Positions 1 through 64,000 are shown, counted from the first letter of the stretch. The stretch: DNA of 64,000 bases from a virus (IMGVR_UViG_3300019880_000001:1-64000), one strand, 5' to 3'. Notes: generated by a model not told the origin, from the letters alone. A program made the numbers and translations.

Positions 1-264
1 GAGCTTCTCGCGATTCCCGCTGCTCTTTGGGGCCTCTACTACGTGATCGTCTGGCAGCCTCATTCGCACCAGATCGCCCAGAAGCTCACCAGGGCCCAGT
101 ACGAGCACGCCGAGTGGATCGCCCGGTGCCTCGAGTGGACCGAAGAGGGGTGGGACGCCGAAGCCAAGTTCGCCGCCGAGCAGGTCAAGGCTCTCAGGGA
201 AGAGATCAACCGCTACCGACGCATGCTCGAACGACTTCAACGCCCGCGCACCGAGAAAGCCTGA
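1..264 (+). CDS. Partial membrane protein with C-terminal coiled coil
   Basis: The reading frame is open from base 1 to a TGA at 262-264, so the 5' end lies outside the window. The visible 87 residues begin with a hydrophobic stretch (AIPAALWGLYYVIVW), probably a transmembrane helix, followed by a charged helical segment rich in E, K and R (about residues 25-80) that looks like a coiled coil. It sits 5 bases before the sigma-factor start, in the same operon direction. Its function is not recognised. A one-pass membrane anchor with a cytoplasmic coiled coil is a description only. Confidence 0.6.
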   Translation, partial: ELLAIPAALWGLYYVIVWQPHSHQIAQKLTRAQYEHAEWIARCLEWTEEGWDAEAKFAAEQVKALREEINRYRRMLERLQRPRTEKA

Positions 265-269
265 ACCCG

Positions 270-1061
270 ATGCCCTCCCCTCTTCAACGTCGCGGCTCCG
301 TCGGCGAAGATCGTCGCCGGCGCAAGTACCCCGAATACGTTGCTCCGATGCGGATGCCGAGGCCGCCGGCGGCCAACTCGAACAACGGTCCCTACATCAA
401 CCCTCGGGACACGACACCTCTCACGATCGAGGAATCGAAGGAGTACGCCGCGCTCGCAGTAGCGGGCAACGTGTGCGCTCGAGATCGTATGGTTTCCTCG
501 TGCGAAGGGATGCTGATCGTCTGGGCTCGAAAGTACGCGCGTAGGGTACCGCACCTGTTCGACGATCTGCTCTCGGAGTGTCGCCTCGCGGTCGCTCAAT
601 CTGTACCTCTCTACGACTCGACACGCGGCATGAAGTTCTCGTCGTACGCGATGTTCCGTGTGAGGAACATGTGCTTCGAGCTGGTGCGGTCGCAGCGTTG
701 GACGATCAATTTGCCGATCGTCCGAAATACAGAGAAGGCGAAACAGTACGGCGGACGTCTGCGCACGAAATCGACGACCCTCGTCGGTGAAGACGGCGAA
801 GAGTTCGAGATGACGATCCCGTCGTGGGACCCGTCCCCGGACTTTCTTGAGCACGGGCGCTTGCGTGAGGCGTACCGTACGGTGCTCTCCGATCGCGAGA
901 GAGACATCATCGAATCGCGCATGTACCGCGAACAGACGTTCGAGGAGATCGGTGTTCGGTACAATTTGAGCCGAACGAGAATCCAGCAACTTGAAGCGAA
1001 GGCGTTCGAGAAGCTGCGATTGATTCTCGAGAAGAAACCGAGAATCAAGGCACGCCGATGA
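270..1061 (+). CDS. Sigma-70 family RNA polymerase sigma factor
   Basis: This 263-residue protein has the two parts expected of a small sigma factor. A region 2-like segment at about residues 75-150 includes FDDLLSECRLAVAQSVPLYD and KFSSYAMFRVRN, the part that contacts -10 DNA and core RNA polymerase. A region 4 helix-turn-helix lies near the C terminus (SDRERDIIESRMYREQTFEE, then IGVRYNLSRTRIQQLEAKAF). The frame is open further upstream, but ATG 270 is chosen because the upstream part overlaps the previous gene and is compositionally a shadow. The stop overlaps the next start (ATGA). A virus-encoded sigma factor would redirect host polymerase to viral promoters; which genes it reads is unknown. 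Confidence 0.85.
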   Translation: MPSPLQRRGSVGEDRRRRKYPEYVAPMRMPRPPAANSNNGPYINPRDTTPLTIEESKEYAALAVAGNVCARDRMVSSCEGMLIVWARKYARRVPHLFDDLLSECRLAVAQSVPLYDSTRGMKFSSYAMFRVRNMCFELVRSQRWTINLPIVRNTEKAKQYGGRLRTKSTTLVGEDGEEFEMTIPSWDPSPDFLEHGRLREAYRTVLSDRERDIIESRMYREQTFEEIGVRYNLSRTRIQQLEAKAFEKLRLILEKKPRIKARR

Positions 1062-1342
1062 ACGCCGACGTTGTGAAACTGATCAAGCACACGGGGGAGT
1101 GCAAGCATCCAGACGACACCTCGCTCCCTTTCAAGCTCCACCTCGTGATGCGCCCACCGGAGTTCATGATCGTGACCTTCGTCATGCTCTACGGAGGTTC
1201 TGAGGAGGTGGTCGTTCGCGGTCGTACGCTCGAAGCGATCTCCGGGTGGCTGGACAGGTCAGAGCTCAGGACCCACTCGAGACTTTTGAGATACACCATC
1301 ACCGACGGAAACGACGCTGTCGTCGAAGAGAAGAAACGATGA
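1058..1342 (+). CDS. Hypothetical protein, 94 aa
   Basis: The start ATG overlaps the sigma-factor stop (ATGA) and the stop overlaps the next start, so it is translationally coupled on both sides. The 94 residues alternate hydrophobic and charged positions with predicted beta strands (FKLHLVMRPPEFMIVTFVML) and a Lys/Glu tail. No family is recognised. The tight coupling to the sigma factor suggests co-expression but gives no function. Confidence 0.6.
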   Translation: MNADVVKLIKHTGECKHPDDTSLPFKLHLVMRPPEFMIVTFVMLYGGSEEVVVRGRTLEAISGWLDRSELRTHSRLLRYTITDGNDAVVEEKKR

Positions 1343-1566
1343 TCACAGACCCGTGCAACGACCCGATGACCTACGCGCCGGTGCTCCAGCGCATGGTTGA
1401 GATCCTAGGGAGCTCGAACGAGAGAGGAACCACGTTCGGTGCCGCACTGGAGCAGGCGTCGAAAGAGAAGGGTATCCCCGTGCCGAAGCACATGTACGGG
1501 CCCCTGCTCGTGTCGGCGTTCAAGGTGATAGCGACCGGAAAGATCCCCGGCTGCCCTGACGCTTGA
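1339..1566 (+). CDS. Hypothetical protein, 75 aa
   Basis: ATG 1339 overlaps the preceding TGA (ATGA) and is preferred over upstream in-frame starts that fall inside the previous gene. The protein looks helical (VLQRMVEILGSS, then FGAALEQASKEKG). It is the last gene of the first plus-strand block, and a bidirectional hairpin follows. No homologous family is recognised. Confidence 0.55.
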   Translation: MITDPCNDPMTYAPVLQRMVEILGSSNERGTTFGAALEQASKEKGIPVPKHMYGPLLVSAFKVIATGKIPGCPDA

Positions 1567-1619
1567 CGGAGGCTCCGCACCCGAGCTACCAACCCGCCGC
1601 CACTCGTTTCGACGAGACG

Positions 1620-1653
1620 GGGGCACCGCGCCATGTGGGAGGTTCGGTGCCCC
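1620..1653. terminator. Hairpin between convergent genes
   Basis: A perfect 9-bp inverted repeat (GGGGCACCG at 1620-1628, CGGTGCCCC at 1645-1653) with a 16-nt loop lies between the end of the plus gene at 1566 and the end of the minus gene at 1664. Position and stem strength fit a shared terminator. There is no clear T run on either side, so intrinsic termination is uncertain. Confidence 0.45.
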
Positions 1654-1663
1654 TCCCGGTCCT

Positions 1664-2464
1664 CTAGTGCTTGGTGGGTGGGTCTTCGATGAAGACCGAC
1701 ACGCCGATCTTGCCCTCGGCGTGCTTCTCGACGAGAGACACGAACACGCGGCCGTCGGGACCGTACTCCGTGCGTTTGAATCCTGGGACAATCTCAGGCT
1801 CCCTGCCGATCTCGGATGCGATGCCGCGCGCAGATGACAAGATTTTCGGTGGGATCTCTCGAGGGCCCGCCCGGCGATACCCCGGGAGCGTTTTCTTCTC
1901 GTGGTCGGGACGGCCAGCCATCATCTTCAACCACAGGTCTGCGCGCTGCCAGTCGCGGTCTGAGGGCACGCACTTGCCACCGCTCGCGTAGCTCGCGAAC
2001 GTCTTCGCGACGCGATCACGGTTCGCCCGGAAGCCGATGAACACCCCGCACTGCCGTGCCTGCGCCACGACGACGCGGAGGCCGTACTGAGCGCACAGGT
2101 GGATGGGGTCGATGCCGGGGCCCGCCAGGCGCTCCCACACGTCCTGCGGCACGAGCCCGGACACGTGGAGCTGCATGCCGCACCGCGCGAGGCCGTGATC
2201 CTGGGTCCACACCGGGTGCTGCTCGCCAACCTGAATGCGCTTGTCGAGTAGGGTCTCGCTGTACCAGATGATGGCGCCGGCGGCGGCTAGCTCGGTGGAT
2301 GTCCAGCCGGTCCCGTTGGCGTACGGAGTGGCCTCTTCGGCGAGGGCCGTAGCCACCTCCTTGGACCGATCGATGTACTCCTCGCGCGTCTCTCCAGGCG
2401 CATGAGATCCGGGCAACTTGGCCAGCTCGGTGGCGAGCCACGCCGCAACTACTATGGTTTTCAC
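1664..2464 (-). CDS. Putative lysozyme-like / lytic transglycosylase protein
   Basis: The 266-residue protein begins with a short hydrophobic N terminus (MKTIVVAAWLATELAKLPG). It then shows a pattern typical of lysozyme-like domains: AAGAIIWYSETLLDKRI with a Glu that could be catalytic, then DHGLARCGMQLHVSG, and later FASYASGGKCVPSDRDWQRA. Paired cysteines could form disulfides. If correct, it cleaves peptidoglycan glycan strands during entry or lysis. The C-terminal ~90 residues are charged and unassigned. It stands alone on the minus strand, divergent from the next plus gene. The assignment rests on pattern recognition only; a structure prediction around the SETLLD glutamate would decide. 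Confidence 0.45.
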   Translation of the reverse strand: MKTIVVAAWLATELAKLPGSHAPGETREEYIDRSKEVATALAEEATPYANGTGWTSTELAAAGAIIWYSETLLDKRIQVGEQHPVWTQDHGLARCGMQLHVSGLVPQDVWERLAGPGIDPIHLCAQYGLRVVVAQARQCGVFIGFRANRDRVAKTFASYASGGKCVPSDRDWQRADLWLKMMAGRPDHEKKTLPGYRRAGPREIPPKILSSARGIASEIGREPEIVPGFKRTEYGPDGRVFVSLVEKHAEGKIGVSVFIEDPPTKH

Positions 2465-2565
2465 GTGGATCCCCCATCGCGCCCGAAGGCGTGTGTGTTC
2501 GACATGTTGGAACCGTAATCCAGTGGCACGGACCTTGACAACCCCCTTCGTGTTACAGTGACGCG
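2465..2565. promoter_or_regulatory. Divergent intergenic region with TTGACA box
   Basis: This 101-bp gap separates divergent starts at 2464 (minus) and 2566 (plus). It contains a consensus -35 hexamer TTGACA at 2535-2540 facing the plus gene. A -10 hexamer at normal spacing is not evident (TTACAG at 2553-2558 is only 12 nt away). A similar TTGACAAC sequence occurs at 26973, which supports a shared promoter-like element but does not prove it. Confidence 0.35.
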
Positions 2566-2937
2566 GTGGCGACCGATAGGGCGGCGTTAGATGCGGTGTT
2601 GAGACTAGCCGACAAAGCGCTCGGTGAGTTCCAGGCTCTTTTGACGATCTTGGATCGAGCGTCGGTGGTGAAAAAATTACGCGACATCGCCGACGTGTTC
2701 GACAGGCTTCCGATGCTCGAGAACGACGTCACAACGCTACGCAACAGGCTACGGGGGATGATGCAATCGGATCCGGACCGAACGCCGGTGACAGGAATCT
2801 CTACTGAGATGGCGGCGGTGCGCGCGCAGTCTCGTGGACTCACCGCTCCAGGCGGGTTCGTGCCGCCCATTGTACGAGATACCAAGATGACGCCGGCGCC
2901 GACGATCCCGCTACCGGGCAAGAAAGATACTCGTTAG
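2566..2937 (+). CDS. Hypothetical protein, 123 aa, helical N half
   Basis: The start is GTG 2566, directly after a divergent promoter region. The first ~65 residues form amphipathic helices (LLTILDRASVVKKLRDIADV, then LPMLENDVTTLRNRLRGMM), and the C half is Pro/Thr-rich and probably disordered. It is flanked by minus-strand genes on both sides and its TAG overlaps the stop of the convergent gene. No family is recognised. The coiled-coil-like helix suggests an oligomeric or adaptor role, which is inference. Confidence 0.6.
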   Translation: MATDRAALDAVLRLADKALGEFQALLTILDRASVVKKLRDIADVFDRLPMLENDVTTLRNRLRGMMQSDPDRTPVTGISTEMAAVRAQSRGLTAPGGFVPPIVRDTKMTPAPTIPLPGKKDTR

Positions 2938-3617
2938 AGCGCGGGCACAGAGAGCGCGCTTATCGTCTCGAGGAACCGTTGCCCTTCACGAATCACGTGC
3001 TCGGCGAGCACCGGGTGAATGACAGACTTTCCACTCGAGGCCGACACCGGCTGCGTACGGAAGTACGTATCGAGGCGCGTGCCCGCCTTGAGACCGAGGT
3101 TGATGTAGTCCTGCGTGAGCGCGTGACATCCGCCTTTCAGGTTGTAGAACTCACTGACGATCCCTTGGGCATCGGCGACGAGAGCGGTCGCAGATGGATC
3201 GATGAGGTGTGCCGCGAACTCGGCGTGTTCACGCATGAACGTGATGTTCTGACAGTACGTGAGCTCGGTGGGGAGCCCGCCCTCCCAAACACGAGCGACG
3301 AAGTAGATGAGCTCTCGCAGCGTGTGATCGACGAACAACGGGAAGAGCCACCCCATCCACTTGCCGGATTTTTGAAGATCGAGCACCTCTTGTGTGAAGG
3401 AGGCCAGGTTCTTCGTAGGCTCCGAAACGATCGCCTTCGCCGCATCGAGTCCTTGCGATTTCGTGAGCCACGCCCGTGCGTGTTCCCAGTCCTCATGAAG
3501 TGCTGCGGCTTGCGCCTTGTACGGTTCGACCTCTAGCCCGAGGTTCAAGAACAGCGCGTGCTCGGAGAGCTGGCGCGACCAAAAGATGATGTCTCCTAGC
3601 GGGTCCAACGACGGCAT
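2934..3617 (-). CDS. DUF2935-like ferritin-fold protein
   Basis: The 227-residue protein has the hallmark of DUF2935 proteins: near the N terminus FWSRQLSEHALFLNLGLEVE (a W/R-x-x-x-EHA-x-F helix), and a second related helix later (ITFMREHAEFAAHLI). WMGWLFPLFVDHTLRELIYF lies between them. The repeated EHA-F pattern suggests two ferritin-like helical repeats able to bind metal; metal binding has not been shown for this copy. It follows the ParB-like gene on the same strand. DUF2935 is best known from Firmicutes, so its presence in a viral segment is unusual. Family call moderately sure, function unknown. Confidence 0.55.
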   Translation of the reverse strand: MPSLDPLGDIIFWSRQLSEHALFLNLGLEVEPYKAQAAALHEDWEHARAWLTKSQGLDAAKAIVSEPTKNLASFTQEVLDLQKSGKWMGWLFPLFVDHTLRELIYFVARVWEGGLPTELTYCQNITFMREHAEFAAHLIDPSATALVADAQGIVSEFYNLKGGCHALTQDYINLGLKAGTRLDTYFRTQPVSASSGKSVIHPVLAEHVIREGQRFLETISALSVPAL

Positions 3618-3625
3618 GGGGTCTC

Positions 3626-4630
3626 CTATTCACGCCCGACCACAACGATGGCAGGGAACTCTTTCACTTTCAAGTTGTAGAGCGCGACGAAGCGGTGGGC
3701 TCCCTCGATGATGAAAGGGCCCTTCTCGTCGACGCCGATGATCAGCGGGTTGATCTCTTGCGACTCTTCGATCGCCCCCGCGAGTCGCTCACTCCGCGCG
3801 AAGTCGTCCGCAGCGTAGAACACGGATCTCGGGCTGCCGAGGTCAGACATAGGCACGACGCGCACCCCGGGGAGCGTTTCCGACTCGGCCATGTACCCGT
3901 CGATCGAACTGAGATTCGGTACGTGATCTCGAACCGTTAGGCCGCCAACTTCTTTGCCGGCGATCGGGTACCGTGCGCTTGTGTTTTCGATCAGGCCCTC
4001 GAGCGATGGCGCCGACGGCTCTTTCAAAGCCTCCGGATCGTTGAAACGAGGGTCTCGTTTTGCGCACACCGGGCATGTCGCCGGAGCGTCTTCATCGGCT
4101 ACCGCGTACGGGTCGTCGAGTATGTTCTCCGGCTTCACGCGCTCGCAGAGGGGTTTCTCGGTCGTCTGATCGACGGCGTGCGTGAGCGTCGAGCGGATGT
4201 CGTTTTGTTTGTAGGCTGCGCCGGCTACGGCGCGGGTTTTGATGTTGGTGGGATCGGCGTGTCGAGGCGGCAAGTGCGCGAACGCGATTTGACGAAGCGC
4301 AGCGAAGTCGCATGTGCCCGCCTCGTGCAAGAGCTTGCGCATGACGGCCTGGCGCTTCTTGCCGGAGATGACGATGATCTCCTCGCCGGTGTCGCGAAGG
4401 AAGAAGGAGATCGAGTTGCGGCCTACTGCGGCTTCGTCGATGCACGGCGGTATCGTGCGAAGAAACGACGCCCGTTCTGCGAGGAGCGCGTCGGCTATCT
4501 CCTGTCTATGCCGATCGAAGGTGTCTTGGTCGAGAATCTGGGGTTCGCCGCCTCCAGAAGCAATCTGATCGGCACGTAGAAGTAGCGCGTCGGGCACGTC
4601 TCGCTCGCGTTGCGACGACCAAACTGCCAT
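3626..4630 (-). CDS. ParB/Srx-like domain protein with CxxC
   Basis: The 334-residue protein ends in a ParB/sulfiredoxin-like core: EINPLIIGVDEKGPFIIEGA followed by HRFVALYNLKVKEFPAIVVV. The I-x-E-G-x-H-R-x-x-A motif is typical of ParB-like nucleotide-binding folds. A central CPVCAKRD may be half of a zinc site. The N-terminal half is charged and unassigned. Phage proteins with this fold include nucleases, CTPases and enzymes that act on DNA or nucleotides, so a precise activity cannot be given. It is transcribed with the DUF2935-like gene, 8 bp apart. Confidence 0.5.
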   Translation of the reverse strand: MAVWSSQRERDVPDALLLRADQIASGGGEPQILDQDTFDRHRQEIADALLAERASFLRTIPPCIDEAAVGRNSISFFLRDTGEEIIVISGKKRQAVMRKLLHEAGTCDFAALRQIAFAHLPPRHADPTNIKTRAVAGAAYKQNDIRSTLTHAVDQTTEKPLCERVKPENILDDPYAVADEDAPATCPVCAKRDPRFNDPEALKEPSAPSLEGLIENTSARYPIAGKEVGGLTVRDHVPNLSSIDGYMAESETLPGVRVVPMSDLGSPRSVFYAADDFARSERLAGAIEESQEINPLIIGVDEKGPFIIEGAHRFVALYNLKVKEFPAIVVVGRE

Positions 4631-4665
4631 TTTCTGTAGTTCGATCTCGTTCGCGATCGGGTCGG

Positions 4666-5622
4666 TCAGCGCCGTCGCCGCACCGACCTTTTGGCTTTTG
4701 GGGAGCGTGTCTGACGCGCTTCGCGCGCACCGGTCCCGTTACGCGCCGCTGCGACGCGCTCGGCGATCTCTCGGTCTCGAGCGCGTGTGAAATTGCCAGT
4801 CCACGCCGCCCAAGGGCGTCCCTGCGGCTTGAAGATGTCTACTTGCAGCACCGAGTTGCCGGGGTCTCCCGGACGGTGAACGACCCAAGTTTCGGTCGAT
4901 GCCTTCAACGTCTTACTAGGCACGCCAACTCTCAAGCGTCGTGCCTCCAAGCCGTCGTCGATGGTGAGCGTTGTCGGTCCCGAGTCCGGCGTACTACGAC
5001 GCGCTTCGCTCACGCGAGACGAGCGCATCTCCTGTTTGATCTGCAAGAGCTCGTCCGCGAGCCAATCGCGTGAGGCATCGAGCGTTTTCTTGAACCCTTC
5101 GTAGAAAGCGGTAGCGGTCTCGTCGGACCCTTGAACGCCTACGGCCCCGAGCAAGTCATCCATTTCCCGTTTCTCCAAACCTCGCTGTGTGTCCCACAAG
5201 AGTTGCTGGAGCATGTTCTTGGCGATCACGAGCGCGTCGGACTTCGTCTCGAGCGGGAGCATCTCGGAAGGTTTCGCACGGCTCGCTTCGAGCATTTGTT
5301 CTCGAACCCAGTCCATGAAGTAGTCGCCTTGGAGTTGGTCGCTGGCGTACTGCTCACCGGCGGCTTCGGCTCCTTCCGATGCATTCGATTGAGGCGCGAA
5401 AGAAGGAGCCCTCACAACGCCCCGAACTCTCCGCCCTCTACCTGCAACCTTGGTGTTTTGCTTCTTGCGCGTCATCGTGGTCTCCTTCTCGTGTCCTTGA
5501 TACCCATGCGAGTAGGCCGCTCGTCCCTGCTTCTCGGCCTTCCGGCGAGCCCCACGGCCGCAGTAAATCTTCCCGTGGGAACCCCACTGGTAGCAACCGC
5601 GGCCTCTAGAGCGAACGGGCAT
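4666..5622 (-). CDS. Hypothetical basic protein, possible dual start
   Basis: The full frame encodes 318 residues from ATG 5622, 3 nt after the stop of the upstream gene. The first ~45 residues form a compact Cys/Gly/Tyr-rich segment (CYQWGSHGKIYCGRGARRKA, then EKQGRAAYSHGY) that resembles short stand-alone phage peptides. An internal ATG at 5475 has a much better Shine-Dalgarno (AAGGAG 8 nt upstream) and would give a 269-residue protein starting MTRKKQNTKVAGRGR. Both products may be made. The middle is helical and acidic; the C terminus is strongly basic (KAKRSVRRRR) and could bind DNA. No family is recognised. Confidence 0.55.
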   Translation of the reverse strand: MPVRSRGRGCYQWGSHGKIYCGRGARRKAEKQGRAAYSHGYQGHEKETTMTRKKQNTKVAGRGRRVRGVVRAPSFAPQSNASEGAEAAGEQYASDQLQGDYFMDWVREQMLEASRAKPSEMLPLETKSDALVIAKNMLQQLLWDTQRGLEKREMDDLLGAVGVQGSDETATAFYEGFKKTLDASRDWLADELLQIKQEMRSSRVSEARRSTPDSGPTTLTIDDGLEARRLRVGVPSKTLKASTETWVVHRPGDPGNSVLQVDIFKPQGRPWAAWTGNFTRARDREIAERVAAARNGTGAREARQTRSPKAKRSVRRRR

Positions 5623-5625
5623 CGT

Positions 5626-6318
5626 TTACCGTCTTCGAGTCGATCTCCGTTGAACGCCAGGATTGTGAGCGCTGCGAGTCGGGCGCGGCGCCTCATCCAT
5701 GCGGGCTCCTTTGATACGAGAGCCGCGCGGGTACCAACCCGCGTTCTTGCCGCGAGCGAGGTCGGTTTGAGCTCGCTCGATCGTCGGGGCCGTGATGTGC
5801 GAAATCACGCGGCCTTCCGGATTCACGACCTCGAACTCTTGGCCCCCCGCCTCGCGCGCCCCCGGAGGCGCCTGACGGCCGCCAGCGGGCACGAACCGGA
5901 CGACCCCCCTGACGCGCTCGGCCTCGCTCTTCGCGTCACCGTAGCTCTTGAAAGGGCCAGCGATGACGCGGTCGCGATTGTCGACGGCCTCGTAGTCACG
6001 GACGGAATGGCGCCGGGGGGCGCCTCGTCGGGCGTCGGTGTCGCCGGGGAGGTACATGGCGTTCCGGGGAAGCTGGGTGATGATACCGCGCGCACCGGGC
6101 CCCTGCGCGTGCCAGTAGCCCTCCTTGCGCCAGACGGTCGCCTCCTCGTACTTGTACTGCCCGCCGCGTGGAAAGTAGAGCTTCGTCTGTGCGCCGTCTC
6201 CGCTCGCGTGCGTAGCGCCGAGATCGTTCGCCGCGTGGCGGATGAGGTCGTCGAGCGAATTGAAGTCGGCGACGCGGTGACCGGCCGCGCGTGTGCGAAG
6301 GGTGCCTCGTGTTTTCAT
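5626..6318 (-). CDS. Hypothetical protein, 230 aa
   Basis: ATG 6318 overlaps the stop of the upstream gene (ATGA), so the longer upstream extension is rejected. The N-terminal part reads FNSLDDLIRHAANDLGATHA followed by beta-rich sequence; a central segment (FKSYGDAKSEAERVRG) and EFEVVNPEGRVISHITAPTI may be two small alpha/beta units. The C-terminal tail is basic (RSTRRR). It carries the short element RVRGVVRFVP, echoed as RGVVRAP in both flanking genes. Function unknown. Confidence 0.5.
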   Translation of the reverse strand: MKTRGTLRTRAAGHRVADFNSLDDLIRHAANDLGATHASGDGAQTKLYFPRGGQYKYEEATVWRKEGYWHAQGPGARGIITQLPRNAMYLPGDTDARRGAPRRHSVRDYEAVDNRDRVIAGPFKSYGDAKSEAERVRGVVRFVPAGGRQAPPGAREAGGQEFEVVNPEGRVISHITAPTIERAQTDLARGKNAGWYPRGSRIKGARMDEAPRPTRSAHNPGVQRRSTRRR

Positions 6319-6956
6319 CGGCGTTTCCTTGGATGCCCCATGTGCTTCGCGTAGATGGTGTCTGGGGTGACCCCGTTTTTGTTGAAGAGTTCGGCGATTA
6401 GCTGCACCGCTCCGTCTGCCTCTACCGGCCTCGTGTCGGTGCCTTCCTTGTCGAGATGAACGAAGGGGCGACCGTTGAAGACGAGGTACCGACCCGCTTC
6501 GACGGTCCACTGCGCAGATGCTCGCGGCGCTCTGACGACACCACGGCGCCCTTCACCCGCTTTGGGGTCGTCCAACGGTGACCCGTGAATTGAACCGTCG
6601 TCACCTACGTAGAGGTAGAATTCACCGTACCCCTCCGCTGCGGTTTGCAGCTCGTCGAGATCGTCGTCGAAGAATCCCGCCCCGTGCCCGTTTCGACTAA
6701 GCCAAAAGTAGTGGCCGGCTTTCTCGTCGTCGAGTCCGCTAGATTCGAGCAGCCCCGCGAAACGTGTTTGGAAGTCTTTACAGTCAGCGACCATCTTGTC
6801 GCGTGTTTCAGGCGCGAAGTCGTCGATGCTGTAGTTTTTGTCCAGCGGCTCGCCTCCGCTGTCGTCGCTCTCGTCGTTGCTCGACCAAAGCGCTGTCTCG
6901 AAATACGAGCGAGTGAACGTACCTATTCGCGCGATCCAAGGACGCGGCGTGGGCAT
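6315..6956 (-). CDS. Conserved phage hypothetical (NYSIDDFAPET family)
   Basis: The N-terminal ~120 residues carry a pattern I recognise from many phage hypothetical proteins: a short aromatic start, GEPLDKNYSIDDFAPET, then MVADCKDFQTRF, then AGHYFWLSRNGHGAGFFDDD and GEFYLYVGDDGSIHGSP. After this a second segment (ASAQWTVEAGRYLVFNGRPF) and a basic end form a C-terminal extension. ATG 6956 overlaps the stop of the upstream gene by one base. The family is widespread but has no known function. It belongs to a coupled minus-strand run of phage hypotheticals between 4.7 and 8.9 kb. Confidence 0.65.
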   Translation of the reverse strand: MPTPRPWIARIGTFTRSYFETALWSSNDESDDSGGEPLDKNYSIDDFAPETRDKMVADCKDFQTRFAGLLESSGLDDEKAGHYFWLSRNGHGAGFFDDDLDELQTAAEGYGEFYLYVGDDGSIHGSPLDDPKAGEGRRGVVRAPRASAQWTVEAGRYLVFNGRPFVHLDKEGTDTRPVEADGAVQLIAELFNKNGVTPDTIYAKHMGHPRKRR

Positions 6957-7477
6957 TATCGTCTCCGTTGGGGGCGAGGCCCACTGCGCAACCCGCGTGT
7001 GGGCGAATGAGGCCCCCGTCGAGGAGCCTCGTCTAGGTCTCCGCTCTCGGCACCGACCTGATCGCTGACGTCGCGCGCCATCGTGGCGTACGCGAGGGCG
7101 GCCCAGTTGATCGAATCTCCGGAGACGGCCGGCTCTCCGAACTCTTCGCTGTAGGCGTCGTGGTGGTCCGAGCACATGAGAACCTGAAAGTTCGCATGCG
7201 TGTAGATGACCCAGTACGAGCCGTCGACCACCTCGTGGATCACGTCGTTCTGGTCTTCGCCGTCGTCCTTGACGCGCTTGGCGACTTCTTGCGCCAGGCT
7301 ACGAACGCCCTGGTAGTACTCCGCTCGAAGCACGCGCATCGCGTCGTCGTGTTGCGCTTCGGTGATCCGGCCGTCGTTGCGAGGGTTGGCTCCCCCCGAG
7401 CTCCCGCCGCGTCCCTTGGCGGGAGCACTGCGCTTCTTGGGGGCCATCATGGTCTTGCTCTGAAAATGCCGGTTCAT
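6956..7477 (-). CDS. Conserved phage hypothetical (VIYTHANFQVL type)
   Basis: The 173-residue protein has a basic, low-complexity N terminus (APKKRSAPAKGRGGSS) and a core with DDGEDQNDVIHEVVDGSYWV, then IYTHANFQVLMCSDHHDAYS, then NWAALAYATMARDVSDQV. Related sequences occur in phages and mobile elements without assigned function. ATG 7477 is chosen because it overlaps the upstream stop (ATGA). The C-terminal tail is basic. Nothing catalytic is evident. Confidence 0.55.
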   Translation of the reverse strand: MNRHFQSKTMMAPKKRSAPAKGRGGSSGGANPRNDGRITEAQHDDAMRVLRAEYYQGVRSLAQEVAKRVKDDGEDQNDVIHEVVDGSYWVIYTHANFQVLMCSDHHDAYSEEFGEPAVSGDSINWAALAYATMARDVSDQVGAESGDLDEAPRRGPHSPTRGLRSGPRPQRRR

Positions 7478-7749
7478 GGAACTCTCCCTACTGCGTTGAC
7501 TCTGATCTCGAAGCGTTCGAAGACGCTCGCCTCGGGATCTTCTTTGTACTGAGCGACGGCGTCGCTGCCGCCGTAGAACTTCGCGCCGAACGTGCTGTAG
7601 ATGAGCACGTCGAGGTTGGCCTCGCCGCGTGAGGCGGCCATGCCGAGCGCGAACTCGGCGGCCTCGCCCCAGGTCTTGAAGGTGCGTTCCTTGCCGCTAC
7701 CGTCTTCAACCGCGTATTCAACGTCCTTGTGCTTTTTGCCGGCCATCAC
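7474..7749 (-). CDS. Hypothetical protein, 91 aa
   Basis: ATG 7749 overlaps the upstream stop; a second ATG at 7746 would be equally possible. The protein reads as a small alpha/beta domain (YAVEDGSGKERTFKTWGEAA, then EFALGMAASRGEANLDVLIY). It is coupled on both sides within the minus-strand operon. No function is recognised. Confidence 0.55.
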   Translation of the reverse strand: MMAGKKHKDVEYAVEDGSGKERTFKTWGEAAEFALGMAASRGEANLDVLIYSTFGAKFYGGSDAVAQYKEDPEASVFERFEIRVNAVGRVP

Positions 7750-8576
7750 TCGTCTCCTTCATCTTCGTCTTCTTCGTCCTCGTCGTCTTCGTTTTCCTGC
7801 TCCGCCTCGTACGCCTCGTACCAGTCGCCCCAACTGGTCACGTGAAACGTGTGTTCTCTGACGTCGTAAAGCAGCGTTGTCTCGTACGTGTCGCCCATGT
7901 TGACGTACGTGGCGATGGTGTCGCCGTAGTAGCTGTCCTGTGCGTTCTCGTCGCGGAGGGCTTCGACTCCGTGCCCGTCAATAAGCTTGTTTACCTCTTC
8001 GAGCACCGCCTCAGCCTTTCGGCCACTACGGCCGGCAGAAGCGATCATTCGAGCGATACGCGCTGATTCACGCGGGGCGTCGTGACCCTCATGTTTCAGG
8101 TACGGTCCGAGCCCTTCGAGGACGTCTCTCGCGTCGTTGGGCTCCGAGGCGCGCGGGCTTTCTTCGAGCACGCCTTCGTCTTCTTCGCCGTCGTCTTCGT
8201 CTTCCTCGGTCGTCTCGATGTACTTCGTCGCAGCGGTGCCTTCGATGGCGTCGGCGAAGTCTTCGGGGGAGAGTGTCCAAGAGAACCCGTCGAACGTTTC
8301 CGTGAAATGGTCTGGGTCGCTGTCGGGGTAGTGATCGAGTGTCCACTCTTCGAGCAATGTGTCGGCTTCTTCGAGGGCCCCGTCGACGTGACCGCGTTGC
8401 ATCGCGTAGATCGCGCCGACGTGTGGCCCAAAGCCGTTCACGTCGAACATGATCGCGACACGGACCGGTTCTGGATCATCGAGATCAATCACGTCGCCTT
8501 CGCCGGCTACGAGGATGACCCCCTTGTCCAAAATCTCTTTGAAATGCTTCGGGTCTTTTGAAACGCCTCTGGGCAT
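7746..8576 (-). CDS. Hypothetical acidic protein, 276 aa
   Basis: ATG 8576 overlaps the upstream stop (TGATG), so upstream starts are rejected. The protein starts with KHFKEILDKGVILVAGEGDV and an alpha/beta stretch, then a strongly acidic linker (EDEDDGEEDEGVLEE), a helical segment (ARIARMIASAGRSGRKAEAV) and a beta-rich end (TYVNMGDTYETTLLYDVREH). It closes with a second long Glu/Asp tail. Acidic tracts of this kind occur in DNA mimics and histone-like binding proteins, but there is no direct support for that here. Confidence 0.5.
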   Translation of the reverse strand: MPRGVSKDPKHFKEILDKGVILVAGEGDVIDLDDPEPVRVAIMFDVNGFGPHVGAIYAMQRGHVDGALEEADTLLEEWTLDHYPDSDPDHFTETFDGFSWTLSPEDFADAIEGTAATKYIETTEEDEDDGEEDEGVLEESPRASEPNDARDVLEGLGPYLKHEGHDAPRESARIARMIASAGRSGRKAEAVLEEVNKLIDGHGVEALRDENAQDSYYGDTIATYVNMGDTYETTLLYDVREHTFHVTSWGDWYEAYEAEQENEDDEDEEDEDEGDE

Positions 8577-8917
8577 CACTTTCTCCATTCGATCCACGCG
8601 CGGTCGACCGCGAGCGGTAGTTGTTCGGTGGGCACCCCCACCGTCTTGAGTACGGCGCGGAGTGCGCCCCACTCCCCATCGATAATCTCGTCGAGGTACT
8701 CGTCTTCCGCATCGCCCTCGACGCCAGCGATGCCGGCGCTTGTGAGTCTCTGAGGGACCCCCTCGATCGCGACTTCAGCCTCGGCGAACACGTGCATGTA
8801 ATCGGGCCCCGGGCCTGACTCGTGATCGGGCTCGAAGATCACACGCACCGCGTGGAGCTCCGCACGTGGCCTACGTGAGGCAGCCTCGACGACGCGGCGC
8901 CGCGGGGGAGAGCTCAT
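8576..8917 (-). CDS. Conserved phage hypothetical, 113 aa
   Basis: ATG 8917 begins MSSPPRRRVVEAASRRPR. The core carries a recognisable pattern of small phage proteins: a T-S-A-G-I-x-G-V-E turn followed by DEYLDEIIDGEWGALRAVLK and VGVP. It is the promoter-proximal gene of the minus-strand operon ending near 2.9 kb. The long in-frame upstream extension overlaps the divergent plus gene and is rejected. Function unknown. Confidence 0.55.
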   Translation of the reverse strand: MSSPPRRRVVEAASRRPRAELHAVRVIFEPDHESGPGPDYMHVFAEAEVAIEGVPQRLTSAGIAGVEGDAEDEYLDEIIDGEWGALRAVLKTVGVPTEQLPLAVDRAWIEWRK

Positions 8918-9029
8918 CTTGTAGTTCAAAGTGTCTTCGGAAGGCCCCGAGACGTCAAGCGGTACGAATGAAGGGGAGAAAAGACGGTTGCAGAAGTAAA
9001 ACGGAAGGTATACGAAAGGTGAATAGACA
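8918..9029. promoter_or_regulatory. Divergent promoter region
   Basis: This 112-bp region lies between divergent starts at 8917 (minus) and 9030 (plus) and is more A-rich than its surroundings. For the plus gene, TTGCAG (8988-8993) and TATACG (9009-9014) resemble -35 and -10 boxes, though the 15-bp spacer is short. A Shine-Dalgarno-like AAAGGTG lies just before GTG 9030. No minus-strand promoter stands out. Confidence 0.35.
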
Positions 9030-9548
9030 GTGAACCTCTCCGTCGAACAGATCGTGCAAAAGAACCTACCTTTTACAGCCGAGACGGACGAAGCAGGCCC
9101 CCGCGCCGAGCTGCGCGGTCCGGCTGCCACGGTAGCTTTCATGCTCGCCGGGAACGCCCACGTGACTTTCCAGAGCCGGCGCACGGACACCCGGTTCACC
9201 TACCGGATCCGGGCCGTCAAGCCTCGGGTGGAGGCCACCTTCGCCTCCGAAGGTCGCGCGTCACACTTCGTGTACGTCTTGGTCGGGCCCGACAACGACA
9301 GCAGCTACCAGTACCTCGGGTGCATCTACCGTCGAACCAACTACGCCCACGGTCGAAAGAGCCTCATCGCGACGAACGCGCAGAGCGAGACCGCGTTCGC
9401 GTGGGTGTGGCGGTACCTCGTCTCGGGGCGCATGCACCCGGACCTCGCCACCTATCACGAAGGGCGTTGCGGGAAGTGTGGACGCCGCCTCACGGACCCG
9501 ACGTCGATCGAGACGGGCTTGGGCCCGAAGTGCCGAGGTGAGCGATGA
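9030..9548 (+). CDS. DUF6011-type zinc-ribbon protein
   Basis: The start is GTG 9030 with AAAGGTG upstream. Of 172 residues the C terminus carries CGKCGRRLTDPTSIETGLGP followed by KC, the pattern of DUF6011, a small treble-clef-like zinc domain common in phages. The N-terminal ~130 residues are beta-rich with HVTFQSRRTDTRFTYRIRAV and could bind nucleic acid or protein. It opens the plus-strand DNA metabolism operon. The role of DUF6011 proteins is not established; RNA or DNA binding is a reasonable guess. Confidence 0.65.
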   Translation: MNLSVEQIVQKNLPFTAETDEAGPRAELRGPAATVAFMLAGNAHVTFQSRRTDTRFTYRIRAVKPRVEATFASEGRASHFVYVLVGPDNDSSYQYLGCIYRRTNYAHGRKSLIATNAQSETAFAWVWRYLVSGRMHPDLATYHEGRCGKCGRRLTDPTSIETGLGPKCRGER

Positions 9549-9820
9549 GCGTTTACTACCCGCTTGGGCGCGGCGAAGACATGAGCGAAGGCGAGTACCA
9601 GTACCAGGTGGCGTTGTGCGAAAGCGCCGGCCTAGAGGACATCGAACCCGTTCCGCCGCCCGCCCCTGTAGGTTACTGGCGCGTTCGTGGAGGCGCGTTG
9701 CTCGAGATCGTGAAGATGTCGACGGAGCACCTCAAGAACGCGATCAATTACTCCGAGCGAAACCGCAGCGTCAGCGCGAAGATCGATGAGCTCCGAGAAG
9801 AGCTGGGGCGACGAGCGTGA
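9545..9820 (+). CDS. Conserved small phage protein (MSTEHLKNAI)
   Basis: ATG 9545 overlaps the previous stop. The C-terminal half (MSTEHLKNAINYSERNRSVS, then KIDELREELGRR) matches a short helical pattern that recurs in many phage genomes, where it forms a T-x-E-H-L-x-N-A-I helix followed by a coiled-coil-like end. The first 55 residues are acidic and proline-rich. Coupled to its neighbours; function unknown. Confidence 0.6.
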   Translation: MSVYYPLGRGEDMSEGEYQYQVALCESAGLEDIEPVPPPAPVGYWRVRGGALLEIVKMSTEHLKNAINYSERNRSVSAKIDELREELGRRA

Positions 9821-10263
9821 TGCCGTTGCCGAAACTAGATGCGTTAGAACACGCCGTAGCGCGAGCTCTTCTAGACGGTAAAGAGCCCGGCGCGTATCTG
9901 CGCCATCACCGATCCGCCCGATTGTTAGGCAGAGTGATCGAAGAACTGCACGCCAAAGGTGTTGTCCGTTACGAGAAAAACGAAGGCATCACGACCCCTA
10001 TCGTTACAGCCGCCAGGCTCGTCGAGTTGACTTTAGGGCCGGAGCGCAGTTCGACTTTTACGGTCGAACAAGTACAGCGCGCCATGAACTACTCGGCGTG
10101 TAACCACTACGTGGGATACCGCGGCGCTGCGGCTGCGGTGTTGACGATTCCACTCTCACACGGATCACGAGTATTCACGTGGCGGGGCGAGGTCCGACTG
10201 CTCACCCCGAATGTGCCCCGTCATCCAAGAATCCGGGGAAGGTTGCCCCAGTCCGATACGTAG
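9817..10263 (+). CDS. Hypothetical protein, possible winged helix
   Basis: GTG 9817 overlaps the previous stop; ATG 9820 directly follows and is an equal choice. The first ~80 residues (ALEHAVARALLDGKEPGAYL, then LLGRVIEELHAKGVVRYEKN) look like helices followed by a wing, compatible with a winged-helix DNA-binding fold. The rest is beta-rich. A 46-bp gap follows before the helicase gene. The DNA-binding reading is inference. Confidence 0.5.
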   Translation: MMPLPKLDALEHAVARALLDGKEPGAYLRHHRSARLLGRVIEELHAKGVVRYEKNEGITTPIVTAARLVELTLGPERSSTFTVEQVQRAMNYSACNHYVGYRGAAAAVLTIPLSHGSRVFTWRGEVRLLTPNVPRHPRIRGRLPQSDT

Positions 10264-10309
10264 AACTCTCAGACTCTCAGAAAATCGTCGAAAGGCCCGG
10301 CATCTTCCC

Positions 10310-11800
10310 ATGACCGTTACCGTCAAAGATCTCTCCGCCGACCAGCTCAGTGCGTACAACACAATCGTCGGTTGGATGCGTGGCCAGTCGGGACAACCGC
10401 TACTGTCGCTCGGCGGGTACGCCGGGAGCGGAAAGAGCACCCTCGTCTCTCTTGTCGCCGAGAAGGTCGACCTTCCCGCGTTCTGTGCGTACACGGGCAA
10501 GGCCACGAGCGTGCTCAGGCGCAAGCTGCGCGCGGCCGGCACCGAGACCGTCGGCACGCAGAGGACGAGCCGCGACGGAGAGATGTCGCGCGAGGCGCGC
10601 CCCTACTGCGGGACGATCCATTCGCTCATCTACCGGCCGTGCGATTGCCGCGAGCCAAAGACGGTCGAGATTCAGAAGCCGTGCCTCGACAAGGACTGCG
10701 TCGCCGAGATGGCTTGGGCGGAAGGTACCGCGGTCTGTACCGGTGGGCACTACTACGATATGGCGGGCGCTGCGTTCGCCGCGCTCAAACCGAAGACCAA
10801 GTTCGCGCCGGCGCCGAAACACGCGGACGGTGCTTGCGCGCTCTGCGGCGGCAAGGAGTGGCTTCGCCGGGAATCTCTCGATCGCAACTACGGCCTTATC
10901 ATCGTCGACGAGGCTTCGATGGTCGACGACTCGATGCTCCGGGACCTCCGCGGCTACGGTGTGCCGATCTTGGCGGTCGGCGACCACGGGCAGCTCCCGC
11001 CGGTCGGCGGCGTCGGCAGCCTCATGAAGGAGCCTCACCTCCGCCTCGAGAAGATCCACCGTCAGGCCGAAGGCAACCCCATCATCGCGCTCTCGAAGAT
11101 CATCCGTGAGACGGGGCGTATCCCCCTAGACATGGCCGACAGCGAAGCCGTCACGTTCGGCAAGCTCCGGTTTCTGGATCAAACCATCGAGGGGCGGTAC
11201 GAAGATGTTTCGGCGGCACGGCTGCTCGAGATGGGCATCGCGTGCTACACAAATCGCCGGCGTGTCGGGCTCAATGTCGCCGTCCGTCGAGCGCGCGGCA
11301 TCGCGCGCAACGGCCGCGAGCTCCCCCGCAACGGCGAGCACGTGATCTGCCTTCGCAACATGAAGGCCGAGGGCGGACGCCCGCCGGTGGCGAACGGGAT
11401 GCGCGGCGTGCTCCAGAGCGACGTCGAGTTCAGGCCGATCGTGAACAATAGGGGCGAGAAGCACGGCGTGAGCGAGACGCAGGTCACCGGCTCGATCGCG
11501 TTCCCTGAGGACGACATCGTCTCGCACCCGTACACGATGCTCGCGGCTCAATTCGGTCGAGAGAAGACGTTCTCCGATCCGGCAGAGCTTGCGGAAGAGA
11601 CGGGCTTCCACACGTTCTCGGCAGCCGGGAGTCTGTTTGATTTCGGCTATGCGATGACCGTACACAAGATGCAGGGGTCGAGCTTCGACGATCTGGTCGT
11701 CGTTGCGGAGCGCCCGGGGCCGGTCGGCGCAGAAGACTGGAAGAAGTGGTGCTACACGGCGGTAACGCGTGCGGCGAAGAAGCTGACGGTGCTTCGATGA
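10310..11800 (+). CDS. Dda/RecD-like SF1 helicase with zinc insert
   Basis: The 496-residue protein is an SF1B helicase. Walker A is GGYAGSGKST near residue 40, Walker B is IIVDEASMV, a downstream AVGDHGQLPPVGG gives motif III, and the C terminus has YAMTVHKMQGSSFDDLVVV and YTAVTRAAKKLTVL (motifs V and VI). Between motifs I and II lies an unusual cysteine-rich insert with CDCREPKTVEIQKPCLDKDC, a lone Cys-His and CALCGG, probably a zinc-binding module. Such helicases unwind 5'-3' and serve replication or recombination. ATG 10310 is chosen; the longer frame overlaps the previous gene. Confidence 0.85.
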   Translation: MTVTVKDLSADQLSAYNTIVGWMRGQSGQPLLSLGGYAGSGKSTLVSLVAEKVDLPAFCAYTGKATSVLRRKLRAAGTETVGTQRTSRDGEMSREARPYCGTIHSLIYRPCDCREPKTVEIQKPCLDKDCVAEMAWAEGTAVCTGGHYYDMAGAAFAALKPKTKFAPAPKHADGACALCGGKEWLRRESLDRNYGLIIVDEASMVDDSMLRDLRGYGVPILAVGDHGQLPPVGGVGSLMKEPHLRLEKIHRQAEGNPIIALSKIIRETGRIPLDMADSEAVTFGKLRFLDQTIEGRYEDVSAARLLEMGIACYTNRRRVGLNVAVRRARGIARNGRELPRNGEHVICLRNMKAEGGRPPVANGMRGVLQSDVEFRPIVNNRGEKHGVSETQVTGSIAFPEDDIVSHPYTMLAAQFGREKTFSDPAELAEETGFHTFSAAGSLFDFGYAMTVHKMQGSSFDDLVVVAERPGPVGAEDWKKWCYTAVTRAAKKLTVLR

Positions 11801-12042
11801 GCGACAGTTGCCGTTGCGTTTCTGTGGCGGGCGACATCACGAGTATCGTATGTCCCATCCACGGCGTAGGCCGCGAAGAGACCGTACCGTGTGCCACGTG
11901 CGGTACGGCTACGACCAAAGGCGGCACCGAACGGTGCGACTGGTGTTGGGAGGTTGAAAGTCGCCTTAGGGGGTATTTGGATCGCGGCGGCAACAACGCC
12001 CGCCTCTTCGTGGTCGAAGTGTTGGAGGCGTCTAAGTCATGA
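11797..12042 (+). CDS. Small zinc-ribbon protein, 81 aa
   Basis: ATG 11797 overlaps the helicase stop (ATGA). The protein contains CRCVSVAGDITSIVCPIHG and a second set CATCGTATTKGGTERCDWCW, giving up to four Cys pairs, so it should bind one or two zinc ions. The C terminus is helical. Coupling to the helicase suggests an accessory DNA or RNA role. Family not recognised. Confidence 0.6.
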   Translation: MSDSCRCVSVAGDITSIVCPIHGVGREETVPCATCGTATTKGGTERCDWCWEVESRLRGYLDRGGNNARLFVVEVLEASKS

Positions 12043-12209
12043 GGCCCTCTCTACTCGCCGAACTCTCCGACCTCTTCGTGCGCGAAGCAAGCCGAGCGCT
12101 CAAGCGCGACAACTTCGACGAGGCCGATCGTCTCTGGGATATCGCCGACGAGATTCACGCGCGCAAAGTGCGAACCGAACTCGCCGAAGCGAAAAGGCCG
12201 ATTCGATGA
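12039..12209 (+). CDS. Small helical protein, 56 aa
   Basis: A short coupled gene: ATG 12039 overlaps the previous stop and its TGA at 12207-12209 overlaps the next ATG. The product starts MRPSLLAELSDLFVREASRA and is a charged two-helix peptide rich in E, R and A. Overlaps at both ends and continuous coding character support it as real. Function unknown. Confidence 0.6.
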   Translation: MRPSLLAELSDLFVREASRALKRDNFDEADRLWDIADEIHARKVRTELAEAKRPIR

Positions 12210-12631
12210 TGGCCGAGCGAAAGGAACAAGTAGTAGGTGCCTGGTACGAATCGAGAGAAGAGGTTCTCCGAGGCAAGACCGGACTCCAGATCGTGTGGCG
12301 CGACGGGTTCGGCGTAGCGCACGCCGGCGACCTTCGAAAGCCGTGGCGAGTTCCGGACGAGATGCGCCCGATGGCGTCACCGTCGATCTCGGTCGTGTAC
12401 CCGGCACCCACTCCGAAGCGCCATCCGCTTTTGAGTTGCGACGACAAGGAGCTCGCCGAAGCGTTCGAGCGACTCGCTAAGGAACCAGCCTTCACGAAGA
12501 TTCCGCTCACGGATTGGGAGTTCAAGCTCGCAGCGGACGCGCCTACTGTCTTCCTCAAATGGGGACAGTTTACTTGGAAGCAACGTAAATACCTTCGGCA
12601 GATCGTGAAGAAGATCATGGGGGGCGAATGA
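12206..12631 (+). CDS. Conserved phage hypothetical, 141 aa
   Basis: Starts at ATG 12206 (a second ATG follows at 12209), coupled to the 56-aa gene before it and to the SNF2-type helicase after it. The C-terminal part LTDWEFKLAADAPTVFLKWG followed by QFTWKQRKYLRQIVKKI matches a short pattern found in many phage replication-region proteins (L-T-x-W-E ... K-Q-R-x-x-L-x-x-I). The N-terminal half is beta-rich. Likely a replication accessory; inference from context. Confidence 0.55.
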   Translation: MMAERKEQVVGAWYESREEVLRGKTGLQIVWRDGFGVAHAGDLRKPWRVPDEMRPMASPSISVVYPAPTPKRHPLLSCDDKELAEAFERLAKEPAFTKIPLTDWEFKLAADAPTVFLKWGQFTWKQRKYLRQIVKKIMGGE

Positions 12632-14271
12632 GCGGCTTTCGCATCCGCAAGCTCGAGGGCTCGCCGCTTTGGGCGATCGGCGCAGGCTACTACAGCCCCA
12701 AGCTCAACGCCGTAGCGCGCGCCGTCCCGGGCATGCGCTTCGACTCGAAACTGAAAGCGCACGTCGGGTACATCGACGCTGTCGAGTTGGTCGTCGATCA
12801 GTTACGCGAACTCGGGCTGAACGCGGACGACCCGCCCGAGAACAAGCGAACGTGGCCGCACAACCTGCTCGTCTCGTACGGCAGCGCGCGTGAGTACCAA
12901 AAAGAGGGGATCGACTTTCTGATCAATCAGGCCGGATCGGGCGCGCTGCTGTGCGACGACATGGGCCTCGGCAAGTCGTTGCAGACCGCCAAGGCGGTGC
13001 GCGCGCTTCGGCGGAAGACGATCATCGTGTGCGAGGCCCACGTTCGGGGCGTGTGGGAGCGCGAGCCCGAGCTCGACGACAAGGGCGGAGAGCTCGCCAA
13101 GTGGTGGCCGAAGGCGAACGTCTTCAAGCCGTACGGGATCAAGCCGGAGCCCGTGCCGGCGAAGACCGACGTCGTCGTGATTCACTACGACATCATCTAT
13201 GCGTGGGTGGATGTGCTCCTCGCGTGGGCCTCGGAGGACATGACGATCGTCTTCGACGAGTTTCAGGTCCTCCTCAACCCGACCAGCCGGCGCTCCGAGG
13301 CGTGTCGAGCGTTGGCGCGCGTGGCGAGGGGACGGATCGGCCTCAGCGGAACGCCGCCGGTCGACAAGGTGAAAGATCTCCACAACGCCGTCGACACGAT
13401 CTGCCCCGGGCGCTTCGGCGAGTTCTTCCCGTTCGTCATGCGCTACGCAAACGCCGTGCAAAAAGAGGTCGACGGCCCCGAGAAGACGAAGAAGACCGTG
13501 TGGGACTTCTCCGGCAAGTCGAACATCAAAGAGCTTCGCCAGAGACTCAACTGGTTCAGCCTCCGCCGCACGAAACGGGAGGTGATGAAGGAGCTCCCCG
13601 CACTCCAGCGCCAGATCGTCGACGTGACGGTCCCGCCAAAGCATCGCATCGCGATGAACGCCCGTTTGGTTGGCGACAAGAGCGCGATGCGCAAGGCCCT
13701 CGACAACGCCGCGGACGGCAAGCTCAAGAGCGTCCTCGAGCTGGTGCGCGGGCACTTGGAGTCTGGGCAGCGCGTAGTCGTAGGCACCCACCGACGCGCC
13801 GTCTGCGAGAAGATCGCAGACGTCATCGGTGAGTACGCCCCGACAAGGTTCATCCACGGCGGCGTGTCGCTCACGCGGCGGCACAAGATCGTCTCCGAGC
13901 TCCAACGCACCGAAGGGCCCGTGTGCCTCGTAGCCAACATCGACAGCACCAAGACCGGCATCGACTTCACGTTCGCGAACGTAGGCGTGATCGCCGAGCT
14001 CGTGTGGGAGCCTCACGAGCTGGCGCAGTGGGAGTCACGCGCGCACCGGTTCGGCGCTTCGACCGAAGAGCCCGTGCTCATGCAGTACGTCATCGCGCGC
14101 GGCACAGGCGACGAGCTCATCCTCCATGCCGTCATCAACAAGATCGACAACTACCTCGACCTGATCGAAACAGACGGCGGAGATGGGTTCAAGGAGGCGC
14201 TCACCGGGCCGAAGGACGAGGGCCTCTCGAGGCTCGCCGCCGCGCTCAAGAAGATAGGGAAACGGAAATGA
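12628..14271 (+). CDS. SNF2/HARP-type superfamily 2 helicase
   Basis: The 547-residue protein is an SNF2-family ATPase. Walker A is LLCDDMGLGKSLQTAKAV, the DEAD-box position reads VFDEFQVLL (DEFQ rather than DEAH), then GLSGTPPVDKVKD (motif III). The C-terminal RecA lobe includes NIDSTKTGIDFTFANVGVIA and the arginine-finger motif WESRAHRFGAS. An N-terminal ~90-residue segment before the first lobe, with a FDSKLKAHVGYID stretch, resembles the substrate domain of HARP/SMARCAL1-like phage helicases. Such proteins translocate on duplex DNA and anneal or remodel forks. Coupled to its neighbours. Confidence 0.85.
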   Translation: MSGFRIRKLEGSPLWAIGAGYYSPKLNAVARAVPGMRFDSKLKAHVGYIDAVELVVDQLRELGLNADDPPENKRTWPHNLLVSYGSAREYQKEGIDFLINQAGSGALLCDDMGLGKSLQTAKAVRALRRKTIIVCEAHVRGVWEREPELDDKGGELAKWWPKANVFKPYGIKPEPVPAKTDVVVIHYDIIYAWVDVLLAWASEDMTIVFDEFQVLLNPTSRRSEACRALARVARGRIGLSGTPPVDKVKDLHNAVDTICPGRFGEFFPFVMRYANAVQKEVDGPEKTKKTVWDFSGKSNIKELRQRLNWFSLRRTKREVMKELPALQRQIVDVTVPPKHRIAMNARLVGDKSAMRKALDNAADGKLKSVLELVRGHLESGQRVVVGTHRRAVCEKIADVIGEYAPTRFIHGGVSLTRRHKIVSELQRTEGPVCLVANIDSTKTGIDFTFANVGVIAELVWEPHELAQWESRAHRFGASTEEPVLMQYVIARGTGDELILHAVINKIDNYLDLIETDGGDGFKEALTGPKDEGLSRLAAALKKIGKRK

Positions 14272-14507
14272 GATTTCGAGACAAGACGATGGGTGAGTTG
14301 TTCCCGAACGCGACTAGGCGTTGGCCGCGGACGTTCATGTTCGCGGGGATCTGTCTCATCATGGTGGCTACGATCGGGATGCTCATCCTCGCCGTGATCC
14401 TCTTCGGCATCAGCGCTCCCGTGTACCTCGCCGTCTTCGGCTTGATCTTGAGCATCGTCTCTGCGGTGCGCGGCGACATCGAAGACCAGAAATGGAGAAA
14501 ACCGTGA
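14268..14507 (+). CDS. Two-helix membrane protein, 79 aa
   Basis: ATG 14268 overlaps the helicase stop. After a basic N terminus come two hydrophobic segments: FMFAGICLIMVATIGMLILA and GISAPVYLAVFGLILSIVSA, so it spans the membrane twice with charged ends. It is embedded in the replication operon. A holin-like or membrane-remodelling role is possible but not shown. Confidence 0.6.
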   Translation: MRFRDKTMGELFPNATRRWPRTFMFAGICLIMVATIGMLILAVILFGISAPVYLAVFGLILSIVSAVRGDIEDQKWRKP

Positions 14508-14725
14508 GTGTCATCGACTGGTCGATCTTCGACAAGTACCCAGAGAACACTGTCTACTGTCGTTGCGAAGCCGTCTACCGCTCGCACACGAAGGTGACGA
14601 TCGGAGACGATGGGAAAATGCGAATCCATTGCCGCAAACCCTGTCCGGCGTGCGAGTCATCCGTCGATCCGTGGAAGGTGTCATCCGACGTCGAAGAGAT
14701 GACTCTCGGAAAGAAGAACACATGA
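14504..14725 (+). CDS. Small zinc-ribbon protein, 73 aa
   Basis: GTG 14504 overlaps the previous stop (GTGA); an in-frame ATG 12 nt upstream is possible. The core reads CRCEAVYRSHTKVTIGDDGK and CRKPCPACES, a Cys-x-Cys ... Cys-x3-Cys-x2-Cys set seen in small phage zinc-ribbon proteins. It should be a compact metal-binding domain; target unknown. Confidence 0.6.
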   Translation: MSVIDWSIFDKYPENTVYCRCEAVYRSHTKVTIGDDGKMRIHCRKPCPACESSVDPWKVSSDVEEMTLGKKNT

Positions 14726-14946
14726 ACCCCTACGTGATTCGCGTGAATATGACCCCGATGGAAGCAACCACGCTCATCAACGTGGAAGGCTCGACGATCA
14801 GAAGCTACTACTCGAATGGGGTAGCGGAGGAAGAGGCCGTGATTGCCGCTTTGGGCGTCGTAGCCCAGCGCGTCGCGCGTCGAGAGATCTACGCTGGCGA
14901 CGGGTTCACCGTCAAAGTGGAGTTCGTGAAGAAGGAGCCTGGGTGA
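14722..14946 (+). CDS. Hypothetical protein, 74 aa
   Basis: ATG 14722 overlaps the previous stop. The small protein is predicted beta-alpha-beta (NPYVIRVNMTPMEATTLINV, later AVIAALGVVAQRVA, and FTVKVEFVKKEPG). No motif or family is recognised. Coupled to the following DnaA-type HTH gene by GTGA. Confidence 0.55.
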   Translation: MNPYVIRVNMTPMEATTLINVEGSTIRSYYSNGVAEEEAVIAALGVVAQRVARREIYAGDGFTVKVEFVKKEPG

Positions 14947-15245
14947 CGAAACGTCTCGCATTGATCCAAGGCGGTCGTACCGAGAAACGATCCTTTCGAA
15001 GGTTCGTGACGCGGCTCGACGCGATCGATCTGCGTACCGAGATCGAAGCGCACTCGCTCGCGCTGCACGTCACGTTGCGCGATCTCTACGAGGGCCAGGG
15101 GCGTGCGACGTCGATCGCCAACGCCAGACGGTTCGTCTACATGTGGCTCATCGAGGAGGGGAAGAGCCTCAACGAGATCGCGCGGCTATTCGACCGCGCG
15201 CCGAGCGGCGTGTTGAAGCTGACGCGAGAGAAAGAGACTACGTGA
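14943..15245 (+). CDS. DnaA domain IV-like HTH protein
   Basis: The 100-residue protein carries a helix-turn-helix close to DnaA domain IV: HVTLRDLYEGQGRATSIANA, RRFVYMWLIEEGKSLNEIAR, then LFDRAPSGVLKL. The order (a variable helix, A-R-R-x-x-Y/M, S-x-x-E-I-x-x-x-F, S-x-V) matches the domain that reads DnaA boxes. There is no AAA+ ATPase domain, so it is a stand-alone DNA-binding module as found in several phages. Location next to helicases suggests origin recognition or replication control. GTG 14943 overlaps the previous stop. Confidence 0.65.
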   Translation: MTKRLALIQGGRTEKRSFRRFVTRLDAIDLRTEIEAHSLALHVTLRDLYEGQGRATSIANARRFVYMWLIEEGKSLNEIARLFDRAPSGVLKLTREKETT

Positions 15246-15430
15246 AGCCAGGGCGATTCCTGACGTACGACGAGGTTGTCAGGGCGCTCCGGGATGCCAA
15301 ACGACCGGGAGACTGCGCGCCGAAAGACCTCAAAGAAACGGCGCGAGCCATCATCGCCAAGCGAGTCCGACAGCAACCTCACGTTGAGATCCGTACGACG
15401 TCCGAACCCCCAGAAGAGAAAAAACCGTGA
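15242..15430 (+). CDS. Hypothetical protein, 62 aa
   Basis: GTG 15242 overlaps the previous stop (GTGA) and the stop overlaps the next GTG. A short helical protein (FLTYDEVVRALRDAKRP, then KDLKETARAIIAKRVRQQ) with a disordered acidic end. No family recognised; probably an accessory to the coupled replication genes. Confidence 0.55.
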   Translation: MKPGRFLTYDEVVRALRDAKRPGDCAPKDLKETARAIIAKRVRQQPHVEIRTTSEPPEEKKP

Positions 15431-15801
15431 GCCACACCTGTCACGCACCAGACTGCAAGGAACTCGTCCCGCCGCGCATGTTCGCTTGTCGCTGGCACTG
15501 GAGCCAACTCCCGAGCAAGGTCATGGACGCGATCTGGCGCGAGTACCGCGAAGGGCAAGAGATCGACAAGCGGGCGAGCAGGCGATACATCGCCGTGCAG
15601 CAACTCGCGTGCGCCTACCTCGTGTTCAAGCCGAACAGCGAGAAGGCGGTGCTCAAGGCGCTCCCGTACATCGGCGCGGCGCTGGAGCACGGCAAGAAGT
15701 GCGTCGAGGAGGGGCTTGGTGATCCGCTCGAGGGGCTCATCCCGAAGGAGTGGCCGACGAAACCGCCGAAGAAGGCACGAACGAAAGCGAAGACACTGTG
15801 A
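15427..15801 (+). CDS. Conserved phage Cys/His protein (VPPRMFACRWHW)
   Basis: GTG 15427 is coupled to the gene before. The N terminus CHAPDCKELVPPRMFACRWH follows the pattern C-x4-C-x4-VPP-x2-F/M-x-C-x2-HW seen in small phage proteins, and should bind one zinc. It continues with LPSKVMDAIWREYREGQEID, also conserved in that group. The C-terminal ~25 residues are Lys/Pro-rich. Function unknown, though these proteins often lie in DNA-metabolism operons. Confidence 0.6.
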   Translation: MSHTCHAPDCKELVPPRMFACRWHWSQLPSKVMDAIWREYREGQEIDKRASRRYIAVQQLACAYLVFKPNSEKAVLKALPYIGAALEHGKKCVEEGLGDPLEGLIPKEWPTKPPKKARTKAKTL

Positions 15802-15956
15802 ATGAGGAACTCTGTGAGTGCGGGTTGCCGTGGCAACTCTGTTGCGTTGCGTGCTCGATCGAACTCATGTGCCAGGCGGCATTTCTCGGTGAGGTCTACA
15901 TCTCGCAGGTGAACGCGGCCTTGATTTGGGATGTGCTTCGAGGTGTCGAACTGTGA
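15798..15956 (+). CDS. Cys-rich small protein, 52 aa
   Basis: GTG 15798 overlaps the previous stop, and its TGA overlaps the methylase GTG. The peptide begins VNEELCECGLPWQLCCVACS and has six cysteines in 25 residues, suggesting metal binding. It ends in a hydrophobic helix. Coupled on both sides, so likely real; function unknown. Confidence 0.5.
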   Translation: MNEELCECGLPWQLCCVACSIELMCQAAFLGEVYISQVNAALIWDVLRGVEL

Positions 15957-16777
15957 CCGCTCATCCTTTCTTGAAGTACGTGGGCGGGAAGACCGCTCTC
16001 CTTCCCGAGATCCTCGCTCGTCTCCCGAAGAAGATTGGGGCCTACTACGAGCCGTTCATCGGCGGAGGCGCTGTCTTCTTCGCGCTCGCGGTCGAGAGCC
16101 GGTTCAAGCGGGCCGTCCTCGGGGACGCGAACGAGGAGCTCATGAACGTCTACGCGATGATCCGAAAGAACCCGACGCTTCTGATGCGTTTCCTCGGATT
16201 GAGGCACGAGCAAGACGAGGAGTCGTACTACAAGATCCGCGCGCAAGACCCGAACAAGCTGAGGCCGCTCGCCCGAGCAGCGCGCACGCTCTACCTCAAC
16301 AAGGTCGGTTTCAACGGGCTCTACCGGGTGAATCGGAAGGGCGTGTTCAACGTGCCGTGGGGTCGGCAAGAGGGGCGGGCGATCTTCGACGAGGAGAACA
16401 TCCTCGCGTGCTCGAAGGCCCTGGCCGAAGTGAAGTTTGCGGCGTGCGATTTCGAGAGGACCGTCGAGGGGGTGCGCCCCGGAGACGCGGTCTACCTCGA
16501 CCCGCCGTACATTCCTGTCTCGGCCACAGCCAACTTCACGGCCTACGGCGCCGGCGGCTTCGGTCTGGCGGAGCAAGAGCGGCTTCGGGACGTCGCGAAG
16601 AAACTAGACACGCGAGGCGTGCACGTCTTGCTCTCGAACAGCGACACGCCTCTCACTCGCAAGCTCTATCGAGGTTTCAAGATCGAAGAGGTCCAAGCGC
16701 CTCGTCGAGTGAACTCGAAAGCGAGCAAGCGAGGGAACGTGGGCGAGCTCCTCATCTCGGGGAAAAACGCAAAGTGA
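15953..16777 (+). CDS. dam: Dam-type adenine-N6 DNA methyltransferase
   Basis: The 274-residue protein matches D12-class (Dam/DpnM) methyltransferases. Near the N terminus is FLKYVGGKTALLPEIL (the K-Y/W-x-G-G-K motif), then AYYEPFIGGGAVFFAL (SAM-binding motif I), GDANEELMNVYAMI, LYLNKVGFNGLYRVN, and the catalytic motif DPPYIPVSATANFTAYG. Length is usual for the family. The target is likely GATC by analogy, and GATC is common in this window, but specificity is not shown. It could protect viral DNA or time replication. GTG 15953 overlaps the previous stop. Confidence 0.85.
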   Translation: MTAHPFLKYVGGKTALLPEILARLPKKIGAYYEPFIGGGAVFFALAVESRFKRAVLGDANEELMNVYAMIRKNPTLLMRFLGLRHEQDEESYYKIRAQDPNKLRPLARAARTLYLNKVGFNGLYRVNRKGVFNVPWGRQEGRAIFDEENILACSKALAEVKFAACDFERTVEGVRPGDAVYLDPPYIPVSATANFTAYGAGGFGLAEQERLRDVAKKLDTRGVHVLLSNSDTPLTRKLYRGFKIEEVQAPRRVNSKASKRGNVGELLISGKNAK

Positions 16778-16896
16778 TCCGCGCTGTCGTGATAGTCGGC
16801 GGCTTCTTGCTCGCAGGATGGCTTGAACGTTGGTTCGAGCGGCGCGCGCGGGCACGCGCGAGACTCAAGGCACGTCTACCCAGGAGAGTCGGATGA
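16774..16896 (+). CDS. Single-pass membrane peptide, 40 aa
   Basis: GTG 16774 overlaps the methylase stop and the TGA overlaps the next ATG. The 40-residue product has one hydrophobic segment (VIRAVVIVGGFLLAGWLERW) followed by a very basic tail (RRARARARLKARLPRR). The coupling and clear membrane-plus-basic layout support it. It may anchor to the membrane and contact nucleic acid or phospholipid heads. Confidence 0.5.
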   Translation: MIRAVVIVGGFLLAGWLERWFERRARARARLKARLPRRVG

Positions 16897-17069
16897 TCGA
16901 GAAACTAGATACGCCCACGTCTTTGGCCGCCGAACTCCGTGAGGTCGCGAAGGAGCTAGCGGAGTCGGACTTGATCGCCGAACGGAAGATGCGTCTTCAC
17001 GATAAGGCGGAGTCGATACGCATGCGGTACGAAGCTCTCACGTGGGAGCGCACTACGCCGGAGAGCTAG
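16893..17069 (+). CDS. Small helical protein, 58 aa
   Basis: ATG 16893 overlaps the previous stop (ATGA). The product is one charged helical unit (LAAELREVAKELAESDLIAE, then KMRLHDKAESIRMRYEAL), probably a coiled coil. It closes the coupled operon that began at 9030; a 53-bp gap follows. No family recognised. Confidence 0.55.
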   Translation: MIEKLDTPTSLAAELREVAKELAESDLIAERKMRLHDKAESIRMRYEALTWERTTPES

Positions 17070-17122
17070 TGCTCACCGGGTTCGTGTAAACCGACTGAAT
17101 AGAAAAAGGATCGAGGACTCTC

Positions 17123-17710
17123 ATGGAAACAAATAGGCGCAACACTCTACTCAAAGTTGCTTTGTTGATGCTCGTGTTCGTGGTCGCGTTCGTAGCGCAC
17201 ACGGTGAAGGCGAACGGAAACTCGTTGACCGTGAACGGTCGGTGGGCAGGTACGGGGTTCGCCGATCCATCTTTCGACTTCAACAACGATGGCATCGCAG
17301 CTCGCATATTCGATGTGAAAGCGTACGACCAACTCCCGTTCGCTGGACTAGAAGGCGTCGCGGATACTGGGCTGATCAGTGTGGGAACTTGCGGCAGTGC
17401 GAATTCGTTCGAGCTACAACCCTTCGGCAAGATCACGTTCCGAGGCCGTCTGGGCGAAGCGCTTTACGCAGAGGTGGATCCTGCTGCGCCGAATCTCTGC
17501 TTCGAACCAGCCAACCCGAGCGAGGTTCTGACGATTCGTTTCGTCGGCGGCACCGGCATCTACCTCCACGCGACCGGGACGGGAACGATGACGTTCCACG
17601 ACTTCGCTCGGATAGAGAAACCGGTCATGCTCCCCGGTTTTCCGTTTCTAGTTCCAGCCCCGCTCATGATCGACTCCCACGGGGAGTTCGTGCTGCACAT
17701 CAACTTGTAG
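17123..17710 (+). CDS. Secreted or membrane-anchored beta-rich protein
   Basis: The N terminus has a basic start and a hydrophobic segment (VALLMLVFVVAFVAHTVKAN) that is either a signal peptide or an uncleaved anchor. The rest of the 195 residues is beta-strand-rich with repeated G-T-G turns (GGTGIYLHATGTGTMTFH) and two cysteines. The layout resembles the signal-peptide protein at 51274, and both might be small beta-barrels; sequence similarity is weak. It starts a group of small envelope-directed genes. Function not recognised. Confidence 0.55.
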   Translation: METNRRNTLLKVALLMLVFVVAFVAHTVKANGNSLTVNGRWAGTGFADPSFDFNNDGIAARIFDVKAYDQLPFAGLEGVADTGLISVGTCGSANSFELQPFGKITFRGRLGEALYAEVDPAAPNLCFEPANPSEVLTIRFVGGTGIYLHATGTGTMTFHDFARIEKPVMLPGFPFLVPAPLMIDSHGEFVLHINL

Positions 17711-17723
17711 TAGACGAACGACG

Positions 17724-17918
17724 ATGAAACCCTCGGTGGCCGCTGCGTTATTTTTCTTCGGGTGCGTGCCGCAGGCGCGTTCAGAGGAAGATTCCCGGCG
17801 TCTCTTCGTAAGAGACGTCAGCGTGGCGGTCGCCGATTGCGTGCGACGTGGCGCCCCGAAAACGTGCTCGAAGGCCGACCAACTAGCCGCAGCGTACTAC
17901 TCGAAGAGATTCCCATGA
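17724..17918 (+). CDS. Small putative lipoprotein, 64 aa
   Basis: The N terminus MKPSVAAALFFFGCVPQARS has a short hydrophobic core ending in F-G-C, a possible lipobox although not canonical. The mature part is charged with two more cysteines. The C-terminal end is KRFP, similar to the PRFP ends of mini membrane proteins at 34273 and 34497, possibly by chance. It is coupled to a 30-aa membrane peptide. Confidence 0.45.
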   Translation: MKPSVAAALFFFGCVPQARSEEDSRRLFVRDVSVAVADCVRRGAPKTCSKADQLAAAYYSKRFP

Positions 17919-18007
17919 AAAGAGTTCCGACTTCCGCCCTCGTAGTAATCACCACCGTCGTCTTCGTCGCGATCGGCTACTGCGCCGCCTTTTTGATCCA
18001 GCTCTAG
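17915..18007 (+). CDS. Membrane micropeptide, 30 aa
   Basis: ATG 17915 overlaps the stop of the putative lipoprotein (ATGA). The 30-residue product is almost entirely a membrane helix (SALVVITTVVFVAIGYCAAF) with two basic residues at the N end. A lipoprotein coupled to a membrane micropeptide recalls lysis gene pairs, but no specific family is identified. Confidence 0.4.
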   Translation: MKRVPTSALVVITTVVFVAIGYCAAFLIQL

Positions 18008-18017
18008 AGGCCGGCCG

Positions 18018-18221
18018 TTGAAGATTCGACGCGACACCGACTCCGACGCCATCTGCATCGAACTTTCGGGCGCTGAGGCCCGCGTGTTGCTCGATGAGCT
18101 CTCGGACGTGCGCGGAGGGGCTCGCTTACCGAAGTTGAAACAGGTGTGCCTGGGGCTTGCTACGCTGTTGGTGCCCTTCGAGCCTCAGCGGAAACTGTCG
18201 GTGGTAGGGAAGAAGCTCTAG
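18018..18221 (+). CDS. Hypothetical protein, 67 aa, TTG start
   Basis: The frame begins at TTG 18018; no ATG or GTG is better placed. The 67 residues include IELSGAEARVLLDELSDVRG and a Leu-rich helix (LKQVCLGLATLLVPF). It sits between envelope-protein genes with a 10-bp gap upstream. Real coding is plausible but not certain. Confidence 0.4.
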   Translation: MKIRRDTDSDAICIELSGAEARVLLDELSDVRGGARLPKLKQVCLGLATLLVPFEPQRKLSVVGKKL

Positions 18222-18258
18222 CCGTCCGACGTACCAGAGAGACAGGAGACACGTTCCC

Positions 18259-18852
18259 ATGAAGACCACCCTTTCGGCTCTCGTAACCCTTGTACTGTTC
18301 GGTTGCGGCGGAGAGTCGTTCACTGGGTTCACCCACGGCGATCCAACGACAGCGGACGCCGATTCGACAACCCCGGCGGACGGCGGGTTCGACGTGAAGG
18401 CCGCTGGCGGGAGCGCAGGGCAGCCCGAAGAGGATGATGGGGGGCTACCGAACGGATCAGGTGGCGCGGGAGGCACCGTCTCGACTGGCGGCTCCACGTC
18501 GGCCGGTTCAGGTGGAGTGCTCGGCACGGGCGGAGCCACGACGTGCGCGCTCGTCACACACACCAACGGCATCGGACAGACCTGGCAGGACTGCGTGCCG
18601 ATCAACACCTACGATCTGAACCAAGCGATGCGGGCGTGCGAGAAGTCCGGCGCGGCGCACTGCACCAACAATGGTTCAATTTGCGGTGGCACGTACGTGG
18701 TGTGCGGGTACGACGAGCCTCGGCAGAGCATTTACGGTGGCTGTTGGGGCTACTACGGCGCCTACATCGCCGGCTTCGTCAGTTCCGTGGCACTCAACGG
18801 CGGCGGTTCGTGCCCCAACGCCAACAGTGAAACCAGCCGACCGTGGGGGTGA
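18259..18852 (+). CDS. Secreted lipoprotein with Gly/Ser spacer
   Basis: The signal sequence TTLSALVTLVLFGCGGES ends in a lipobox (L-F-G-C), predicting lipid attachment to Cys16. A long low-complexity spacer (SGGAGGTVSTGGSTSAGSGG) separates the anchor from a C-terminal Cys-rich domain with several cysteine pairs (CTNNGSICGGTYVVCGYDE, CWGYYGAY). The spacer style is typical of Myxococcota surface lipoproteins, which supports a myxobacterial host. A good Shine-Dalgarno (AGGAGA) precedes ATG 18259. In a virus it might act in superinfection exclusion or host-surface alteration; inference. Confidence 0.65.
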   Translation: MKTTLSALVTLVLFGCGGESFTGFTHGDPTTADADSTTPADGGFDVKAAGGSAGQPEEDDGGLPNGSGGAGGTVSTGGSTSAGSGGVLGTGGATTCALVTHTNGIGQTWQDCVPINTYDLNQAMRACEKSGAAHCTNNGSICGGTYVVCGYDEPRQSIYGGCWGYYGAYIAGFVSSVALNGGGSCPNANSETSRPWG

Positions 18853-18927
18853 CTTCCACCCTCGAAACACGCGAAAAACGACTGGGGCGGAAACCAATGT
18901 TGCTCGTCGCGGCGTGTGCGTGGCAAC

Positions 18928-19335
18928 ATGTGGAACATGCTCGCAACAGGCTTGGAGTTCGCGCCCGGAACGACCGACGAATGCAAGAAGCTGGTCACAA
19001 GGCTCGTTCAACCAGGTGAGATCTTCGGGGCGTACCGTCACGCGCGGAATCAGTTCCGAAGCGGCGACATCGTGCTCACGATCTCGGAGCAAGACCCATC
19101 TGGGTTCCAAGCGGAGCCACGCACCGCATACGTCAAGCGAATCCGTGACGTGAACACGAAAGTGCCGCTGCTCATGCGTGGGCTCGCAGAGAAATCGGCG
19201 CACAGCATCTCCAAACTCCCGTTCGAATCGGACGCGCTGTGGCTCATCATCGCGCGCGGGCCGCAGGCAGTGCCGGTCATGTGCGTGATTTTCGCGGTGC
19301 CGTACGAGACGACCGCCGTCGCGTCACCGAACTGA
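18928..19335 (+). CDS. Hypothetical protein, about 135 aa
   Basis: Several starts are possible (GTG 18916, ATG 18928, ATG 18937); ATG 18928 is taken. The protein is an alpha/beta mix with IFGAYRHARNQFRSGDIVLT and LWLIIARGPQAVPVMCVIFA, the latter hydrophobic enough to be buried or membrane-associated. No family recognised. The 75 bp between the lipoprotein and this start hold nothing notable. Confidence 0.5.
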   Translation: MWNMLATGLEFAPGTTDECKKLVTRLVQPGEIFGAYRHARNQFRSGDIVLTISEQDPSGFQAEPRTAYVKRIRDVNTKVPLLMRGLAEKSAHSISKLPFESDALWLIIARGPQAVPVMCVIFAVPYETTAVASPN

Positions 19336-19357
19336 GTCTGGAAAAGGACGGAAGACG

Positions 19358-19612
19358 ATGTCGAACGCAAAAACTGGAGTCTGGAGCGCCATCGGCGCGG
19401 TACTCGGTGGGGCTGCGGGCGTGGCGGCGGGCAACTACGCCGCGCAAATGCGTCCTCGAGTTCGGTACGCGAACGCAGGCCGGAAGCGCAGTCGAGGCCA
19501 GGCCGTCGAAGACGCGATGGTGATGGGCGGCGCCGCTGGCGCTGCGGTCGGCGCGTTCCTCGGTGGGACCATCGCCGGCGAAGACCCCCCTCCGCCGCAG
19601 CTCAAGCGATGA
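19358..19612 (+). CDS. Glycine-zipper membrane protein, 84 aa
   Basis: Two Gly/Ala-rich helices (GAVLGGAAGVAAGNYAAQ and MGGAAGAAVGAFLGGTIAGE) flank a basic loop (RYANAGRKRSRGQAVE). The repeated small-residue spacing is the glycine-zipper pattern of membrane-associating hairpins, like the mini proteins at 34273-34945. ATG 19358 follows an AAGGAC Shine-Dalgarno-like site. It may belong to an internal virion membrane; inference. Confidence 0.55.
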   Translation: MSNAKTGVWSAIGAVLGGAAGVAAGNYAAQMRPRVRYANAGRKRSRGQAVEDAMVMGGAAGAAVGAFLGGTIAGEDPPPPQLKR

Positions 19613-19764
19613 ACTGGCTGCTCGGGGCGCTTCGAGGCGTCTCGATCTCAGGGTTCCGGTCGAGTCACCACTGGACGGCGCTCGCTTGGGCGGAGCTCAA
19701 CGCGGCAAGCGCGGCGGGCGCTTCGGTGGCGGCGGCAAGCTCGGGTCGCGGCGGGAATCGTTAG
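19609..19764 (+). CDS. Possible small protein, 51 aa
   Basis: ATG 19609 overlaps the previous stop (ATGA), and the frame runs 51 codons to TAG 19762-19764. The product (MNWLLGALRGVSISGFRSSH then Ala/Ser-rich sequence) overlaps the 3' end of the convergent minus gene by 68 bp. The coupling favours it; the overlap and poor composition do not. Confidence 0.3.
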   Translation: MNWLLGALRGVSISGFRSSHHWTALAWAELNAASAAGASVAAASSGRGGNR

Positions 19765-20185
19765 GGCCCAAGCCCGGAACAACCAGTTCCAGCAACTCAC
19801 GAACCCCCGTCGGAGCCTCGTCCCACTCTATAGGACGATCCGAGCGGCCTCGGTTGATGTGCCCGCGCAGTAGCAAGCTTGCAGTCCGACGCGCGTCTTC
19901 GATTCGAGCTATTCGTTCGTCGCTGAGTTCGCCCTCGAACCTCTCTCGTTGCTTGTCGAGCTTGTCACCGAGGCTTGCGGTTACAGCTTCTTTGGAGGCT
20001 TGCAGCGCTTCGTACTGCTTCTTCTGTTCTTCGATGCGAGCCTCGAGCGCGCCGACTAGCTTCGCGTCTTTCCCGCGCATCATGCCCCACACCGCGCCGA
20101 CGCCGGCGACCGCCATCGTGAGCAAGTATGGCCCTATTCCATGGGTCAGGTCTTGCGCCACGTTCGGTGGAGGCGTGTCGATCAC
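19697..20185 (-). CDS. Membrane-anchored coiled-coil protein, 162 aa
   Basis: One N-terminal membrane helix (GPYLLTMAVAGVGAVWGMMR) is followed by a long charged helix (residues about 40-100, KLVGALEARIEEQKKQYEAL and onward) that should form a coiled coil, then a Pro/Arg-rich tail. It is the last gene of the minus-strand membrane operon (22796 to 19697). The layout resembles phage Rz-like i-spanins and also generic scaffold proteins; no partner is identified. Confidence 0.55.
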   Translation of the reverse strand: MIDTPPPNVAQDLTHGIGPYLLTMAVAGVGAVWGMMRGKDAKLVGALEARIEEQKKQYEALQASKEAVTASLGDKLDKQRERFEGELSDERIARIEDARRTASLLLRGHINRGRSDRPIEWDEAPTGVRELLELVVPGLGPNDSRRDPSLPPPPKRPPRLPR

Positions 20186-20655
20186 TCCGGTTCAGGCTCC
20201 GGTAACGTTGCTGGGGGGATGGCTGGAGCGCTGATCCCAAGGTGCTGCTCGATCATGGCGAGCCTGATGCTTAGCGCTTGCTGCTCTGTCGAAAGCTTGT
20301 GCGAGCGGTTCCGAAGCTGACGAAGCCACTTGGCGTGTTCGTCGCCGCGTTTCGCCTCGTCACGAATCAGTTTGGCGTGCTCGTCTCCACGTTGTGTTTC
20401 TCGTTGGTAGTGCTCCGCGATCATGCTTCTGATGTCGTGCACCGCCAACAAGATGCGCTCGTCTCGCTTGTCGATCTGTCCGATCAAGTCCTGACGAAAG
20501 TGACCGAAAACTTCGAGTACGTCTTCCACGCTGGGGGATTTGATCGGTTGGGTCTTCCCGAAACTTTCGGGAGCAGGAACTCCGGCCTCAGTTGTGCGCT
20601 CCCACGGCGGCGGAACCATCTCTTCGATCGAGTCGGGGACGTGTTCGTCGCTCAT
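20182..20655 (-). CDS. Helical protein, 157 aa, coiled coil
   Basis: ATG 20655 overlaps the stop of the preceding gene (ATGAG). After a proline-rich N terminus the protein is mostly helical, with a repeated GDEHAK element (GDEHAKLIRDEAKRGDEHAK) inside a long coiled coil, and a Pro/Glu-rich end. Coupled on both sides within the membrane operon. Function unknown; probably a soluble or peripheral partner of the membrane proteins. Confidence 0.55.
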   Translation of the reverse strand: MSDEHVPDSIEEMVPPPWERTTEAGVPAPESFGKTQPIKSPSVEDVLEVFGHFRQDLIGQIDKRDERILLAVHDIRSMIAEHYQRETQRGDEHAKLIRDEAKRGDEHAKWLRQLRNRSHKLSTEQQALSIRLAMIEQHLGISAPAIPPATLPEPEPE

Positions 20656-21488
20656 GTGTGGCTCGGCTCGATCTGCTGCTTGCGGGGTACGTAATAGACG
20701 ATGAGCGCGCCAACAACCAGCGCGGCCGTGCCTGCGGCGGCGATCCCAGCCCAGTGGAGCGTTTTGGGTAACCCCTTCGCGGTTTCGGTGAGCCCTACGG
20801 TAGTGGCTTCTACCATATCGTGTACTTCTCCGAGCAGCTCGCCTGCGGAGTAGCCGATGAGTTCGATGACACCCTTCGTGGAGATGTAGGACCCCTCGAT
20901 GCGCGCGCGGATCTCCTGTTGGAGGCTGAACGATGGCACGTCCGGGAGATGCAACGGGATGTTCCAGAGCTTCGAGAGCGCGATCAGCTCTTGCGTGTAG
21001 GGGCCGCCGACGCGCATGACGACGTCTTGGTGCCACTTGAGCATCGACGACGCGCCGGCAAGGAGATCGGCGCTCGACTTGTCCTTCCAGGCATTCCACT
21101 GCGTCAGGATGCCGCCCGGGTCCGTGTTGCTCGTACGAATGCGCGCGAGCGACAACGAGGAGCAAAACTCCTGGTTCGCGCTCGGGGGGATCTGAGCTTT
21201 GGTGAAGATGCCCGGCGGACACTGTTTCGTGTCCGGTAGGCTCTCGAGGAGGTCGGCCAAGTTCCGCCAGAGCGCGAGCTGCGCTCCGATGTACGGGTCC
21301 CACTCTTGCCGGTACGCGAGCAAATCTCCGACGTCGCCGACCCCGACGCCACTCAGCCCCGAGTTGAGCGACGGATCGAGCGCGATGACGCGACGGCCGC
21401 CGTAGTAGATCCCCTCTGGTCGGATGATGGGGCACTCTCCGAGCCCCAACACCGGACGGCCACCGAAGGAAACGGTTTCGTTGATCAT
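20652..21488 (-). CDS. GFGDE-motif membrane protein, 278 aa
   Basis: The N terminus MINETVSFGGRPVLGLGECP carries the G-x-P-x-x-G-[FL]-G-[DE] motif shared with genes at 21485, 21664 and 45255; a second related turn follows (IYYGGRRVIALD). The middle is helical (YIGAQLALWRNLADLLES, with Cys residues) and the C terminus has a membrane segment (AGIAAAGTAALVVGALIVYY) and a short basic tail. I infer an internal face with the motif on one side of a membrane and the short tail on the other. The 278 residues otherwise match no known family. Starts at ATG 21488, overlapping the upstream stop. Confidence 0.55.
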   Translation of the reverse strand: MINETVSFGGRPVLGLGECPIIRPEGIYYGGRRVIALDPSLNSGLSGVGVGDVGDLLAYRQEWDPYIGAQLALWRNLADLLESLPDTKQCPPGIFTKAQIPPSANQEFCSSLSLARIRTSNTDPGGILTQWNAWKDKSSADLLAGASSMLKWHQDVVMRVGGPYTQELIALSKLWNIPLHLPDVPSFSLQQEIRARIEGSYISTKGVIELIGYSAGELLGEVHDMVEATTVGLTETAKGLPKTLHWAGIAAAGTAALVVGALIVYYVPRKQQIEPSHT

Positions 21489-21667
21489 CGTTTTTTCTTC
21501 TTTCGAACCTTGTGCGCGACCTCTTCGATGGCCCATCCGGCTGCCGCGCTCACAACGCTCGATGCGATCAACATCGGCCACGGTGACGCCGTCTTCGTGG
21601 TCGGCGGTGAAGGATCGGAGCTTTCACCGAAACCGACTACGGGATGGCCGCCGTAGTGGACGATCAT
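21485..21667 (-). CDS. Small GFGDE-motif membrane protein, 60 aa
   Basis: ATG 21667 overlaps the upstream stop. The 60 residues start MIVHYGGHPVVGFGESSDPS, a clear copy of the shared motif, then a membrane helix (WPMLIASSVVSAAAGWAIEE) and a very basic tail (KVRKKKKR). It shows the minimal form of the family: motif, linker, one helix, basic tail. Confidence 0.6.
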   Translation of the reverse strand: MIVHYGGHPVVGFGESSDPSPPTTKTASPWPMLIASSVVSAAAGWAIEEVAHKVRKKKKR

Positions 21668-22380
21668 GACTTGTCTCGCGCCCACGCCTTGAACATCATG
21701 AGCACACCCATCTCTGGGATGCCTGCGGTTGGTATTTCGGCCACGGACGTCAACGGTGCGGTTACGGGCGCGTCGACCATGTAGCGGTACGCACCAGGAC
21801 CGAGATCATCGTCTTCTGGCCAGTTGGGTGGAAGCAAAGATCCTGGCGGGTACGCGACGGCGTTCAGCTCCGGCTTCGTCGCTGCCGCCGCCTCGAACAT
21901 GCGACTGCCTTGGGCGATGAACTCCGGCGGGAGCGGTATGCCGCTCATCCCTGCGACTGCGACGGCGATCCGTTGTCCGGCTTTGACGGTGCTGTTCGCT
22001 TGGACTGGCTTCCACCCCGACGCCGCCGGCGACGGTGCCGGTGTCGGCACTGGTGTTATCGGTACGGGTGACGGAGAGACTGTCGCCGCCGGCGTCGTCG
22101 ATGTGGGGTTGGCTGCGCGCTCTTTCTTCGCAGCGGTGTTGACGATGTGCATGCCGACAGCGGCTCCGGCTATTACGCCCCCGAAGCCGCCTACGATCGC
22201 GCCGGCAGCCGTTCCGACGCCCGCTTTGATCATTTGCCCGACAACGGTTCCGCCGATCACACCCACGACGAGTCCGACAGCCGGCGCGACGATTATCCCC
22301 TCGAGCAGCGCCTTCTCTCCTTCTTCGTCGCCGAAACCGACAACCGACACACCGTTGAGAGAAATTCGTTCGTGCATCAT
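21664..22380 (-). CDS. GFGDE-motif glycine-zipper membrane protein
   Basis: ATG 22380 overlaps the upstream stop; MMHERISLNGVSVVGFGDEE shows the shared N-terminal motif. Residues 30-85 form long Gly/Ala/Val membrane segments (GLVVGVIGGTVVGQMIKAGV, AAGAIVGGFGGVIAGAAVG). After a Pro/Thr linker a ~100-residue domain begins with VKAGQRIAVAVAGMSGIPLP. 238 residues in all. The glycine-zipper hairpin plus soluble domain fits a membrane pore or virion-membrane protein; inference. Confidence 0.55.
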   Translation of the reverse strand: MMHERISLNGVSVVGFGDEEGEKALLEGIIVAPAVGLVVGVIGGTVVGQMIKAGVGTAAGAIVGGFGGVIAGAAVGMHIVNTAAKKERAANPTSTTPAATVSPSPVPITPVPTPAPSPAASGWKPVQANSTVKAGQRIAVAVAGMSGIPLPPEFIAQGSRMFEAAAATKPELNAVAYPPGSLLPPNWPEDDDLGPGAYRYMVDAPVTAPLTSVAEIPTAGIPEMGVLMMFKAWARDKS

Positions 22381-22796
22381 GACGCGCGTCTCCAGTGAAC
22401 CAATGTGGCAGTGGTCCCTACGGCGAGGCTGATCACCGTGAGGACACCGATCGTGCGGTCCAAACCCGAGCCGGACGGCGGAGCGATACCAGCCCCCTCC
22501 GACGTCCCGCCCGGGAGGTAGATGCCTGCGCTTCGGAAGCAACCCTGCACGAAGTCATTCTTCTCGTCGCGGCCCCAAGCGCGCGGCTCGACACGAATGA
22601 GCGTCGTGACGCCGGGGAGCGGGTAGCTCTCGGTCGCTCCGAGCGGCACGGAAGGATCGGCGACGATGGCTTTCGCGCGCTGCGCTAGAGCGTCCGGAAT
22701 CGGACCGTCTGCGTCAGACCACGTGCGCCACCCATCCGGGGTCGGTACGACCGGACACTGAGCTGCAAGCTGGGATCCGGCGCCGAATTGGGCCAT
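22377..22796 (-). CDS. Membrane-anchored protein, 139 aa
   Basis: First gene of the minus operon. It starts MAQFGAGSQLAAQCPVVPTP, has a soluble body with WRTWSDADGPIPDALAQRAK and two further cysteines, and ends in one membrane helix (IGVLTVISLAVGTTATLVHW) with a basic RRAS tail. This C-tail-anchored topology recurs in the proteins at 27021, 34942 and 35655. No catalytic motif recognised. Confidence 0.55.
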   Translation of the reverse strand: MAQFGAGSQLAAQCPVVPTPDGWRTWSDADGPIPDALAQRAKAIVADPSVPLGATESYPLPGVTTLIRVEPRAWGRDEKNDFVQGCFRSAGIYLPGGTSEGAGIAPPSGSGLDRTIGVLTVISLAVGTTATLVHWRRAS

Positions 22797-22821
22797 CCCA
22801 GGTTAGAGTACGCGCAACGCC

Positions 22822-22851
22822 TTGACACGTCTACTCGCAGGGGCGTAAGTA
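22822..22851 (+). promoter_or_regulatory. Sigma-70-like promoter for RHH operon
   Basis: TTGACA at 22822-22827 and TAAGTA at 22846-22851 are separated by 18 bp, close to the bacterial consensus. They face the plus gene at 22880 and lie in the divergent gap after the minus-strand start at 22796. This is the best conventional promoter in the window. Confidence 0.55.
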
Positions 22852-22863
22852 TACCCAAGGGTA
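22852..22863. promoter_or_regulatory. Inverted repeat TACCC-AA-GGGTA, candidate operator
   Basis: A perfect 5-bp inverted repeat with a 2-bp centre lies directly after the -10 box, where transcription would start. A related GGTAACC sits at 22882. The first gene downstream encodes a ribbon-helix-helix protein, and RHH repressors bind short inverted or direct repeats, so autoregulation is likely; inference. Confidence 0.45.
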
Positions 22864-22879
22864 AACGACGGCGAAACGG

Positions 22880-23083
22880 ATGGTAACCCCTGTGAAGATT
22901 CCGACGAAAACCAGATTCGTAGGACTCAAATTTACCCCCGAGCAGCACCGCGAAATAGCGGAACGTGCTGGTCATTCTGGGATTCACTTGAGCGCTTGGA
23001 TGCGATCGATTTTAGTCCAGGCTGCCAACCAGAAGCCACGCAAGGGGTATCTTCGTATTCGCGAGCCAGACGGAGCGACCTGA
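22880..23083 (+). CDS. Ribbon-helix-helix DNA-binding protein, 67 aa
   Basis: The 67-residue protein has the RHH layout: a short strand (TRFVGLKFTPEQ), helix A (HREIAERAGHSG) and helix B (LSAWMRSILVQAANQ). The pattern is close to MobC/Arc-like families. It follows a good promoter with an overlapping inverted repeat, so it is likely an autoregulated transcription factor for the 22.9-26.9 kb operon, and possibly for the divergent membrane operon as well. Confidence 0.65.
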   Translation: MVTPVKIPTKTRFVGLKFTPEQHREIAERAGHSGIHLSAWMRSILVQAANQKPRKGYLRIREPDGAT

Positions 23084-23674
23084 ATGGATCCTCGCAAACT
23101 GATGGGTTTCCAAGTTCCTGGGGACCAGAAGGTGCCCATTCCGGTCCGTGACTGGAATGGGATGAAGCTCGCGCTGTGGCGCAGCAAGACGGCGTGGGAG
23201 ATCGCGGCGCGAGAGGCCGCTACGATCTTGAACCAGTGCGCGCACGCGGACGGCTGCGAAGCCGTGCGGGACGAGACGAGGCCGTGCCGGTCAGACGTCT
23301 ACGCAAGGGACCCTCAGGGTCCCGACGAGACGGATGAGGCGTACGCGCAGCGTCCCGGTGTTCTCGTCCAAAGCGGGTGCCCCGATCGTGAGCGCCGGAT
23401 GAGCGCGCTCGTCATCCTCAACGCCGCGCGCATGTTCGCGCCGGTCGACGTCCGGCGTCCTTCCAGCGAACCGTACTTCGCCCCGAGCCGCGAATACTTC
23501 AGTGAAGTGCTCGCAGAGCTTAGTGCCGCACAGATCGAGCTAGAGGCCCTCCGCGAAGCGCTGCGCGCAGCAGACGTGCCGGTACCCTCACCGCCCGAGC
23601 TCGCGCCGTCTACTCTCACCGAACGCGCACCGCCCCCACAACTACCGCCCGCACCACTCGAGGAGTCACAGTGA
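23084..23674 (+). CDS. Hypothetical protein, 196 aa
   Basis: ATG 23084 follows the RHH stop directly. The N-terminal ~140 residues include VPIPVRDWNGMKLALWRSKT, AAREAATILNQCAHADGCEA and a CRSDVYARDP stretch; four to five cysteines suggest metal binding or disulfides. The C terminus is helical then proline-rich. Coupled to the GroES-like gene by GTGA. No family recognised. Confidence 0.5.
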   Translation: MDPRKLMGFQVPGDQKVPIPVRDWNGMKLALWRSKTAWEIAAREAATILNQCAHADGCEAVRDETRPCRSDVYARDPQGPDETDEAYAQRPGVLVQSGCPDRERRMSALVILNAARMFAPVDVRRPSSEPYFAPSREYFSEVLAELSAAQIELEALREALRAADVPVPSPPELAPSTLTERAPPPQLPPAPLEESQ

Positions 23675-24042
23675 AATTCGTACCCAGGCGCAACCAAGTC
23701 ATCGGCCGTGTGGTCATCAGACGAACCCTGACGTCGATCGTTTTGGTCGACGAGTCGAAGGTCACGAAGTTCATCTTGATCGACGCGGTCGGCGAGGAAG
23801 CCGCCGCGAACGGAGTCAAGGTCGGTGACGTGATCGTGCCGTTGACGATCAACAACATCATGCTCAACAACGGCTTCCGGCCTGTGCTCGACGAGAAGAA
23901 CATCGCGTTCTTCGTGACGGACATCGCGCCGGGCGAGCTCATGGTTCAGACGGACAGCGGCAGCAAGTACGTCCCACTCGATGCGGAGGACGCGGCGCAA
24001 TCTCTCGGCGCGCCCAGTGTCGACCAAGAAGAGGCAGCTTGA
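23671..24042 (+). CDS. Putative GroES-like co-chaperonin
   Basis: The 123-residue protein starts MKFVPRRNQVIGRVVIRRTL, resembling the first strands of GroES (P-x-x-x-R-V-x-V). A mobile-loop-length segment (TSIVLVDESKVTKFILID) follows, then GVKVGDVIVP, the G-V-K-V-G-D turn of GroES barrels, and a C-terminal strand set. Phages such as T4 encode their own co-chaperonin (gp31) to fold large capsid proteins. The location just before the virion cluster fits. Similarity is short; a structure prediction showing a 7-stranded GroES barrel would settle it. Confidence 0.4.
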   Translation: MKFVPRRNQVIGRVVIRRTLTSIVLVDESKVTKFILIDAVGEEAAANGVKVGDVIVPLTINNIMLNNGFRPVLDEKNIAFFVTDIAPGELMVQTDSGSKYVPLDAEDAAQSLGAPSVDQEEAA

Positions 24043-24716
24043 CGTACGGCGCTCGTGACATCATTCGGCGTCAACGCGCCGATTGCGCGTGCGAGACACC
24101 CGCACGCGCACCCGCTCGTGCGTTCGTTCGCGAAAGCGGCGGACGGATCGTACGTCCGCGCGCGTTCATGCGCGCAGAGGTCTTCGAGCGCGCCAAGACT
24201 CACCGGCCGCGCGACGCCGAGCCGATCGTGCTCGCAGGCAAGCCCGGCTCGAAGTGTCGGCCGTTCCTCAAGGTCGAGAAGGACGCCGAGAAGTTCGCAG
24301 CGTGCAACGCGCTCGCCGACGAGCTCGGGCCCCTCAACGAGCCCGAGAAGATGTACCAGATCATCGAAGACGCCATCGGAGATGAGGTCAACGAAGTCTT
24401 CGGCGTTCTGATGCTCGACATCCACTTGCGTTTCAAGGGTCTCGCCGAGACCGGGCGCGGAGAGCCGTCGAGCGTGATGGCGCCTTTGAAGCCGACGCTT
24501 CAGATGGCGCTCATCTCCGGTGCAGATTCGATCGTGTTGTGGCACGTGCACCCCTCCGGGATCGAAGCCGAGCCCAGCGACGCGGACAAGGAAACCACAG
24601 AAGCGTTCGCCGAAGCGTGCGAGGCCATCGACCTGCCGCTACTGGATCACTTGATCATCGGCGGTGACATTCGGAACCGTAGCTACTTCAGTTTCGCAGA
24701 GGACGGCTTACTATGA
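24039..24716 (+). CDS. RadC-like JAB/JAMM domain protein
   Basis: The C-terminal ~130 residues match the RadC/JAB fold: VFGVLMLDIHLRFKGLAETG, ALISGADSIVLWHVHPSGIE and PSDADKETTEAFAEACEAI, LDHLIIGG. The H-x-H-P-S-G-x5-S-x2-D arrangement is the JAMM zinc motif. RadC-like proteins occur widely in phages and genomic islands, with no settled function. Start TTG 24039 overlaps the previous stop; an internal ATG (MRAEVFERAK, residue 44) is an alternative. The N-terminal arm is Arg/Ala-rich. Confidence 0.75.
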   Translation: MTYGARDIIRRQRADCACETPARAPARAFVRESGGRIVRPRAFMRAEVFERAKTHRPRDAEPIVLAGKPGSKCRPFLKVEKDAEKFAACNALADELGPLNEPEKMYQIIEDAIGDEVNEVFGVLMLDIHLRFKGLAETGRGEPSSVMAPLKPTLQMALISGADSIVLWHVHPSGIEAEPSDADKETTEAFAEACEAIDLPLLDHLIIGGDIRNRSYFSFAEDGLL

Positions 24717-25123
24717 ACGCGCCCGCCAACAATCAGAGGCGCTTGCCGGCGCCGAACCCGAACTCACCCGTGCTCACTCGGATGATTTCCGATCCGTTCT
24801 TCAACGAGCAGCCCGAAGCGATCACCTGGACGCTCTATGCAGATCACCCGCTCGCGACGGGCATGAAGGTGGTACGGATGTTCGTCAATCACGACGGTGT
24901 CGAAGTGTATTCGGCGCCCGCAGATCCGTCGAGACCATGCCTGCGCAACATCATTCCGATCTCGAAGGTGCGTCTCACCGAAGAATCGATGCCGTTCACC
25001 CTCTTCGCCGAAGAGCTGACCGACGCCGAAACAGAAGAAGACGATGACGACGACGACGAAGATGATCCGGAACCGGAGCCCGGTGAGAGCTCAACGGTCA
25101 CGTCGGGTACCACGTCGTCTTGA
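24713..25123 (+). CDS. Hypothetical acidic-tail protein, 136 aa
   Basis: ATG 24713 overlaps the previous stop. The core is beta-rich (EAITWTLYADHPLATGMKVV, MFVNHDGVEVYSAPAD) and the C-terminal ~35 residues form a dense Asp/Glu tract ending in Ser/Thr. It precedes the Met/Gln-repeat protein. The acidic tail might bind basic proteins; no family recognised. Confidence 0.5.
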   Translation: MNAPANNQRRLPAPNPNSPVLTRMISDPFFNEQPEAITWTLYADHPLATGMKVVRMFVNHDGVEVYSAPADPSRPCLRNIIPISKVRLTEESMPFTLFAEELTDAETEEDDDDDDEDDPEPEPGESSTVTSGTTSS

Positions 25124-25140
25124 AAGCAGGACTTGTCAGA

Positions 25141-26760
25141 ATGTCTCGCGGCAGTAGAAAACGCGAGCAGGACGCAAGCGAGCGCCACTCGGGTGCAGCC
25201 GGCATACCCGCTCAAGAAGACGAAGCCGACATCTTGGAAGAGGTGGGCGGCGAACGCGACGAAGGCGGAGAGCTCATGGTAGACGAGGCGTCTGTCGTGG
25301 CCGTAGGCGCGGTCGACGCCGACAGCGTGCGCACCAATCGGCGCATGGACGCTGTCGTGAAGAAGAAGCGTGGAGGCGAGAAGCACGTCACGTTCAACAC
25401 CGACGACTTGCTCACCATGTACGAGAGCTTGATCAAGGTGTGGGCTCCGAACACGCTCGACATCAGTGTCAGGCGCATGACCGGCTCCGCAGTCACGCGG
25501 GTGATCACCAGCCGTCCTCGATCTGGGGTGGAGCTCTACGAAGCGATCAGGGCCATGCACGGCCTGTGCGAGGAGTCCGAGTACGAGGTCAAGTTCCTCG
25601 ACACCAACCGCAAAATGTATCGCGGCACCGGCCGAATCACGATGCCGGACACGCGCGTTACATCGCCGCAAGGACAATCGCCCATGTACCCGCCGAACGG
25701 TGCGCCTCTAGGATACCCTCCGCCGCAAACGTACCCGCCTCAGCAGGTGCCTCAAGCGGCCCCCGTAGGCGCTCCGCCCGGATCTGATCCGATGGCGATG
25801 ATGCACCAGATGTTTCAACTGTTCCAACAGATGCAAGCGTCGGTGCAACCGCAGTCGCCGTTCCAAGCACCGCAAATGCCGGCAACCGCGCCGGTGTCTT
25901 CACCGCAAGTCGGACCCATGGATCCGATGGCGATGATGAATCAGATGTTTCAGATGTTCCAGCAAATGCAGGGGCAGCAACCCGTGCACGCAGCTCCTCA
26001 GCCCGTAGCGGCGCCGGCGCCTGCTCCGTCGCCGCCAGGAGGGATCGATCAGTTGGCGATGCTGGAGCGGTGCTTCGAGCTCTTCCAGAAAATGCAGCCA
26101 CCGCCGGCGCCGGTTAGCCGTGGGCCGTTCCAGCGCGACCCACGGGCTCCTTACTACCCGCAAGGAGAACGGGCGGGTGGCCCAGAGCGTACCGGCGCAC
26201 CGCAGCAACACCAACCGCCCCAGCGCCCTCCGTCGATGGTCGAGCAGTTCCGCGAATCGATCGGCATCGTGCGTACAGCACGGAGCATGCTCGACGAAAT
26301 GGAAGGGCTGATGCCCGGAAGCTCCCAAGAGGCACCTACGGTGTCGGGCTTGGGCGACGACGATGAGGATAGCCCGATCAAGATCATCGACACCGGCGCC
26401 GGAAAGATCGTCGTCAACAAGCACGACGGCGGCATGCGCCTCTGGGAATCCGGCTTCGCGAACCTGCCCGACATCCTCAAGTGGGGTGGCGAGCAGATCC
26501 AGAAGATCAACAAGACGAACTCCGAGCGCCAACTGCAACAGCAGCAGCCACGACAGCAACTCCCGCCCGGCTACGTCGAGGTGCACCCCGGATACCGCCC
26601 ACCGCCCGGGTACGTGGCGGTCGCAGTCGATCAAGAGCAACCGCAGCAAGAGGAGAGGCTTCCTCCGCCGCCCACGAACTTGCCTCCGCCGATCCATTCG
26701 TCGCCATCGAGGGAAGCGTGGGGCGAGCCAGTGATCACCGATCAAGTCGAGAACGAGTAG
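25141..26760 (+). CDS. Met/Gln-rich repeat protein, 539 aa
   Basis: ATG 25141 is preferred to TTG 25120 because AGCAGGA sits about 10 nt upstream. A folded N-terminal domain (about residues 70-170, LLTMYESLIKVWAPNTLDIS) is followed by a long P/Q-rich region. It contains three copies of an amphipathic helix: DPMAMMHQMFQLFQQMQ, DPMAMMNQMFQMFQQMQ and DQLAMLERCFELFQKMQ, spaced by proline linkers. Further helical and Q-rich segments follow. The three helices could be docking sites for a repeated partner or form a bundle. Possibly a scaffold or a large adaptor; function unknown. Confidence 0.6.
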   Translation: MSRGSRKREQDASERHSGAAGIPAQEDEADILEEVGGERDEGGELMVDEASVVAVGAVDADSVRTNRRMDAVVKKKRGGEKHVTFNTDDLLTMYESLIKVWAPNTLDISVRRMTGSAVTRVITSRPRSGVELYEAIRAMHGLCEESEYEVKFLDTNRKMYRGTGRITMPDTRVTSPQGQSPMYPPNGAPLGYPPPQTYPPQQVPQAAPVGAPPGSDPMAMMHQMFQLFQQMQASVQPQSPFQAPQMPATAPVSSPQVGPMDPMAMMNQMFQMFQQMQGQQPVHAAPQPVAAPAPAPSPPGGIDQLAMLERCFELFQKMQPPPAPVSRGPFQRDPRAPYYPQGERAGGPERTGAPQQHQPPQRPPSMVEQFRESIGIVRTARSMLDEMEGLMPGSSQEAPTVSGLGDDDEDSPIKIIDTGAGKIVVNKHDGGMRLWESGFANLPDILKWGGEQIQKINKTNSERQLQQQQPRQQLPPGYVEVHPGYRPPPGYVAVAVDQEQPQQEERLPPPPTNLPPPIHSSPSREAWGEPVITDQVENE

Positions 26761-26768
26761 AGGCCGTC

Positions 26769-26951
26769 GTGCGATACCGCATCATGATGGGCATCACGGT
26801 AGAAGCCGGCGGCGAACGCCAAGCCTACGATCAAGCCAAGAAGCTAGAGGAGCTCCTCAAGGGACCCCTGGTGAAAATGGCGGTCATGGGCGAAGGAATT
26901 CAACTTTCCGGCGACGGGCGTCCGGTCGTACATCACCCGCAACGCGAATAG
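26769..26951 (+). CDS. Conserved small phage protein, 60 aa
   Basis: GTG 26769 begins VRYRIMMGITVEAGGERQAY, then DQAKKLEELLKGPLVKMAVM and GEGIQLSGDGRPVVHHP. This strand-helix-strand layout with I-x-V-E-A-x-x-E-x-x-A matches a small family common in phage genomes, with no known role. It ends the RHH operon; a promoter-like TTGACA follows 22 bp downstream. Confidence 0.6.
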   Translation: MRYRIMMGITVEAGGERQAYDQAKKLEELLKGPLVKMAVMGEGIQLSGDGRPVVHHPQRE

Positions 26952-26972
26952 TCGAGCCGAAAAAGCAGACAT

Positions 26973-27020
26973 TGACAACTCGTCTGGACTAGTCCCCGGC
27001 GACGCGCGTACCCTTTGGGG
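26973..27020 (+). promoter_or_regulatory. TTGACA element before virion cluster
   Basis: TTGACA at 26973-26978 begins a 48-bp stretch before ATG 27021 and shares TTGACAACYC with 2535. A -10 hexamer at 16-18 bp is not evident, so it may need the virus-encoded sigma factor or be chance. The next gene lacks an obvious Shine-Dalgarno. Confidence 0.3.
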
Positions 27021-28247
27021 ATGCGGGAGTACGTAGTTCAGGCCGGCGACAGTCCCGCGAGCATCGCCGCGAAAGACGAGATGGCCGGTTGCCCCAAGTG
27101 TGCGATCGATCTCGTCCGCGCGAATCCCCACAAGAAACCTGTCGTTCACCCGAACGGATTCGCCTCGTTCGAGAGCTTGAGGGCCGGTGAGAAGCTCAGG
27201 TTGCCCGAGAAGTGGTTCAACGGCGATTTGGAGTCTAGACCGCGCGCTTACTTCGCAGCGCTCCCCCACTACGATGGGGTGACCCCCGGCGTCGGCGCAC
27301 CCAACGTGCTCAACGATTACGCCGCGCTCGACGCCGCCGCTGCGAGAGTAGGATCTCTCGCCGCTCTCGGTGATCGAGAGTTCGCTGCCGCCGTCAACAG
27401 CGCCGCTGACGCTGTGGATGCGTCCGTTCGAGAGATAGGCGAAGCGGAAACCGTACCTACCGTCTACGCCGCCCCGTACGCGAGAGATGTGCGCGCAGCG
27501 ACAGCTCAGGCGAGGCAGTACAACAACATGGTGCTCGACTCGGCTATCGCCGCCGGCGACACACAAGAGGCGTTCCAAGCACGTACCGAAATCTTGAAGA
27601 AGCTCTCGGGCGCGCTCGGGTCGGCACGCCTCGCGTTGCAATCGTTCTACGGAGACGCCGGGGCGGGCGGCGCCGAGCGACCGGCACCGCCACCGCCTGT
27701 ACCTGAGATACAAGTGGATATCGGTCCGGCGACGATCGATCCGAAGCCGGTACCGCCGGCCACCGTCGTCACTTCGGCGCAAGCCGCAGCAGCCGCCATG
27801 AGCGCGGACGCCAACTACTGCGCGTCGGTTTCTCGGCCTGGGAGCGCAGTCAATTCGGCCGTTCATGCGTTCAAAACGGCTTGGAACTCCTCGAATCCGA
27901 GCTCGCCGGTGCCCATCAACACCAGCACCTACGAGCAGGCAACGGCCGATGCGATCAGGCTCGCGATCGGAGCCGCTCCTACCGCGTGCGGCGCCGGCGC
28001 GGCGACTGCGGTCCCGTCCCCCGCCGCGCCTCCTCTAGTAGTGCCGCCACAGCCGCAAGCGGCGCGTGGGATCGGCTTTGCCGGCATCCTGGGGCTTGGG
28101 TTGCTCGGCGCCGGCGCTGTCGGCGGCGCGATCTACTACGCCACCAAAGCGAAGCCCTCTACTCGTCGTCGTGTGCGCCGAGTAAGCCCACGACGACGAT
28201 CTGGACAACGCGACACCATTGGCCCCTGGAAGAAGGATCCGTCGTGA
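27021..28247 (+). CDS. LysM-like, C-tail-anchored membrane protein
   Basis: ATG 27021 (not TTG 27015) gives 408 residues. The N terminus REYVVQAGDSPASIAAKDEM is LysM-like (Y-x-V-x-x-G-D-S-x-x-x-I-A). A helical middle follows, then a domain also found at 35655: DANYCASVSRPGSAVNSAVH, FKTAWNSSNPSSPVPINTST and a CGAGAA end. Next come a proline linker, a membrane helix (GLGLLGAGAVGGAIYYATKA) and an Arg-rich tail. LysM domains bind peptidoglycan, so this is likely a virion membrane protein with its wall-binding part outward; topology is inferred. Confidence 0.6.
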   Translation: MREYVVQAGDSPASIAAKDEMAGCPKCAIDLVRANPHKKPVVHPNGFASFESLRAGEKLRLPEKWFNGDLESRPRAYFAALPHYDGVTPGVGAPNVLNDYAALDAAAARVGSLAALGDREFAAAVNSAADAVDASVREIGEAETVPTVYAAPYARDVRAATAQARQYNNMVLDSAIAAGDTQEAFQARTEILKKLSGALGSARLALQSFYGDAGAGGAERPAPPPPVPEIQVDIGPATIDPKPVPPATVVTSAQAAAAAMSADANYCASVSRPGSAVNSAVHAFKTAWNSSNPSSPVPINTSTYEQATADAIRLAIGAAPTACGAGAATAVPSPAAPPLVVPPQPQAARGIGFAGILGLGLLGAGAVGGAIYYATKAKPSTRRRVRRVSPRRRSGQRDTIGPWKKDPS

Positions 28248-28900
28248 TCGATAAGCCTGTAGTGGGCGTGCAGACTGACGCGAGACCGCACCCGGCTGGA
28301 GGAAAAGGAGCTCGGCTCTCGTTGAACGAGGTCGCCGAGCGCGCGTGGAAAGCGCGGATGAGCCCGCGCCTCCGAGCGTGGGTCACGCAGGTGCTCGACA
28401 AGGCCGGCGTGTCGACCGGCGGGCGCCGTCAGAAGGCACAGGCAGTACTGGATGCCTTCCGAAAAAAGGTGCCGTACATCGCCGATCCTGTGATGGGGGA
28501 GTTCATGGCGACGCCGGAGCAGTCGCTTTGCTTGGACGAAGGTGGACTCTGTTTCGTGGGCGGTGATTGCGACGACCACTCGATCGGTCTCGCCGCCGCG
28601 ATGATGTCGATCGGCATCCCCGCCATGATCATCGGCGCGAGCTACAGAGATCCGATCGATGTTCCGACGCACGTGTTCATGGCGTTCCAGGACGACTTCA
28701 AGGACTGGGTGCGCATGGACGGTACGACGAAGCAGGCGGTGGGCCGCGTGTCTCCGAGCCGAAAAGAGTTCTGGGTCGAGCCCGGAGCCACGGCGAAGGA
28801 TAGTGGCGAAGGCGACTTCGTGGGCATGAGCGGAGCGTCGTCAGGAATGCTCGCGGCGCCGGTATCTCTGTCCGATCTGCGCTACCCGGGCATACGTTAG
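28244..28900 (+). CDS. Transglutaminase-like cysteine protease-fold protein
   Basis: GTG 28244 overlaps the previous stop (GTGATC). The 218-residue protein has the transglutaminase-like triad in order: Cys in FVGGDCDDHSIGLAAAMMSI, His in VPTHVFMAFQDD and Asp in WVRMDGTTKQAVG. A helical N-terminal ~90 residues precede the core. Phage members of this superfamily are frequent, and some act as peptidases or amidases in virion maturation or wall digestion. Its place at the start of the virion cluster fits either; substrate unknown. Confidence 0.7.
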   Translation: MIDKPVVGVQTDARPHPAGGKGARLSLNEVAERAWKARMSPRLRAWVTQVLDKAGVSTGGRRQKAQAVLDAFRKKVPYIADPVMGEFMATPEQSLCLDEGGLCFVGGDCDDHSIGLAAAMMSIGIPAMIIGASYRDPIDVPTHVFMAFQDDFKDWVRMDGTTKQAVGRVSPSRKEFWVEPGATAKDSGEGDFVGMSGASSGMLAAPVSLSDLRYPGIR

Positions 28901-28906
28901 TAAAAC

Positions 28907-28943
28907 GCGCGTATCCCGATCGTTTAACACGCGCAGATTATTT
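28907..28943 (+). terminator. Weak terminator-like hairpin
   Basis: A 6-bp stem GCGCGT (28907-28912) / ACGCGC (28929-28934) with a 16-nt loop is followed by ATTATTTTC. It lies right after the stop at 28900 and before a long noncoding stretch. The stem is short, so termination efficiency is doubtful. Confidence 0.35.
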
Positions 28944-29330
28944 TCAATCGCGCACTCGCGTTGATCCGACGCCGATCTCCGGATCGACGCACACACGCAA
29001 CCGTTCGTTCCTGTTGGCGTTTTATCCTTACGTGCGATCGGCGCACGAAGAGAGATCGCCTCTGTAACCACGACCGCAGTTCACCGCAATGCGTGTATTG
29101 CTGGACGCTTTGATCTCGTGTTGCGATTCTTATGGACGAACCGTGACATGGGTCTTTACGACGATCGACTGTCTCAGCTCAGCGAACCGCGGCGTAGCCG
29201 ACGTCTCGCTCAGCGACGTCCCCCATTGTCACAACCCACGCGGCGCAACCCGATGTTGCGCTCAAGCCCCGCGCCGATAGCTGAAGCGCGCCGGCCGTCG
29301 GCCGTTGCACGCGAATCCAAGGAAGAGAAG
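28944..29330 (+). promoter_or_regulatory. Long noncoding leader before virion genes
   Basis: About 390 bp carry no convincing gene: frames present here lack ribosome sites and have shadow-like composition. It contains small inverted repeats (GATCCG ... CGGATC around 28973-28996, and a repeated GACGTC around 29200) and an AAGGAAGAGAAG ribosome site just before ATG 29331. It is the longest gap in the virion cluster and probably holds its main promoter and leader; no consensus boxes are visible. Confidence 0.4.
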
Positions 29331-30641
29331 ATGGCAAAAGCACGCAAGCGCCGCTCGAAGAAGAAGACCGCAGCACCCAAGCGTCGTCGTCGGCGCGTGC
29401 GTGCGGTCGCAGCCCCGCGTCGTCGGCGCGCCAAGAAGAAGGCAGCCGTGACTCGTCGGCGTCGTCGGCGAACCGTGCGCGTGGAAGCCAAGAGGTCTCG
29501 TCGGCGTCGTCGTGCGGCTCCCGCAGCGGCCCCGCGTCGTCGTCGGCGTCGTCGGGTGCATGCGTGGAAGGGCAACTCCGCCGGCCATGCAACGGCCGCT
29601 CGCAAGGGCCATCGGCGTCGGAAGGCACGGAAGGGCGCGAAGCGCGGTCGTCGTCGGAGTCGCAAGACTCGCGAGACCATGTACGCGGCGGCCCCGAAGC
29701 GTCGTCGTCGTTCGCGGCGGTCGTCTCACGTCATGGAGGCGAGTCGCCCTCGTCGACGTCGGCACAGCATGCACGCCTCGCGCGGCGGCATGGGCATCGG
29801 TGGGATCCTCCTCGCGACCGGGTCGGCAGGTTTCGGTTTCGTGCTGGCCGACGGTGTCGATCGATACCTAGCCACGTACTGCCCGACCGACGCGACCAAG
29901 CCGACGGACAAGTTCACGTCGGACGGTGCTGGGACTCTCGCGAACGTGCTCAACATCGCCTCGATGCCGAGCTGGAAGCGAATCGCGGCGGGTGTCGGTG
30001 TGGCAGCGGTTCCCGCTGTCGGATCGATGTTCGTCAAGAACCAGTACGGAAAGGGCGCGCTCGAAGGTCTCGCACTCGGTGCAGGCATCTCGGCGTTCAA
30101 GACGTTCTGGAACACCGTCCTCATGCCGATGATGGTCGGCAAGGACACGTCGGTACCGGCGCTCCAGAAGAGCTACATCGCGCGGCTCTACCCGTCCGAG
30201 GTCGCTGCTTCGATCAACAGAGCACAGAAGCCGGCTGCTTCTGGCGCGCTGTCCGGTGCTCCGGATGTGGGCCCGTTCGCCCTCTCCGGCGACTCGCCGT
30301 ACCCCGACGCGGGGCAGGCGCTTCGAAACGCCACGGGAGTTCATGGCGACTCGCCCTATCCGGATGCCGCTCAGGCACTTAGGACGGGCGTGAGCGATGA
30401 CAGCCCGTACGCGGACGCGGCGCAGGCTCTTCGGCGACAGGCCGGCATGGGTGCCGGCCCCACTCCGACGGGTGGTCCGGACTCTTCGTGGAACCCGGGA
30501 CCTCCCGCGGGTTTCGGTCCCGGACCTCAGGCGCGTCCTCACAAGGACTGTGGCTGCGTCGGTGACGAGAATCCGTTTCTCGGAATCGTCGGTGGCGCTC
30601 CTCTAGAGGAACCGCTGTTCGCTACGGGTACCCCCTCGTAA
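29331..30641 (+). CDS. Protamine-like membrane protein, probable virion core
   Basis: ATG 29331 has a strong Shine-Dalgarno (AAGGAAGAG). The first ~145 of 436 residues are an extreme Arg/Lys domain (for example KRRSKKKTAAPKRRRRRVRA) that should neutralise DNA. Then come hydrophobic Gly/Ala segments (GIGGILLATGSAGFGFVLAD, IAAGVGVAAVPAVGSMFV, GALEGLALGAGISAFKTF) that could be membrane helices. The C-terminal part has three repeats of the type GDSPYPDAGQALR, then a Gly/Pro-rich end with CGCVGDENPF. A protein both DNA-binding and membrane-embedded would tie the genome to an inner membrane; inference. Confidence 0.65.
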   Translation: MAKARKRRSKKKTAAPKRRRRRVRAVAAPRRRRAKKKAAVTRRRRRRTVRVEAKRSRRRRRAAPAAAPRRRRRRRVHAWKGNSAGHATAARKGHRRRKARKGAKRGRRRSRKTRETMYAAAPKRRRRSRRSSHVMEASRPRRRRHSMHASRGGMGIGGILLATGSAGFGFVLADGVDRYLATYCPTDATKPTDKFTSDGAGTLANVLNIASMPSWKRIAAGVGVAAVPAVGSMFVKNQYGKGALEGLALGAGISAFKTFWNTVLMPMMVGKDTSVPALQKSYIARLYPSEVAASINRAQKPAASGALSGAPDVGPFALSGDSPYPDAGQALRNATGVHGDSPYPDAAQALRTGVSDDSPYADAAQALRRQAGMGAGPTPTGGPDSSWNPGPPAGFGPGPQARPHKDCGCVGDENPFLGIVGGAPLEEPLFATGTPS

Positions 30642-30643
30642 GA

Positions 30644-30702
30644 GACACCTCGCGAAACACCCCCGCCCCGGTAGGCCGAAAGAGCCCCGGGGTTGAGGTG
30701 TC
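30644..30702 (+). promoter_or_regulatory. Nested stem-loop upstream of capsid gene
   Basis: An outer perfect 8-bp stem (GACACCTC 30644-30651 / GAGGTGTC 30695-30702) encloses an inner 6-bp stem (CCCCGG 30666-30671 / CCGGGG 30687-30692). It starts 3 nt after the stop at 30641 and ends 77 nt before the capsid-gene ATG. There is no T run, so it looks more like an RNA processing or stabilising element than a terminator. Confidence 0.5.
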
Positions 30703-30778
30703 GAAGGGCCCTGAGTAGCCCCTAAGACAACCGCTCGCGTCGGCCCAGGAAACGGCGAGCATCAGGAGAAGAGAAGTC

Positions 30779-32095
30779 ATGTCCAAGAGCATCGTCGGTA
30801 GGCCCATGAAGAAGTTCGGTCAGGATCAGGAGCGCCCGAAGCGCGTTCCGTTCGGTCTCGGCGTCCCCGCAACGGACGGTACGCTGGCGGCCGATGCCGC
30901 TCAGAAGTGCCTTCGGTGCTCCTTCGGCAACATCCCCGTGATCGAGGAGGTCGTCTGGACGATCCCGCTCCCCCTCACGTCCGAGGAGGCGCTCTCGACG
31001 CTCGGTGACACGGTGAACCTGCTCTCGGGCAGCTCCAGCGTGCCTGGCGTTGCGTCGATCGACTCGACGTTCCTCATCAACGGCATTCTCCAGACGGACA
31101 TTCTGGCGCAGGGCATCGGCGTCCACGTGTTCTGCGAGCCGATGAGCTTCTCGACCATCGGCAACTCTTTCGTTGCGCCGGCGACGACGGTCAACCCGCC
31201 CCCCTCGCCCGACGTGTTCACCACGAACGATCTGACGAACCGTGCGATGAGCACGTCCGTCACGGCGACTGGCGACAACTTCGGCCCGGCCGTGTTCGAG
31301 TTCGGTGCCGACGTCTGGCGCGCAGGCTGGAACTTCATCAACGCCTACCAGTTTCAGTGGAAGACCTCGCAGCGCGAGCTCGTCCTCAATGAGCTGGCGG
31401 CCGACGTGTCGTACTTCGGGTCCTTCGCGGATGCCGAGGCGAGCGGCACGAGCGAAGTGGCCATCATCGAGTTCGTCGCCGCGGTCAACGCGACGTACCG
31501 CTCGAAGGGCTCGTCAACGATCTTCCTGCCGGTCAACTTCCGTCGGGTCGGTTCCGTCAACAGCACGAGCGCGACCAACAACGTTGGCGTGTTCCACCCG
31601 ACGCGCGACTTCGATCTCGCGCCGGTCACCTGGGGCGGTCTCCGATGGCAGGGGTACGGCTGCAAAGGCCAGATGTACCGCCCGATCGAGAGCCCGTGCT
31701 TCCTCGAGCGCGGTATCCCCATCGGGATGCTCTTCGTCGTGCAGGACGCCGTGCACCAGGCGCTCATGCTCCAGGCCGTCACGCTCAACAACGAGCCCTT
31801 CGGCGTGAACGTCAGCGTCGACGAGAACCTCGTCGATGCAACGGCGCCCACCGCGGCGTCCGGCGTTCCCACCGCAGGCGCCATCGTCGTCGGCGGCGCG
31901 AACACCATGCTGGAGCAGACGCTCGACGCGACCCCCGTGCTCGTTCCGCAGCAAGTCAACACCTCCCGCCAGATCTTCAAGGGCGGCATCCTGAAGCTCG
32001 CGATCAAGATCAAGGGCTGGGAAATGCCCGGTGGCTGGAAGGCGTACTGCCAGTCCAACCTGCCCCAGATCATGACGGGATCTGCGTCGGTCTGA
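30779..32095 (+). CDS. Putative major capsid protein, 438 aa
   Basis: The gene has its own leader structure, a strong Shine-Dalgarno (AGGAGAAGAG) and a strong terminator, as expected for an abundant protein. The 438 residues have no signal or membrane segment and are beta-rich with long polar loops, for example IPVIEEVVWTIPLPLTSEEA, VFEFGADVWRAGWNFINAYQ, RGIPIGMLFVVQDAVHQALM and GGILKLAIKIKGWEMPGGWK. Length fits a double jelly-roll or HK97-like protein, but no HK97 or portal/protease context exists. I favour a jelly-roll capsid protein; fold is unproven. Another possibility is a penton or vertex protein. Confidence 0.5.
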   Translation: MSKSIVGRPMKKFGQDQERPKRVPFGLGVPATDGTLAADAAQKCLRCSFGNIPVIEEVVWTIPLPLTSEEALSTLGDTVNLLSGSSSVPGVASIDSTFLINGILQTDILAQGIGVHVFCEPMSFSTIGNSFVAPATTVNPPPSPDVFTTNDLTNRAMSTSVTATGDNFGPAVFEFGADVWRAGWNFINAYQFQWKTSQRELVLNELAADVSYFGSFADAEASGTSEVAIIEFVAAVNATYRSKGSSTIFLPVNFRRVGSVNSTSATNNVGVFHPTRDFDLAPVTWGGLRWQGYGCKGQMYRPIESPCFLERGIPIGMLFVVQDAVHQALMLQAVTLNNEPFGVNVSVDENLVDATAPTAASGVPTAGAIVVGGANTMLEQTLDATPVLVPQQVNTSRQIFKGGILKLAIKIKGWEMPGGWKAYCQSNLPQIMTGSASV

Positions 32096-32112
32096 ACAAC
32101 GGACCGAGTACG

Positions 32113-32162
32113 ACGTTATGCGGGCGGACGTGGGGTCTCTCGCGTCCGCCCGTAACGTTTTT
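32113..32162 (+). terminator. Strong Rho-independent terminator
   Basis: A 16-bp stem (ACGTTA 32113-32118 plus CGGGCGGACG 32121-32130, pairing with CGTCCGCCCG 32143-32152 plus TAACGT 32153-32158, with a 2-nt bulge TG) is followed by a run of five T from 32158. It directly follows the putative capsid gene. Confidence 0.85.
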
Positions 32163-32173
32163 AGGCCCAAGAA

Positions 32174-32773
32174 ATGACGCAGGACGCGCTTCAACTCAGA
32201 CGAGATCGTGATCGCAAATATGCGAGCGAGAAGCGCGCTTCTATGTCGAAGTTGGACAAGAAGGCGTACCTAGCCAAAGAGCGAGAACGGGGTCGCCGTC
32301 GTTATTTGGACCCCGATAAGAAGTCCGGGCGAGTGCGCACGAAAAAGAGAATCGAACAACGGAAGCTCGCAGAGGGGATCTGCGTGTCTTGTACGGAGCT
32401 AGCCACGTGCGCGCGGTTCTGCTTCTACCACTGGCTGGTGAACATCGGCGGCAAGTACGGGTTGAGGGTCAAAAACGGAGGGGTCGAGACTTTGAAAGCG
32501 CTTTGGGGCGAGCAAAACGGCCTGTGCGCGCTCACCGGAGAACTACTAGTTCCGGGGCAAAATGCTTCCGTCGATCACATTCTTCCTCGCTGCCGTAACG
32601 GCCGTAACGAAAAAAGCAATCTCCAGTGGGTGACAAAAGAGGTCAACTACTTCAAGCGCACACGAACCAGCTCGGAGCTTGTTAGAATGTCCTTGAAAGT
32701 CGCTCATCACGCCGAACGTGACGTCAGATCGAACGTCCTTCAGTTCAAGAAGACGTCAGAAGGAAAGGGTTGA
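32174..32773 (+). CDS. HNH endonuclease, probably homing
   Basis: The 199-residue protein begins with a basic helical arm (RRDRDRKYASEKRASMSKLD, and KERERGRRRYL). A CVSCTELATCARFCFYH metal site comes next, then an HNH core: LCALTGELLVPGQNASVDHI, LPRCRNGRNEKSNLQWVTKE and VNYFKRTR. The order D-H-I-x-P, N-x3-N-L-Q-W-V is typical of group I-type free-standing HNH endonucleases. It lies between putative capsid genes, just after a strong terminator, a usual site for selfish homing endonucleases. Its start ATG 32174 is 12 nt after the T run, so expression needs a promoter not seen or readthrough. Confidence 0.8.
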   Translation: MTQDALQLRRDRDRKYASEKRASMSKLDKKAYLAKERERGRRRYLDPDKKSGRVRTKKRIEQRKLAEGICVSCTELATCARFCFYHWLVNIGGKYGLRVKNGGVETLKALWGEQNGLCALTGELLVPGQNASVDHILPRCRNGRNEKSNLQWVTKEVNYFKRTRTSSELVRMSLKVAHHAERDVRSNVLQFKKTSEGKG

Positions 32774-32778
32774 GTCAC

Positions 32779-33384
32779 ATGCAGCCGCACGACCACCAAA
32801 TTCGCAATCTTGCTTTGTACGCTCCGAAGATCGCCTTCGGGATGATGGCCGGCGTCCCCCGCGTGCCGTTCATCGCAGACATTCCGATCCAGTTCTCCTC
32901 GTCGACGGTCAACGCGCCGCCGGTCGTTCAGAACTTCCAGAACAACCTGACGCAAGACACGGTCATCGAGCGGATTGCGTACAACCTCGGTCAGCCGAAC
33001 AGCTTCCCCGGGAGCCCGTTCCAGTCGACGTACTTCAACCAGCTCAAGCAGAGCGGGCAGATCGGCGTCGGCGTGCAAATGGCCGTGTACGGCGGTCCCA
33101 AGTACAACGTCAACGACACCTTCACCGATCTCGGCACCCTCGCAGACGTGTTCGCGGTGACGTGGCCCAACGGGTGGCCGCTCCAGAAGCAGAGCAACGT
33201 GAAGGTGAGCGCAATCCTCACGCAGACGCCGGTGAGCGTACCGTTCAACATCACCATGACGTTCCTCGGGTGGCAGTTCCTCTCGAAGGAGCTCGACGAT
33301 CTTTCAGACGAGGAAGCGCGCGCGCGGTTGCGCAAGCTCGGCGTCGAAACTCCCGACCTGAAGATTCTGCTGTCCAACGGCTGA
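32779..33384 (+). CDS. Putative small capsid (jelly-roll) protein
   Basis: ATG 32779 follows an AAGGAAAGGG ribosome site and is preferred to TTG 32770. The 201 residues are beta-strand rich with few charges in the core: RVPFIADIPIQFSSSTVNAP, LTQDTVIERIAYNLGQP, SGQIGVGVQMAVYGGPKYNV, VSVPFNITMTFLGWQFLSKE. A helical end closes it. Size and neighbourhood fit the small single jelly-roll capsid protein of P23-77-like viruses (about 19 kDa), which is encoded near a larger partner; here the next gene is 296 residues. Fold assignment is inference. Confidence 0.45.
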   Translation: MQPHDHQIRNLALYAPKIAFGMMAGVPRVPFIADIPIQFSSSTVNAPPVVQNFQNNLTQDTVIERIAYNLGQPNSFPGSPFQSTYFNQLKQSGQIGVGVQMAVYGGPKYNVNDTFTDLGTLADVFAVTWPNGWPLQKQSNVKVSAILTQTPVSVPFNITMTFLGWQFLSKELDDLSDEEARARLRKLGVETPDLKILLSNG

Positions 33385-33385
33385 A

Positions 33386-34276
33386 ATGAACGAGCGCATC
33401 GACAACGTGATTCGATTGCAGGCACGCCCAGACGGCGTGGCGCCATCGATCCGTTCGATCCTCCACAACGGCCGAAACGAGATCGTCACCAACGGCCCGA
33501 ACTCGGAGTTCGGGTTCATCGGAAGCGATCCGTACAACACGAACGCCTACACCGGCCTCGTCGTTCCGGCGGTACCCAGTGGGACGATCGGAAACGCGCG
33601 CTACCTCTTCGTGCTCGCGCGTCAGAGTTTCAGCACTGGAGAGCAGAGCTCGGAACACCGCGGCGTGCGCCTCGTCGGAATTCGGCAGTACGCCGAGCTC
33701 ATCGCGCGTCTTCCGGCTCGTGTCGCGCCGCTTGCCGCCAGCGGCCCTCCCGCCGGCAGCACCGTCACGTTCCGCAAGGAGATCACGAGCCCGCTCTGGC
33801 ACCCGCAGGACGGCAACATCTCCTGGCACGTGATGATCATCAACAAGGTGCAGCGCGATACGCGCAACCCCGCCAACACGGACGGGATCATCTACCAGGA
33901 CGCGTTATCGCCCGCGCTCATCTACCAGACTTTGGCGCCGTACACGCCTCCGAACGGCGGACGCCCGTGGGGCACTCCGCTCGGCGCGAGCCTCGGCAAC
34001 ATCCACGAGCTTCGATACCCCTGGCGCACCGAACGGAGCGAGCGCGTGCTCGACATTCCGATTCCGGTGCCGTGCGACGTCGTGCTCTTCGCGAGCGTTC
34101 GTCAAAACGACCCGACACTCAACCCGGTCTTCACCGAGGCGACTGTTGTCACGAGGCAGTTCGCCGCGTTGTCTCCCGAAGACCAGTTCATCGCCGCGTA
34201 CCCCGCGTCTGCTCAATACGGCGCCATCGCCGGCTCGCTCGTGTTCGATCAGAACCTCGGAGCGTGCGTCCCATGA
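33386..34276 (+). CDS. Putative large capsid or vertex protein
   Basis: Begins 2 nt after the previous stop; 296 residues, no signal or membrane segment, strand-rich: EIVTNGPNSEFGFIGSDPYN, ARYLFVLARQSFSTGEQSSE, ISWHVMIINKVQRDTRNPAN, LDIPIPVPCDVVLFASVRQN. Its size is close to the large jelly-roll capsid protein of P23-77-like viruses (about 32 kDa). The gene couples directly to three mini membrane proteins, again as in membrane-containing viruses. Could instead be a penton or minor capsid protein; fold unproven. Confidence 0.45.
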   Translation: MNERIDNVIRLQARPDGVAPSIRSILHNGRNEIVTNGPNSEFGFIGSDPYNTNAYTGLVVPAVPSGTIGNARYLFVLARQSFSTGEQSSEHRGVRLVGIRQYAELIARLPARVAPLAASGPPAGSTVTFRKEITSPLWHPQDGNISWHVMIINKVQRDTRNPANTDGIIYQDALSPALIYQTLAPYTPPNGGRPWGTPLGASLGNIHELRYPWRTERSERVLDIPIPVPCDVVLFASVRQNDPTLNPVFTEATVVTRQFAALSPEDQFIAAYPASAQYGAIAGSLVFDQNLGACVP

Positions 34277-34500
34277 TCAACGGAGGCGCGTACGTACTCT
34301 CGAGCGCGATCGGAGGCTTGGTCTCTGGCGCTATCGGTGCGTCCGTCGCCGAGTCTTCTGATTCGCATCCGGTGCTCAAGGGAGCTCTCGTTGTTGCGGC
34401 TCTCGATGCGCTTCTGGCGACCGCCATCTACGCTGCCATCTCGCAGCCCATACTCCCGCAAGCCGGCGTGAGTGGACTGCACAACCCGAGGTTCCCGTGA
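34273..34500 (+). CDS. Mini membrane protein A, -PRFP C terminus
   Basis: ATG 34273 overlaps the preceding stop. Two Gly/Ala-rich membrane segments (YVLSSAIGGLVSGAIGASVA and GALVVAALDALLATAIYAAI) are separated by an acidic-polar loop, and the protein ends in NPRFP. The hairpin with glycine-zipper spacing and the shared end make it one of three tandem related proteins. Likely a component of a virion membrane; inference. Confidence 0.6.
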   Translation: MINGGAYVLSSAIGGLVSGAIGASVAESSDSHPVLKGALVVAALDALLATAIYAAISQPILPQAGVSGLHNPRFP

Positions 34501-34730
34501 GCCGCGCCGGAGCTGCGTTCGGAAGTGCAGTCGGGCTCGCGCTCGGCGGCGCGTTTGGTGGGTACACCGTCCTCAGCCTCAAGCAAGGACGCGTTACCGA
34601 CAAGACACTGTTCGACGGCGCCGTTGTAGGCGCTTTCGTCGGGACCATCATCGGTGCCGCACTCGGCGCCGGACCCAAAGAGCCAGCTCAGGTCGGAACG
34701 GGACACCCTCTTACTCCGAGGTTCCCATGA
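34497..34730 (+). CDS. Mini membrane protein B, -PRFP C terminus
   Basis: GTG 34497 overlaps the previous stop. It has the same plan: Gly/Ala hairpin (GAAFGSAVGLALGGAFGGYT and DGAVVGAFVGTIIGAALGAG), a charged turn with KQGRVTDKTL, and an end LTPRFP identical to gene A at its last four residues. 77 residues. Confidence 0.6.
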   Translation: MSRAGAAFGSAVGLALGGAFGGYTVLSLKQGRVTDKTLFDGAVVGAFVGTIIGAALGAGPKEPAQVGTGHPLTPRFP

Positions 34731-34945
34731 ACCGCACGGGAGCCGCTTTGCTCGGTCTCGCAATAGGAGGCGTCATCGGTGAAATCGCCGGGCGCTCCCT
34801 CGAGAAAGGGCACGGAGAGGATGCCGAGCTCGAAGGCGCCCTTGGCGGCGGTGTGCTCGGTGCGGCGCTCGGTTCCGTTCTCTTCGCCACTGTGGCATCT
34901 CCTCCGCAACAGCAGACGCATGTCTCGCAGGCAGGGTTTCCATGA
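34727..34945 (+). CDS. Mini membrane protein C, -GFP C terminus
   Basis: ATG 34727 overlaps the previous stop. Helices GAALLGLAIGGVIGEIAGRS and LEGALGGGVLGAALGSVLFA, an acidic loop (EKGHGEDAE) and the end QAGFP. It is the third tandem member; divergence among the three suggests an old duplication. Confidence 0.6.
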   Translation: MNRTGAALLGLAIGGVIGEIAGRSLEKGHGEDAELEGALGGGVLGAALGSVLFATVASPPQQQTHVSQAGFP

Positions 34946-35655
34946 CAACGCCGGCGCAAGCGTACGGGCATCCGACTCTCGACGACGTCCCCGTTTCCGG
35001 ACCGACCGATCCGGGGATCCTCAAAGCGGACTGCTGGTTCGCTCAACACGTTTTACCGACACCGCAACAGGCCGCGTGCGTCGACTGTAAAGGACCAATT
35101 CCAATGTGGGCAAAAACCTCGGGCGTGGGTGAGCAGATTTCGTTCGGCGGAGCGCGCGCTCGCGGCTTCTCGCTCGCCGCACCAGGCGACCCGGACGCTT
35201 GGGTTCAACTCACGCCGGCGCAGCAGACGTGGGTCGTGAACTCGATCCGAACGCTCGACTCGAAGATCCGAGAGCAGACGCACACCACGTGCCCTGGCAT
35301 GCAGACGCCGAGCATCACGGGCATGGCGGGGTGTTTTCAGAACTGGTTCAACGGCGCGCACCTCGGGCTGACGAACCGCGCCGGCGCCCCCGTCGTGCTC
35401 CGCACCGACGGCGTCTTCGATCAGGACACGCTCGACGCGCTTCGCACCGTCACTTCGCTCGACGCGAAGAACTACCCCACCCCGTTCCCGGGTACGGAAG
35501 CGGCGGGCATCGCCCCCGCATCCAAGAAGCTTTCCACCGGCGCCATGGTCGGTATCGCCGCTGCTGGCGCGACCGTTCTCGGTGGGATCGCCTACGTCGC
35601 CATGCACGGCAAGAGCAAACGCAAGGGTCGTCGGACTCGAAGGAGCAAGCGGTAA
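34942..35655 (+). CDS. Peptidoglycan-binding-like, C-tail-anchored protein
   Basis: ATG 34942 overlaps the previous stop. The 237 residues start MTTPAQAYGHPTLDDVPVSG and have six cysteines (for example CVDCKGPIP). A helical domain QLTPAQQTWVVNSIRTLDSK ... RTDGVFDQDTLDALRTVTSL resembles PG_binding_1 repeats, with the D-G-x-F-x-x-x-T turn. The C terminus ASKKLSTGAMVGIAAAGATV is a membrane anchor followed by a basic tail (KRKGRRTRRSKR); the same ASKKLSTGA anchor is in the next gene. Probably a membrane protein of the virion that touches the cell wall. Confidence 0.55.
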   Translation: MTTPAQAYGHPTLDDVPVSGPTDPGILKADCWFAQHVLPTPQQAACVDCKGPIPMWAKTSGVGEQISFGGARARGFSLAAPGDPDAWVQLTPAQQTWVVNSIRTLDSKIREQTHTTCPGMQTPSITGMAGCFQNWFNGAHLGLTNRAGAPVVLRTDGVFDQDTLDALRTVTSLDAKNYPTPFPGTEAAGIAPASKKLSTGAMVGIAAAGATVLGGIAYVAMHGKSKRKGRRTRRSKR

Positions 35656-37133
35656 TGTCGTTCTACAGAGTCACGCCGGGGGAGTCCCCGGCCATGATCG
35701 CACGCAAGCTCGGCACGTCGGTGTCGGCCCTCATCGGCGCCAACGGCCACAAGCCGACAACGGTCGTCGCCGGCAAGCGCACGTTCCAAGCGCTGCGCTT
35801 CAACGAGCTCTTGCACAAGCCTCGTGCAGGCGTCGGAGCGCTCGGTGAGCCCGGCACGCTCGGAGTCACGCCGGCGGATCCGGCAGCTCCGCACGCGCTG
35901 ATCGCGCAAGGAAGCAGCGGCTCGGACGTCGCGCTCTGGCAGAAGATCATCGGCGTCACGGCCGATGGTTCGTTCGGATCGGGAACTGCCGCAGCAACCA
36001 AGTCGTGGCAGACCGCTCACGGGCTCAACCCAGACGGCGTCGTCGGCCCCAACACGTGGGCGAAAGCGCTCGGCAACGCCTCGAGCGCACCGGTGCCTGC
36101 TCCCGTCGCATCCGGCGCGAGCCTCGCAATGGCGGCCGGCGCCGCGTACTCGGCTCTGAACCTGGATCCGAACTACTGCACGAACGTCGCTCGCGCAGGC
36201 ACTCCGGTGAACACGGCCGTCCACAACTTCAAGGCAGCGTGGAACGCCGCCAACCCGAGCCGCGCAGTGCCCATCGGCACCGGCAAGTACGAGCCAGTCG
36301 TGGCTTCTGCGCTCTCGTCGGCGCTCGGCGGAGTGACCGTACCTGCCGGTTGCGGCGCCGGGGCGGCGCAGCCTGCCCCCGCGGCCCCCTCGACGCCGGC
36401 GGCTCCGGTCCCCATGCCGGAACCGACCGTCACCCCCGCCCCCACACCGGCTCCGACGGCCTCGAGCGCCTACAGCGGCGCACAGATCGCCGCTGCCACG
36501 GCGATGAACTCGGCGCTCTCAGCGCACGGCTACAAGCAGGCCGATCAAGGGCTGTACGCGGCGTTCCAGCGCTCGATGGGGATCACGGCCGACGGGTACC
36601 CCGGAACCGGCACGATGGGGAAGCTCAAGGCGGTGCTCGCCTCCGCCGGCATCCCCATGGCCGCGGTACCCGTGTACCCGTGGCGCGCGGGCGCCTACGA
36701 TGGCGTGAACGCTCCCACGCAGAGCTCGTGGTCGGGAGCGTCCGCAACGCCCGCGCCCCCCGCCGTCGCTCCGCCCCCGCCTCCCTCGAGCGGCGGTATC
36801 GCCCCTCCCCCTCCGGCACCTTCTGGCGGCGGCACGGCCCCTGCGGCTTCTGCCCCCGCAGCAGGAGGAAGCACGGCTCCCGTGCCCGTTGCCGCCGGCG
36901 GCGGCGCCATCGTGTCTCCCGCGGCGCCTGCATCGAAGAAGTTGAGCACCGGCGCGATCGTGGTCGGCGCGATCGGCGCGGCGGCACTCGTCGGGCTGAT
37001 CGCCATGGCGGCGACCGGTAAGAAGGGGCACCGCGGAGCTCGAGGCGCGCGAGGGCCGTCTCGTCGCAGCAAGCACAAGAAGCCCGCGCATCACGCGCAC
37101 AAGCCGAAGCGCAAGAGGAAGTCGAAGCGGTAA
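35655..37133 (+). CDS. LysM / PG-binding membrane protein, 492 aa
   Basis: Domains in order: LysM-like (1-50, SFYRVTPGESPAMIARKLGT); PG_binding_1 (about 80-140, LWQKIIGVTADGSFGSGTAA, then GVVGPNTWAKAL); a copy of the domain at 27021 (about 165-235, LDPNYCTNVARAGTPVNTAV, FKAAWNAANPSRAVPIGTGK, CGAGAA); a second PG-binding unit (GLYAAFQRSMGITADGYPGT); a long Pro/Ala/Gly linker; an ASKKLSTGAIVVGAIGAAAL membrane anchor; and a Lys/Arg-rich tail. With several wall-binding modules on a membrane anchor, it could drive wall penetration or vertex attachment. No catalytic motif seen. Confidence 0.65.
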   Translation: MSFYRVTPGESPAMIARKLGTSVSALIGANGHKPTTVVAGKRTFQALRFNELLHKPRAGVGALGEPGTLGVTPADPAAPHALIAQGSSGSDVALWQKIIGVTADGSFGSGTAAATKSWQTAHGLNPDGVVGPNTWAKALGNASSAPVPAPVASGASLAMAAGAAYSALNLDPNYCTNVARAGTPVNTAVHNFKAAWNAANPSRAVPIGTGKYEPVVASALSSALGGVTVPAGCGAGAAQPAPAAPSTPAAPVPMPEPTVTPAPTPAPTASSAYSGAQIAAATAMNSALSAHGYKQADQGLYAAFQRSMGITADGYPGTGTMGKLKAVLASAGIPMAAVPVYPWRAGAYDGVNAPTQSSWSGASATPAPPAVAPPPPPSSGGIAPPPPAPSGGGTAPAASAPAAGGSTAPVPVAAGGGAIVSPAAPASKKLSTGAIVVGAIGAAALVGLIAMAATGKKGHRGARGARGPSRRSKHKKPAHHAHKPKRKRKSKR

Positions 37134-37139
37134 TCCCCC

Positions 37140-37388
37140 ATGCGAGTCGTGATCGACAACGCGGCGCTCAGGAGGAACCGTTCCTGTAAGGGCGCCTACA
37201 CCAACCGGGAATGGGATCCTGCATTGCAGGCGCTCGTGTTCCCGAATTGGGAAGAGTCGGTCAAAGAGCTGCTGTCGACTCCGAAGGGGCTCGCTCGTCT
37301 CGAATGGTACGTCCGGCACAATCTCGTGCCGATGACGATGTCTGAATTCATCGCGGCGAAAGCCGCACGTGGAGGCTCCAGTGAGTGA
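37140..37388 (+). CDS. Hypothetical protein, 82 aa
   Basis: ATG 37140 is 7 bp after the previous stop. The 82 residues contain NREWDPALQALVFPNWEESV and a helical end (SEFIAAKAARG). No membrane segment and no recognised family. The next gene starts inside its last codons (GTG 37381). Confidence 0.5.
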   Translation: MRVVIDNAALRRNRSCKGAYTNREWDPALQALVFPNWEESVKELLSTPKGLARLEWYVRHNLVPMTMSEFIAAKAARGGSSE

Positions 37389-37887
37389 GTTCGTCGGACG
37401 TACAGGATCGATGCGTGTTTACTCGTACCCGGAAACTCGACGCAGCGGCAGCGATCCGCTGACGGCGTTCGCGCGGAACTTCGCGACGGGCACGAAGGGC
37501 AGCAATACGGTCGGGCCTGACGGCCTGGATATCGTGTGGAACGCGATCGACGTCGGAGTCGATCCTGACAACGACGTCCCGATCACTCCAAAAGCCACCG
37601 GGCAGTTGCTCATCACCGGCGTCATCACGCTCACCAACGGAACCGGCGCGCCGATAGACGCCGTCGTTACGGTGCATCTCGACGGTGTCGCCGCCGGACC
37701 GTCTTTCGCTACGATGACGATCCCCGCAGGCGCTACGGCCGCCATTCCTTTCATGGCAGAGACCGAAGTCATCTCGCCGCTCAACGAGGAGCACTTGATC
37801 CAAGTTTTCGTCGACGGCGACGGTTTGACCACCGTATCCGACGGCTCGGTGATCAACGTTCAAGAGGTCGTACTCTCGACCGGTTGA
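37381..37887 (+). CDS. Beta-sandwich structural protein, divergent plug motif
   Basis: Starts at GTG 37381. The N terminus SEFVGRTGSMRVYSYPETRR keeps the GR ... YP frame of the spike plug motif ([11 protein letters not shown]) but is divergent. The rest of the 168 residues is a beta domain (LLITGVITLTNGTGAPIDAV, AVVTVHLDGVAAGPSFATMT) like small phage decoration or receptor-binding folds. It directly precedes the spike series, so it may use the same docking site. Function inferred. Confidence 0.5.
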   Translation: MSEFVGRTGSMRVYSYPETRRSGSDPLTAFARNFATGTKGSNTVGPDGLDIVWNAIDVGVDPDNDVPITPKATGQLLITGVITLTNGTGAPIDAVVTVHLDGVAAGPSFATMTIPAGATAAIPFMAETEVISPLNEEHLIQVFVDGDGLTTVSDGSVINVQEVVLSTG

Positions 37888-37898
37888 AGGAGACGCGC

Positions 37899-38081
37899 AT
37901 GCCCAAGCTGATTCACCAGGAGACGATGTGCTGCGGGTACAAGAAGTGCCCGGAGCTCAAGATCTTCGAAGACGGCTCCGTCGAACTCAGCGACAACGAC
38001 GAGGAGATCGGTTCGGTCGGAACCCTCAAGCTTCGTCCCGAAGTGATGTCTCGCCTCGTCGAGATCTACTCGAAAATCTGA
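37899..38081 (+). CDS. CCGxKKCP small conserved protein, 60 aa
   Basis: ATG 37899 has an AAGGAG site 7 nt upstream; the TTG at 37884 is rejected. The product reads ETMCCGYKKCPELKIFEDGS then DNDEEIGSVGTLKLRPE. The C-C-G-x-K-x-C-P ... D-G-S ... D-D pattern belongs to a small family in phages and Myxococcota-type genomes. Three cysteines may bind metal. Function unknown. Confidence 0.6.
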   Translation: MPKLIHQETMCCGYKKCPELKIFEDGSVELSDNDEEIGSVGTLKLRPEVMSRLVEIYSKI

Positions 38082-38084
38082 ACC

Positions 38085-39260
38085 ATGACCCGCATCATCG
38101 GTAGGGGCAGGTACGCCACGAGCGTATACCCGAGCAGTCCAAGCGGCGGCTCGGGCGCTGGCGGCGAAGTACTGCCCTTCTCGAATTTGCGCTACCTCGA
38201 TCCGGCAACGACACACGCGGCGCCGCACACGGGATCGGTCAGTAACCCGTGCGTGACGGTCGCCGAGATCGCCGCGCTGACCCCCGGGTTCATGGTGATC
38301 CAGGTCGCCGGAAGCCCAACGGACGACCCGGCGCTGATCCCCGCCGGAACGTTGTGCGGCATCACGGGAATGCCGCAGGTCGGTTTCTTCTTTCCGTCGA
38401 TGACGCTCGAAGCGAGCGCGAATGTTTCGATGCGTGACGTGTACTTCGTCAACATCGGCGAGCAAGAGGGCGGCGGAGCGGCGCAGCTCAATGTCGTGCT
38501 CGCCCTCGACCCGTCGGAATCGACCTCGTTCGCGAATCAGATTCGCCAGATAGATCTCCCGAACTCTCAGGTCTCGCTGACTCGTTGCAACGTCTACTCG
38601 TCGACTAGCGCGACGTTCTTGACGCTCTACCAGTGTCGTATTTCGAATCTCGGTGGAAACCCCGCGCCTGACATCACGATGAACAACGGCGGGTTTTTCT
38701 ACGCCGAAGGCACCGTGTTCAGTTCTTCTGTGCCGTCCACCATCACGCTCGACACGAGCGGAGGACGATTCGTCGAATGCACGTTCACCGGAGCCGTGAC
38801 GATCGACAATGCGACTGGGATCGCGACGTTCGATCAAATTTCGTTGGATAGCCTCAACGCGGCGGGGGGTACTATCACTACTCCCGAGAACCTGGCTCTG
38901 TCTCCGGCGTCGTTGATCGTTCCTATGATCGGAACGCAGACCGTCGCGGCCAGCGCCGTTCTCACGATCGGAGCTAACGCTTCTGCCGTACCTCAGTACG
39001 CATCCAAAGCGACCGCATTCATCCCGCAGGCCGCCGCCGTCGGAGAGTCATTGGCGATCACGCTCGTCATCGCGGGAGGCGCCGTGATCGGGTCAGTGAC
39101 CGTAGACGATACGACTCCCGCCGGCGCCGTAGACATTCCGCTCATAACGCCGAAAGTTCCGATTCCGTCGGCCGGGGTGCTCCTTGCCGATCTCAACTAC
39201 ACGGCCGGAGGCGGCCCAACGCCACTTGCCGCAACCGTTGTCCGCGTCGATTTGATTTGA
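38085..39260 (+). CDS. Spike 1: plug motif plus beta-helix
   Basis: The 391-residue protein starts [20 protein letters not shown], the shared plug, then a Gly/Ser linker (SGGSGAGGEV). The body is a run of short beta strands typical of right-handed beta-helix spikes (VSLTRCNVYSSTSATFLTLY, FVECTFTGAVTIDNATGIAT), ending in a beta-sandwich-like C-terminal domain. No catalytic motif recognised. It is the first of two such spikes in a row, 13 bp apart, with the paralog-like plug at 39274. Binding to host surface glycans is the likely role. Confidence 0.6.
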   Translation: MTRIIGRGRYATSVYPSSPSGGSGAGGEVLPFSNLRYLDPATTHAAPHTGSVSNPCVTVAEIAALTPGFMVIQVAGSPTDDPALIPAGTLCGITGMPQVGFFFPSMTLEASANVSMRDVYFVNIGEQEGGGAAQLNVVLALDPSESTSFANQIRQIDLPNSQVSLTRCNVYSSTSATFLTLYQCRISNLGGNPAPDITMNNGGFFYAEGTVFSSSVPSTITLDTSGGRFVECTFTGAVTIDNATGIATFDQISLDSLNAAGGTITTPENLALSPASLIVPMIGTQTVAASAVLTIGANASAVPQYASKATAFIPQAAAVGESLAITLVIAGGAVIGSVTVDDTTPAGAVDIPLITPKVPIPSAGVLLADLNYTAGGGPTPLAATVVRVDLI

Positions 39261-39273
39261 AAGAGGTATTCCA

Positions 39274-40503
39274 ATGAGCCGAGTCATAGGTCGAGGTCGC
39301 TACGCCACCGAAACGTACCCGTCAGGCCCCGGAGGCGGAGGCGGCGCCGGCGGCGCGAGCGTTCCGTTCGCTCGGCAGCGTTTCATCGACGGGGATACGG
39401 CGCAGACCGGATTGAACGGATCGGCCGCGGAACCGTACGAGACCATCGAGCAGTTCATGACTGCGCGGGACAACACCATCTCGGCGGCTGATTCTGCGGC
39501 GAACTTCGTCGGGTGGCTCATGCCGGCGCTCGCCGGGTACGTGGAAGACGTTGCATTCCGCGCTCGGTGCTCGACGGAGCTCCGAGCCGATTCCATGTCG
39601 GTGCCTGGTACCGGCGGCGTGACCATCGACGGTGATATTTCGTGGACCAACACGTCAGGTACCGCGGCGGCGCCGGCGGCCATTGCTTCGCTTCACAACA
39701 TCAACGTGACGGGCACCATTACGGTGACCGACAACGCCGAGTCTCCCGAATTGCTATTCTCCATCAGCGGAGACGAAGAGCCTGGAGGATCCTCTGCGGT
39801 CATAGGCGGGTTCGATTCCAGCACGACCACGACGTTGGCGTCGATATCGCTCAACAACGCGCAGTGCACCGGCGATCTCACCGCAGGGGTCGCGGCCGAC
39901 AGCGCTGTGGTGATCCTCACAGGCGGATCTATAATTACCGGAGACATCACCGCAAAAGCACTTCAATGCAACAACGCGGTCATCGACGGAGCCGTTACGG
40001 TAAACGCGGCTGGATTTGCGATTTTCCGCGCTTCTGCTTTCGCAGGGGCATGTGCGCTCACGGCTGCCACCTCATCGTTCGATGGGGACTCCTGGCTTAG
40101 CTTCTTGGCAAACGGCGGAACTCGTGTTGCAGGAACGACTGTGCTCGTCACAGGAGGCGCCAGTACCGCTCTCGTAGAAGGTGCGGCTCTGACAGGCGCG
40201 TCTACGAACGTGTCTCTGAACGGCACGGGAGCAACGGCTGGTTTCACTGGCGCTAACTCCGGCAACCACTACACGACGTCGAACGGGACCCCGACCACCG
40301 TCACACTCAAAACCGGCGGCGGAGAGTTGGTGGGCGACACGATGCTCATCACGAAGACGGATCTCGGCGCGAACGTTGTAGCGGTCAAGAACAACGCCGG
40401 AGCGCAGATCGCATCGATCCCAACGCTCGCCAAAGGGTTCGTGCTCGCACGATTCAATGGCTCCGACTGGGTCTTCGTGTCGGGAGGTTCGATGCTGGCA
40501 TGA
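39274..40503 (+). CDS. Spike 2: plug motif plus beta-helix
   Basis: Starts [20 protein letters not shown], then a Gly linker, then FARQRFIDGDTAQTGLNGSA, as in many tailspike entry segments, and a strand-rich repeat body (NINVTGTITVTDNAESPELL, LTGGSIITGDITAKALQCNN). The C terminus holds TVTLKTGGGELVGDTMLITK, a beta cap. 409 residues; body unrelated to spike 1 beyond fold. Good ribosome site (GAAAGAGG). The stop overlaps the next start. Confidence 0.6.
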   Translation: MSRVIGRGRYATETYPSGPGGGGGAGGASVPFARQRFIDGDTAQTGLNGSAAEPYETIEQFMTARDNTISAADSAANFVGWLMPALAGYVEDVAFRARCSTELRADSMSVPGTGGVTIDGDISWTNTSGTAAAPAAIASLHNINVTGTITVTDNAESPELLFSISGDEEPGGSSAVIGGFDSSTTTTLASISLNNAQCTGDLTAGVAADSAVVILTGGSIITGDITAKALQCNNAVIDGAVTVNAAGFAIFRASAFAGACALTAATSSFDGDSWLSFLANGGTRVAGTTVLVTGGASTALVEGAALTGASTNVSLNGTGATAGFTGANSGNHYTTSNGTPTTVTLKTGGGELVGDTMLITKTDLGANVVAVKNNAGAQIASIPTLAKGFVLARFNGSDWVFVSGGSMLA

Positions 40504-40835
40504 GCGGATTCCTGCTCATCTCAGCGCTCGTCGGCGCAACTCTTCTCGTCGTACGCAGCACCCTCTTTGATCCGATTCGTCGGATTTGGCCCGCGCTCTT
40601 GCGATGCTCCCAGTGTTTCGGCACGTGGGTAGGCATCGCCGCGAGCGCGAGTGGCGTCGTGCCGGTAGGGCACGGGCGGATTCTTGACGCGCTCATCGTC
40701 GGAGCGGCGACAAGCTTCTTGTCGCTGCTAGCCGATGCTGTACTCTTGTATTTGCTCGGCGATCCGAGCGAGGAGCCCGAATCCCATGCGCCGAAAACTG
40801 ACGACTCTGAAAGCAAAGATGGGGCACAGCCATAA
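40500..40835 (+). CDS. DUF1360-like membrane protein, 111 aa
   Basis: ATG 40500 overlaps the spike 2 stop. Two or three membrane segments (MSGFLLISALVGATLLVVRS, LIVGAATSFLSLLADAVLLY) bracket LLRCSQCFGTWVGIAASASG. The C-x2-C-x-x-x-W-V-G pattern between helices is that of DUF1360-type small membrane proteins found in phages. The C terminus is acidic. Role unknown. Confidence 0.55.
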   Translation: MSGFLLISALVGATLLVVRSTLFDPIRRIWPALLRCSQCFGTWVGIAASASGVVPVGHGRILDALIVGAATSFLSLLADAVLLYLLGDPSEEPESHAPKTDDSESKDGAQP

Positions 40836-41019
40836 CGGTTGCGCTCGCGCGCTCGCGGACATCTCGCTCTACCGAGAGCACCGAAACAACCACAACGTGC
40901 ACGCCAACGTCGGCGGTGCGGTTTCGCCTCACTACGACACTGGTTTTAGCGGATGGTCGAACGCCTCTCGCCCGAGAGACAGCGCCATCTCTTTGCGATC
41001 CGTTACGGCACTCAGCTAG
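40786..41019 (+). CDS. Hypothetical protein, 77 aa
   Basis: ATG 40786 lies inside the previous gene with GCGAGGAG upstream; ATG 40819 would also work. The product (MRRKLTTLKAKMGHSHNGCA, then SLYREHRNNHNVHANVGGAV) is His/Asn-rich. It ends before a terminator-like hairpin. Weak evidence; may be a real small virion protein or a shadow. Confidence 0.4.
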   Translation: MRRKLTTLKAKMGHSHNGCARALADISLYREHRNNHNVHANVGGAVSPHYDTGFSGWSNASRPRDSAISLRSVTALS

Positions 41020-41033
41020 TTCGATCGGAGTAA

Positions 41034-41063
41034 GCCGAAAAATATTCAGTCGGCGATTTTTCG
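41034..41063 (+). terminator. Hairpin with T run before collagen spike
   Basis: GCCGA (41034-41038) pairs with TCGGC (41050-41054), followed by GATTTTTCG. An overlapping inverted repeat CGAAAAAT / ATTTTTCG (41036-41043 / 41056-41063) could form an alternative pairing. The location after 41019 and before 41082 suits a weak intrinsic terminator. Confidence 0.45.
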
Positions 41064-41081
41064 TCGAATCGAAAGCCTGAA

Positions 41082-42202
<1,121 letters not shown>

Positions 42203-42206
<4 letters not shown>

Positions 42207-42934
42207 GCACCGCGGGCAACGGAAACAACACCAAGTACCTTCAAGACAACGCGAACCTAGGCACTTTCAACGGCGCGTGCTCGGTGTGTTTTTGGGTATG
42301 CCCCTCCGGCAACACATTCGGCCCCGGCACGGACGGGTTCGTCACCGTTCTCGATCTCGGCGTGAACGGCGGCGGCGGCAACTTCGACTGGCAATTCTAC
42401 TTTGACATTTCTCCGAACAACCTCACGCTGCACTACACGAACTACACAAGCGGGACGCCGACCGTCGATCAAGTAGTAGGCACACTCAGCGCGACAGTGA
42501 TGTCCTTCGTCGCACTGACACACGACCCGGCTGCCGCCGGTGGCACCACGAAATTGTACCTAGGAACCGGACCAGGATCCGCCTTGTCGTTGGTTGCTAC
42601 GCTTACCGGCGATGTGTGGACCGGCACCATGGGGAACCTCACGCTCTTCAACTGGTTCGGAGACACCGAACCGCTGAACGGCGAAATGACGGGCTGGCGC
42701 CAATGGTCCGTAGTGCTCACGCAGACGGAGCTCGAGAACGAGTACTCCTCGATCAAACCGAAGAGCCGAATATCGAATCTCGTACGGTTCTACCCGTGGC
42801 TCAACGAGCCGCAGGACAACATCGACCAGTCGGGGAGCGGCTTCAACATGACGAAGACGGGCACGCTCGCCACCGCACGCCGTATGCCGTCGGTCCCGTG
42901 GGGTTCGCCTCCGGTCGCGATGGGCTACGGTTAA
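42203..42934 (+). CDS. LamG/concanavalin-like lectin domain protein
   Basis: ATG 42203 overlaps the spike 3 stop. The 243 residues form one LamG-like beta-sandwich: [68 protein letters not shown], and [20 protein letters not shown], a typical jelly-roll laminin-G order. These domains bind sugars. Coupled to the collagen spike, so likely a second receptor-binding subunit. Its TAA shares bases with the TTA of the convergent glycosyltransferase stop. Confidence 0.6.
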
Positions 42935-44010
42935 CGCGTTATCCCCGCGTACCAACTCGGACTAGAGATCATGTCGAAATATTGCTCGTACAGCGGGGCC
43001 ACGTTGCCCATCGTGTAGATCTGAGCGTTCTCTAGACACCGCTCAGGAGATATTTGATCTACGTGCATCGCGGCGTTCAAGAACTGCTTGAAGCTCCGAC
43101 ATCGAAATCCGGTGATTCCGTGCGCGACCGTTTCTGGGAACGCACCCCAATCGCTTGTGATGACCGGGGTTCCGGAAAAACCAGCCTCGACAACGACACC
43201 GCCGAACGGCTCGAGGTAGTGTGTTGGCACGAAGAGAGCCTTGGCACCCGCTAGCAGCTCGCGCCGCTTCGCGACGTCTGCGATGCCGGCGTACTCGACG
43301 TGATCGTCTTTTGACGGTTTCTCACCGGGGGCACCGGCGATGACGAGTTTCGCCCCGAGCTCGCGCGTGACGTCGACGGCGATCTGATACCCCTTTTGGT
43401 GCGTCATTCGCCCTAAAAACAGAAAGTAGTCGCTCTTCTTCGCGCGAAACTCGAAATCGCCGGGGTCGAAGTAGTTGGGGACGACCGCGTCGTACCAAAT
43501 ACCGGTGCGCTGCGCTTGAAGACCGTACACGTGATGCATCCAAGCGTACGACTCGAAGCACCGTCGTTGCGTAAACACACCCTCGTAGCCCACACCGAAC
43601 TCGACGGCGGCGGTACCGTTCAAAGCGTGCGCGATACTCTCTTGCCCGCGTCCCATGATCAAACAGAGAAATTCGTCTGGACGCCCGACGATGCGTTTCC
43701 GAGCTCGCCGGACGGCCTTGTTATTCCAAAGATTGACGTGATGTCCGCTCAACGGAGCGGCGTGCCAGATCTTCTTCTCGTACCACTCTTGGCCGCCGAA
43801 GAGCCTGTCCTGATCTTCTACCGAGAACACCTCGACGTGTTCCGTCAGCTCGCCGAGATCGTCCGAGCCCTCGTTACCGTAGTGGATCACTTCGTGGCCA
43901 CGCTCACTCATCATTTTGCAGAAACGCTGCACTTTGCCGGTGTACGCACATAGACCGTACTTCTTGTTCGACACGGTGTGCGCGAGAGCAAAAACGTGCA
44001 GCCTGGCCAT
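42931..44010 (-). CDS. GT4-type glycosyltransferase
   Basis: ATG 44010 gives 359 residues. The C-terminal half has the GT-B fold signature: SDYFLFLGRMTHQKGYQIAV, LVIAGAPGEKPSKDD, LLAGAKALFVPTHYLEPFGG and VVVEAGFSGTPVITSDWGAF, which includes the E-x7-E donor-binding motif (EPFGGVVVE). N-terminal lobe LHVFALAHTVSNKKYGLCAY. It transfers a sugar from an activated donor. Placed among spikes and next to a methyltransferase, it may modify virion proteins or host surface sugars. Confidence 0.8.
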   Translation of the reverse strand: MARLHVFALAHTVSNKKYGLCAYTGKVQRFCKMMSERGHEVIHYGNEGSDDLGELTEHVEVFSVEDQDRLFGGQEWYEKKIWHAAPLSGHHVNLWNNKAVRRARKRIVGRPDEFLCLIMGRGQESIAHALNGTAAVEFGVGYEGVFTQRRCFESYAWMHHVYGLQAQRTGIWYDAVVPNYFDPGDFEFRAKKSDYFLFLGRMTHQKGYQIAVDVTRELGAKLVIAGAPGEKPSKDDHVEYAGIADVAKRRELLAGAKALFVPTHYLEPFGGVVVEAGFSGTPVITSDWGAFPETVAHGITGFRCRSFKQFLNAAMHVDQISPERCLENAQIYTMGNVAPLYEQYFDMISSPSWYAGITR

Positions 44011-44627
44011 CAGAGAACCCCCCGCACGGCACTGTATGCACGCCCAAAGCACCCGTCATGCGAGAGCACGGTGACGTCGCCCCCGGACCAGTTCTCGTTG
44101 CTCCCCTCGTCCAGCCACTCGTCCAAGCTAGACGCGGTGAGCATATGTGGGTGGCCGTCGTGAGGCGGAAGATCAATCCACTCGAAGATGCGAACTCGTC
44201 GCCCGAGCGTCATCGCGTTTCGAATGATCAGCTTCGGGTCTTCGACGTGCTGGAGGCAATTGTAGATCCACACCTCATCGAAAGGCTTGTGCCCCCCATC
44301 GAGAACGTTCTGGAAACGCTCGATCACGGTCTCGCCTGGGTCGTGCAGAGCCTCGATACCGGTCATGGCGTACCGCAAGTAGACCCACGCCGGATACTGC
44401 AACGGGTCGGTCACGACACGCCTCTTGGCCCCTCGAGTCTTCAAGAGCATCGAGGCGGGCCCCGCGCCGATGTCCAAGATGTGAGAGTGCTCCGGTACCA
44501 CGAAATCCCAGTGCTGGCGCTTGATCCCCATGAGAGAAGCGTACACGTAGTGCTTGCGCTCCTCGTAGAAGGTGTTGCTGCAATCCCCCCAAAAAGCCGC
44601 CTCAAAGTCCTGCGCCGGGTTTCCCAT
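44010..44627 (-). CDS. SAM-dependent methyltransferase, class I
   Basis: 205 residues with SHILDIGAGPASMLLKTRGA (SAM-binding motif I), VTDPLQYPAWVYLRYAM, and EVWIYNCLQHVEDPKLIIRN (the acidic/aromatic post-motif region), then RVRIFEWIDLPPHDGHPHML. Its TGA overlaps the glycosyltransferase ATG. The pair resembles sugar-modification cassettes; the acceptor is unknown. Confidence 0.7.
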   Translation of the reverse strand: MGNPAQDFEAAFWGDCSNTFYEERKHYVYASLMGIKRQHWDFVVPEHSHILDIGAGPASMLLKTRGAKRRVVTDPLQYPAWVYLRYAMTGIEALHDPGETVIERFQNVLDGGHKPFDEVWIYNCLQHVEDPKLIIRNAMTLGRRVRIFEWIDLPPHDGHPHMLTASSLDEWLDEGSNENWSGGDVTVLSHDGCFGRAYSAVRGVL

Positions 44628-44703
44628 TGTTTTACGTTCGTATACTCCACGATCGCCGAACGAGTGTCCAGATCAGGTGTCGTGGTACCCTTCCGGACGA
44701 GCC
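44628..44703. promoter_or_regulatory. Divergent gap with TATACT box
   Basis: 76 bp lie between starts at 44627 (minus) and 44704 (plus). TATACT at 44641-44646 is a good -10 hexamer for the plus strand, and TATACG at the same spot reads on the minus strand. Matching -35 boxes are not clear. Confidence 0.3.
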
Positions 44704-45258
44704 ATGGCGCGTCGAATCCCCTGGAAAGCCATTGCGATAGGCGGTGCCGTCGCTGGGGGTGTCAGCGCTATTGTACTTGCCAGCCGCAAAAAGCTTCCCT
44801 CGTCTTTGCCGGCCCGGCGCGTGGCGCTCATCGGAGACTCGTACGCGGTAGGGCTCGGGCCGGAGCTCCAAAAGCTCCTCCCCGACTTCAAATATGAGGG
44901 GCACGTTGGGAACACCACTGCGGCGTGGGCTGCGCACAGCGCAAGCTGCGGCACGTGCGGCGACTGGCTCACGACGTTCAAGCCCGACGTCGTGCTCGTG
45001 TCTCTCGGAGTCAACGACGGCGTCTCGCCGAACCGAAAGAACTACAACGACATCGTGAGCGCGCTGCACGGCATCGGTGCTCGAGTTGTTTGGATCGAAC
45101 CTCCGGCAGGTGTCATCATCCCGGCGATACGCGCCGCTATCACCTCGCTCGGCGTGACGACGGTGCCTCCCACTCAAACACCTCTCGCCGGCGACGGACT
45201 GCATCCGCAAAGCTACGGACCGTGGGCTCAAGAAGTCTTCCAGGCGGTGCGCCAATGA
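44704..45258 (+). CDS. Membrane-anchored SGNH/GDSL hydrolase
   Basis: A basic start and one membrane helix (AIAIGGAVAGGVSAIVLASR) precede an SGNH esterase core: ALIGDSYAVGLGPELQKLLP (block I with catalytic Ser), VVLVSLGVNDGVSP (block III Asn) and GDGLHPQSYGPW (block V Asp-x-x-His). 184 residues. Such enzymes remove acyl groups from polysaccharides. Together with nearby spikes and lytic enzymes it may act on host capsule or be a virion membrane enzyme. The glycine block II is not evident. Confidence 0.75.
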   Translation: MARRIPWKAIAIGGAVAGGVSAIVLASRKKLPSSLPARRVALIGDSYAVGLGPELQKLLPDFKYEGHVGNTTAAWAAHSASCGTCGDWLTTFKPDVVLVSLGVNDGVSPNRKNYNDIVSALHGIGARVVWIEPPAGVIIPAIRAAITSLGVTTVPPTQTPLAGDGLHPQSYGPWAQEVFQAVRQ

Positions 45259-45488
45259 TGCTCAACGGACGCCCGACGATCGGGTTCGGAGACGAGCACA
45301 CCGTCCCGCCGCTAGAGCTCCGTACGGCCTACACCGTGAAGGGGCTCGGCATCGGCGCCGGGGGACTCATCGGTTACCTCACCTTCGGGCCCTTGGGGAT
45401 GGTTCTCCTTGGAGGCGCCGGCTGGTACGTGGGCAACCGCGTCGCCGTCAACGCCGAGAAGAAATTCGTAGAAGGACAACACACATGA
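45255..45488 (+). CDS. GFGDE-motif membrane protein, 77 aa
   Basis: ATG 45255 overlaps the previous stop. Starts MMLNGRPTIGFGDEHTVPPL, the clearest copy of the shared motif and far from its relatives at 20.6-22.4 kb. Then a Gly-rich membrane hairpin (GLGIGAGGLIGYLTFGPLGM) and a Lys-rich end (NAEKKFVEGQ). Coupled to the SGNH hydrolase and to spike 4. Confidence 0.6.
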   Translation: MMLNGRPTIGFGDEHTVPPLELRTAYTVKGLGIGAGGLIGYLTFGPLGMVLLGGAGWYVGNRVAVNAEKKFVEGQHT

Positions 45489-47305
45489 GGATCATCGGCA
45501 GAGGACGTTACGTCTACGGAACGTACCCAACGACAAGCGCGTCGGCAACGAGCGGGCCCCCCAGCGGCCCCGCCGGCGGAGACCTGGGGGCTACGTACCC
45601 AGACCCAACCGTCGTGGCGCTCGAGGAAACGAGCACGCCGGCGAGGCTCGCGATCGGCGCAATCCCAGACGGCGAATTGCTCATGCGTTCGGGGCTGGCG
45701 GTCATCGGCGCAGGCGCCGCCATGGGAGCCGCCATCACAGTGCGTCGGATCAGCGACAGCAACCTTGGCGGCACGAAGCTGGTCGACATAGCGACCACCA
45801 GCCTACGCGACGGCACGATCTCGTGGGTCTACAGCGTCGGAGCCCTCTTTCAGCTCGTGAAAGCGCCGAGCGCGGCACTTCTCGCGGCGGTCGACGGGAT
45901 CACCGTCGTCGCGTCTACCGCAACCGCAGGATCCGTGTGGGTACGTCTCGAGGCCACGGCAAACCAGCGGTTTGGGGTCGAGCCGCCGCTCTTCATCGAT
46001 CCTTCCGCCGGCAGCGACGACAACGACGGACTCCTCGTCGGAAACCCACTCAAGAGCGCCGACGAATGGTCCCGCCGAACCAACGGCGTCACCATGCTCG
46101 CGTCTTTCACGGTCACCTGCGCCGCCGGCGACGTCGGTAGCTTCTTCGGCAAACAATACTTCGACAACCGCAGCACAGCGGTCACGATCAGCATCGTCGG
46201 CACGAAGAGCCTCAGCGCTACCATGACGGTCTCTTCGATCACGCCGGAGAACAGCGCACCCGGAGTACAACAAGAATTCTGGATGGTAAAAACCGGAGGT
46301 CCGGTGCTCACCGGCGCGGAGCGACTTCGGATACTTACGAGTTCTATTCCGGCGAACGTCGGAGCCACAGGATGCGTGCGGGGGTTCGAGGGAAGCGATC
46401 CGACGCATCCGTATACCTCCACGTGGAGCAACGGCGCGACCTCACTGGCAAACCTCTTCCCCGCTGCGGGCGACACGTTCGCGGTCGAGACACTGCTCAC
46501 CACGTTCCGCGCGGACGACATGGACACGCGCAACATCGGCCAAGGTTGCATCCTGTCGTTCATCGACATGGTTCATCCGGCGACCACCAGCGTACCTGGC
46601 ATCTCCCCAAGCTCCAACAACGCGCGCGTTACCCCGTCGGGGGACCACCTGTTCATCTCGTGCATCTTCGGCACCACAGGGGGCGGGATCGTTCGTATCG
46701 ACAACGATCAGCTCTGGTTCCGCGGATGCGAGTTCAAGTCGCAAGTCCATTTCGTTGGCGGCGGCCCCTCAGGAATCGTGGCCTATCAATGCACGTTCCG
46801 TGTAGGCGCGGTCATAAATTGTTCGTTCTCTCAAACAGGATGCGTATTCGAAGGTGTCACCTCGACCGCCACTTTCTGGTCCAACACCGGAGACGCCCTG
46901 TTCTCGCGCATCACAGGCACCGCGTTCGGGGTGGGAGGCGTGTTTGCAACTGTCCTAGGCAGAGTTTGGACGCCGCTCGCCGGAGCTCGCAGCGCGGTGA
47001 CGATTGGAATCAGCGTCTCCACCGGCGGTACCCTGAACTCCCAAACGTTCGCGCAGATCAACGATAGTATTTCAGCATCAACGGGCGCCATAGTCATGAA
47101 CGGGATCGTCGTACACGGGTACACCGTCGATCCGAACGCGAATTCTCGCGTGCAGTCGGTCAACACCACGATAGGTGCGCTGATCTACATTCACGACATC
47201 GCTGGAGATCCGGTGAACCCACCCGTGTCGGGGTGCTTCCAATACTCAGTCGCCGGGCAAATGCGTCTGATGAATCCCGCCGGGGTTGTCACACCACTCA
47301 ACTGA
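45485..47305 (+). CDS. Spike 4: plug motif plus beta-helix, 606 aa
   Basis: Starts MRIIGRGRYVYGTYPTTSAS, then SGPPSGPAGGDLGATYPDPT, a sequence form common at fibre starts. A tail-fibre-like head follows, then LFIDPSAGSDDNDGLLVGNP, a segment frequent at the entry of pectate-lyase-type tailspikes, and a long strand ladder (LFISCIFGTTGGGIVRIDND, IVAYQCTFRVGAVINCSFSQ). ATG 45485 overlaps the previous stop. Largest spike in the window. Possible polysaccharide lyase or hydrolase, but no active-site residues can be assigned by eye. Confidence 0.65.
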   Translation: MRIIGRGRYVYGTYPTTSASATSGPPSGPAGGDLGATYPDPTVVALEETSTPARLAIGAIPDGELLMRSGLAVIGAGAAMGAAITVRRISDSNLGGTKLVDIATTSLRDGTISWVYSVGALFQLVKAPSAALLAAVDGITVVASTATAGSVWVRLEATANQRFGVEPPLFIDPSAGSDDNDGLLVGNPLKSADEWSRRTNGVTMLASFTVTCAAGDVGSFFGKQYFDNRSTAVTISIVGTKSLSATMTVSSITPENSAPGVQQEFWMVKTGGPVLTGAERLRILTSSIPANVGATGCVRGFEGSDPTHPYTSTWSNGATSLANLFPAAGDTFAVETLLTTFRADDMDTRNIGQGCILSFIDMVHPATTSVPGISPSSNNARVTPSGDHLFISCIFGTTGGGIVRIDNDQLWFRGCEFKSQVHFVGGGPSGIVAYQCTFRVGAVINCSFSQTGCVFEGVTSTATFWSNTGDALFSRITGTAFGVGGVFATVLGRVWTPLAGARSAVTIGISVSTGGTLNSQTFAQINDSISASTGAIVMNGIVVHGYTVDPNANSRVQSVNTTIGALIYIHDIAGDPVNPPVSGCFQYSVAGQMRLMNPAGVVTPLN

Positions 47306-47308
47306 AAA

Positions 47309-48013
47309 ATGCAGATCGAAACCTCACTGCTCGCGCTCCCTGGAATCGGCACCGTCACGCCGACGTTCCTGTGCTCGCTCGTGGGCATGGCCGTGCGCCA
47401 CGGTTGGGATCCGAACGGCATCGCGCTCGTCATCAGCGAAGAGAGCCTCTTCAACCCCTCCGCGAAGAACCCCCACAGCTCGGCCAGCGGCCTGATCCAG
47501 TTCATCGATTCGACGGCAGCGTCCCTCGGGACTACGACCGCCCAGATCCGCGCCATGAGTGCCGAAGAGCAACTCCCGCTCGTGGAACGCTTCTTCCAGA
47601 CGAGCCTCAACGGGAAAATCCCCGCTCGCATCGAAGACTATTTTCTCTCGGTGCTCGGGCGCCCCGATCTCATCGGGAAACCAGACGACACGCCGGTCTT
47701 CGTCAGAGGTTCGGGCGGCTACGCCGGCAACCCACAGATCGACATCGGCGGGGACGGCGTCATCACGGTCGGCGACACGCGCGCGTACATGCAGCGAGTG
47801 CTCCAACGGGCGAAAGGCACGGTCGGCACTTACCCCGCGATCTGTTACGAGAACGTCACGGCGCCTTCGACGCGAAGCAACGGCACGCTTGCTGCTTTTG
47901 CGCTCGGTACGATCATGGCCGCTGTGGGGTACGGCACCTACAAGGTGTTGAGCGCGTTGAGCCCGAGACCAGAATCCACGGCTCTACCGCCGCCGGCTTT
48001 CAGGCGCACATGA
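47309..48013 (+). CDS. Membrane-anchored lytic transglycosylase (SLT)
   Basis: 234 residues. Residues 36-70 match the SLT signature: ALVISEESLFNPSAKNPHSS, ASGLIQFIDSTAASLG; Glu45 is the probable catalytic acid. A typical MSAEEQLPLVERFF segment follows. The C-terminal third has a membrane helix (GTLAAFALGTIMAAVGYGTY) and a short tail, so the enzyme is membrane-tethered, as in PRD1-type entry enzymes. It cleaves peptidoglycan glycan strands. Starts 3 bp after spike 4. Confidence 0.75.
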   Translation: MQIETSLLALPGIGTVTPTFLCSLVGMAVRHGWDPNGIALVISEESLFNPSAKNPHSSASGLIQFIDSTAASLGTTTAQIRAMSAEEQLPLVERFFQTSLNGKIPARIEDYFLSVLGRPDLIGKPDDTPVFVRGSGGYAGNPQIDIGGDGVITVGDTRAYMQRVLQRAKGTVGTYPAICYENVTAPSTRSNGTLAAFALGTIMAAVGYGTYKVLSALSPRPESTALPPPAFRRT

Positions 48014-48459
48014 CGAACAAGACGCTCCTCTGGCTCTCGGCAGGCGGAGCCGCCGCGGGGGCCGCCATCCTCCTCTGGAAAAGGACGGGAGTGGATGTAC
48101 CCACAACTCCGTCCATTCCTGTGGCAGCGCCCGGCGAGGCCACGAAAGTCACGCTCGCGGTACCCGCAGGTTGGCGTCGCGTCACCGGATCCGAAGTGTC
48201 CGCGCTCCCCGAGCTCGCATCGCAAGCGAACTCGCTCATGAACACGCCGGGTTTCACGTCGATGCGGTACGGAACGCTCGCCCCGTTCGTAGCTTCCGAT
48301 GGCAACACGTACGCGACGTGGATCGAACAGCACTACCATGAGCCGGGTGGCTCTACGAAGCTGTGGGGGCTACACCATGGGGTGACGGTACTAGCCCAAG
48401 CGAGCGCGCCCTCGGTTCTCGCCGACGAGTGGCCCGGCGTCAGACGTGGAAGCACATGA
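48010..48459 (+). CDS. N-anchored membrane protein, 149 aa
   Basis: ATG 48010 overlaps the transglycosylase stop. A membrane helix at the N terminus (LLWLSAGGAAAGAAILLWKR) is followed by a ~110-residue soluble domain (VTLAVPAGWRRVTGSEVSAL, THWIEQHYHEPGG-like region with WIEQHYHEPGGSTKLWG). No family recognised. Coupled to the transglycosylase and glucosaminidase-like genes. Confidence 0.5.
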   Translation: MTNKTLLWLSAGGAAAGAAILLWKRTGVDVPTTPSIPVAAPGEATKVTLAVPAGWRRVTGSEVSALPELASQANSLMNTPGFTSMRYGTLAPFVASDGNTYATWIEQHYHEPGGSTKLWGLHHGVTVLAQASAPSVLADEWPGVRRGST

Positions 48460-49040
48460 TCCTCCGCCCCAATATTCTCACCAAGCACACTTCGTTCGAG
48501 GTACTGCGCGCCTACAGCATCGCGCACGTTCGCGTGTTCACAACGCCCATCACCGGCACGCTCGCCGAGATGCTCACCGCGTGGAGTGCGTTCGAGACCT
48601 GGTTTTGGAAACTCTGTCACGACGACAATCTCACGAACATGCGCGGCACGTGGCGAGGCAACGGTACGACGTTCAAAGCGAGCGAGATCGACGCGCACGG
48701 CAAGGAGATCTTCTTGCCCCCGAGCGCGACGAACGTCTTTCGCGCCTACACGGACTCCCCCGGAGTGCCGGCAATAGTCGCCTCCGCTGAGGACAACATC
48801 CGTTTCGTCGGTACGGCGAGCAACCCCAGCGTGCGCCCGAATCGTTACCAAGAAGCGTGGGATGCGGCCCAGCGAGGCGACGTCGAAGGCTTCGTGATGG
48901 GGCTCGCGGAACCGAAGCTCCCCGGCGTCGAACACGTGCCCGGCTTCTTCACCGCGAACCCGCGCGTGTACCTAGCGGGGGTGCAGCATTGCCTCGACAC
49001 GCTCAGGCCCGACTTCGATACGTACGAAAGAGCACCGTGA
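48456..49040 (+). CDS. Glucosaminidase/FlgJ-like peptidoglycan hydrolase (putative)
   Basis: ATG 48456 overlaps the previous stop. The 194 residues read FWKLCHDDNLTNMRGTWRGN, then VFRAYTDSPGVPAIVASAED, then RYQEAWDAAQRGDVEGFVMG and GFFTANPRVYLAGVQHCLDT. The order F-R-x-Y, R-Y-x-x-A, G-D-x-x-x-F, Y-F-T/A-x-x-P-x-Y resembles the glucosaminidase (FlgJ-type) C-terminal lobe. Context (two genes after an SLT enzyme) supports a wall hydrolase, although the catalytic Glu is not clear. Confidence 0.45.
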   Translation: MILRPNILTKHTSFEVLRAYSIAHVRVFTTPITGTLAEMLTAWSAFETWFWKLCHDDNLTNMRGTWRGNGTTFKASEIDAHGKEIFLPPSATNVFRAYTDSPGVPAIVASAEDNIRFVGTASNPSVRPNRYQEAWDAAQRGDVEGFVMGLAEPKLPGVEHVPGFFTANPRVYLAGVQHCLDTLRPDFDTYERAP

Positions 49041-49243
49041 TCGCGCGATTGATCTGCTTGCTCCTCGGGCATTCACTCGATGAGCTCGCGGTGCTCGAGG
49101 GAGCCCAACCCCCTATCTACGTGACGCACGGCAGGTGCGCTCGGTGCAAGACGCCCGTCATCACGGTGCGTGATCTTCGCGACGAAAAAGACCAGCAAGC
49201 GGACGTCGATACGGTCGACGAGCGCTCAGACCGGTTGAAGTAG
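49037..49243 (+). CDS. Small zinc-site protein, 68 aa
   Basis: GTG 49037 overlaps the previous stop. The product starts VIARLICLLLGHSLDELAVL, then has CARCKTPV and two further potential metal ligands, and an acidic end. The stop overlaps the 3' end of the convergent spike 5 gene by 18 bp. Function unknown. Confidence 0.5.
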   Translation: MIARLICLLLGHSLDELAVLEGAQPPIYVTHGRCARCKTPVITVRDLRDEKDQQADVDTVDERSDRLK

Positions 49244-49786
49244 GCTCGTGAGCGGCTGAACGAGCCCGGCGCCGCTGAGACGTCTGCACTGTAGGGCGTT
49301 CGGCGCCGGAAGATCGTTCACCAAGTCGGCTTGGCTGAGGTAGGTCAACCGCACTACCGGAACGGACGGCAGTGCCACAGAGAATACGGTAGCCGCGCTG
49401 AAAACCTCAGCGGCGCCTGCGGGGTTGCTGTTGAAAACACACGAGACCGGCGGTCCGGAGCCGCCGTCAATGTAGTTCCAAGTTGTGCCGCCGTCCAAAC
49501 TCACTTCGACACGTATTACGAGATTGATCGAGCCTGCTTGTGAGCTCGCTATCGTGAACACGAGAGCTCCGTCTAGAACATCGTCCGCTTCCCAGTCGGT
49601 GAACGTGATGACGACGTTTCCGCCCACACCCGGCACCGGTGTGAAGTCGCCCACCGGATCCAAGTTGCCTGAAGCGGTGTAGGCCGTTCCGTACTGCAAC
49701 AGCAACGGGTCACTGCCGCCTGCCGCAGCGGGCTTCTCTGGGTACGTTTCGGTCGCGTACCGGCCTCTGCCCATGAGCCTGCTCAT
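49226..49786 (-). CDS. Spike 5: plug motif plus beta-sandwich (minus strand)
   Basis: Starts [20 protein letters not shown], the shared plug, on the opposite strand to the other four. Then a Gly/Ser linker and a ~150-residue beta domain (LQYGTAYTASGNLDPVGDFT, INLVIRVEVSLDGGTTWNYI, VVRLTYLSQADLV). The G-G-T-T-W turn is common in phage adhesin modules. Its inverted orientation argues that the plug peptide, not operon position, defines the group. 186 residues. Confidence 0.65.
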   Translation of the reverse strand: MSRLMGRGRYATETYPEKPAAAGGSDPLLLQYGTAYTASGNLDPVGDFTPVPGVGGNVVITFTDWEADDVLDGALVFTIASSQAGSINLVIRVEVSLDGGTTWNYIDGGSGPPVSCVFNSNPAGAAEVFSAATVFSVALPSVPVVRLTYLSQADLVNDLPAPNALQCRRLSGAGLVQPLTSLLQPV

Positions 49787-49895
49787 GGGTACCGAGTGTA
49801 TCAGAGCCGTCGGGCATTCCGCAAAAACCAGCAGAATTCACGTACTTACTCGATCGTTTCCGAGCGCGTTGTTGGGTCTGATAGGCTCTTGACCC
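49787..49895. promoter_or_regulatory. Divergent promoter region
   Basis: 109 bp between starts at 49786 (minus) and 49896 (plus), relatively A/T-rich in the centre (GCAAAAACCAGCAGAATTC). CTTGACCCATG sits directly at the plus start. No confident -35/-10 pair found. Confidence 0.3.
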
Positions 49896-51245
49896 ATGAC
49901 CCTGTCCTATGCGCCGTACCCGCAGGCAGTAGCCGGATCACTCGGAGACGTGGGGCTCGGCGTGTTGACGTACCCGTCGTGGATCCCGCAGACCTGCAAA
50001 AACTGTAGCGACTCCACGCTGGCGCGTTGGAAGGCCCAGATAGCTTTCGCGATGGGCTGGTACGACATTTTTCGCAACCTAGAGAAGTTTCCGACCCCCG
50101 CTCAAGCGGAACGTTTCAAACGGTTCGGTACGTACGGGAAACCCGAGTTCGCCATGGACCCGAACAACGCGTTCTGGGCTTCAACTCCTGAGCGCGTCGC
50201 AGACCACGCAGACATCGTGAGGCAAGCTCTGCGTCACGGCTCTTTTCACTCGAGCACGTCGTTCGATCCCGGCGGGGCTATCAAGAGCGCCATCAACACG
50301 GTCACGCACATCCCCGTCATGTCGTTGGTGAACCCCATCGACGCCGTCGTGCACAAGATCGTCGGGGACAAGGTGTACTACGCCGTCGCGAAAGCCATCG
50401 GTGGCGACAAGGTCGAAGCCGCATTGAAAGCCGGCAACCATTCGCTCTCCGATCTCTCGAAAGGATCGACGCGCGCCGAGCTCATAAATCAAGGTGTAGC
50501 GGTCGCCAAGACGGCGGTTCAGGAGAAACTCACCCCCGATCAGGTGAAGGCGGTGCTCGATTCGTTGCCTCCGGAGACCGCTCAGGCGGCTCGAGACGCA
50601 CTCGCCGGCAAGAACCCCGCGAGCGCGCCGGCGGCCCCCGCAGCCGCCCCCGCGCCGGCTCAACTACGGACGCTCGACCCGCCCAAGCGGCCCGCGGCGG
50701 CGCCTGCGCCCGCTCCCTTGAAGACGCTCGACCCCCCGAAGAGGCCAGCAGCCGCAGCGGCACCGGCCCCTTTGAAGACGCTCGATCCTCCCAAGAAGGC
50801 GCCGGTGGCTCCGGCGAAGACGGTTTCGGCAACCGTGGTCGCGCCTGCCGCGCCGGGCGCTTTCGTGTACGCCCCCTACCCGAAAAACGGCGCTCTCGGG
50901 GCGCCTCCGCCGCACGGAGGGCACGGACACGGCGGGGGAGGTCATCACGGGGGAGGCCACGGAGGAGGGCACGTACACCCCTTCGCTCGAGGCGGCGGCG
51001 GAGGCCGAGGGTGGCGCGGCGGTCCGTGGGACTACGAGGTCATCACGACGGTCGAGACCTGCCGCACGTGGGGCGATCCGATCGACATGATGCCGGTGGA
51101 GATGTTGACCGCGGTGCGGACGGTGCTCGGCACCTCCGGCGGACGCCCGACGACCATTCGCGGGCCAGACGGTGTTCTTTACCTGATCGCGATCGAAGGC
51201 AAAGCCGTTACGGCTCGGCCGTGCATCGCTGTCGCCGCAAGCTAG
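49896..51245 (+). CDS. Repeat protein with YAPYP motifs, 449 aa
   Basis: The N terminus SYAPYPQAVAGSLGDVGLGV is echoed at about residue 330 by FVYAPYPKNGALGAPPP. A helical domain (about 30-240) includes CKNCSDSTLARWKAQIAFAM and a region with DKVEAALKAGNHSLSDLSKG. Then three copies of a P/A linker carrying [LR][KR]TLDPPK[RK], then a Gly/His-rich stretch (HGGHGHGGGGHHGGGHGGGH) and a beta C-terminal domain (YEVITTVETCRTWGDP). It looks like a structural protein with flexible arms. Function unknown. Confidence 0.5.
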   Translation: MTLSYAPYPQAVAGSLGDVGLGVLTYPSWIPQTCKNCSDSTLARWKAQIAFAMGWYDIFRNLEKFPTPAQAERFKRFGTYGKPEFAMDPNNAFWASTPERVADHADIVRQALRHGSFHSSTSFDPGGAIKSAINTVTHIPVMSLVNPIDAVVHKIVGDKVYYAVAKAIGGDKVEAALKAGNHSLSDLSKGSTRAELINQGVAVAKTAVQEKLTPDQVKAVLDSLPPETAQAARDALAGKNPASAPAAPAAAPAPAQLRTLDPPKRPAAAPAPAPLKTLDPPKRPAAAAAPAPLKTLDPPKKAPVAPAKTVSATVVAPAAPGAFVYAPYPKNGALGAPPPHGGHGHGGGGHHGGGHGGGHVHPFARGGGGGRGWRGGPWDYEVITTVETCRTWGDPIDMMPVEMLTAVRTVLGTSGGRPTTIRGPDGVLYLIAIEGKAVTARPCIAVAAS

Positions 51246-51273
51246 TCGCCGACACGAAAGAAGAAAGAAGCAT

Positions 51274-51867
51274 ATGAAGAAGTGGTTCTCGTTTGTCGCA
51301 TTTGCCCTCGCCATCGTGGCTATTTCCTCGATCGCAACCGCGGACGGACCCCCGTTCACGATCACGACATTCCACTCCTTCGCGACGCTCACGCCGACCA
51401 GTGTGACGCCGACTGTATGCAAACACTCGGATGGTACGTACACGAACGTACACATTTTGAGTCAGGGGCCGATCACTTCAAACGATCAGCGAATGGTCGG
51501 AACGTTTCACGGCGATGCGATGATCTTGACGAACGCTCAGGGAATCGGCGTGTCACGAGATAAGTGGACCATCACCGACACGGCCACCGGTGCCGTCAAA
51601 GTAACGGGGGTGGCGCAGGCTCTCGACGCGGACGCAACAGGCCCGATCCACTCGGTGGTCACCGCGCGTTTTTCAGACGGCAGTTTCATGTCGACCATGG
51701 CCGTCGTTAGATTGCCTCCTCCCGGCGTTCCAGGCGCGATCACTGTGGAGTACGGCGGCGCTGTACCGTCCGATCCCGGACGCGGTGTCGTGATCAGTCG
51801 AGACTGCGGCGGGTACTTCGAAGCTGACGCGCGTGGGTACAAGATTCGCGGCGCCGGCGGCGATTGA
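51274..51867 (+). CDS. Secreted beta-rich protein with signal peptide
   Basis: A clear signal peptide (KKWFSFVAFALAIVAISSIA, cleavage near TADG) leads to a ~175-residue beta domain with HILSQGPITSNDQRMVGTFH and SVVTARFSDGSFMSTMAVVR. Two cysteines. The layout is like the protein at 17123. Secretion to the periplasm or outside of the host suggests host-interaction rather than virion structure; family not recognised. Ribosome site GAAAGAAG. Confidence 0.6.
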   Translation: MKKWFSFVAFALAIVAISSIATADGPPFTITTFHSFATLTPTSVTPTVCKHSDGTYTNVHILSQGPITSNDQRMVGTFHGDAMILTNAQGIGVSRDKWTITDTATGAVKVTGVAQALDADATGPIHSVVTARFSDGSFMSTMAVVRLPPPGVPGAITVEYGGAVPSDPGRGVVISRDCGGYFEADARGYKIRGAGGD

Positions 51868-51877
51868 ATCGACTCCA

Positions 51878-52324
51878 ATGGCCCAAAAAACAGATCTTCC
51901 AGGCTGGTTCCCGTTCGCCGTCGTGGCCTCATTCCTCGTGATGGTCGGCGCCGGCATGAAATCGGGCTGGAAGATCTCCGGCAACGAGCCCCCGCCCCCT
52001 CCCCCTCCGATACCACCGGGAACGCCGCAAGTGAAGCAGGCGGGCGCTCTGCAAGACTGGGGGCTCGGTTCGTCGGGCAGGTGGTTCTTCTGGTACGTGC
52101 TCCCCGTCGGAGCGACCGCGTACGGTGCGAAGGGCCCCGAGTACCTGACCGATCAAGGCGCGTTTCAGCTCGAGTTCGACACGCGCTCCGCATCGCTCGG
52201 AGTGCAGCTCTACCGTTACGTGTGGATTCCAGCGCTAGGAGTATGGGTCTACGACTCGCGCAACGAGCCTTCGCTCCTAGCATCGCGTGAAATACGCGAT
52301 CAGCAGGGCGCCGTAGTCGGATAA
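51878..52324 (+). CDS. N-anchored membrane protein, 148 aa
   Basis: ATG 51878 starts 10 bp after the previous gene. One membrane helix (WFPFAVVASFLVMVGAGMKS) then a polyproline linker (NEPPPPPPPIPPGTP) and a ~100-residue strand-rich domain (LPVGATAYGAKGPEYLTDQG, LYRYVWIPALGVWVYDSRNE). No family recognised. Similar build to the protein at 48010. Confidence 0.55.
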   Translation: MAQKTDLPGWFPFAVVASFLVMVGAGMKSGWKISGNEPPPPPPPIPPGTPQVKQAGALQDWGLGSSGRWFFWYVLPVGATAYGAKGPEYLTDQGAFQLEFDTRSASLGVQLYRYVWIPALGVWVYDSRNEPSLLASREIRDQQGAVVG

Positions 52325-52335
52325 CGGGGCAATTC

Positions 52336-52363
52336 GCCTCGCCCTCTCAGGCCGGAGCGAGGC
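52336..52363 (+). promoter_or_regulatory. 7-bp hairpin before small membrane gene
   Basis: GCCTCGC (52336-52342) and GCGAGGC (52357-52363) form a perfect stem around 14 nt. It lies between genes ending at 52324 and starting at 52376, with no T run. Could be a terminator or leader structure. Confidence 0.35.
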
Positions 52364-52375
52364 TACGCTTCGAAG

Positions 52376-52588
52376 ATGCTCGCACTCCTTTTCAGCCTGC
52401 TCGTGCTCGCCATTCTGATTTGGGGTGGCGATCGACTGCTCGCGCTCGCGCCAGGTTCTCCGAAGCTCATAGCGGCAATCCGCATCATCGCGATCGTGTG
52501 TGTTGCGCTCTACGTGCTCTCGCTGATCGCCGGCTTCTTCGGCGTAGCGGTGCCTCTGTTTCCTACCGTCGTCCGTAGTCGGCATTGA
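52376..52588 (+). CDS. Two-helix membrane protein, 70 aa
   Basis: Two membrane segments (LALLFSLLVLAILIWGGDRL and AIRIIAIVCVALYVLSLIAG) joined by a short loop, ending in a basic VVRSRH tail. Layout and size fit a class II holin-like protein, and wall hydrolases lie upstream, but many small membrane proteins look alike. Overlaps the end of a small minus gene. Confidence 0.5.
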   Translation: MLALLFSLLVLAILIWGGDRLLALAPGSPKLIAAIRIIAIVCVALYVLSLIAGFFGVAVPLFPTVVRSRH

Positions 52589-52685
52589 GCGATCCCGCCG
52601 CGAGTACGGACAACGTCATCAGCATGCCTCGGGCTCGGCGGAAGCGAGCGACGGGGTCGTAGCGCGACCAGAACTTGGGGTGCAT
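52563..52685 (-). CDS. Possible 40-aa membrane peptide
   Basis: ATG 52685 is 1 nt after the stop of the upstream lipoprotein gene, and the frame runs to TAG 52563-52565. The product MHPKFWSRYDPVARFRRARG is followed by a mildly hydrophobic segment (MLMTLSVLAAGSL). Coupling supports it, but it overlaps the convergent plus gene by 26 bp. Confidence 0.35.
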   Translation of the reverse strand: MHPKFWSRYDPVARFRRARGMLMTLSVLAAGSLNADYGRR

Positions 52686-52686
52686 T

Positions 52687-52932
52687 TCACCGGCAGGCTT
52701 GACGCTCTTCGAGCCAGCGAAGCGTAGCCGCGTCTGCGTCGGGGCAATCCTCAGCGTTGCCGGCCTGCACGCATGCGAGGACGGCGGGGATGACCTGAGA
52801 CGTCATCTCGGCGCGCTGGAGCTCGACCTGCGCTGCGGAACAGTGCCCGATGCCAAAGCGGGGCGGGGGCGTTCCTTTGGAGCAAGCCGAAATCGCGAGA
52901 GCCCAAATACCGATGCCGATCAGGTGTTTCAT
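52687..52932 (-). CDS. Small lipoprotein, 81 aa
   Basis: ATG 52932 begins a short signal MKHLIGIGIWALAISACSKG with lipobox I-S-A-C. The mature protein has three more cysteines and a helical body (AEMTSQVIPAVLACVQAGNA). AAGAAC ribosome-like site upstream. Such short lipoproteins can be o-spanins or exclusion factors; no clear partner. Confidence 0.55.
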   Translation of the reverse strand: MKHLIGIGIWALAISACSKGTPPPRFGIGHCSAAQVELQRAEMTSQVIPAVLACVQAGNAEDCPDADAATLRWLEERQACR

Positions 52933-52958
52933 GTTCTTCCTTTTTACCACGGATGCTC

Positions 52959-53318
52959 TCACCGTTCCCACGGCAACTTGACCTTCGCAGCTCGCGCGCG
53001 TTGTTCCGCCTGACGTTCGGGCGAAAGATTCGAGAACAGGTTCGCCGGCTTCTCGTCAGGCGCCCCGCGCTTTCGAAGATCAGCCAGATGCCAAATCTCT
53101 GCTATCTTGTCGCGTTGCGCTTGCGAAAAAACGGGAGGGGAGATGTCGTCCATGCTCGCGATGAATCGACGCTCCCACCCAGAGAAGTGAGTGCCGCCGC
53201 GTTCAGGCGAGACGTTCGCGAGCACCACTAGATCTTCGAGTTGCTTCAGAGCGGCCGTGTCGTTGCGGAGCTCGAGGATGGTAGGGCAGTCTTCGGTTGT
53301 CGGTTTTCGCTTGTTCAC
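52959..53318 (-). CDS. Hypothetical protein, 119 aa
   Basis: GTG 53318 has a strong ribosome site (GGAGG) and overlaps the upstream stop (GTGA). The product is helical and charged (ILELRNDTAALKQLEDLVVL, FSQAQRDKIAEIWHLADLRK, NLSPERQAEQRARAAKVKLP). No family recognised. Confidence 0.55.
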   Translation of the reverse strand: MNKRKPTTEDCPTILELRNDTAALKQLEDLVVLANVSPERGGTHFSGWERRFIASMDDISPPVFSQAQRDKIAEIWHLADLRKRGAPDEKPANLFSNLSPERQAEQRARAAKVKLPWER

Positions 53319-53599
53319 GAAGCCTCCTTCTTGAAGTGATCCTCGCAGATGTTGAGGAGATGATCCTTCTTTCCGTGTTGAATCACCTGTCTCGTCGCCA
53401 TGTTCGGGCATGCACGCCACCGTTTCGTACCATCCGAGTCGATGTGCGGTTTGTCGGGCGGATCGAGGCACAACTCGCAAAAGTTGATGTCCCACCAGCG
53501 GGATTCTCCTCGATCTAGACGATCCTCGCATTTGTGACAGCCCCAGCTCGCACCGGCTTTGGCGTCGAGCCTACCGCACGCAGGACACCGCTCTGTCAC
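53315..53599 (-). CDS. Zinc-ribbon protein, 94 aa
   Basis: GTG 53599 overlaps the upstream stop. Cysteine pairs: CPACGR, CHKC, FCELCLDPPDKPH, and ACPNMAT, ending in HLLNICEDHF. Two zinc ribbons are likely. Small multi-ribbon proteins of this kind recur in this genome. Nucleic acid or protein binding is plausible; target unknown. Confidence 0.55.
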   Translation of the reverse strand: MTERCPACGRLDAKAGASWGCHKCEDRLDRGESRWWDINFCELCLDPPDKPHIDSDGTKRWRACPNMATRQVIQHGKKDHLLNICEDHFKKEAS

Positions 53600-53754
53600 G
53601 GCGGTGGGGCTATCCTGATCGCAGCAGACCCATCTTTTCGGAGCTCCACGTCGCAGCGTACGACTTCGGTGAGCTCGATCATCCCACCGCGTTGAGCCCA
53701 CACGATGAGGGCCTCTTTCACCTGCAATGGCGTCAGCAGTGCTGTTTTCTTCAT
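53596..53754 (-). CDS. Hypothetical protein, 52 aa
   Basis: ATG 53754 starts MKKTALLTPLQVKEALIVWA; its last codons overlap the next GTG. A short helix-strand-strand protein (VVRCDVELRKDGSAAIRIAP). Overlaps on both sides support it. No family recognised. Confidence 0.5.
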   Translation of the reverse strand: MKKTALLTPLQVKEALIVWAQRGGMIELTEVVRCDVELRKDGSAAIRIAPPP

Positions 53755-53783
53755 TTTTCGACTTTCGTTTCTTCGCGAGTCAT
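53751..53783 (-). CDS. Ten-codon coupling ORF
   Basis: ATG 53783 overlaps the stop of the 67-aa gene, and its TGA (53753-53751) overlaps ATG 53754. It encodes MTREETKVEK. The double ATGA suggests a bridge that carries ribosomes across the gap; whether the peptide has a role is unknown. Confidence 0.35.
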   Translation of the reverse strand: MTREETKVEK

Positions 53784-53983
53784 CGCCGGTCCGTCGCCCC
53801 ACTTCGGAAGCGTTGGATGAACCAATCGATCGACCATTGTGGTGGAAGAACCCCATCGTTCACTGCGGCAAGAATGTTCGCAGCGGCTTGTGCCGCGAAC
53901 GGCGCCCACCCTAATGCGATGCACTCCAACTCCGCGCGCTCTTCGGGCGTGATGATGTCGAGCCCGGTACCGCAGGGGATCAT
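53780..53983 (-). CDS. Small helical protein, 67 aa
   Basis: ATG 53983 overlaps the ATPase stop. The product MIPCGTGLDIITPEERAELE then LAAVNDGVLPPQWSIDWFIQ is a compact helical protein. A different-frame extension over the same bases is rejected because only this frame is coupled. It may be a partner of the ATPase. Confidence 0.5.
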   Translation of the reverse strand: MIPCGTGLDIITPEERAELECIALGWAPFAAQAAANILAAVNDGVLPPQWSIDWFIQRFRSGATDRR

Positions 53984-55728
53984 CCGAGCTCCTCGGGCAA
54001 TCGAAGCTCTCCGCGCCCTTCGACCAGCTCCAGCGTTCGCATTCGAGACAGGTAGGTCGAGAACGTTCCACTGCGATGAGAGATACCCGCCGCTTCGCCG
54101 AGTTGTTCGTTCGTCAGGCTTCTTGGGTAGACTTCGGCGAGCGCCGCCAGCATTCGACTAGCCCCGCCGCCGAGCTCGTGAAGCCAATACCGCAACAACT
54201 CGCGGCCTTCCGGTAGCGGCTCGAAGTTTCCCAGTGCCTCGCGTCCAAGTGCCGTCAGCGAGCGCGTGTCTCCTTGATCGGCGATCCAACCCTCCGAGCG
54301 CCCGCGCGAGAGATACGTTGAGAAAGTCCCTGAGCGTGACGAGAGCCCTGCTCGAACGCCGAGTTGACGGTTCGTCAGACCCGGCCGTTGAGCGAGAGCG
54401 ATCATCATACGCCTCAGGCCGCCGCCAACGGTAGACGCACCGGAGTACGGTTTCGCTGCACTGCCGTTCGTTTTCGTCACGAGGTTCTTTGCGGCTTCGT
54501 GTTCCACGCGCGCAGTGACCGGCGGAGGTTGTGCCTTCGCGAGTTGACTGGAGTTTCTCGGCAACGCCCTACGGGCTTTGGCCTCGGCTGTTTTCACCAG
54601 CGCGTTCGCGCCGGAGATCGCACCGGACAAACTGCTCAACACCATACGGGCCTGGTCGAGCGCCGGCATGATAGCCACGATCGCCGCGACCGTTTCTGCG
54701 TCCGTAGTCGGAACTTGAATGATCTTCGCGGGACCCGACGGGCCGGGCGATGGCGTCTTCTTCAGTGTTTTTTCGTACTCTACGATCTGTTTGCCCAACT
54801 CGATGATCCGCCTGCGAAGCTCCTTCGGGTCTTCGGCCTTCGCCCGCTCGACGACGTCGGCCATCGCCGCGGTGAGCCCCTTCAAGTCGATCGGCGTCAG
54901 CTTCTTTTGCTTGAATGCTTTCCCGCCGACCTTCGGCGTCGCCGACGTATCGAGCGTCTCGATCGGAAGGATGCGTACGATCTTCGAGATCTTGAGCCAC
55001 TGCGGGCTCCACACATACGGGGCTCCTACCTCGAGCGTCGGGAGGACGTCCGCCAGCTTTCCCTCGAACCCCTTGTCGCTCAACCAGTACTGGAGCGCTT
55101 TTCGTTCGTGAGGACCGTTCATTTGAAATGCGAACACGCACTCGGCCTGGTTGAGCGCTTTCTTAGAGATCTCCTGAGGCCGCTGCGAGATGAAGCTGAT
55201 CCCAACACCGTGCGGGCGCCCCTGCTTCGCGAGCCGTTGAAACTCGTGAAGCATTTGCTCTTCTCCGCGTTGGCAATTCTCTGGAACGAAATCTTGGCAC
55301 TCCTCGAGCACCAGATGTACGGCGCCGGGCGCCGCCTTCTTTCGTTGGAAAAAGCGACGAGCGAAAGCCGTCGCGAACCGGGTGCGTTCGGCGTCGAGCA
55401 TTTGGCTCACGTCGAGCACTACGCTGATGCCGCGATCGACGATCAAGTTGGCTACGAGCTCGCCAGCGGCGGGCTCTAGCGGAATGTCCCCGTGCAGGCC
55501 GCCGAACACTGGGATCTTGAATGCCTTCGGACCGAGACGGAGGCCCGCCCATCCACCGGACCCGTCCAAGACCACGACCTGCGCCTTGGCACGCAGCATT
55601 TGCTCGACCATGCGCTTGCACCCGAACGTCTTCCCCGATCCGGTTCTGCCGAGGTACGCGAGCTTTTGCGTGACCGCATCGAGCGGAAGCGCGAGTGTAC
55701 TGGAGATTCGAAGCGTGCTTGCTCTCAT
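53980..55728 (-). CDS. HerA/FtsK-type ATPase with two winged helices
   Basis: 582 residues from ATG 55728, which has an AAGGAG site. Walker A is GRTGSGKT at residues 27-34 and the Walker B-like strand HLVLEECQDF at about 138-147, with a QRPQEISKKALNQAE sensor region. This is the HerA/DUF87 core. The C terminus (about 440-582) carries two winged-helix-like repeats that share SGTFSTYLSR (LSSRSGTFSTYLSR and ISHRSGTFSTYLSR). Membrane-containing viruses package DNA with HerA/FtsK-type ATPases; with no terminase visible this is the best packaging candidate. Alternatives are a repair or conjugation-type translocase. Confidence 0.7.
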   Translation of the reverse strand: MRASTLRISSTLALPLDAVTQKLAYLGRTGSGKTFGCKRMVEQMLRAKAQVVVLDGSGGWAGLRLGPKAFKIPVFGGLHGDIPLEPAAGELVANLIVDRGISVVLDVSQMLDAERTRFATAFARRFFQRKKAAPGAVHLVLEECQDFVPENCQRGEEQMLHEFQRLAKQGRPHGVGISFISQRPQEISKKALNQAECVFAFQMNGPHERKALQYWLSDKGFEGKLADVLPTLEVGAPYVWSPQWLKISKIVRILPIETLDTSATPKVGGKAFKQKKLTPIDLKGLTAAMADVVERAKAEDPKELRRRIIELGKQIVEYEKTLKKTPSPGPSGPAKIIQVPTTDAETVAAIVAIMPALDQARMVLSSLSGAISGANALVKTAEAKARRALPRNSSQLAKAQPPPVTARVEHEAAKNLVTKTNGSAAKPYSGASTVGGGLRRMMIALAQRPGLTNRQLGVRAGLSSRSGTFSTYLSRGRSEGWIADQGDTRSLTALGREALGNFEPLPEGRELLRYWLHELGGGASRMLAALAEVYPRSLTNEQLGEAAGISHRSGTFSTYLSRMRTLELVEGRGELRLPEELG

Positions 55729-55739
55729 CAACGACTCCT

Positions 55740-55958
55740 TCACGTCACAGGTTCTTCGCGCGTGCGATCCACGACCCATCGCACATCGGCTACGCTGACG
55801 CCGGCGAGCGCGATCAGCGACGGTGAGTAGAGATCGCCACCGACGAGCTGCCAGATCCGACGCTCTTGGTAGAGCACCGTGCCGTACTGCGAATGCTCGC
55901 CGGTATCCCAACCCTTCGCGAAGAAGAGCCGCATGGCCCACTTGAACGCGGTGCTCAC
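55740..55958 (-). CDS. Hypothetical protein, 72 aa
   Basis: GTG 55958 overlaps the upstream stop. The product contains AMRLFFAKGWDTGEHSQYGT and LYSPSLIALAGVSVADVRWV. Alpha/beta and compact; no family recognised. Immediately upstream of the ATPase on the same transcript. Confidence 0.5.
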   Translation of the reverse strand: MSTAFKWAMRLFFAKGWDTGEHSQYGTVLYQERRIWQLVGGDLYSPSLIALAGVSVADVRWVVDRTREEPVT

Positions 55959-56122
55959 CGGGAAGCCTCGAGCATGTACCAGATCAACTGGACGCTGCCG
56001 ACAGCACCGGACTTCGTCGAGAATTCAATGTACGGCGCGCCGTTAGCTCCCGCCACGACGTAGGCGACGATGACACCGTCGTCTTGCAGGCGCTTCAGGA
56101 TTCGTTCGAAGATCTCAATCAT
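55955..56122 (-). CDS. Hypothetical protein, 55 aa
   Basis: ATG 56122 overlaps the end of the previous gene by 8 nt. The product starts MIEIFERILKRLQDDGVIVA and has a strand pair (AYVVAGANGAPYIEFSTK). Too short to classify. Confidence 0.45.
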   Translation of the reverse strand: MIEIFERILKRLQDDGVIVAYVVAGANGAPYIEFSTKSGAVGSVQLIWYMLEASR

Positions 56123-56402
56123 CGTCGAGCTCCGGTTCGTAGAAGATCTTCGTGACGGGACACTTCGCTGCGCGCGCGCGAGCCTTGTGGAATTGAACGC
56201 CACACTTCTTCGACGTCGCCTCCTTAGGCGCGCAAGGTTGCCCCGGAAGCGCGAGACACGTCTTGCACGAGTAGGACATCACGCGAACGACGTACTGCGC
56301 GAAAGTCTCCTTGTTCTTGTCGAGCCTCCGCTTCATTTCTTGCGAGGGTTCGAACGTCACTGCACGTTCGACGCAGCGGAGGAAGACGGAAGTGTCGTTC
56401 AT
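56115..56402 (-). CDS. Zinc-finger-like protein, 95 aa
   Basis: ATG 56402 overlaps the recombinase stop. The C-terminal half CKTCLALPGQPCAPKEATSK then KCGVQFHKARARAAKC follows the pattern C-x2-C-x-x-x-P-G-x-P-C ... H-x3-R of small zinc fingers common in actinophages and other phages. The N-terminal half is helical. Probably nucleic-acid binding. Confidence 0.55.
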   Translation of the reverse strand: MNDTSVFLRCVERAVTFEPSQEMKRRLDKNKETFAQYVVRVMSYSCKTCLALPGQPCAPKEATSKKCGVQFHKARARAAKCPVTKIFYEPELDDD

Positions 56403-57469
56403 CGTTTCGGCCCCCGAGCAATAGCCTCGTCGATCAGCCCGCGCGCAGCAGACTCTTCGATGAGGCCGGCACGGCGGATGTACCCGCGCATTTGTTTCAC
56501 CGACTGGTGCCCCGTCGCTTCCATGATGTCTGCCTCGGGGCGCCCCATCCTGTGCGCTGTGGAGATGAACCCGCTGCGCAGCGAGTGGCCTCCAAAGTCG
56601 GCCGGATCGAGCCCGAGCCGTTTCACGTAGTGCTGCACGCGTTTCGCGACACCTTCGGGGGCGAGGCCGGCTTCCGAGACCTTTCCGGTGTTGATGTCAA
56701 CCCCCCTGAACATTGGCCCCGTTTCGATCTTCGAAAGGTCGAGCCAACGCCGTAGAGCGCGCACGGCGCAGTACCGCTCGTCGGCGGCGGGCGTCAGCGC
56801 AACGACGAGCCCCTTGCCGGTCTGATCGGCCTTGCTGCGGGGGATGCGCCACCGAATGCCCCCCTCGACGTCCTCGAAGTGCTCGACGCGCGCGGCGGTG
56901 ATCTCGCTCCGCCGCCGACCGCCGCCCTGCCAACCGACGAGTAGCATCGCGCGATCTCTAACGCCGCGAAGGTCGTCGCTTATCAAGTCGCACACCCGAA
57001 GCAGCAACGCCTCTCCGTGTGCGCCTAGATCGCGCTTCTGCTTTTTCGGCGCGGTTCCCTTCGTTCGCGCCAGCGTGTCACGTGTCGACTCGATAAGTGG
57101 GTGCTTCCAGATACTTGCGTGCCCGGCTTTCTGATTGCTCCGGCAGATCGCTGCGAGGGCACGCATCAACGCACTGTGGCCGAGCGGCCCCTTCACCTTG
57201 CCGCTCGGTACGTCCTCGGGGGAACGCCCACGCTCGGCGAGCTCTTGCAGGTAGATCCGAACGACGCGGGGCTCGGCCGGCGTCGGGCGAAGGCCGTGGC
57301 GAGCGCACCAGGAGGCAAAGCAGGCCAGATCGAGCTCGTAGGCTCTCCTGGTGTTCGCGGGGACCGCGGCATCGGCCGCCTCCTCCGCTCGCGCGTCGAG
57401 CGCGAGAAGCTCGCTTTGCGCTTCTGTGAGCTCGTGCTCGGTAGTTTTGGTTATCTGGTTATCAGCCAC
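56399..57469 (-). CDS. Tyrosine recombinase / integrase
   Basis: 356 residues with an N-terminal SAM-like core-binding domain (about 35-130) and a catalytic domain. Residues in place: Arg186 (QGGGRRRSEITAAR), Lys213 (PRSKADQTGKG), His295 and Arg298 (GGHSLRSGFI), His321 (ATGHQSVKQMRGYIR) and Tyr330 as nucleophile. All catalytic positions are present, so it should be active. It could integrate the genome, resolve dimers or invert DNA. An 11-bp perfect inverted repeat lies 8 bp upstream of its start. Confidence 0.85.
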   Translation of the reverse strand: MADNQITKTTEHELTEAQSELLALDARAEEAADAAVPANTRRAYELDLACFASWCARHGLRPTPAEPRVVRIYLQELAERGRSPEDVPSGKVKGPLGHSALMRALAAICRSNQKAGHASIWKHPLIESTRDTLARTKGTAPKKQKRDLGAHGEALLLRVCDLISDDLRGVRDRAMLLVGWQGGGRRRSEITAARVEHFEDVEGGIRWRIPRSKADQTGKGLVVALTPAADERYCAVRALRRWLDLSKIETGPMFRGVDINTGKVSEAGLAPEGVAKRVQHYVKRLGLDPADFGGHSLRSGFISTAHRMGRPEADIMEATGHQSVKQMRGYIRRAGLIEESAARGLIDEAIARGPKR

Positions 57470-57476
57470 GCGAAGC

Positions 57477-57510
57477 CCCGTACGTGAGAACCAGGCTTAT
57501 CACGTACGGG
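57477..57510. repeat. 11-bp perfect inverted repeat by integrase
   Basis: CCCGTACGTGA (57477-57487) and TCACGTACGGG (57500-57510) are exact inverse copies around a 12-nt centre. It lies 8 bp before the integrase start. The arm length equals the binding element of tyrosine recombinases (11-13 bp), though their centres are usually 6-8 bp. It may be the recombination core site, a repressor operator, or both. Confidence 0.5.
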
Positions 57511-57691
57511 TTTCGGACGTCCAGCGTCCTCCAAATCGGGCCCATACAGGCCGATTACACACGCGCGTCGCGCAGGGACCCCGGTTCTTCACACGGCCCG
57601 GACATGGCGTTTACGTGGCGTCGACACGGTGTTTTACACGGACCGTCCGGTGTCACCCCCTAGGACACGTCCCCCGGTGTACCCTCTGGGC
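57511..57691. promoter_or_regulatory. Intergenic region with repeated CACGG/GGTGT words
   Basis: 181 bp between the inverted repeat and ATG 57692 contain no gene. Short words recur (CACGGTGTTTTACACGG around 57615-57640, CCGGTGT near 57648 and 57674, GGACACGTC). The region may hold promoters for both directions or integrase arm sites. No consensus promoter is clear. Confidence 0.35.
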
Positions 57692-59182
57692 ATGGCCGAT
57701 CAGCTCGTGCTCGCGTGGACCGTCGACGTCACTAACACCACTCTCGGCCCCGCGGCGGCTGCGACAGCGCTCGGAGCGGTGCCTCTCTACCTGAACGCGA
57801 CCACCGACCCGGTGCTCGGGCAAATGTTCGGCCTCACCGTCGCCAGCGACGTCGTCAGTACGCCCGGAGGGGCCATCGCGAAGCGCACGCTGACGCTAAA
57901 CATGACGCACGCACACACGCCGACTGCACCGCCCCCATTCCCGTGCAGCCCACGCACCACGACGCCGCCCGTACTCCCGTACCCGCTGCGCTCGACGAAG
58001 ACGCTCCCCGGTTCGTTCTTCGTCACGCAGGGATCGACGGCCGTTCCGACGACGATGACGCAGCTTCCTTCGCTCTCCACCGGCGACAGCATCCAGTTTC
58101 TCTCTCAGCCAGGCGTCTTCTACACGGTCGCAGGCGGATCGACGGCGACTGCGATCAACATCACGGCGCCGTACACCGGCACGACAGGCAACACCGGCGC
58201 CTTCAAAGAAATCTCAGACCCCGTTTCGATCGCGGCGATCTATTCGACCTCGGATCTCGACACCGCCGGCGTCGCGACCGTCCCTGCAATCCCAGCGGGC
58301 TCTGGAGCCCGAACGGTAGCCATCACGTACACGGACTCGACCGGAGCCACAGGCCGAGCCGCGACTGCTTCGCTCACCGGCAGACGCCCGGCCGCTATCG
58401 CGTTCACGAACGGGAACGGCATCATCAGCGCGATCGAAAACATCGCCATCGCAACCACCGGCGCGTTCCACAACAACATCGGCGAGATCACGATCGTCGA
58501 ACTCTCGAGCGCGCTCCCCGCAATCCCCGCGAACGCAACGCCCGGCACCGGTGTCGGCGCGGGGCAAGGGGATCGCACGTTCTTCGTGCTCACCGACGAG
58601 GCGCAGATGCTCATCACGCGCTCGCTCGCGTACTTGCCTCCGAGCTACTTTGCGCTCGCACAGCAAGGGGCGAGCAACCCGCAACGTCGGGGCGACTTCA
58701 TCGTCACGACGGGCTCGAAGAACGTACCCACGACGATCGATCAGACGGACGCGCTAGGTGTCAGCGCCGTCATTCGATTCGCCTCTCAGCCGGACAAGGA
58801 CTACACGGTCGCGCAAGTAACCGCGAAGATCGTGACGCTCACCGAAGAGTACACGGGCATCGACGACAACTTCACGGGCCCCAAGAACGTCGGAACGAAC
58901 AGCAACAACGGGACGATGGGCAACATTGGGACCGAGGTCATCAACAAGAAGACCGGCGCGATCCTTATCACCCCGTCAGCGGCGGCAGAACCGACGCACG
59001 ATCAACTCGCGGGGCTGATGGCACAGTTCGTCCAAACCGCGACCGCCGCGCCCCCGTTGAACCCGCCGCTCACCCCCTCGACGATCCCAGCGCCCACATT
59101 CTTGAGCGGGCTCTTCACGCGCCAGCTCCAGCTCGCGATTGCCGGAGTGCCGGTCGTACCCCAAACGATCACGTTCCTCTAA
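57692..59182 (+). CDS. Beta-repeat structural protein, 496 aa
   Basis: ATG 57692 begins MADQLVLAWTVDVTNTTLGP. Two related repeats occur: TQGSTAVPTTMTQLPSLSTG with DSIQFLSQPGVFYTVAGGST (about residues 110-170), and TTGSKNVPTTIDQTDALGVS with IRFASQPDKDYTVAQVTAKI (about 325-390). Each follows the phage fibre pattern of a S-x-x-V-P/T entry, a turn, Y-T-V and a Y-T-G end. Between them are strand-rich segments (AIYSTSDLDTAGVATVPAIP). No membrane segment. It is isolated from the main virion cluster and next to the integrase. Confidence 0.55.
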   Translation: MADQLVLAWTVDVTNTTLGPAAAATALGAVPLYLNATTDPVLGQMFGLTVASDVVSTPGGAIAKRTLTLNMTHAHTPTAPPPFPCSPRTTTPPVLPYPLRSTKTLPGSFFVTQGSTAVPTTMTQLPSLSTGDSIQFLSQPGVFYTVAGGSTATAINITAPYTGTTGNTGAFKEISDPVSIAAIYSTSDLDTAGVATVPAIPAGSGARTVAITYTDSTGATGRAATASLTGRRPAAIAFTNGNGIISAIENIAIATTGAFHNNIGEITIVELSSALPAIPANATPGTGVGAGQGDRTFFVLTDEAQMLITRSLAYLPPSYFALAQQGASNPQRRGDFIVTTGSKNVPTTIDQTDALGVSAVIRFASQPDKDYTVAQVTAKIVTLTEEYTGIDDNFTGPKNVGTNSNNGTMGNIGTEVINKKTGAILITPSAAAEPTHDQLAGLMAQFVQTATAAPPLNPPLTPSTIPAPTFLSGLFTRQLQLAIAGVPVVPQTITFL

Positions 59183-59445
59183 ACGACTTCGAGCGCCCCG
59201 CCGACTCGTCGGATCTGCACACGAAAGATCCGCTCTCCCCCGAGGACGGCCCAAGAAACATGGGGCTGCGCGTCCTTCTCTCCTTGCCGCCAAAGCTCGA
59301 CGAGCCGTTTGGCGACCGCATGTTCCTGATCGACCGGTTCAGGAAGATCGCTCGAAGGGACGGGTTTACCGCTCGCGAGCGCATGCACCCGCGTCAGAAG
59401 CTTCGATGCGATGCGAAGAGGGTGGCCTTCTTTGATTGAAATCAC
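59179..59445 (-). CDS. Hypothetical protein, 88 aa
   Basis: GTG 59445 is chosen because GGAGG lies 8 nt upstream; GTG 59460, which overlaps the upstream stop, is an alternative. The product VISIKEGHPLRIASKLLTRV then VDQEHAVAKRLVELWRQGEK and a strand end. Its stop overlaps the convergent structural gene. No family recognised. Confidence 0.5.
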   Translation of the reverse strand: MISIKEGHPLRIASKLLTRVHALASGKPVPSSDLPEPVDQEHAVAKRLVELWRQGEKDAQPHVSWAVLGGERIFRVQIRRVGGALEVV

Positions 59446-59459
59446 GGTTGTCGCCTCCA

Positions 59460-59645
59460 CTACGCTTTTAGCACACGCCGTCGGAGAGAAGCTCGGACTT
59501 GTGCGACGGCCTTTTCCATGCGGCGCATATCGACGTCGTCGTCGCACTCGTCCTCGAGCACCCCTAGGTCTACGTTGTGCTCGAGTTCGGCAAGAAGGCG
59601 CTCCCAGATCGCACGGCGCGCATCGACGACTTTGCAGAACTTCAT
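59460..59645 (-). CDS. Hypothetical protein, 61 aa
   Basis: ATG 59645 overlaps the upstream stop (ATGA). The product MKFCKVVDARRAIWERLLAE then a charged helix with DECDDDVDMRRMEKAVAQVR. Helical; no family recognised. Confidence 0.5.
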   Translation of the reverse strand: MKFCKVVDARRAIWERLLAELEHNVDLGVLEDECDDDVDMRRMEKAVAQVRASLRRRVLKA

Positions 59646-59854
59646 AGCTCGCGCTTCGCGGTCCAGTAGATCTCGAGCTCCGCTCGGCACTTGTCACACC
59701 GCGGACCACCGGTGGATCTGTTAGAGCACTTTTTGCCGTGGGGGCACACGTGCTCTTCCAACTTACCGTCGTGAGTGCGCACGTCGCGTGTGAGGCAACG
59801 CATGCACTGACGACGAGAGTCAGTTTTCGACGACTTTTTACGCGACACGGTCAC
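59642..59854 (-). CDS. Small zinc-ribbon protein, 70 aa
   Basis: GTG 59854 overlaps the upstream stop (GTGA). A basic N terminus (VSRKKSSKTDSRRQ) is followed by CMRCLTRDVRTHDGKLEEHV, CPHGKKCSN and PRCDKCRAELEIYW. Six cysteines in three pairs should hold one or two zinc ions. Confidence 0.55.
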   Translation of the reverse strand: MTVSRKKSSKTDSRRQCMRCLTRDVRTHDGKLEEHVCPHGKKCSNRSTGGPRCDKCRAELEIYWTAKREL

Positions 59855-60393
59855 CGAATGCCTCGAAGAAGCGAAGCCAGTTCTTCGCGTGCGCGCTTGC
59901 GTGTTTCTCCTTCCGCTCTCGGCGGCTCGCGTTCGATGATGCACGCTAGGTTCGGAGCGCAAACGGAAAGCATCGTGAGCTCTTCTTCGGTGAGCTCAGG
60001 CGGTCTGATCGGCGCCGTGAAAAACGGATCGTTCGGCGGCAGCGTGCGCTCCTCGTAAGGAATCCCCTCATTCGAGTACCGCGTCTCCGCGAACGCCATA
60101 CCGTCAGAGATCCCAAGGTCCACGTAGAAAACGTGGTGCACCATCGTAGAAATGCCGTGAATGCGAGCACCATTTCTAAAGACCGGCTGCGTCACGTTCC
60201 GCCACGCAAGCCCCGCCTCGATACCAAGTGTGCGTTCGATAGGATCATTGTCGTCGAGCGCGTCGGTGAGCATTCGATGCGAAGCATATGGGCTCTCGCC
60301 CCGGTTGATGCAATCTCGGATGCAGCTCCGGAGGTAGCGCTTGTTGCGCTCGACGTCGCCCTTGAACGGACTCTCGATAATGACGAGCTTCAT
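59851..60393 (-). CDS. DUF7768-type protein
   Basis: 180 residues starting MKLVIIESPFKGDVERNKRY, then SCIRDCINRGESPYASHRML and LGIEAGLAWRNV and VFYVDLGISDGMAFAETRYS. This matches DUF7768, a phage family with a Rossmann-like start (V-I-x-E-S-P-x-x-G-D) that may bind nucleotides, distantly like DUF4406 deoxynucleoside enzymes. It lies directly before ThyX (3 bp apart), consistent with nucleotide metabolism. Activity unknown. Confidence 0.7.
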   Translation of the reverse strand: MKLVIIESPFKGDVERNKRYLRSCIRDCINRGESPYASHRMLTDALDDNDPIERTLGIEAGLAWRNVTQPVFRNGARIHGISTMVHHVFYVDLGISDGMAFAETRYSNEGIPYEERTLPPNDPFFTAPIRPPELTEEELTMLSVCAPNLACIIEREPPRAEGETRKRAREELASLLRGIR

Positions 60394-60395
60394 GT

Positions 60396-61301
60396 TCACG
60401 CCCCCCTGTAGATGTCTTCGCCTGGAATCAGTTTTCGGTATTGAACCCACCCCTCAACGTTCCCGAGGAAGTGACGGTATCTCCCCGTCGACACGAACTC
60501 CGATTTGTCCCACACGAACTCCGGATGCCCGAAGAGCGCGAGCTCCCGCTGACTCATCGGACGGAGCGCGTGCTCTAGCGGCGACATGTGCCCGTTCGCG
60601 ACGAGGCCATCGCAACGGGTCGCGGCTTTCTCCAAATCTGACTTCGACGATTGCCGTTCGTAGCTGACGGCGGCGCAACGACCGACCGAGACCTTCACGG
60701 GATCGATACCGTTTACGCGCATGTTATGCTCGGCCGCAAACGGCGGCTCGTCACCGACGCCGCGCACGTACGGCAAGTGCCAATCCCCGTAAGAGACAAC
60801 CAGCGGAGCGCTAGCAAGGCGCACCTCGCGCGCCATGCCGGCGATCTTGTACATCTCGGGCTGGGCCATCTTGCTAACGCGAAGCGCATCCCAATTGTCC
60901 CACTCGGTCGCCGTGACGACCGCCGTGTGCCACGTGAATGGCTCCAGAATGCGGTTCGCGTGCTGCTTGTGAACTTCTAGCTTCGAGCAGAGCTCGGCGG
61001 TCATTGCCGACTGTTCCGCTATGTCCAACCACAGTTGGCGCGCCTCATCTTGCTCTAAAAGCTCTTCGGAGTGCTGCATACCGCTTTGGTTTTTGCCGAA
61101 TGACTCGGGTACGAACGGGGTTTCCCGAACTTGCGCGATCCTCTTCGAGACGGGTATGGCCCGACTCGAAGCGCTGTTCCTCGAGAGCACGCGGTGCGTG
61201 TTGGCTTCCGCGAGAATGAACCGCGGGAACGTCCACTCCATGGACGTGACACGGTACCCGTCTGGGGAAATAGAATCTGCAAGAATTTTCGCGTCGTACA
61301 T
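60396..61301 (-). CDS. thyX: Flavin-dependent thymidylate synthase
   Basis: 301 residues with the ThyX signature variant THRVLSRNSASSRAIP (residues 35-50), substrate-binding RCAAVSYERQSSKSDLEKAA, GHMSPLEHALRPM, and a C-terminal WVQYRKLIPGEDI. It makes dTMP from dUMP using FAD, NADPH and methylene-tetrahydrofolate. Viruses use it to raise the dTTP supply. Slightly longer than many bacterial ThyX (inserts near residues 60-90). First gene of a coupled downstream pair with DUF7768. Confidence 0.85.
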   Translation of the reverse strand: MYDAKILADSISPDGYRVTSMEWTFPRFILAEANTHRVLSRNSASSRAIPVSKRIAQVRETPFVPESFGKNQSGMQHSEELLEQDEARQLWLDIAEQSAMTAELCSKLEVHKQHANRILEPFTWHTAVVTATEWDNWDALRVSKMAQPEMYKIAGMAREVRLASAPLVVSYGDWHLPYVRGVGDEPPFAAEHNMRVNGIDPVKVSVGRCAAVSYERQSSKSDLEKAATRCDGLVANGHMSPLEHALRPMSQRELALFGHPEFVWDKSEFVSTGRYRHFLGNVEGWVQYRKLIPGEDIYRGA

Positions 61302-61309
61302 TCTGTCTC

Positions 61310-61603
61310 CTATCGATTGAATTCGCAGTCACAGAAACACCAGCCACTACAATCTACGTGAGCGCCTCGACCGCACGCGCCGCAAAGACGGCGTTTGCTC
61401 GCCGACGTCGAGAACGCTCCCTCGAGCCCCACGCAACGACTGTGACAACCGAACTGGATCACGCCGTTGATCAGCAGCGAGTTGTGGTACCTGTACGGCG
61501 CGCCGGGCAGACAAGTTCCGCCTCTAGAGGGCCAAAAGTGATCGTACTTCGAGCAGCGCCACACGACGCTGTCGCACGAAGTGAAAACCACTCTGATCTT
61601 CAT
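61310..61603 (-). CDS. Cys-rich hypothetical protein, 97 aa
   Basis: ATG 61603 overlaps the upstream stop (ATGA). About ten cysteines, clustered as CDSVVWRCSKYD, GTCLPGAPYRYHNSLLINGV, CHSRCVGLEG and RRLCGACGRGAHVDCSGWCF. Several metal sites or disulfides. Possibly a phage zinc protein; unclassified. Confidence 0.5.
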   Translation of the reverse strand: MKIRVVFTSCDSVVWRCSKYDHFWPSRGGTCLPGAPYRYHNSLLINGVIQFGCHSRCVGLEGAFSTSASKRRLCGACGRGAHVDCSGWCFCDCEFNR

Positions 61604-62154
61604 TTGCTATCGCGCCCCATCGTCATGCGCGCCTCTTCGACGCGACGATCGAGCTCTTCTTCGCGCAGTTGAGCTTCGGTTTTCTCTTCGGGGCGCCGTT
61701 CGGGGTACGTGAAGATCGCGCCACGATTGTCGTCTTCGAACCGCCTACGCTGCTCTTCGTCCCACACTCGGCGAGCAGCCACCGCAGCGGCATTGGATCT
61801 GTCAAGCGCCGATCGTCGTTCGTATTCCTTGTGCACGACGTACCACTCTTCGTTACCCAAAGGCGTACCTTCCGGATAATACAGCCACCCAACCGAAGCC
61901 TGACAATACGCGGGGCTCCCGTAATCCACACACCTACGATATCGTCTCCCCCCAAAAACAATCTCATCCCACCCGTCGAGGTGGAGTACCGACATCACGG
62001 CCGGGTCGACCTCCTTTTCTTCTTCCGGCGGCCCCTCAACTTCTAACCGATCGCCTACGGCCCCCTCCGCTGCGAACTTGAGCGCCCAGCGCGTCACCAA
62101 CGTCCCACAGACGATCAAGACGACCAGAACAGCAGCAACGATCGCGGCGGTCAT
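61600..62154 (-). CDS. N-anchored membrane protein with coiled coil
   Basis: ATG 62154 overlaps the upstream stop. An N-terminal membrane helix (AAIVAAVLVVLIVCGTLVTR) precedes a small domain (DEIVFGGRRYRRCVDYGSPA, VGWLYYPEGTPLGNEEW) and a charged C-terminal helix (RVWDEEQRRRFEDDNRGAIF, EEKTEAQLREEELDRRVEEA). 184 residues. Function unknown. Confidence 0.55.
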   Translation of the reverse strand: MTAAIVAAVLVVLIVCGTLVTRWALKFAAEGAVGDRLEVEGPPEEEKEVDPAVMSVLHLDGWDEIVFGGRRYRRCVDYGSPAYCQASVGWLYYPEGTPLGNEEWYVVHKEYERRSALDRSNAAAVAARRVWDEEQRRRFEDDNRGAIFTYPERRPEEKTEAQLREEELDRRVEEARMTMGRDSK

Positions 62155-62573
62155 CGAACCCTCACGAGCCACGCGCCACAGTCGAGAGTGAGGTTTTCCA
62201 TATCGGCAGTCCCGTCGTCTCCGAGGAACGCGACGGTGCCGTCGGGCTCGAAGCTTGCGAACATTCTACGGTTGCGATTCTTCCCCGCTTCGCCTTTCTC
62301 GGTTTCCCAAAGCGCCTTGAACTTGGAGCAAGAGACACCTCGAGACTCGGCCCACTCGCGCGCGAGGAGATCGGCGCCGGGGGCTTCGCCTTCGGCGATC
62401 TCGCTCGGCCGAAGGAGATCGAGAGCCTCGAAGAGACGGGCTCGTTCGGCGGCCACTCGCAACCCGTCCTTTTCCTGGTTGGCCCCCTCGTTCGGGCGCC
62501 CGTACCATCGCCCACCGCAAACGATGATGCGTTTGCCCTTCGGCGCCTGCTCGAGTTTCAATAAACCTTTCAT
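62151..62573 (-). CDS. SLOG/DUF2493-like protein
   Basis: ATG 62573 overlaps the polymerase stop. The 140 residues carry KRIIVCGGRWYGRPNEGANQ, ALDLLRPSEIAEGEAPGADL, LAREWAESRGVSCSKFKALW and GKNRNRRMFASFEPDGTVAF. This is the order of DUF2493/SLOG proteins (GGR, G-x-x-x-G-A-D-x-L-A-x-x-W-A, N-R-x-M), nucleotide- or NAD-derivative-binding folds also used in signalling. Function in phages is unclear. Confidence 0.7.
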   Translation of the reverse strand: MKGLLKLEQAPKGKRIIVCGGRWYGRPNEGANQEKDGLRVAAERARLFEALDLLRPSEIAEGEAPGADLLAREWAESRGVSCSKFKALWETEKGEAGKNRNRRMFASFEPDGTVAFLGDDGTADMENLTLDCGAWLVRVR

Positions 62574-64000
62574 CCGAAATCGCTCCAGCGTTGGCCGATC
62601 TTGAGATCGATTGGCATGACGAACTTTCTCGCGCCGTCTTCGACACGCAACGAAGAACCGTACCCGTTCGCCGGAATGATCACCGGCTCCTCCCACGTCG
62701 TCTTGACGAGCGCGCTGACGTGTTCGACGTGACGCTCAGGTACCTCCAGGATCGCAGCGTCGTGAATCTGCGCAACAACGCAGGCGCCCCGGGGCAGTTG
62801 ACTGGAAATGGACGGGAGGCGTACGTTCATCAACGAGGCGATACCGCCCTGGATCGGTCGGTTCGCTACGTCGCTGATCCCGGCGTGCCACCCGAGCCAC
62901 GAGATGCGCCCCGACAGTGCGCACCGCATGTGCCCGACCTTGTCGACGATGCGCTTGTTCATCTCCACGTGCCTGAAGTAGACCGAGAACGTCTGCCTGA
63001 GCATGTCATGCACGTACACGACGTCGCGCATCTCGACGGGAAGGCCCTTGCTGCGAACGAACCCGAAGATGGTCGCGGGCTCGGCCCAGTAGATGGCTCC
63101 GAAGATGCTGTTCTTCTCGACGTCCCGGAACGGCTTTCCGGCACCTTTGGGATCTTGTCGGATTAGCTCCGCCTCGCTGGGGAAGAGCTTCATCGCCGTT
63201 GTCGTGTGCACGTCACCGGACTCGCACGCCTCGATGAAGTTCGGGTCGCCGGAGAGGTAAGCCGCGAATCGGAGCTCTGCCTGAGAGAGATCGAAGTACA
63301 CGAGCTTGCAGCCTGGCTTCGCGACGTAGAACTCGCGAACGCGCGTCTCGAGCACGATCGACTTGTCTTTCAAGTACTCAGCTCTAGGCGCCGATTGCAA
63401 ACGACAGGAGTAACGGCCGCTGCCTGCCCCGTAGCTTCGCCAGTTGACGTGCGTTCTCGCGACGGTCGGGTGCTTCTTCGAGGGCTTGTCGATGGTCTGC
63501 GTTTTCACGTAGACGTAAGTGCCGTCGATCTTCGCAGCGCCGCGCCATTGCAACAGCAGGTCGGCGAAACGCCCCGCGCGCGTCGGGCTGCTCTTGAGCC
63601 GTTCGAGCGTGGTCTGACTCGTGGAGGGCAACCCCGACGAAGTCGGATCGGAAGCCGACATCGGCGCCCGGAGCGTCGTGAAGAGCGCTTTTCGGACCGC
63701 TGCGAGCTGCATCGGGTGAAAGTTCGGGCGCTTGAGTAGCGCGCGCATCTTCTCGAGAAGCACGACCTGCTTCTTCAAGATCTCTTCGTGCAACCAGGTA
63801 CGCCGCTCGAGGTCGACGCCGATACCGTCGATGATCATGCCTCGGCAAAGACGCGCGTTCTCCTTGTCGACCGTGTAGACCGCAAGCTCGTCTGCGAGAT
63901 CGCCCTTCATCCCCTTGCGTGTGCGCGCTTGAATTCGCGCGTCGGCAGCGTTGTACTTGCAAAGATCTTCGCCGCTCAACTTCTCGGGCGGGAGCCCCTT
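62570..64000 (-). CDS. polA: DNA polymerase I family A (partial)
   Basis: The frame is open to the window edge at 64000 on the minus strand, so the N terminus is missing. Near the edge, LCKYNAADARIQARTRK is the last 3'-5' exonuclease motif (Y-x3-D). Palm motif A is KLVYFDLSQAELRFAAYLSG. The O-helix (motif B) reads FRDVEKNSIFGAIYWAEPAT, with Tyr-Trp where Tyr-Gly is usual. Motif C is VVAQIHDAAILEVPE, with His-Asp-Ala in place of His-Asp-Glu. The two catalytic aspartates are present. The enzyme probably replicates viral DNA with an exonuclease domain upstream. The window contains no separate primase. Confidence 0.85.
   Translation of the reverse strand, partial: KGLPPEKLSGEDLCKYNAADARIQARTRKGMKGDLADELAVYTVDKENARLCRGMIIDGIGVDLERRTWLHEEILKKQVVLLEKMRALLKRPNFHPMQLAAVRKALFTTLRAPMSASDPTSSGLPSTSQTTLERLKSSPTRAGRFADLLLQWRGAAKIDGTYVYVKTQTIDKPSKKHPTVARTHVNWRSYGAGSGRYSCRLQSAPRAEYLKDKSIVLETRVREFYVAKPGCKLVYFDLSQAELRFAAYLSGDPNFIEACESGDVHTTTAMKLFPSEAELIRQDPKGAGKPFRDVEKNSIFGAIYWAEPATIFGFVRSKGLPVEMRDVVYVHDMLRQTFSVYFRHVEMNKRIVDKVGHMRCALSGRISWLGWHAGISDVANRPIQGGIASLMNVRLPSISSQLPRGACVVAQIHDAAILEVPERHVEHVSALVKTTWEEPVIIPANGYGSSLRVEDGARKFVMPIDLKIGQRWSDFG

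Follow-up and report, generated by a model that had tools for sequence, protein, structure and literature searches.

Among membrane-containing phages, the largest genome known to us is that of SSIP-1, of approximately 44 kb. It is a virus of bacteria with two types of capsid protein (PMC6356626), and the prokaryotic double jelly-roll viruses recovered by metagenomics have genomes of approximately 7–18 kb with an FtsK-HerA ATPase, packaging ATPases of the FtsK/HerA superfamily being the norm among prokaryotic jelly-roll viruses (PMC5894146). SPV1 combines a jelly-roll capsid, a lipid layer and a nucleoprotein core, with no ATPase among its assigned functions, and its structure suggests enclosure of condensed nucleoprotein (PMC8459092). 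Here we describe an IMG/VR virus record from an undescribed group whose circles measure approximately 55–127 kb and lack the tailed-phage packaging and capsid genes of the families tested; no description of the group was found in the open literature (most preprints and subscription papers were outside our reach). Judging from gene content and predicted protein anatomy, the likeliest reading is that these are tailless jelly-roll viruses of a new lineage, whose genomes are unusually large.

The stretch analyzed, of 64,000 nt (the window), corresponds to bases 1–64000 of a record of 83,913 bp, whose remaining 20 kb were also fetched and read. Bases 7–132 of the record recur exactly as its final 126 bases, and an end overlap of this size is a typical assembler trace of circle closure; we therefore read the record as a complete circle, or a genome with redundant ends, of approximately 83.8 kb, which makes the whole genome checkable. 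A simple gene caller, cruder than standard ones and uncertain for small genes, called 121 genes, which together occupy 84% of the record. The original observation is confirmed, with genes starting at 27021, 28244, 30779, 32779, 33386, 34273, 34497, 34727, 34942 and 35655, plus 53980 on the minus strand, all present.

A triad of genes coding for proteins of 438, 201 and 296 aa is found in at least 30 other IMG/VR contigs, 13 of which also close as circles, for a total of 14 circular records including that of the window. Across approximately 30 contigs the relatives of the three proteins show a median identity of 73, 72, and 63%, respectively, with the same gene order, and the 201- and 296-aa genes come after the 438-aa gene at every locus where they were located. 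Relatives of the 438-aa protein are 65–86% identical in most of 29 IMG/VR contigs, with a second clade at about 43–46% identity from which more members were reached. In comparisons with the nearest relative, third codon positions show approximately 2- to 6-fold more changes than the first and second, a bias seen in five genes of the module and in the basic domain of the gene at 29148–30641. The conserved order and the excess of third-position substitutions indicate that these are real, constrained genes. At the sensitivity used, the 438-aa signature protein had no match in plasmid records or in GTDB genomes (84,980 genomes), and a search of 50,697 deposited phage records gave no match for any of the three proteins.

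Circularity was called from end overlaps of 87–127 bp in the 14 records, with approximate sizes of 54.8, 59.9, 63.3, 66.9, 70.5, 79.5, 80.1, 83.8, 85.5, 95.8, 111.3, 116.2, 124.5 and 127.4 kb; the 54.8- and 95.8-kb circles are less certain, as their repeats are not exactly at both ends. A size above 64 kb had been put forward as exceptional for a tailless virus, and the very large size is borne out.

The region at 27–37 kb, proposed from the sequence as a virion cluster, is a conserved, syntenic and virion-like module. The signature gene of the group (30779–32095, plus strand) is likewise conserved and syntenic, and encodes the 438-aa candidate major capsid protein; it precedes the genes for the 201-aa (32779–33384, plus strand) and 296-aa (33386–34276, plus strand) candidate capsid proteins, the latter conserved and syntenic with the other two. 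The three proteins have no worthwhile match in Pfam or PHROG, are not alike when compared with one another, and their sequence profiles retrieved nothing notable from the PDB, with no capsid chain. An AlphaFold2 model of the 201-aa protein, built on 30 aligned relatives, was confident (pLDDT 82.4, pTM 0.76) and predicts a jelly-roll-like beta sandwich, in agreement with the fold anticipated for it. Its sole Foldseek match in the PDB below E 0.001 was VP4 of SPV1 (6oj0_A; E 8.5e-4, probability 0.94), also retrieved from a viral library (1.3e-3), followed by other jelly rolls that include circovirus and picornavirus capsids and, weakly, a chain from HHIV-2 (E 0.03). Since the TM-scores are low (0.34–0.37) and the same list contains non-viral, cellular jelly rolls (furin P domain, CBM6), we assign the protein to a predicted jelly-roll-like fold class and claim no kinship with its matches. 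The AlphaFold2 model of the 438-aa protein was poor (pLDDT 55.7) and without significant structural match, and a likeness to papillomavirus L1 (Foldseek E 0.5–9, TM ~0.1) was rejected because of the quality of the model.

Among solved structures, VP4 is the one that best matches the 201-aa protein, and SPV1 (Portogloboviridae) also has a circular dsDNA genome. Its single jelly-roll capsid proteins and its nucleoprotein core under a lipid layer may have counterparts here, the protamine-like membrane protein being suggestive of the latter. However, SPV1 infects archaea and its 20-kb genome lacks replication genes, whereas the circles described here are approximately 3–6 times larger, with genes for a replisome and for wall-binding proteins, and a profile search of the PDB found no sequence similarity to the SPV1 capsid. 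In P23-77 (Matshushitaviridae, Halopanivirales, which also include HHIV-2) the genes for the small and large capsid proteins are adjacent and in the same order as here (173 and 291 aa, compared with 201 and 296 aa). The original prediction had likened these two proteins to those of P23-77-like viruses; kinship is not supported, comparison of our candidates with VP16 and VP17 showing no profile similarity (hhalign probability 0.3%). Additionally, P23-77 has a genome of 17 kb and a packaging ATPase gene close by, whereas none lies near the virion module here, and a third capsid candidate, of 438 aa, is conserved in our group. SSIP-1, judged by its description, would be similar in being membrane-containing with two capsid protein types. 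The Tectiliviricetes and other double jelly-roll viruses of the PRD1-PM2 type would share with our group a tailless, membrane-containing body plan, and 438 aa falls within the size range of double jelly-roll capsid proteins; conversely, their prokaryotic members recovered by metagenomics are much smaller and carry an FtsK-HerA ATPase, and the model of the 438-aa protein is poor.

The gene at 29148–30641 (plus strand) encodes a 497-aa protamine-like protein, a candidate DNA-condensing membrane protein on account of its Lys/Arg content and hydrophobic segments, and a real protein judging from its coding substitution pattern. The ORF had been noticed in the original prediction and the proposed function stays as a candidate role, with its start corrected to 29148, where the conserved MGLYDDRL provides the best start for this ORF, which ends at 30641. 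The protamine-like (Arg/Lys-rich) part comprises the N-terminal 200 residues, and the rest contains two hydrophobic segments; the full-length relatives all contain 42–57 Lys/Arg in their richest 100 aa, in open frames of approximately 450 to 1200 codons. A recurrent W.G....H..AA.KG.R-like peptide, possibly a DNA-binding repeat, occurs in the basic domain (29148–29768) and in its relatives from the clades examined.

In exactly three of the proteins called genome-wide, all of them from the module, a C-terminal membrane helix precedes a tail with at least 25% Lys/Arg. One is a candidate wall-binding virion protein (27021–28247, plus strand; tail with 13/37 Lys/Arg) which on reading of its sequence has a LysM-like N-terminus; this resembles the LysM N-terminus of the protein at 35655, with no Pfam match of its own. 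The others are a 237-aa protein (34942–35655, plus strand), recognized by its anatomy, and a 492-aa protein (35655–37133, plus strand; tail with 18/40 Lys/Arg) containing PG_binding_1 (5e-15) and LysM (8e-5) Pfam domains. The C-terminal anchoring predicted for wall-binding proteins thus holds for the three, and wall-binding domains are identified by Pfam only in the last one. The three tandem mini membrane proteins that had been predicted are also present within 34273–34945 (plus strand; starts at 34273, 34497, and 34727); they are hydrophobic, of 75, 77, and 72 aa, and poorly conserved beyond close relatives. Together, the protamine-like protein and the three anchored proteins suggest a virion with condensed DNA and lined by a membrane. 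The presence of an internal membrane is deduced from protein anatomy alone, and the combination of basic-tail anchors with LysM and peptidoglycan-binding domains would fit proteins that sit in a DNA-enclosing membrane and reach to the cell wall.

The upstream end of the conserved module is a RadC-like JAB-domain gene (24168–24716, plus strand; Pfam RadC 6e-25), present in all seven whole records compared, whose product could be a maturation protease. It is followed by the gene for a 539-aa protein with a Pro/Gln-rich middle (25141–26760, plus strand), which has no Pfam or PHROG match and is matched in all six other whole records, as is a 501-aa core protein without family match and a candidate spike (57677–59182, plus strand). 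A transglutaminase-like (papain-fold) enzyme (28244–28900, plus strand; Pfam Transglut_core 1.1e-5), in whose sequence candidate Cys, His and Asp residues are visible, is also found in all whole records. A common cleavage motif (GLG/GFG near the N-termini) was looked for, and was too weak to be claimed. Downstream of the module, fibre- or spike-like proteins starting at 38085, 39274 and 41082 (collagen-like) are encoded within 38085–42206 (plus strand), and 45485–48013 (plus strand) contains the genes for another fibre-like protein (45485) and a lysozyme-type transglycosylase (47309). These four otherwise different fibre-like proteins, together with those at 49226 and, in the related circle G001, at 2135 and 110136, have a common N-terminal peptide resembling [IV][10 protein letters not shown]; this peptide has the look of a signal for attachment to the virion that can be exchanged between proteins.

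The genome also contains phage-like genes for a sigma factor, a VapE-like helicase, a Sak4-like ATPase, a PD-(D/E)XK exonuclease, ThyX and a tyrosine recombinase, as well as an 876-aa protein fusing a uracil-DNA glycosylase domain to a family A DNA polymerase (record positions 62570–65200, crossing the window end). As these other genes resemble those of phages, the structural module is unusual and the replication module ordinary; viruses often combine modules in this way. Of the minus-strand genes, a glycosyltransferase (phrog_3408, 5e-91) and methyltransferase-like pair at 42931–44627 has no counterpart in six whole relatives, and those at 1664–4630 include one for a DUF2935 protein that is 96% identical in G001, absent from the other five whole relatives, and may hint at the host.

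One rival explanation is that the record derives from a tailed phage of the Caudoviricetes, with terminase, portal, capsid and tail genes that have diverged beyond the reach of profile searches. Its replication module does resemble those of tailed phages (PolA, VapE-like, Sak4-like, sigma factor), the fibre-like proteins match tail-fibre PHROGs through their collagen repeats, and phrog_2666, matched by a HerA-like ATPase of the genome, carries the label terminase. Nevertheless, profiles for the TerL ATPase (PF03354), Terminase_6N (PF03237), the portal family tested (Phage_portal, PF04860) and the HK97-type Phage_capsid (PF05065) were absent from all 30 records (the whole window record plus 29 relatives), and that for the TerL nuclease (PF20441) from the 14 circles, with control genomes being positive in each case; absence from closed circles is stronger evidence than absence from fragments. 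Likewise, there is no tape-measure-like protein in the window record, G001 or the circle G022, whose long proteins are polymerases, helicases, fibre-like proteins or proteins without assignment; the virion module shows no head or tail PHROG match other than peptidoglycan-binding domains; and the 201-aa protein is predicted to be jelly-roll-like, not HK97-like. The original assertion that the virus is not a tailed phage thus remains in place for the families tested, after extending the search for terminase, portal and tail genes to the complete circle and the 13 others, and we consider a diverged tailed phage to be quite unlikely.

A second explanation, consistent with the practice of prokaryotic jelly-roll viruses, would be a tailless membrane virus that packages its DNA the FtsK/HerA way, with diverged ATPases replacing the motor in relatives without HerA. 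A HerA-like ATPase with an extra C-terminal part is indeed encoded on the minus strand at 53980–55728 (Pfam DUF87 9e-7, phrog_2666 1e-20), as originally noted, and a protein search detected homologs in 7 of 24 relatives, HerA/DUF87 profiles matching 7–11 of 30 records. However, a long distance separates the gene from the virion module, several closed circles (G022 among them) lack it, and its nearest annotated relative among deposited phages is in a tailed-phage genome having its own terminase and portal; additionally, in the circle G001 the protein has lost its C-terminal part, though the ATPase domain is intact. We therefore regard it as accessory and reject it as the core packaging motor of the group. 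A packaging ATPase of the Halopanivirales type is thus not conserved across the 30 records, where Zot was also not found (0/30). The recognizable ATPases of G022 are a UvrD helicase, an AAA_24 protein of recombination type and a 752-aa protein with a Walker motif. It is possible that a packaging ATPase is too diverged for these searches, but packaging by HerA in this group seems unlikely to us. Finally, a large circle with many lipoprotein-like and wall-binding proteins, known from its genes, could be a non-viral, plasmid-like extrachromosomal element with cell-surface proteins. This we find very improbable, given its phage-type sigma factor, polymerase and recombination set, its lysozyme domain and its collagen-like fibres with a shared anchor, and given that the signature protein matched no plasmid record or GTDB genome at the sensitivity used.

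On balance, we favor, as rather probable, that the record is a complete circular tailless dsDNA virus from a group of 55 to 127 kb, having a membrane-lined shell and a condensed genome that is probably enclosed without a shared motor. The 438-, 201- and 296-aa proteins would form a shell of icosahedral symmetry around a lipid membrane, and the protamine-like membrane protein would condense the circular genome and tether it to the membrane. The tail-anchored LysM/peptidoglycan-binding proteins may span this membrane, their basic tails facing the DNA, and would attach to the cell wall during entry together with the fibres, which would be held by their common N-terminal peptide. Since the complete circles have no packaging ATPase in common, and by analogy with SPV1, the genome would probably be enclosed as condensed nucleoprotein during assembly and not pumped into an empty shell, which is the simplest alternative to a HerA motor. 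We hold only tentatively the bolder proposal that these tailless viruses of prokaryotes make up a lineage of their own, of high rank, in which circles reach 127 kb and a protamine-condensed and membrane-tethered genome is enclosed in a very large jelly-roll shell with no motor.

Tailless jelly-roll viruses are already a known kind, and the novelty here lies in the exceptional genome size and, possibly, in dispensing with a motor. Those published from bacteria and archaea are small, and large prokaryotic DNA viruses are thus usually assumed to be tailed; searches based on terminase or HK97 markers would miss a group such as this one. Should this reading be confirmed, no tailless viruses known from microbes would be larger, and a group reaching 127 kb without recognizable terminase would uncouple genome size from the tailed body plan. 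Prokaryotes would also gain a counterpart to the large jelly-roll viruses that infect eukaryotes, and the packaging of big dsDNA genomes without a dedicated motor would become testable.
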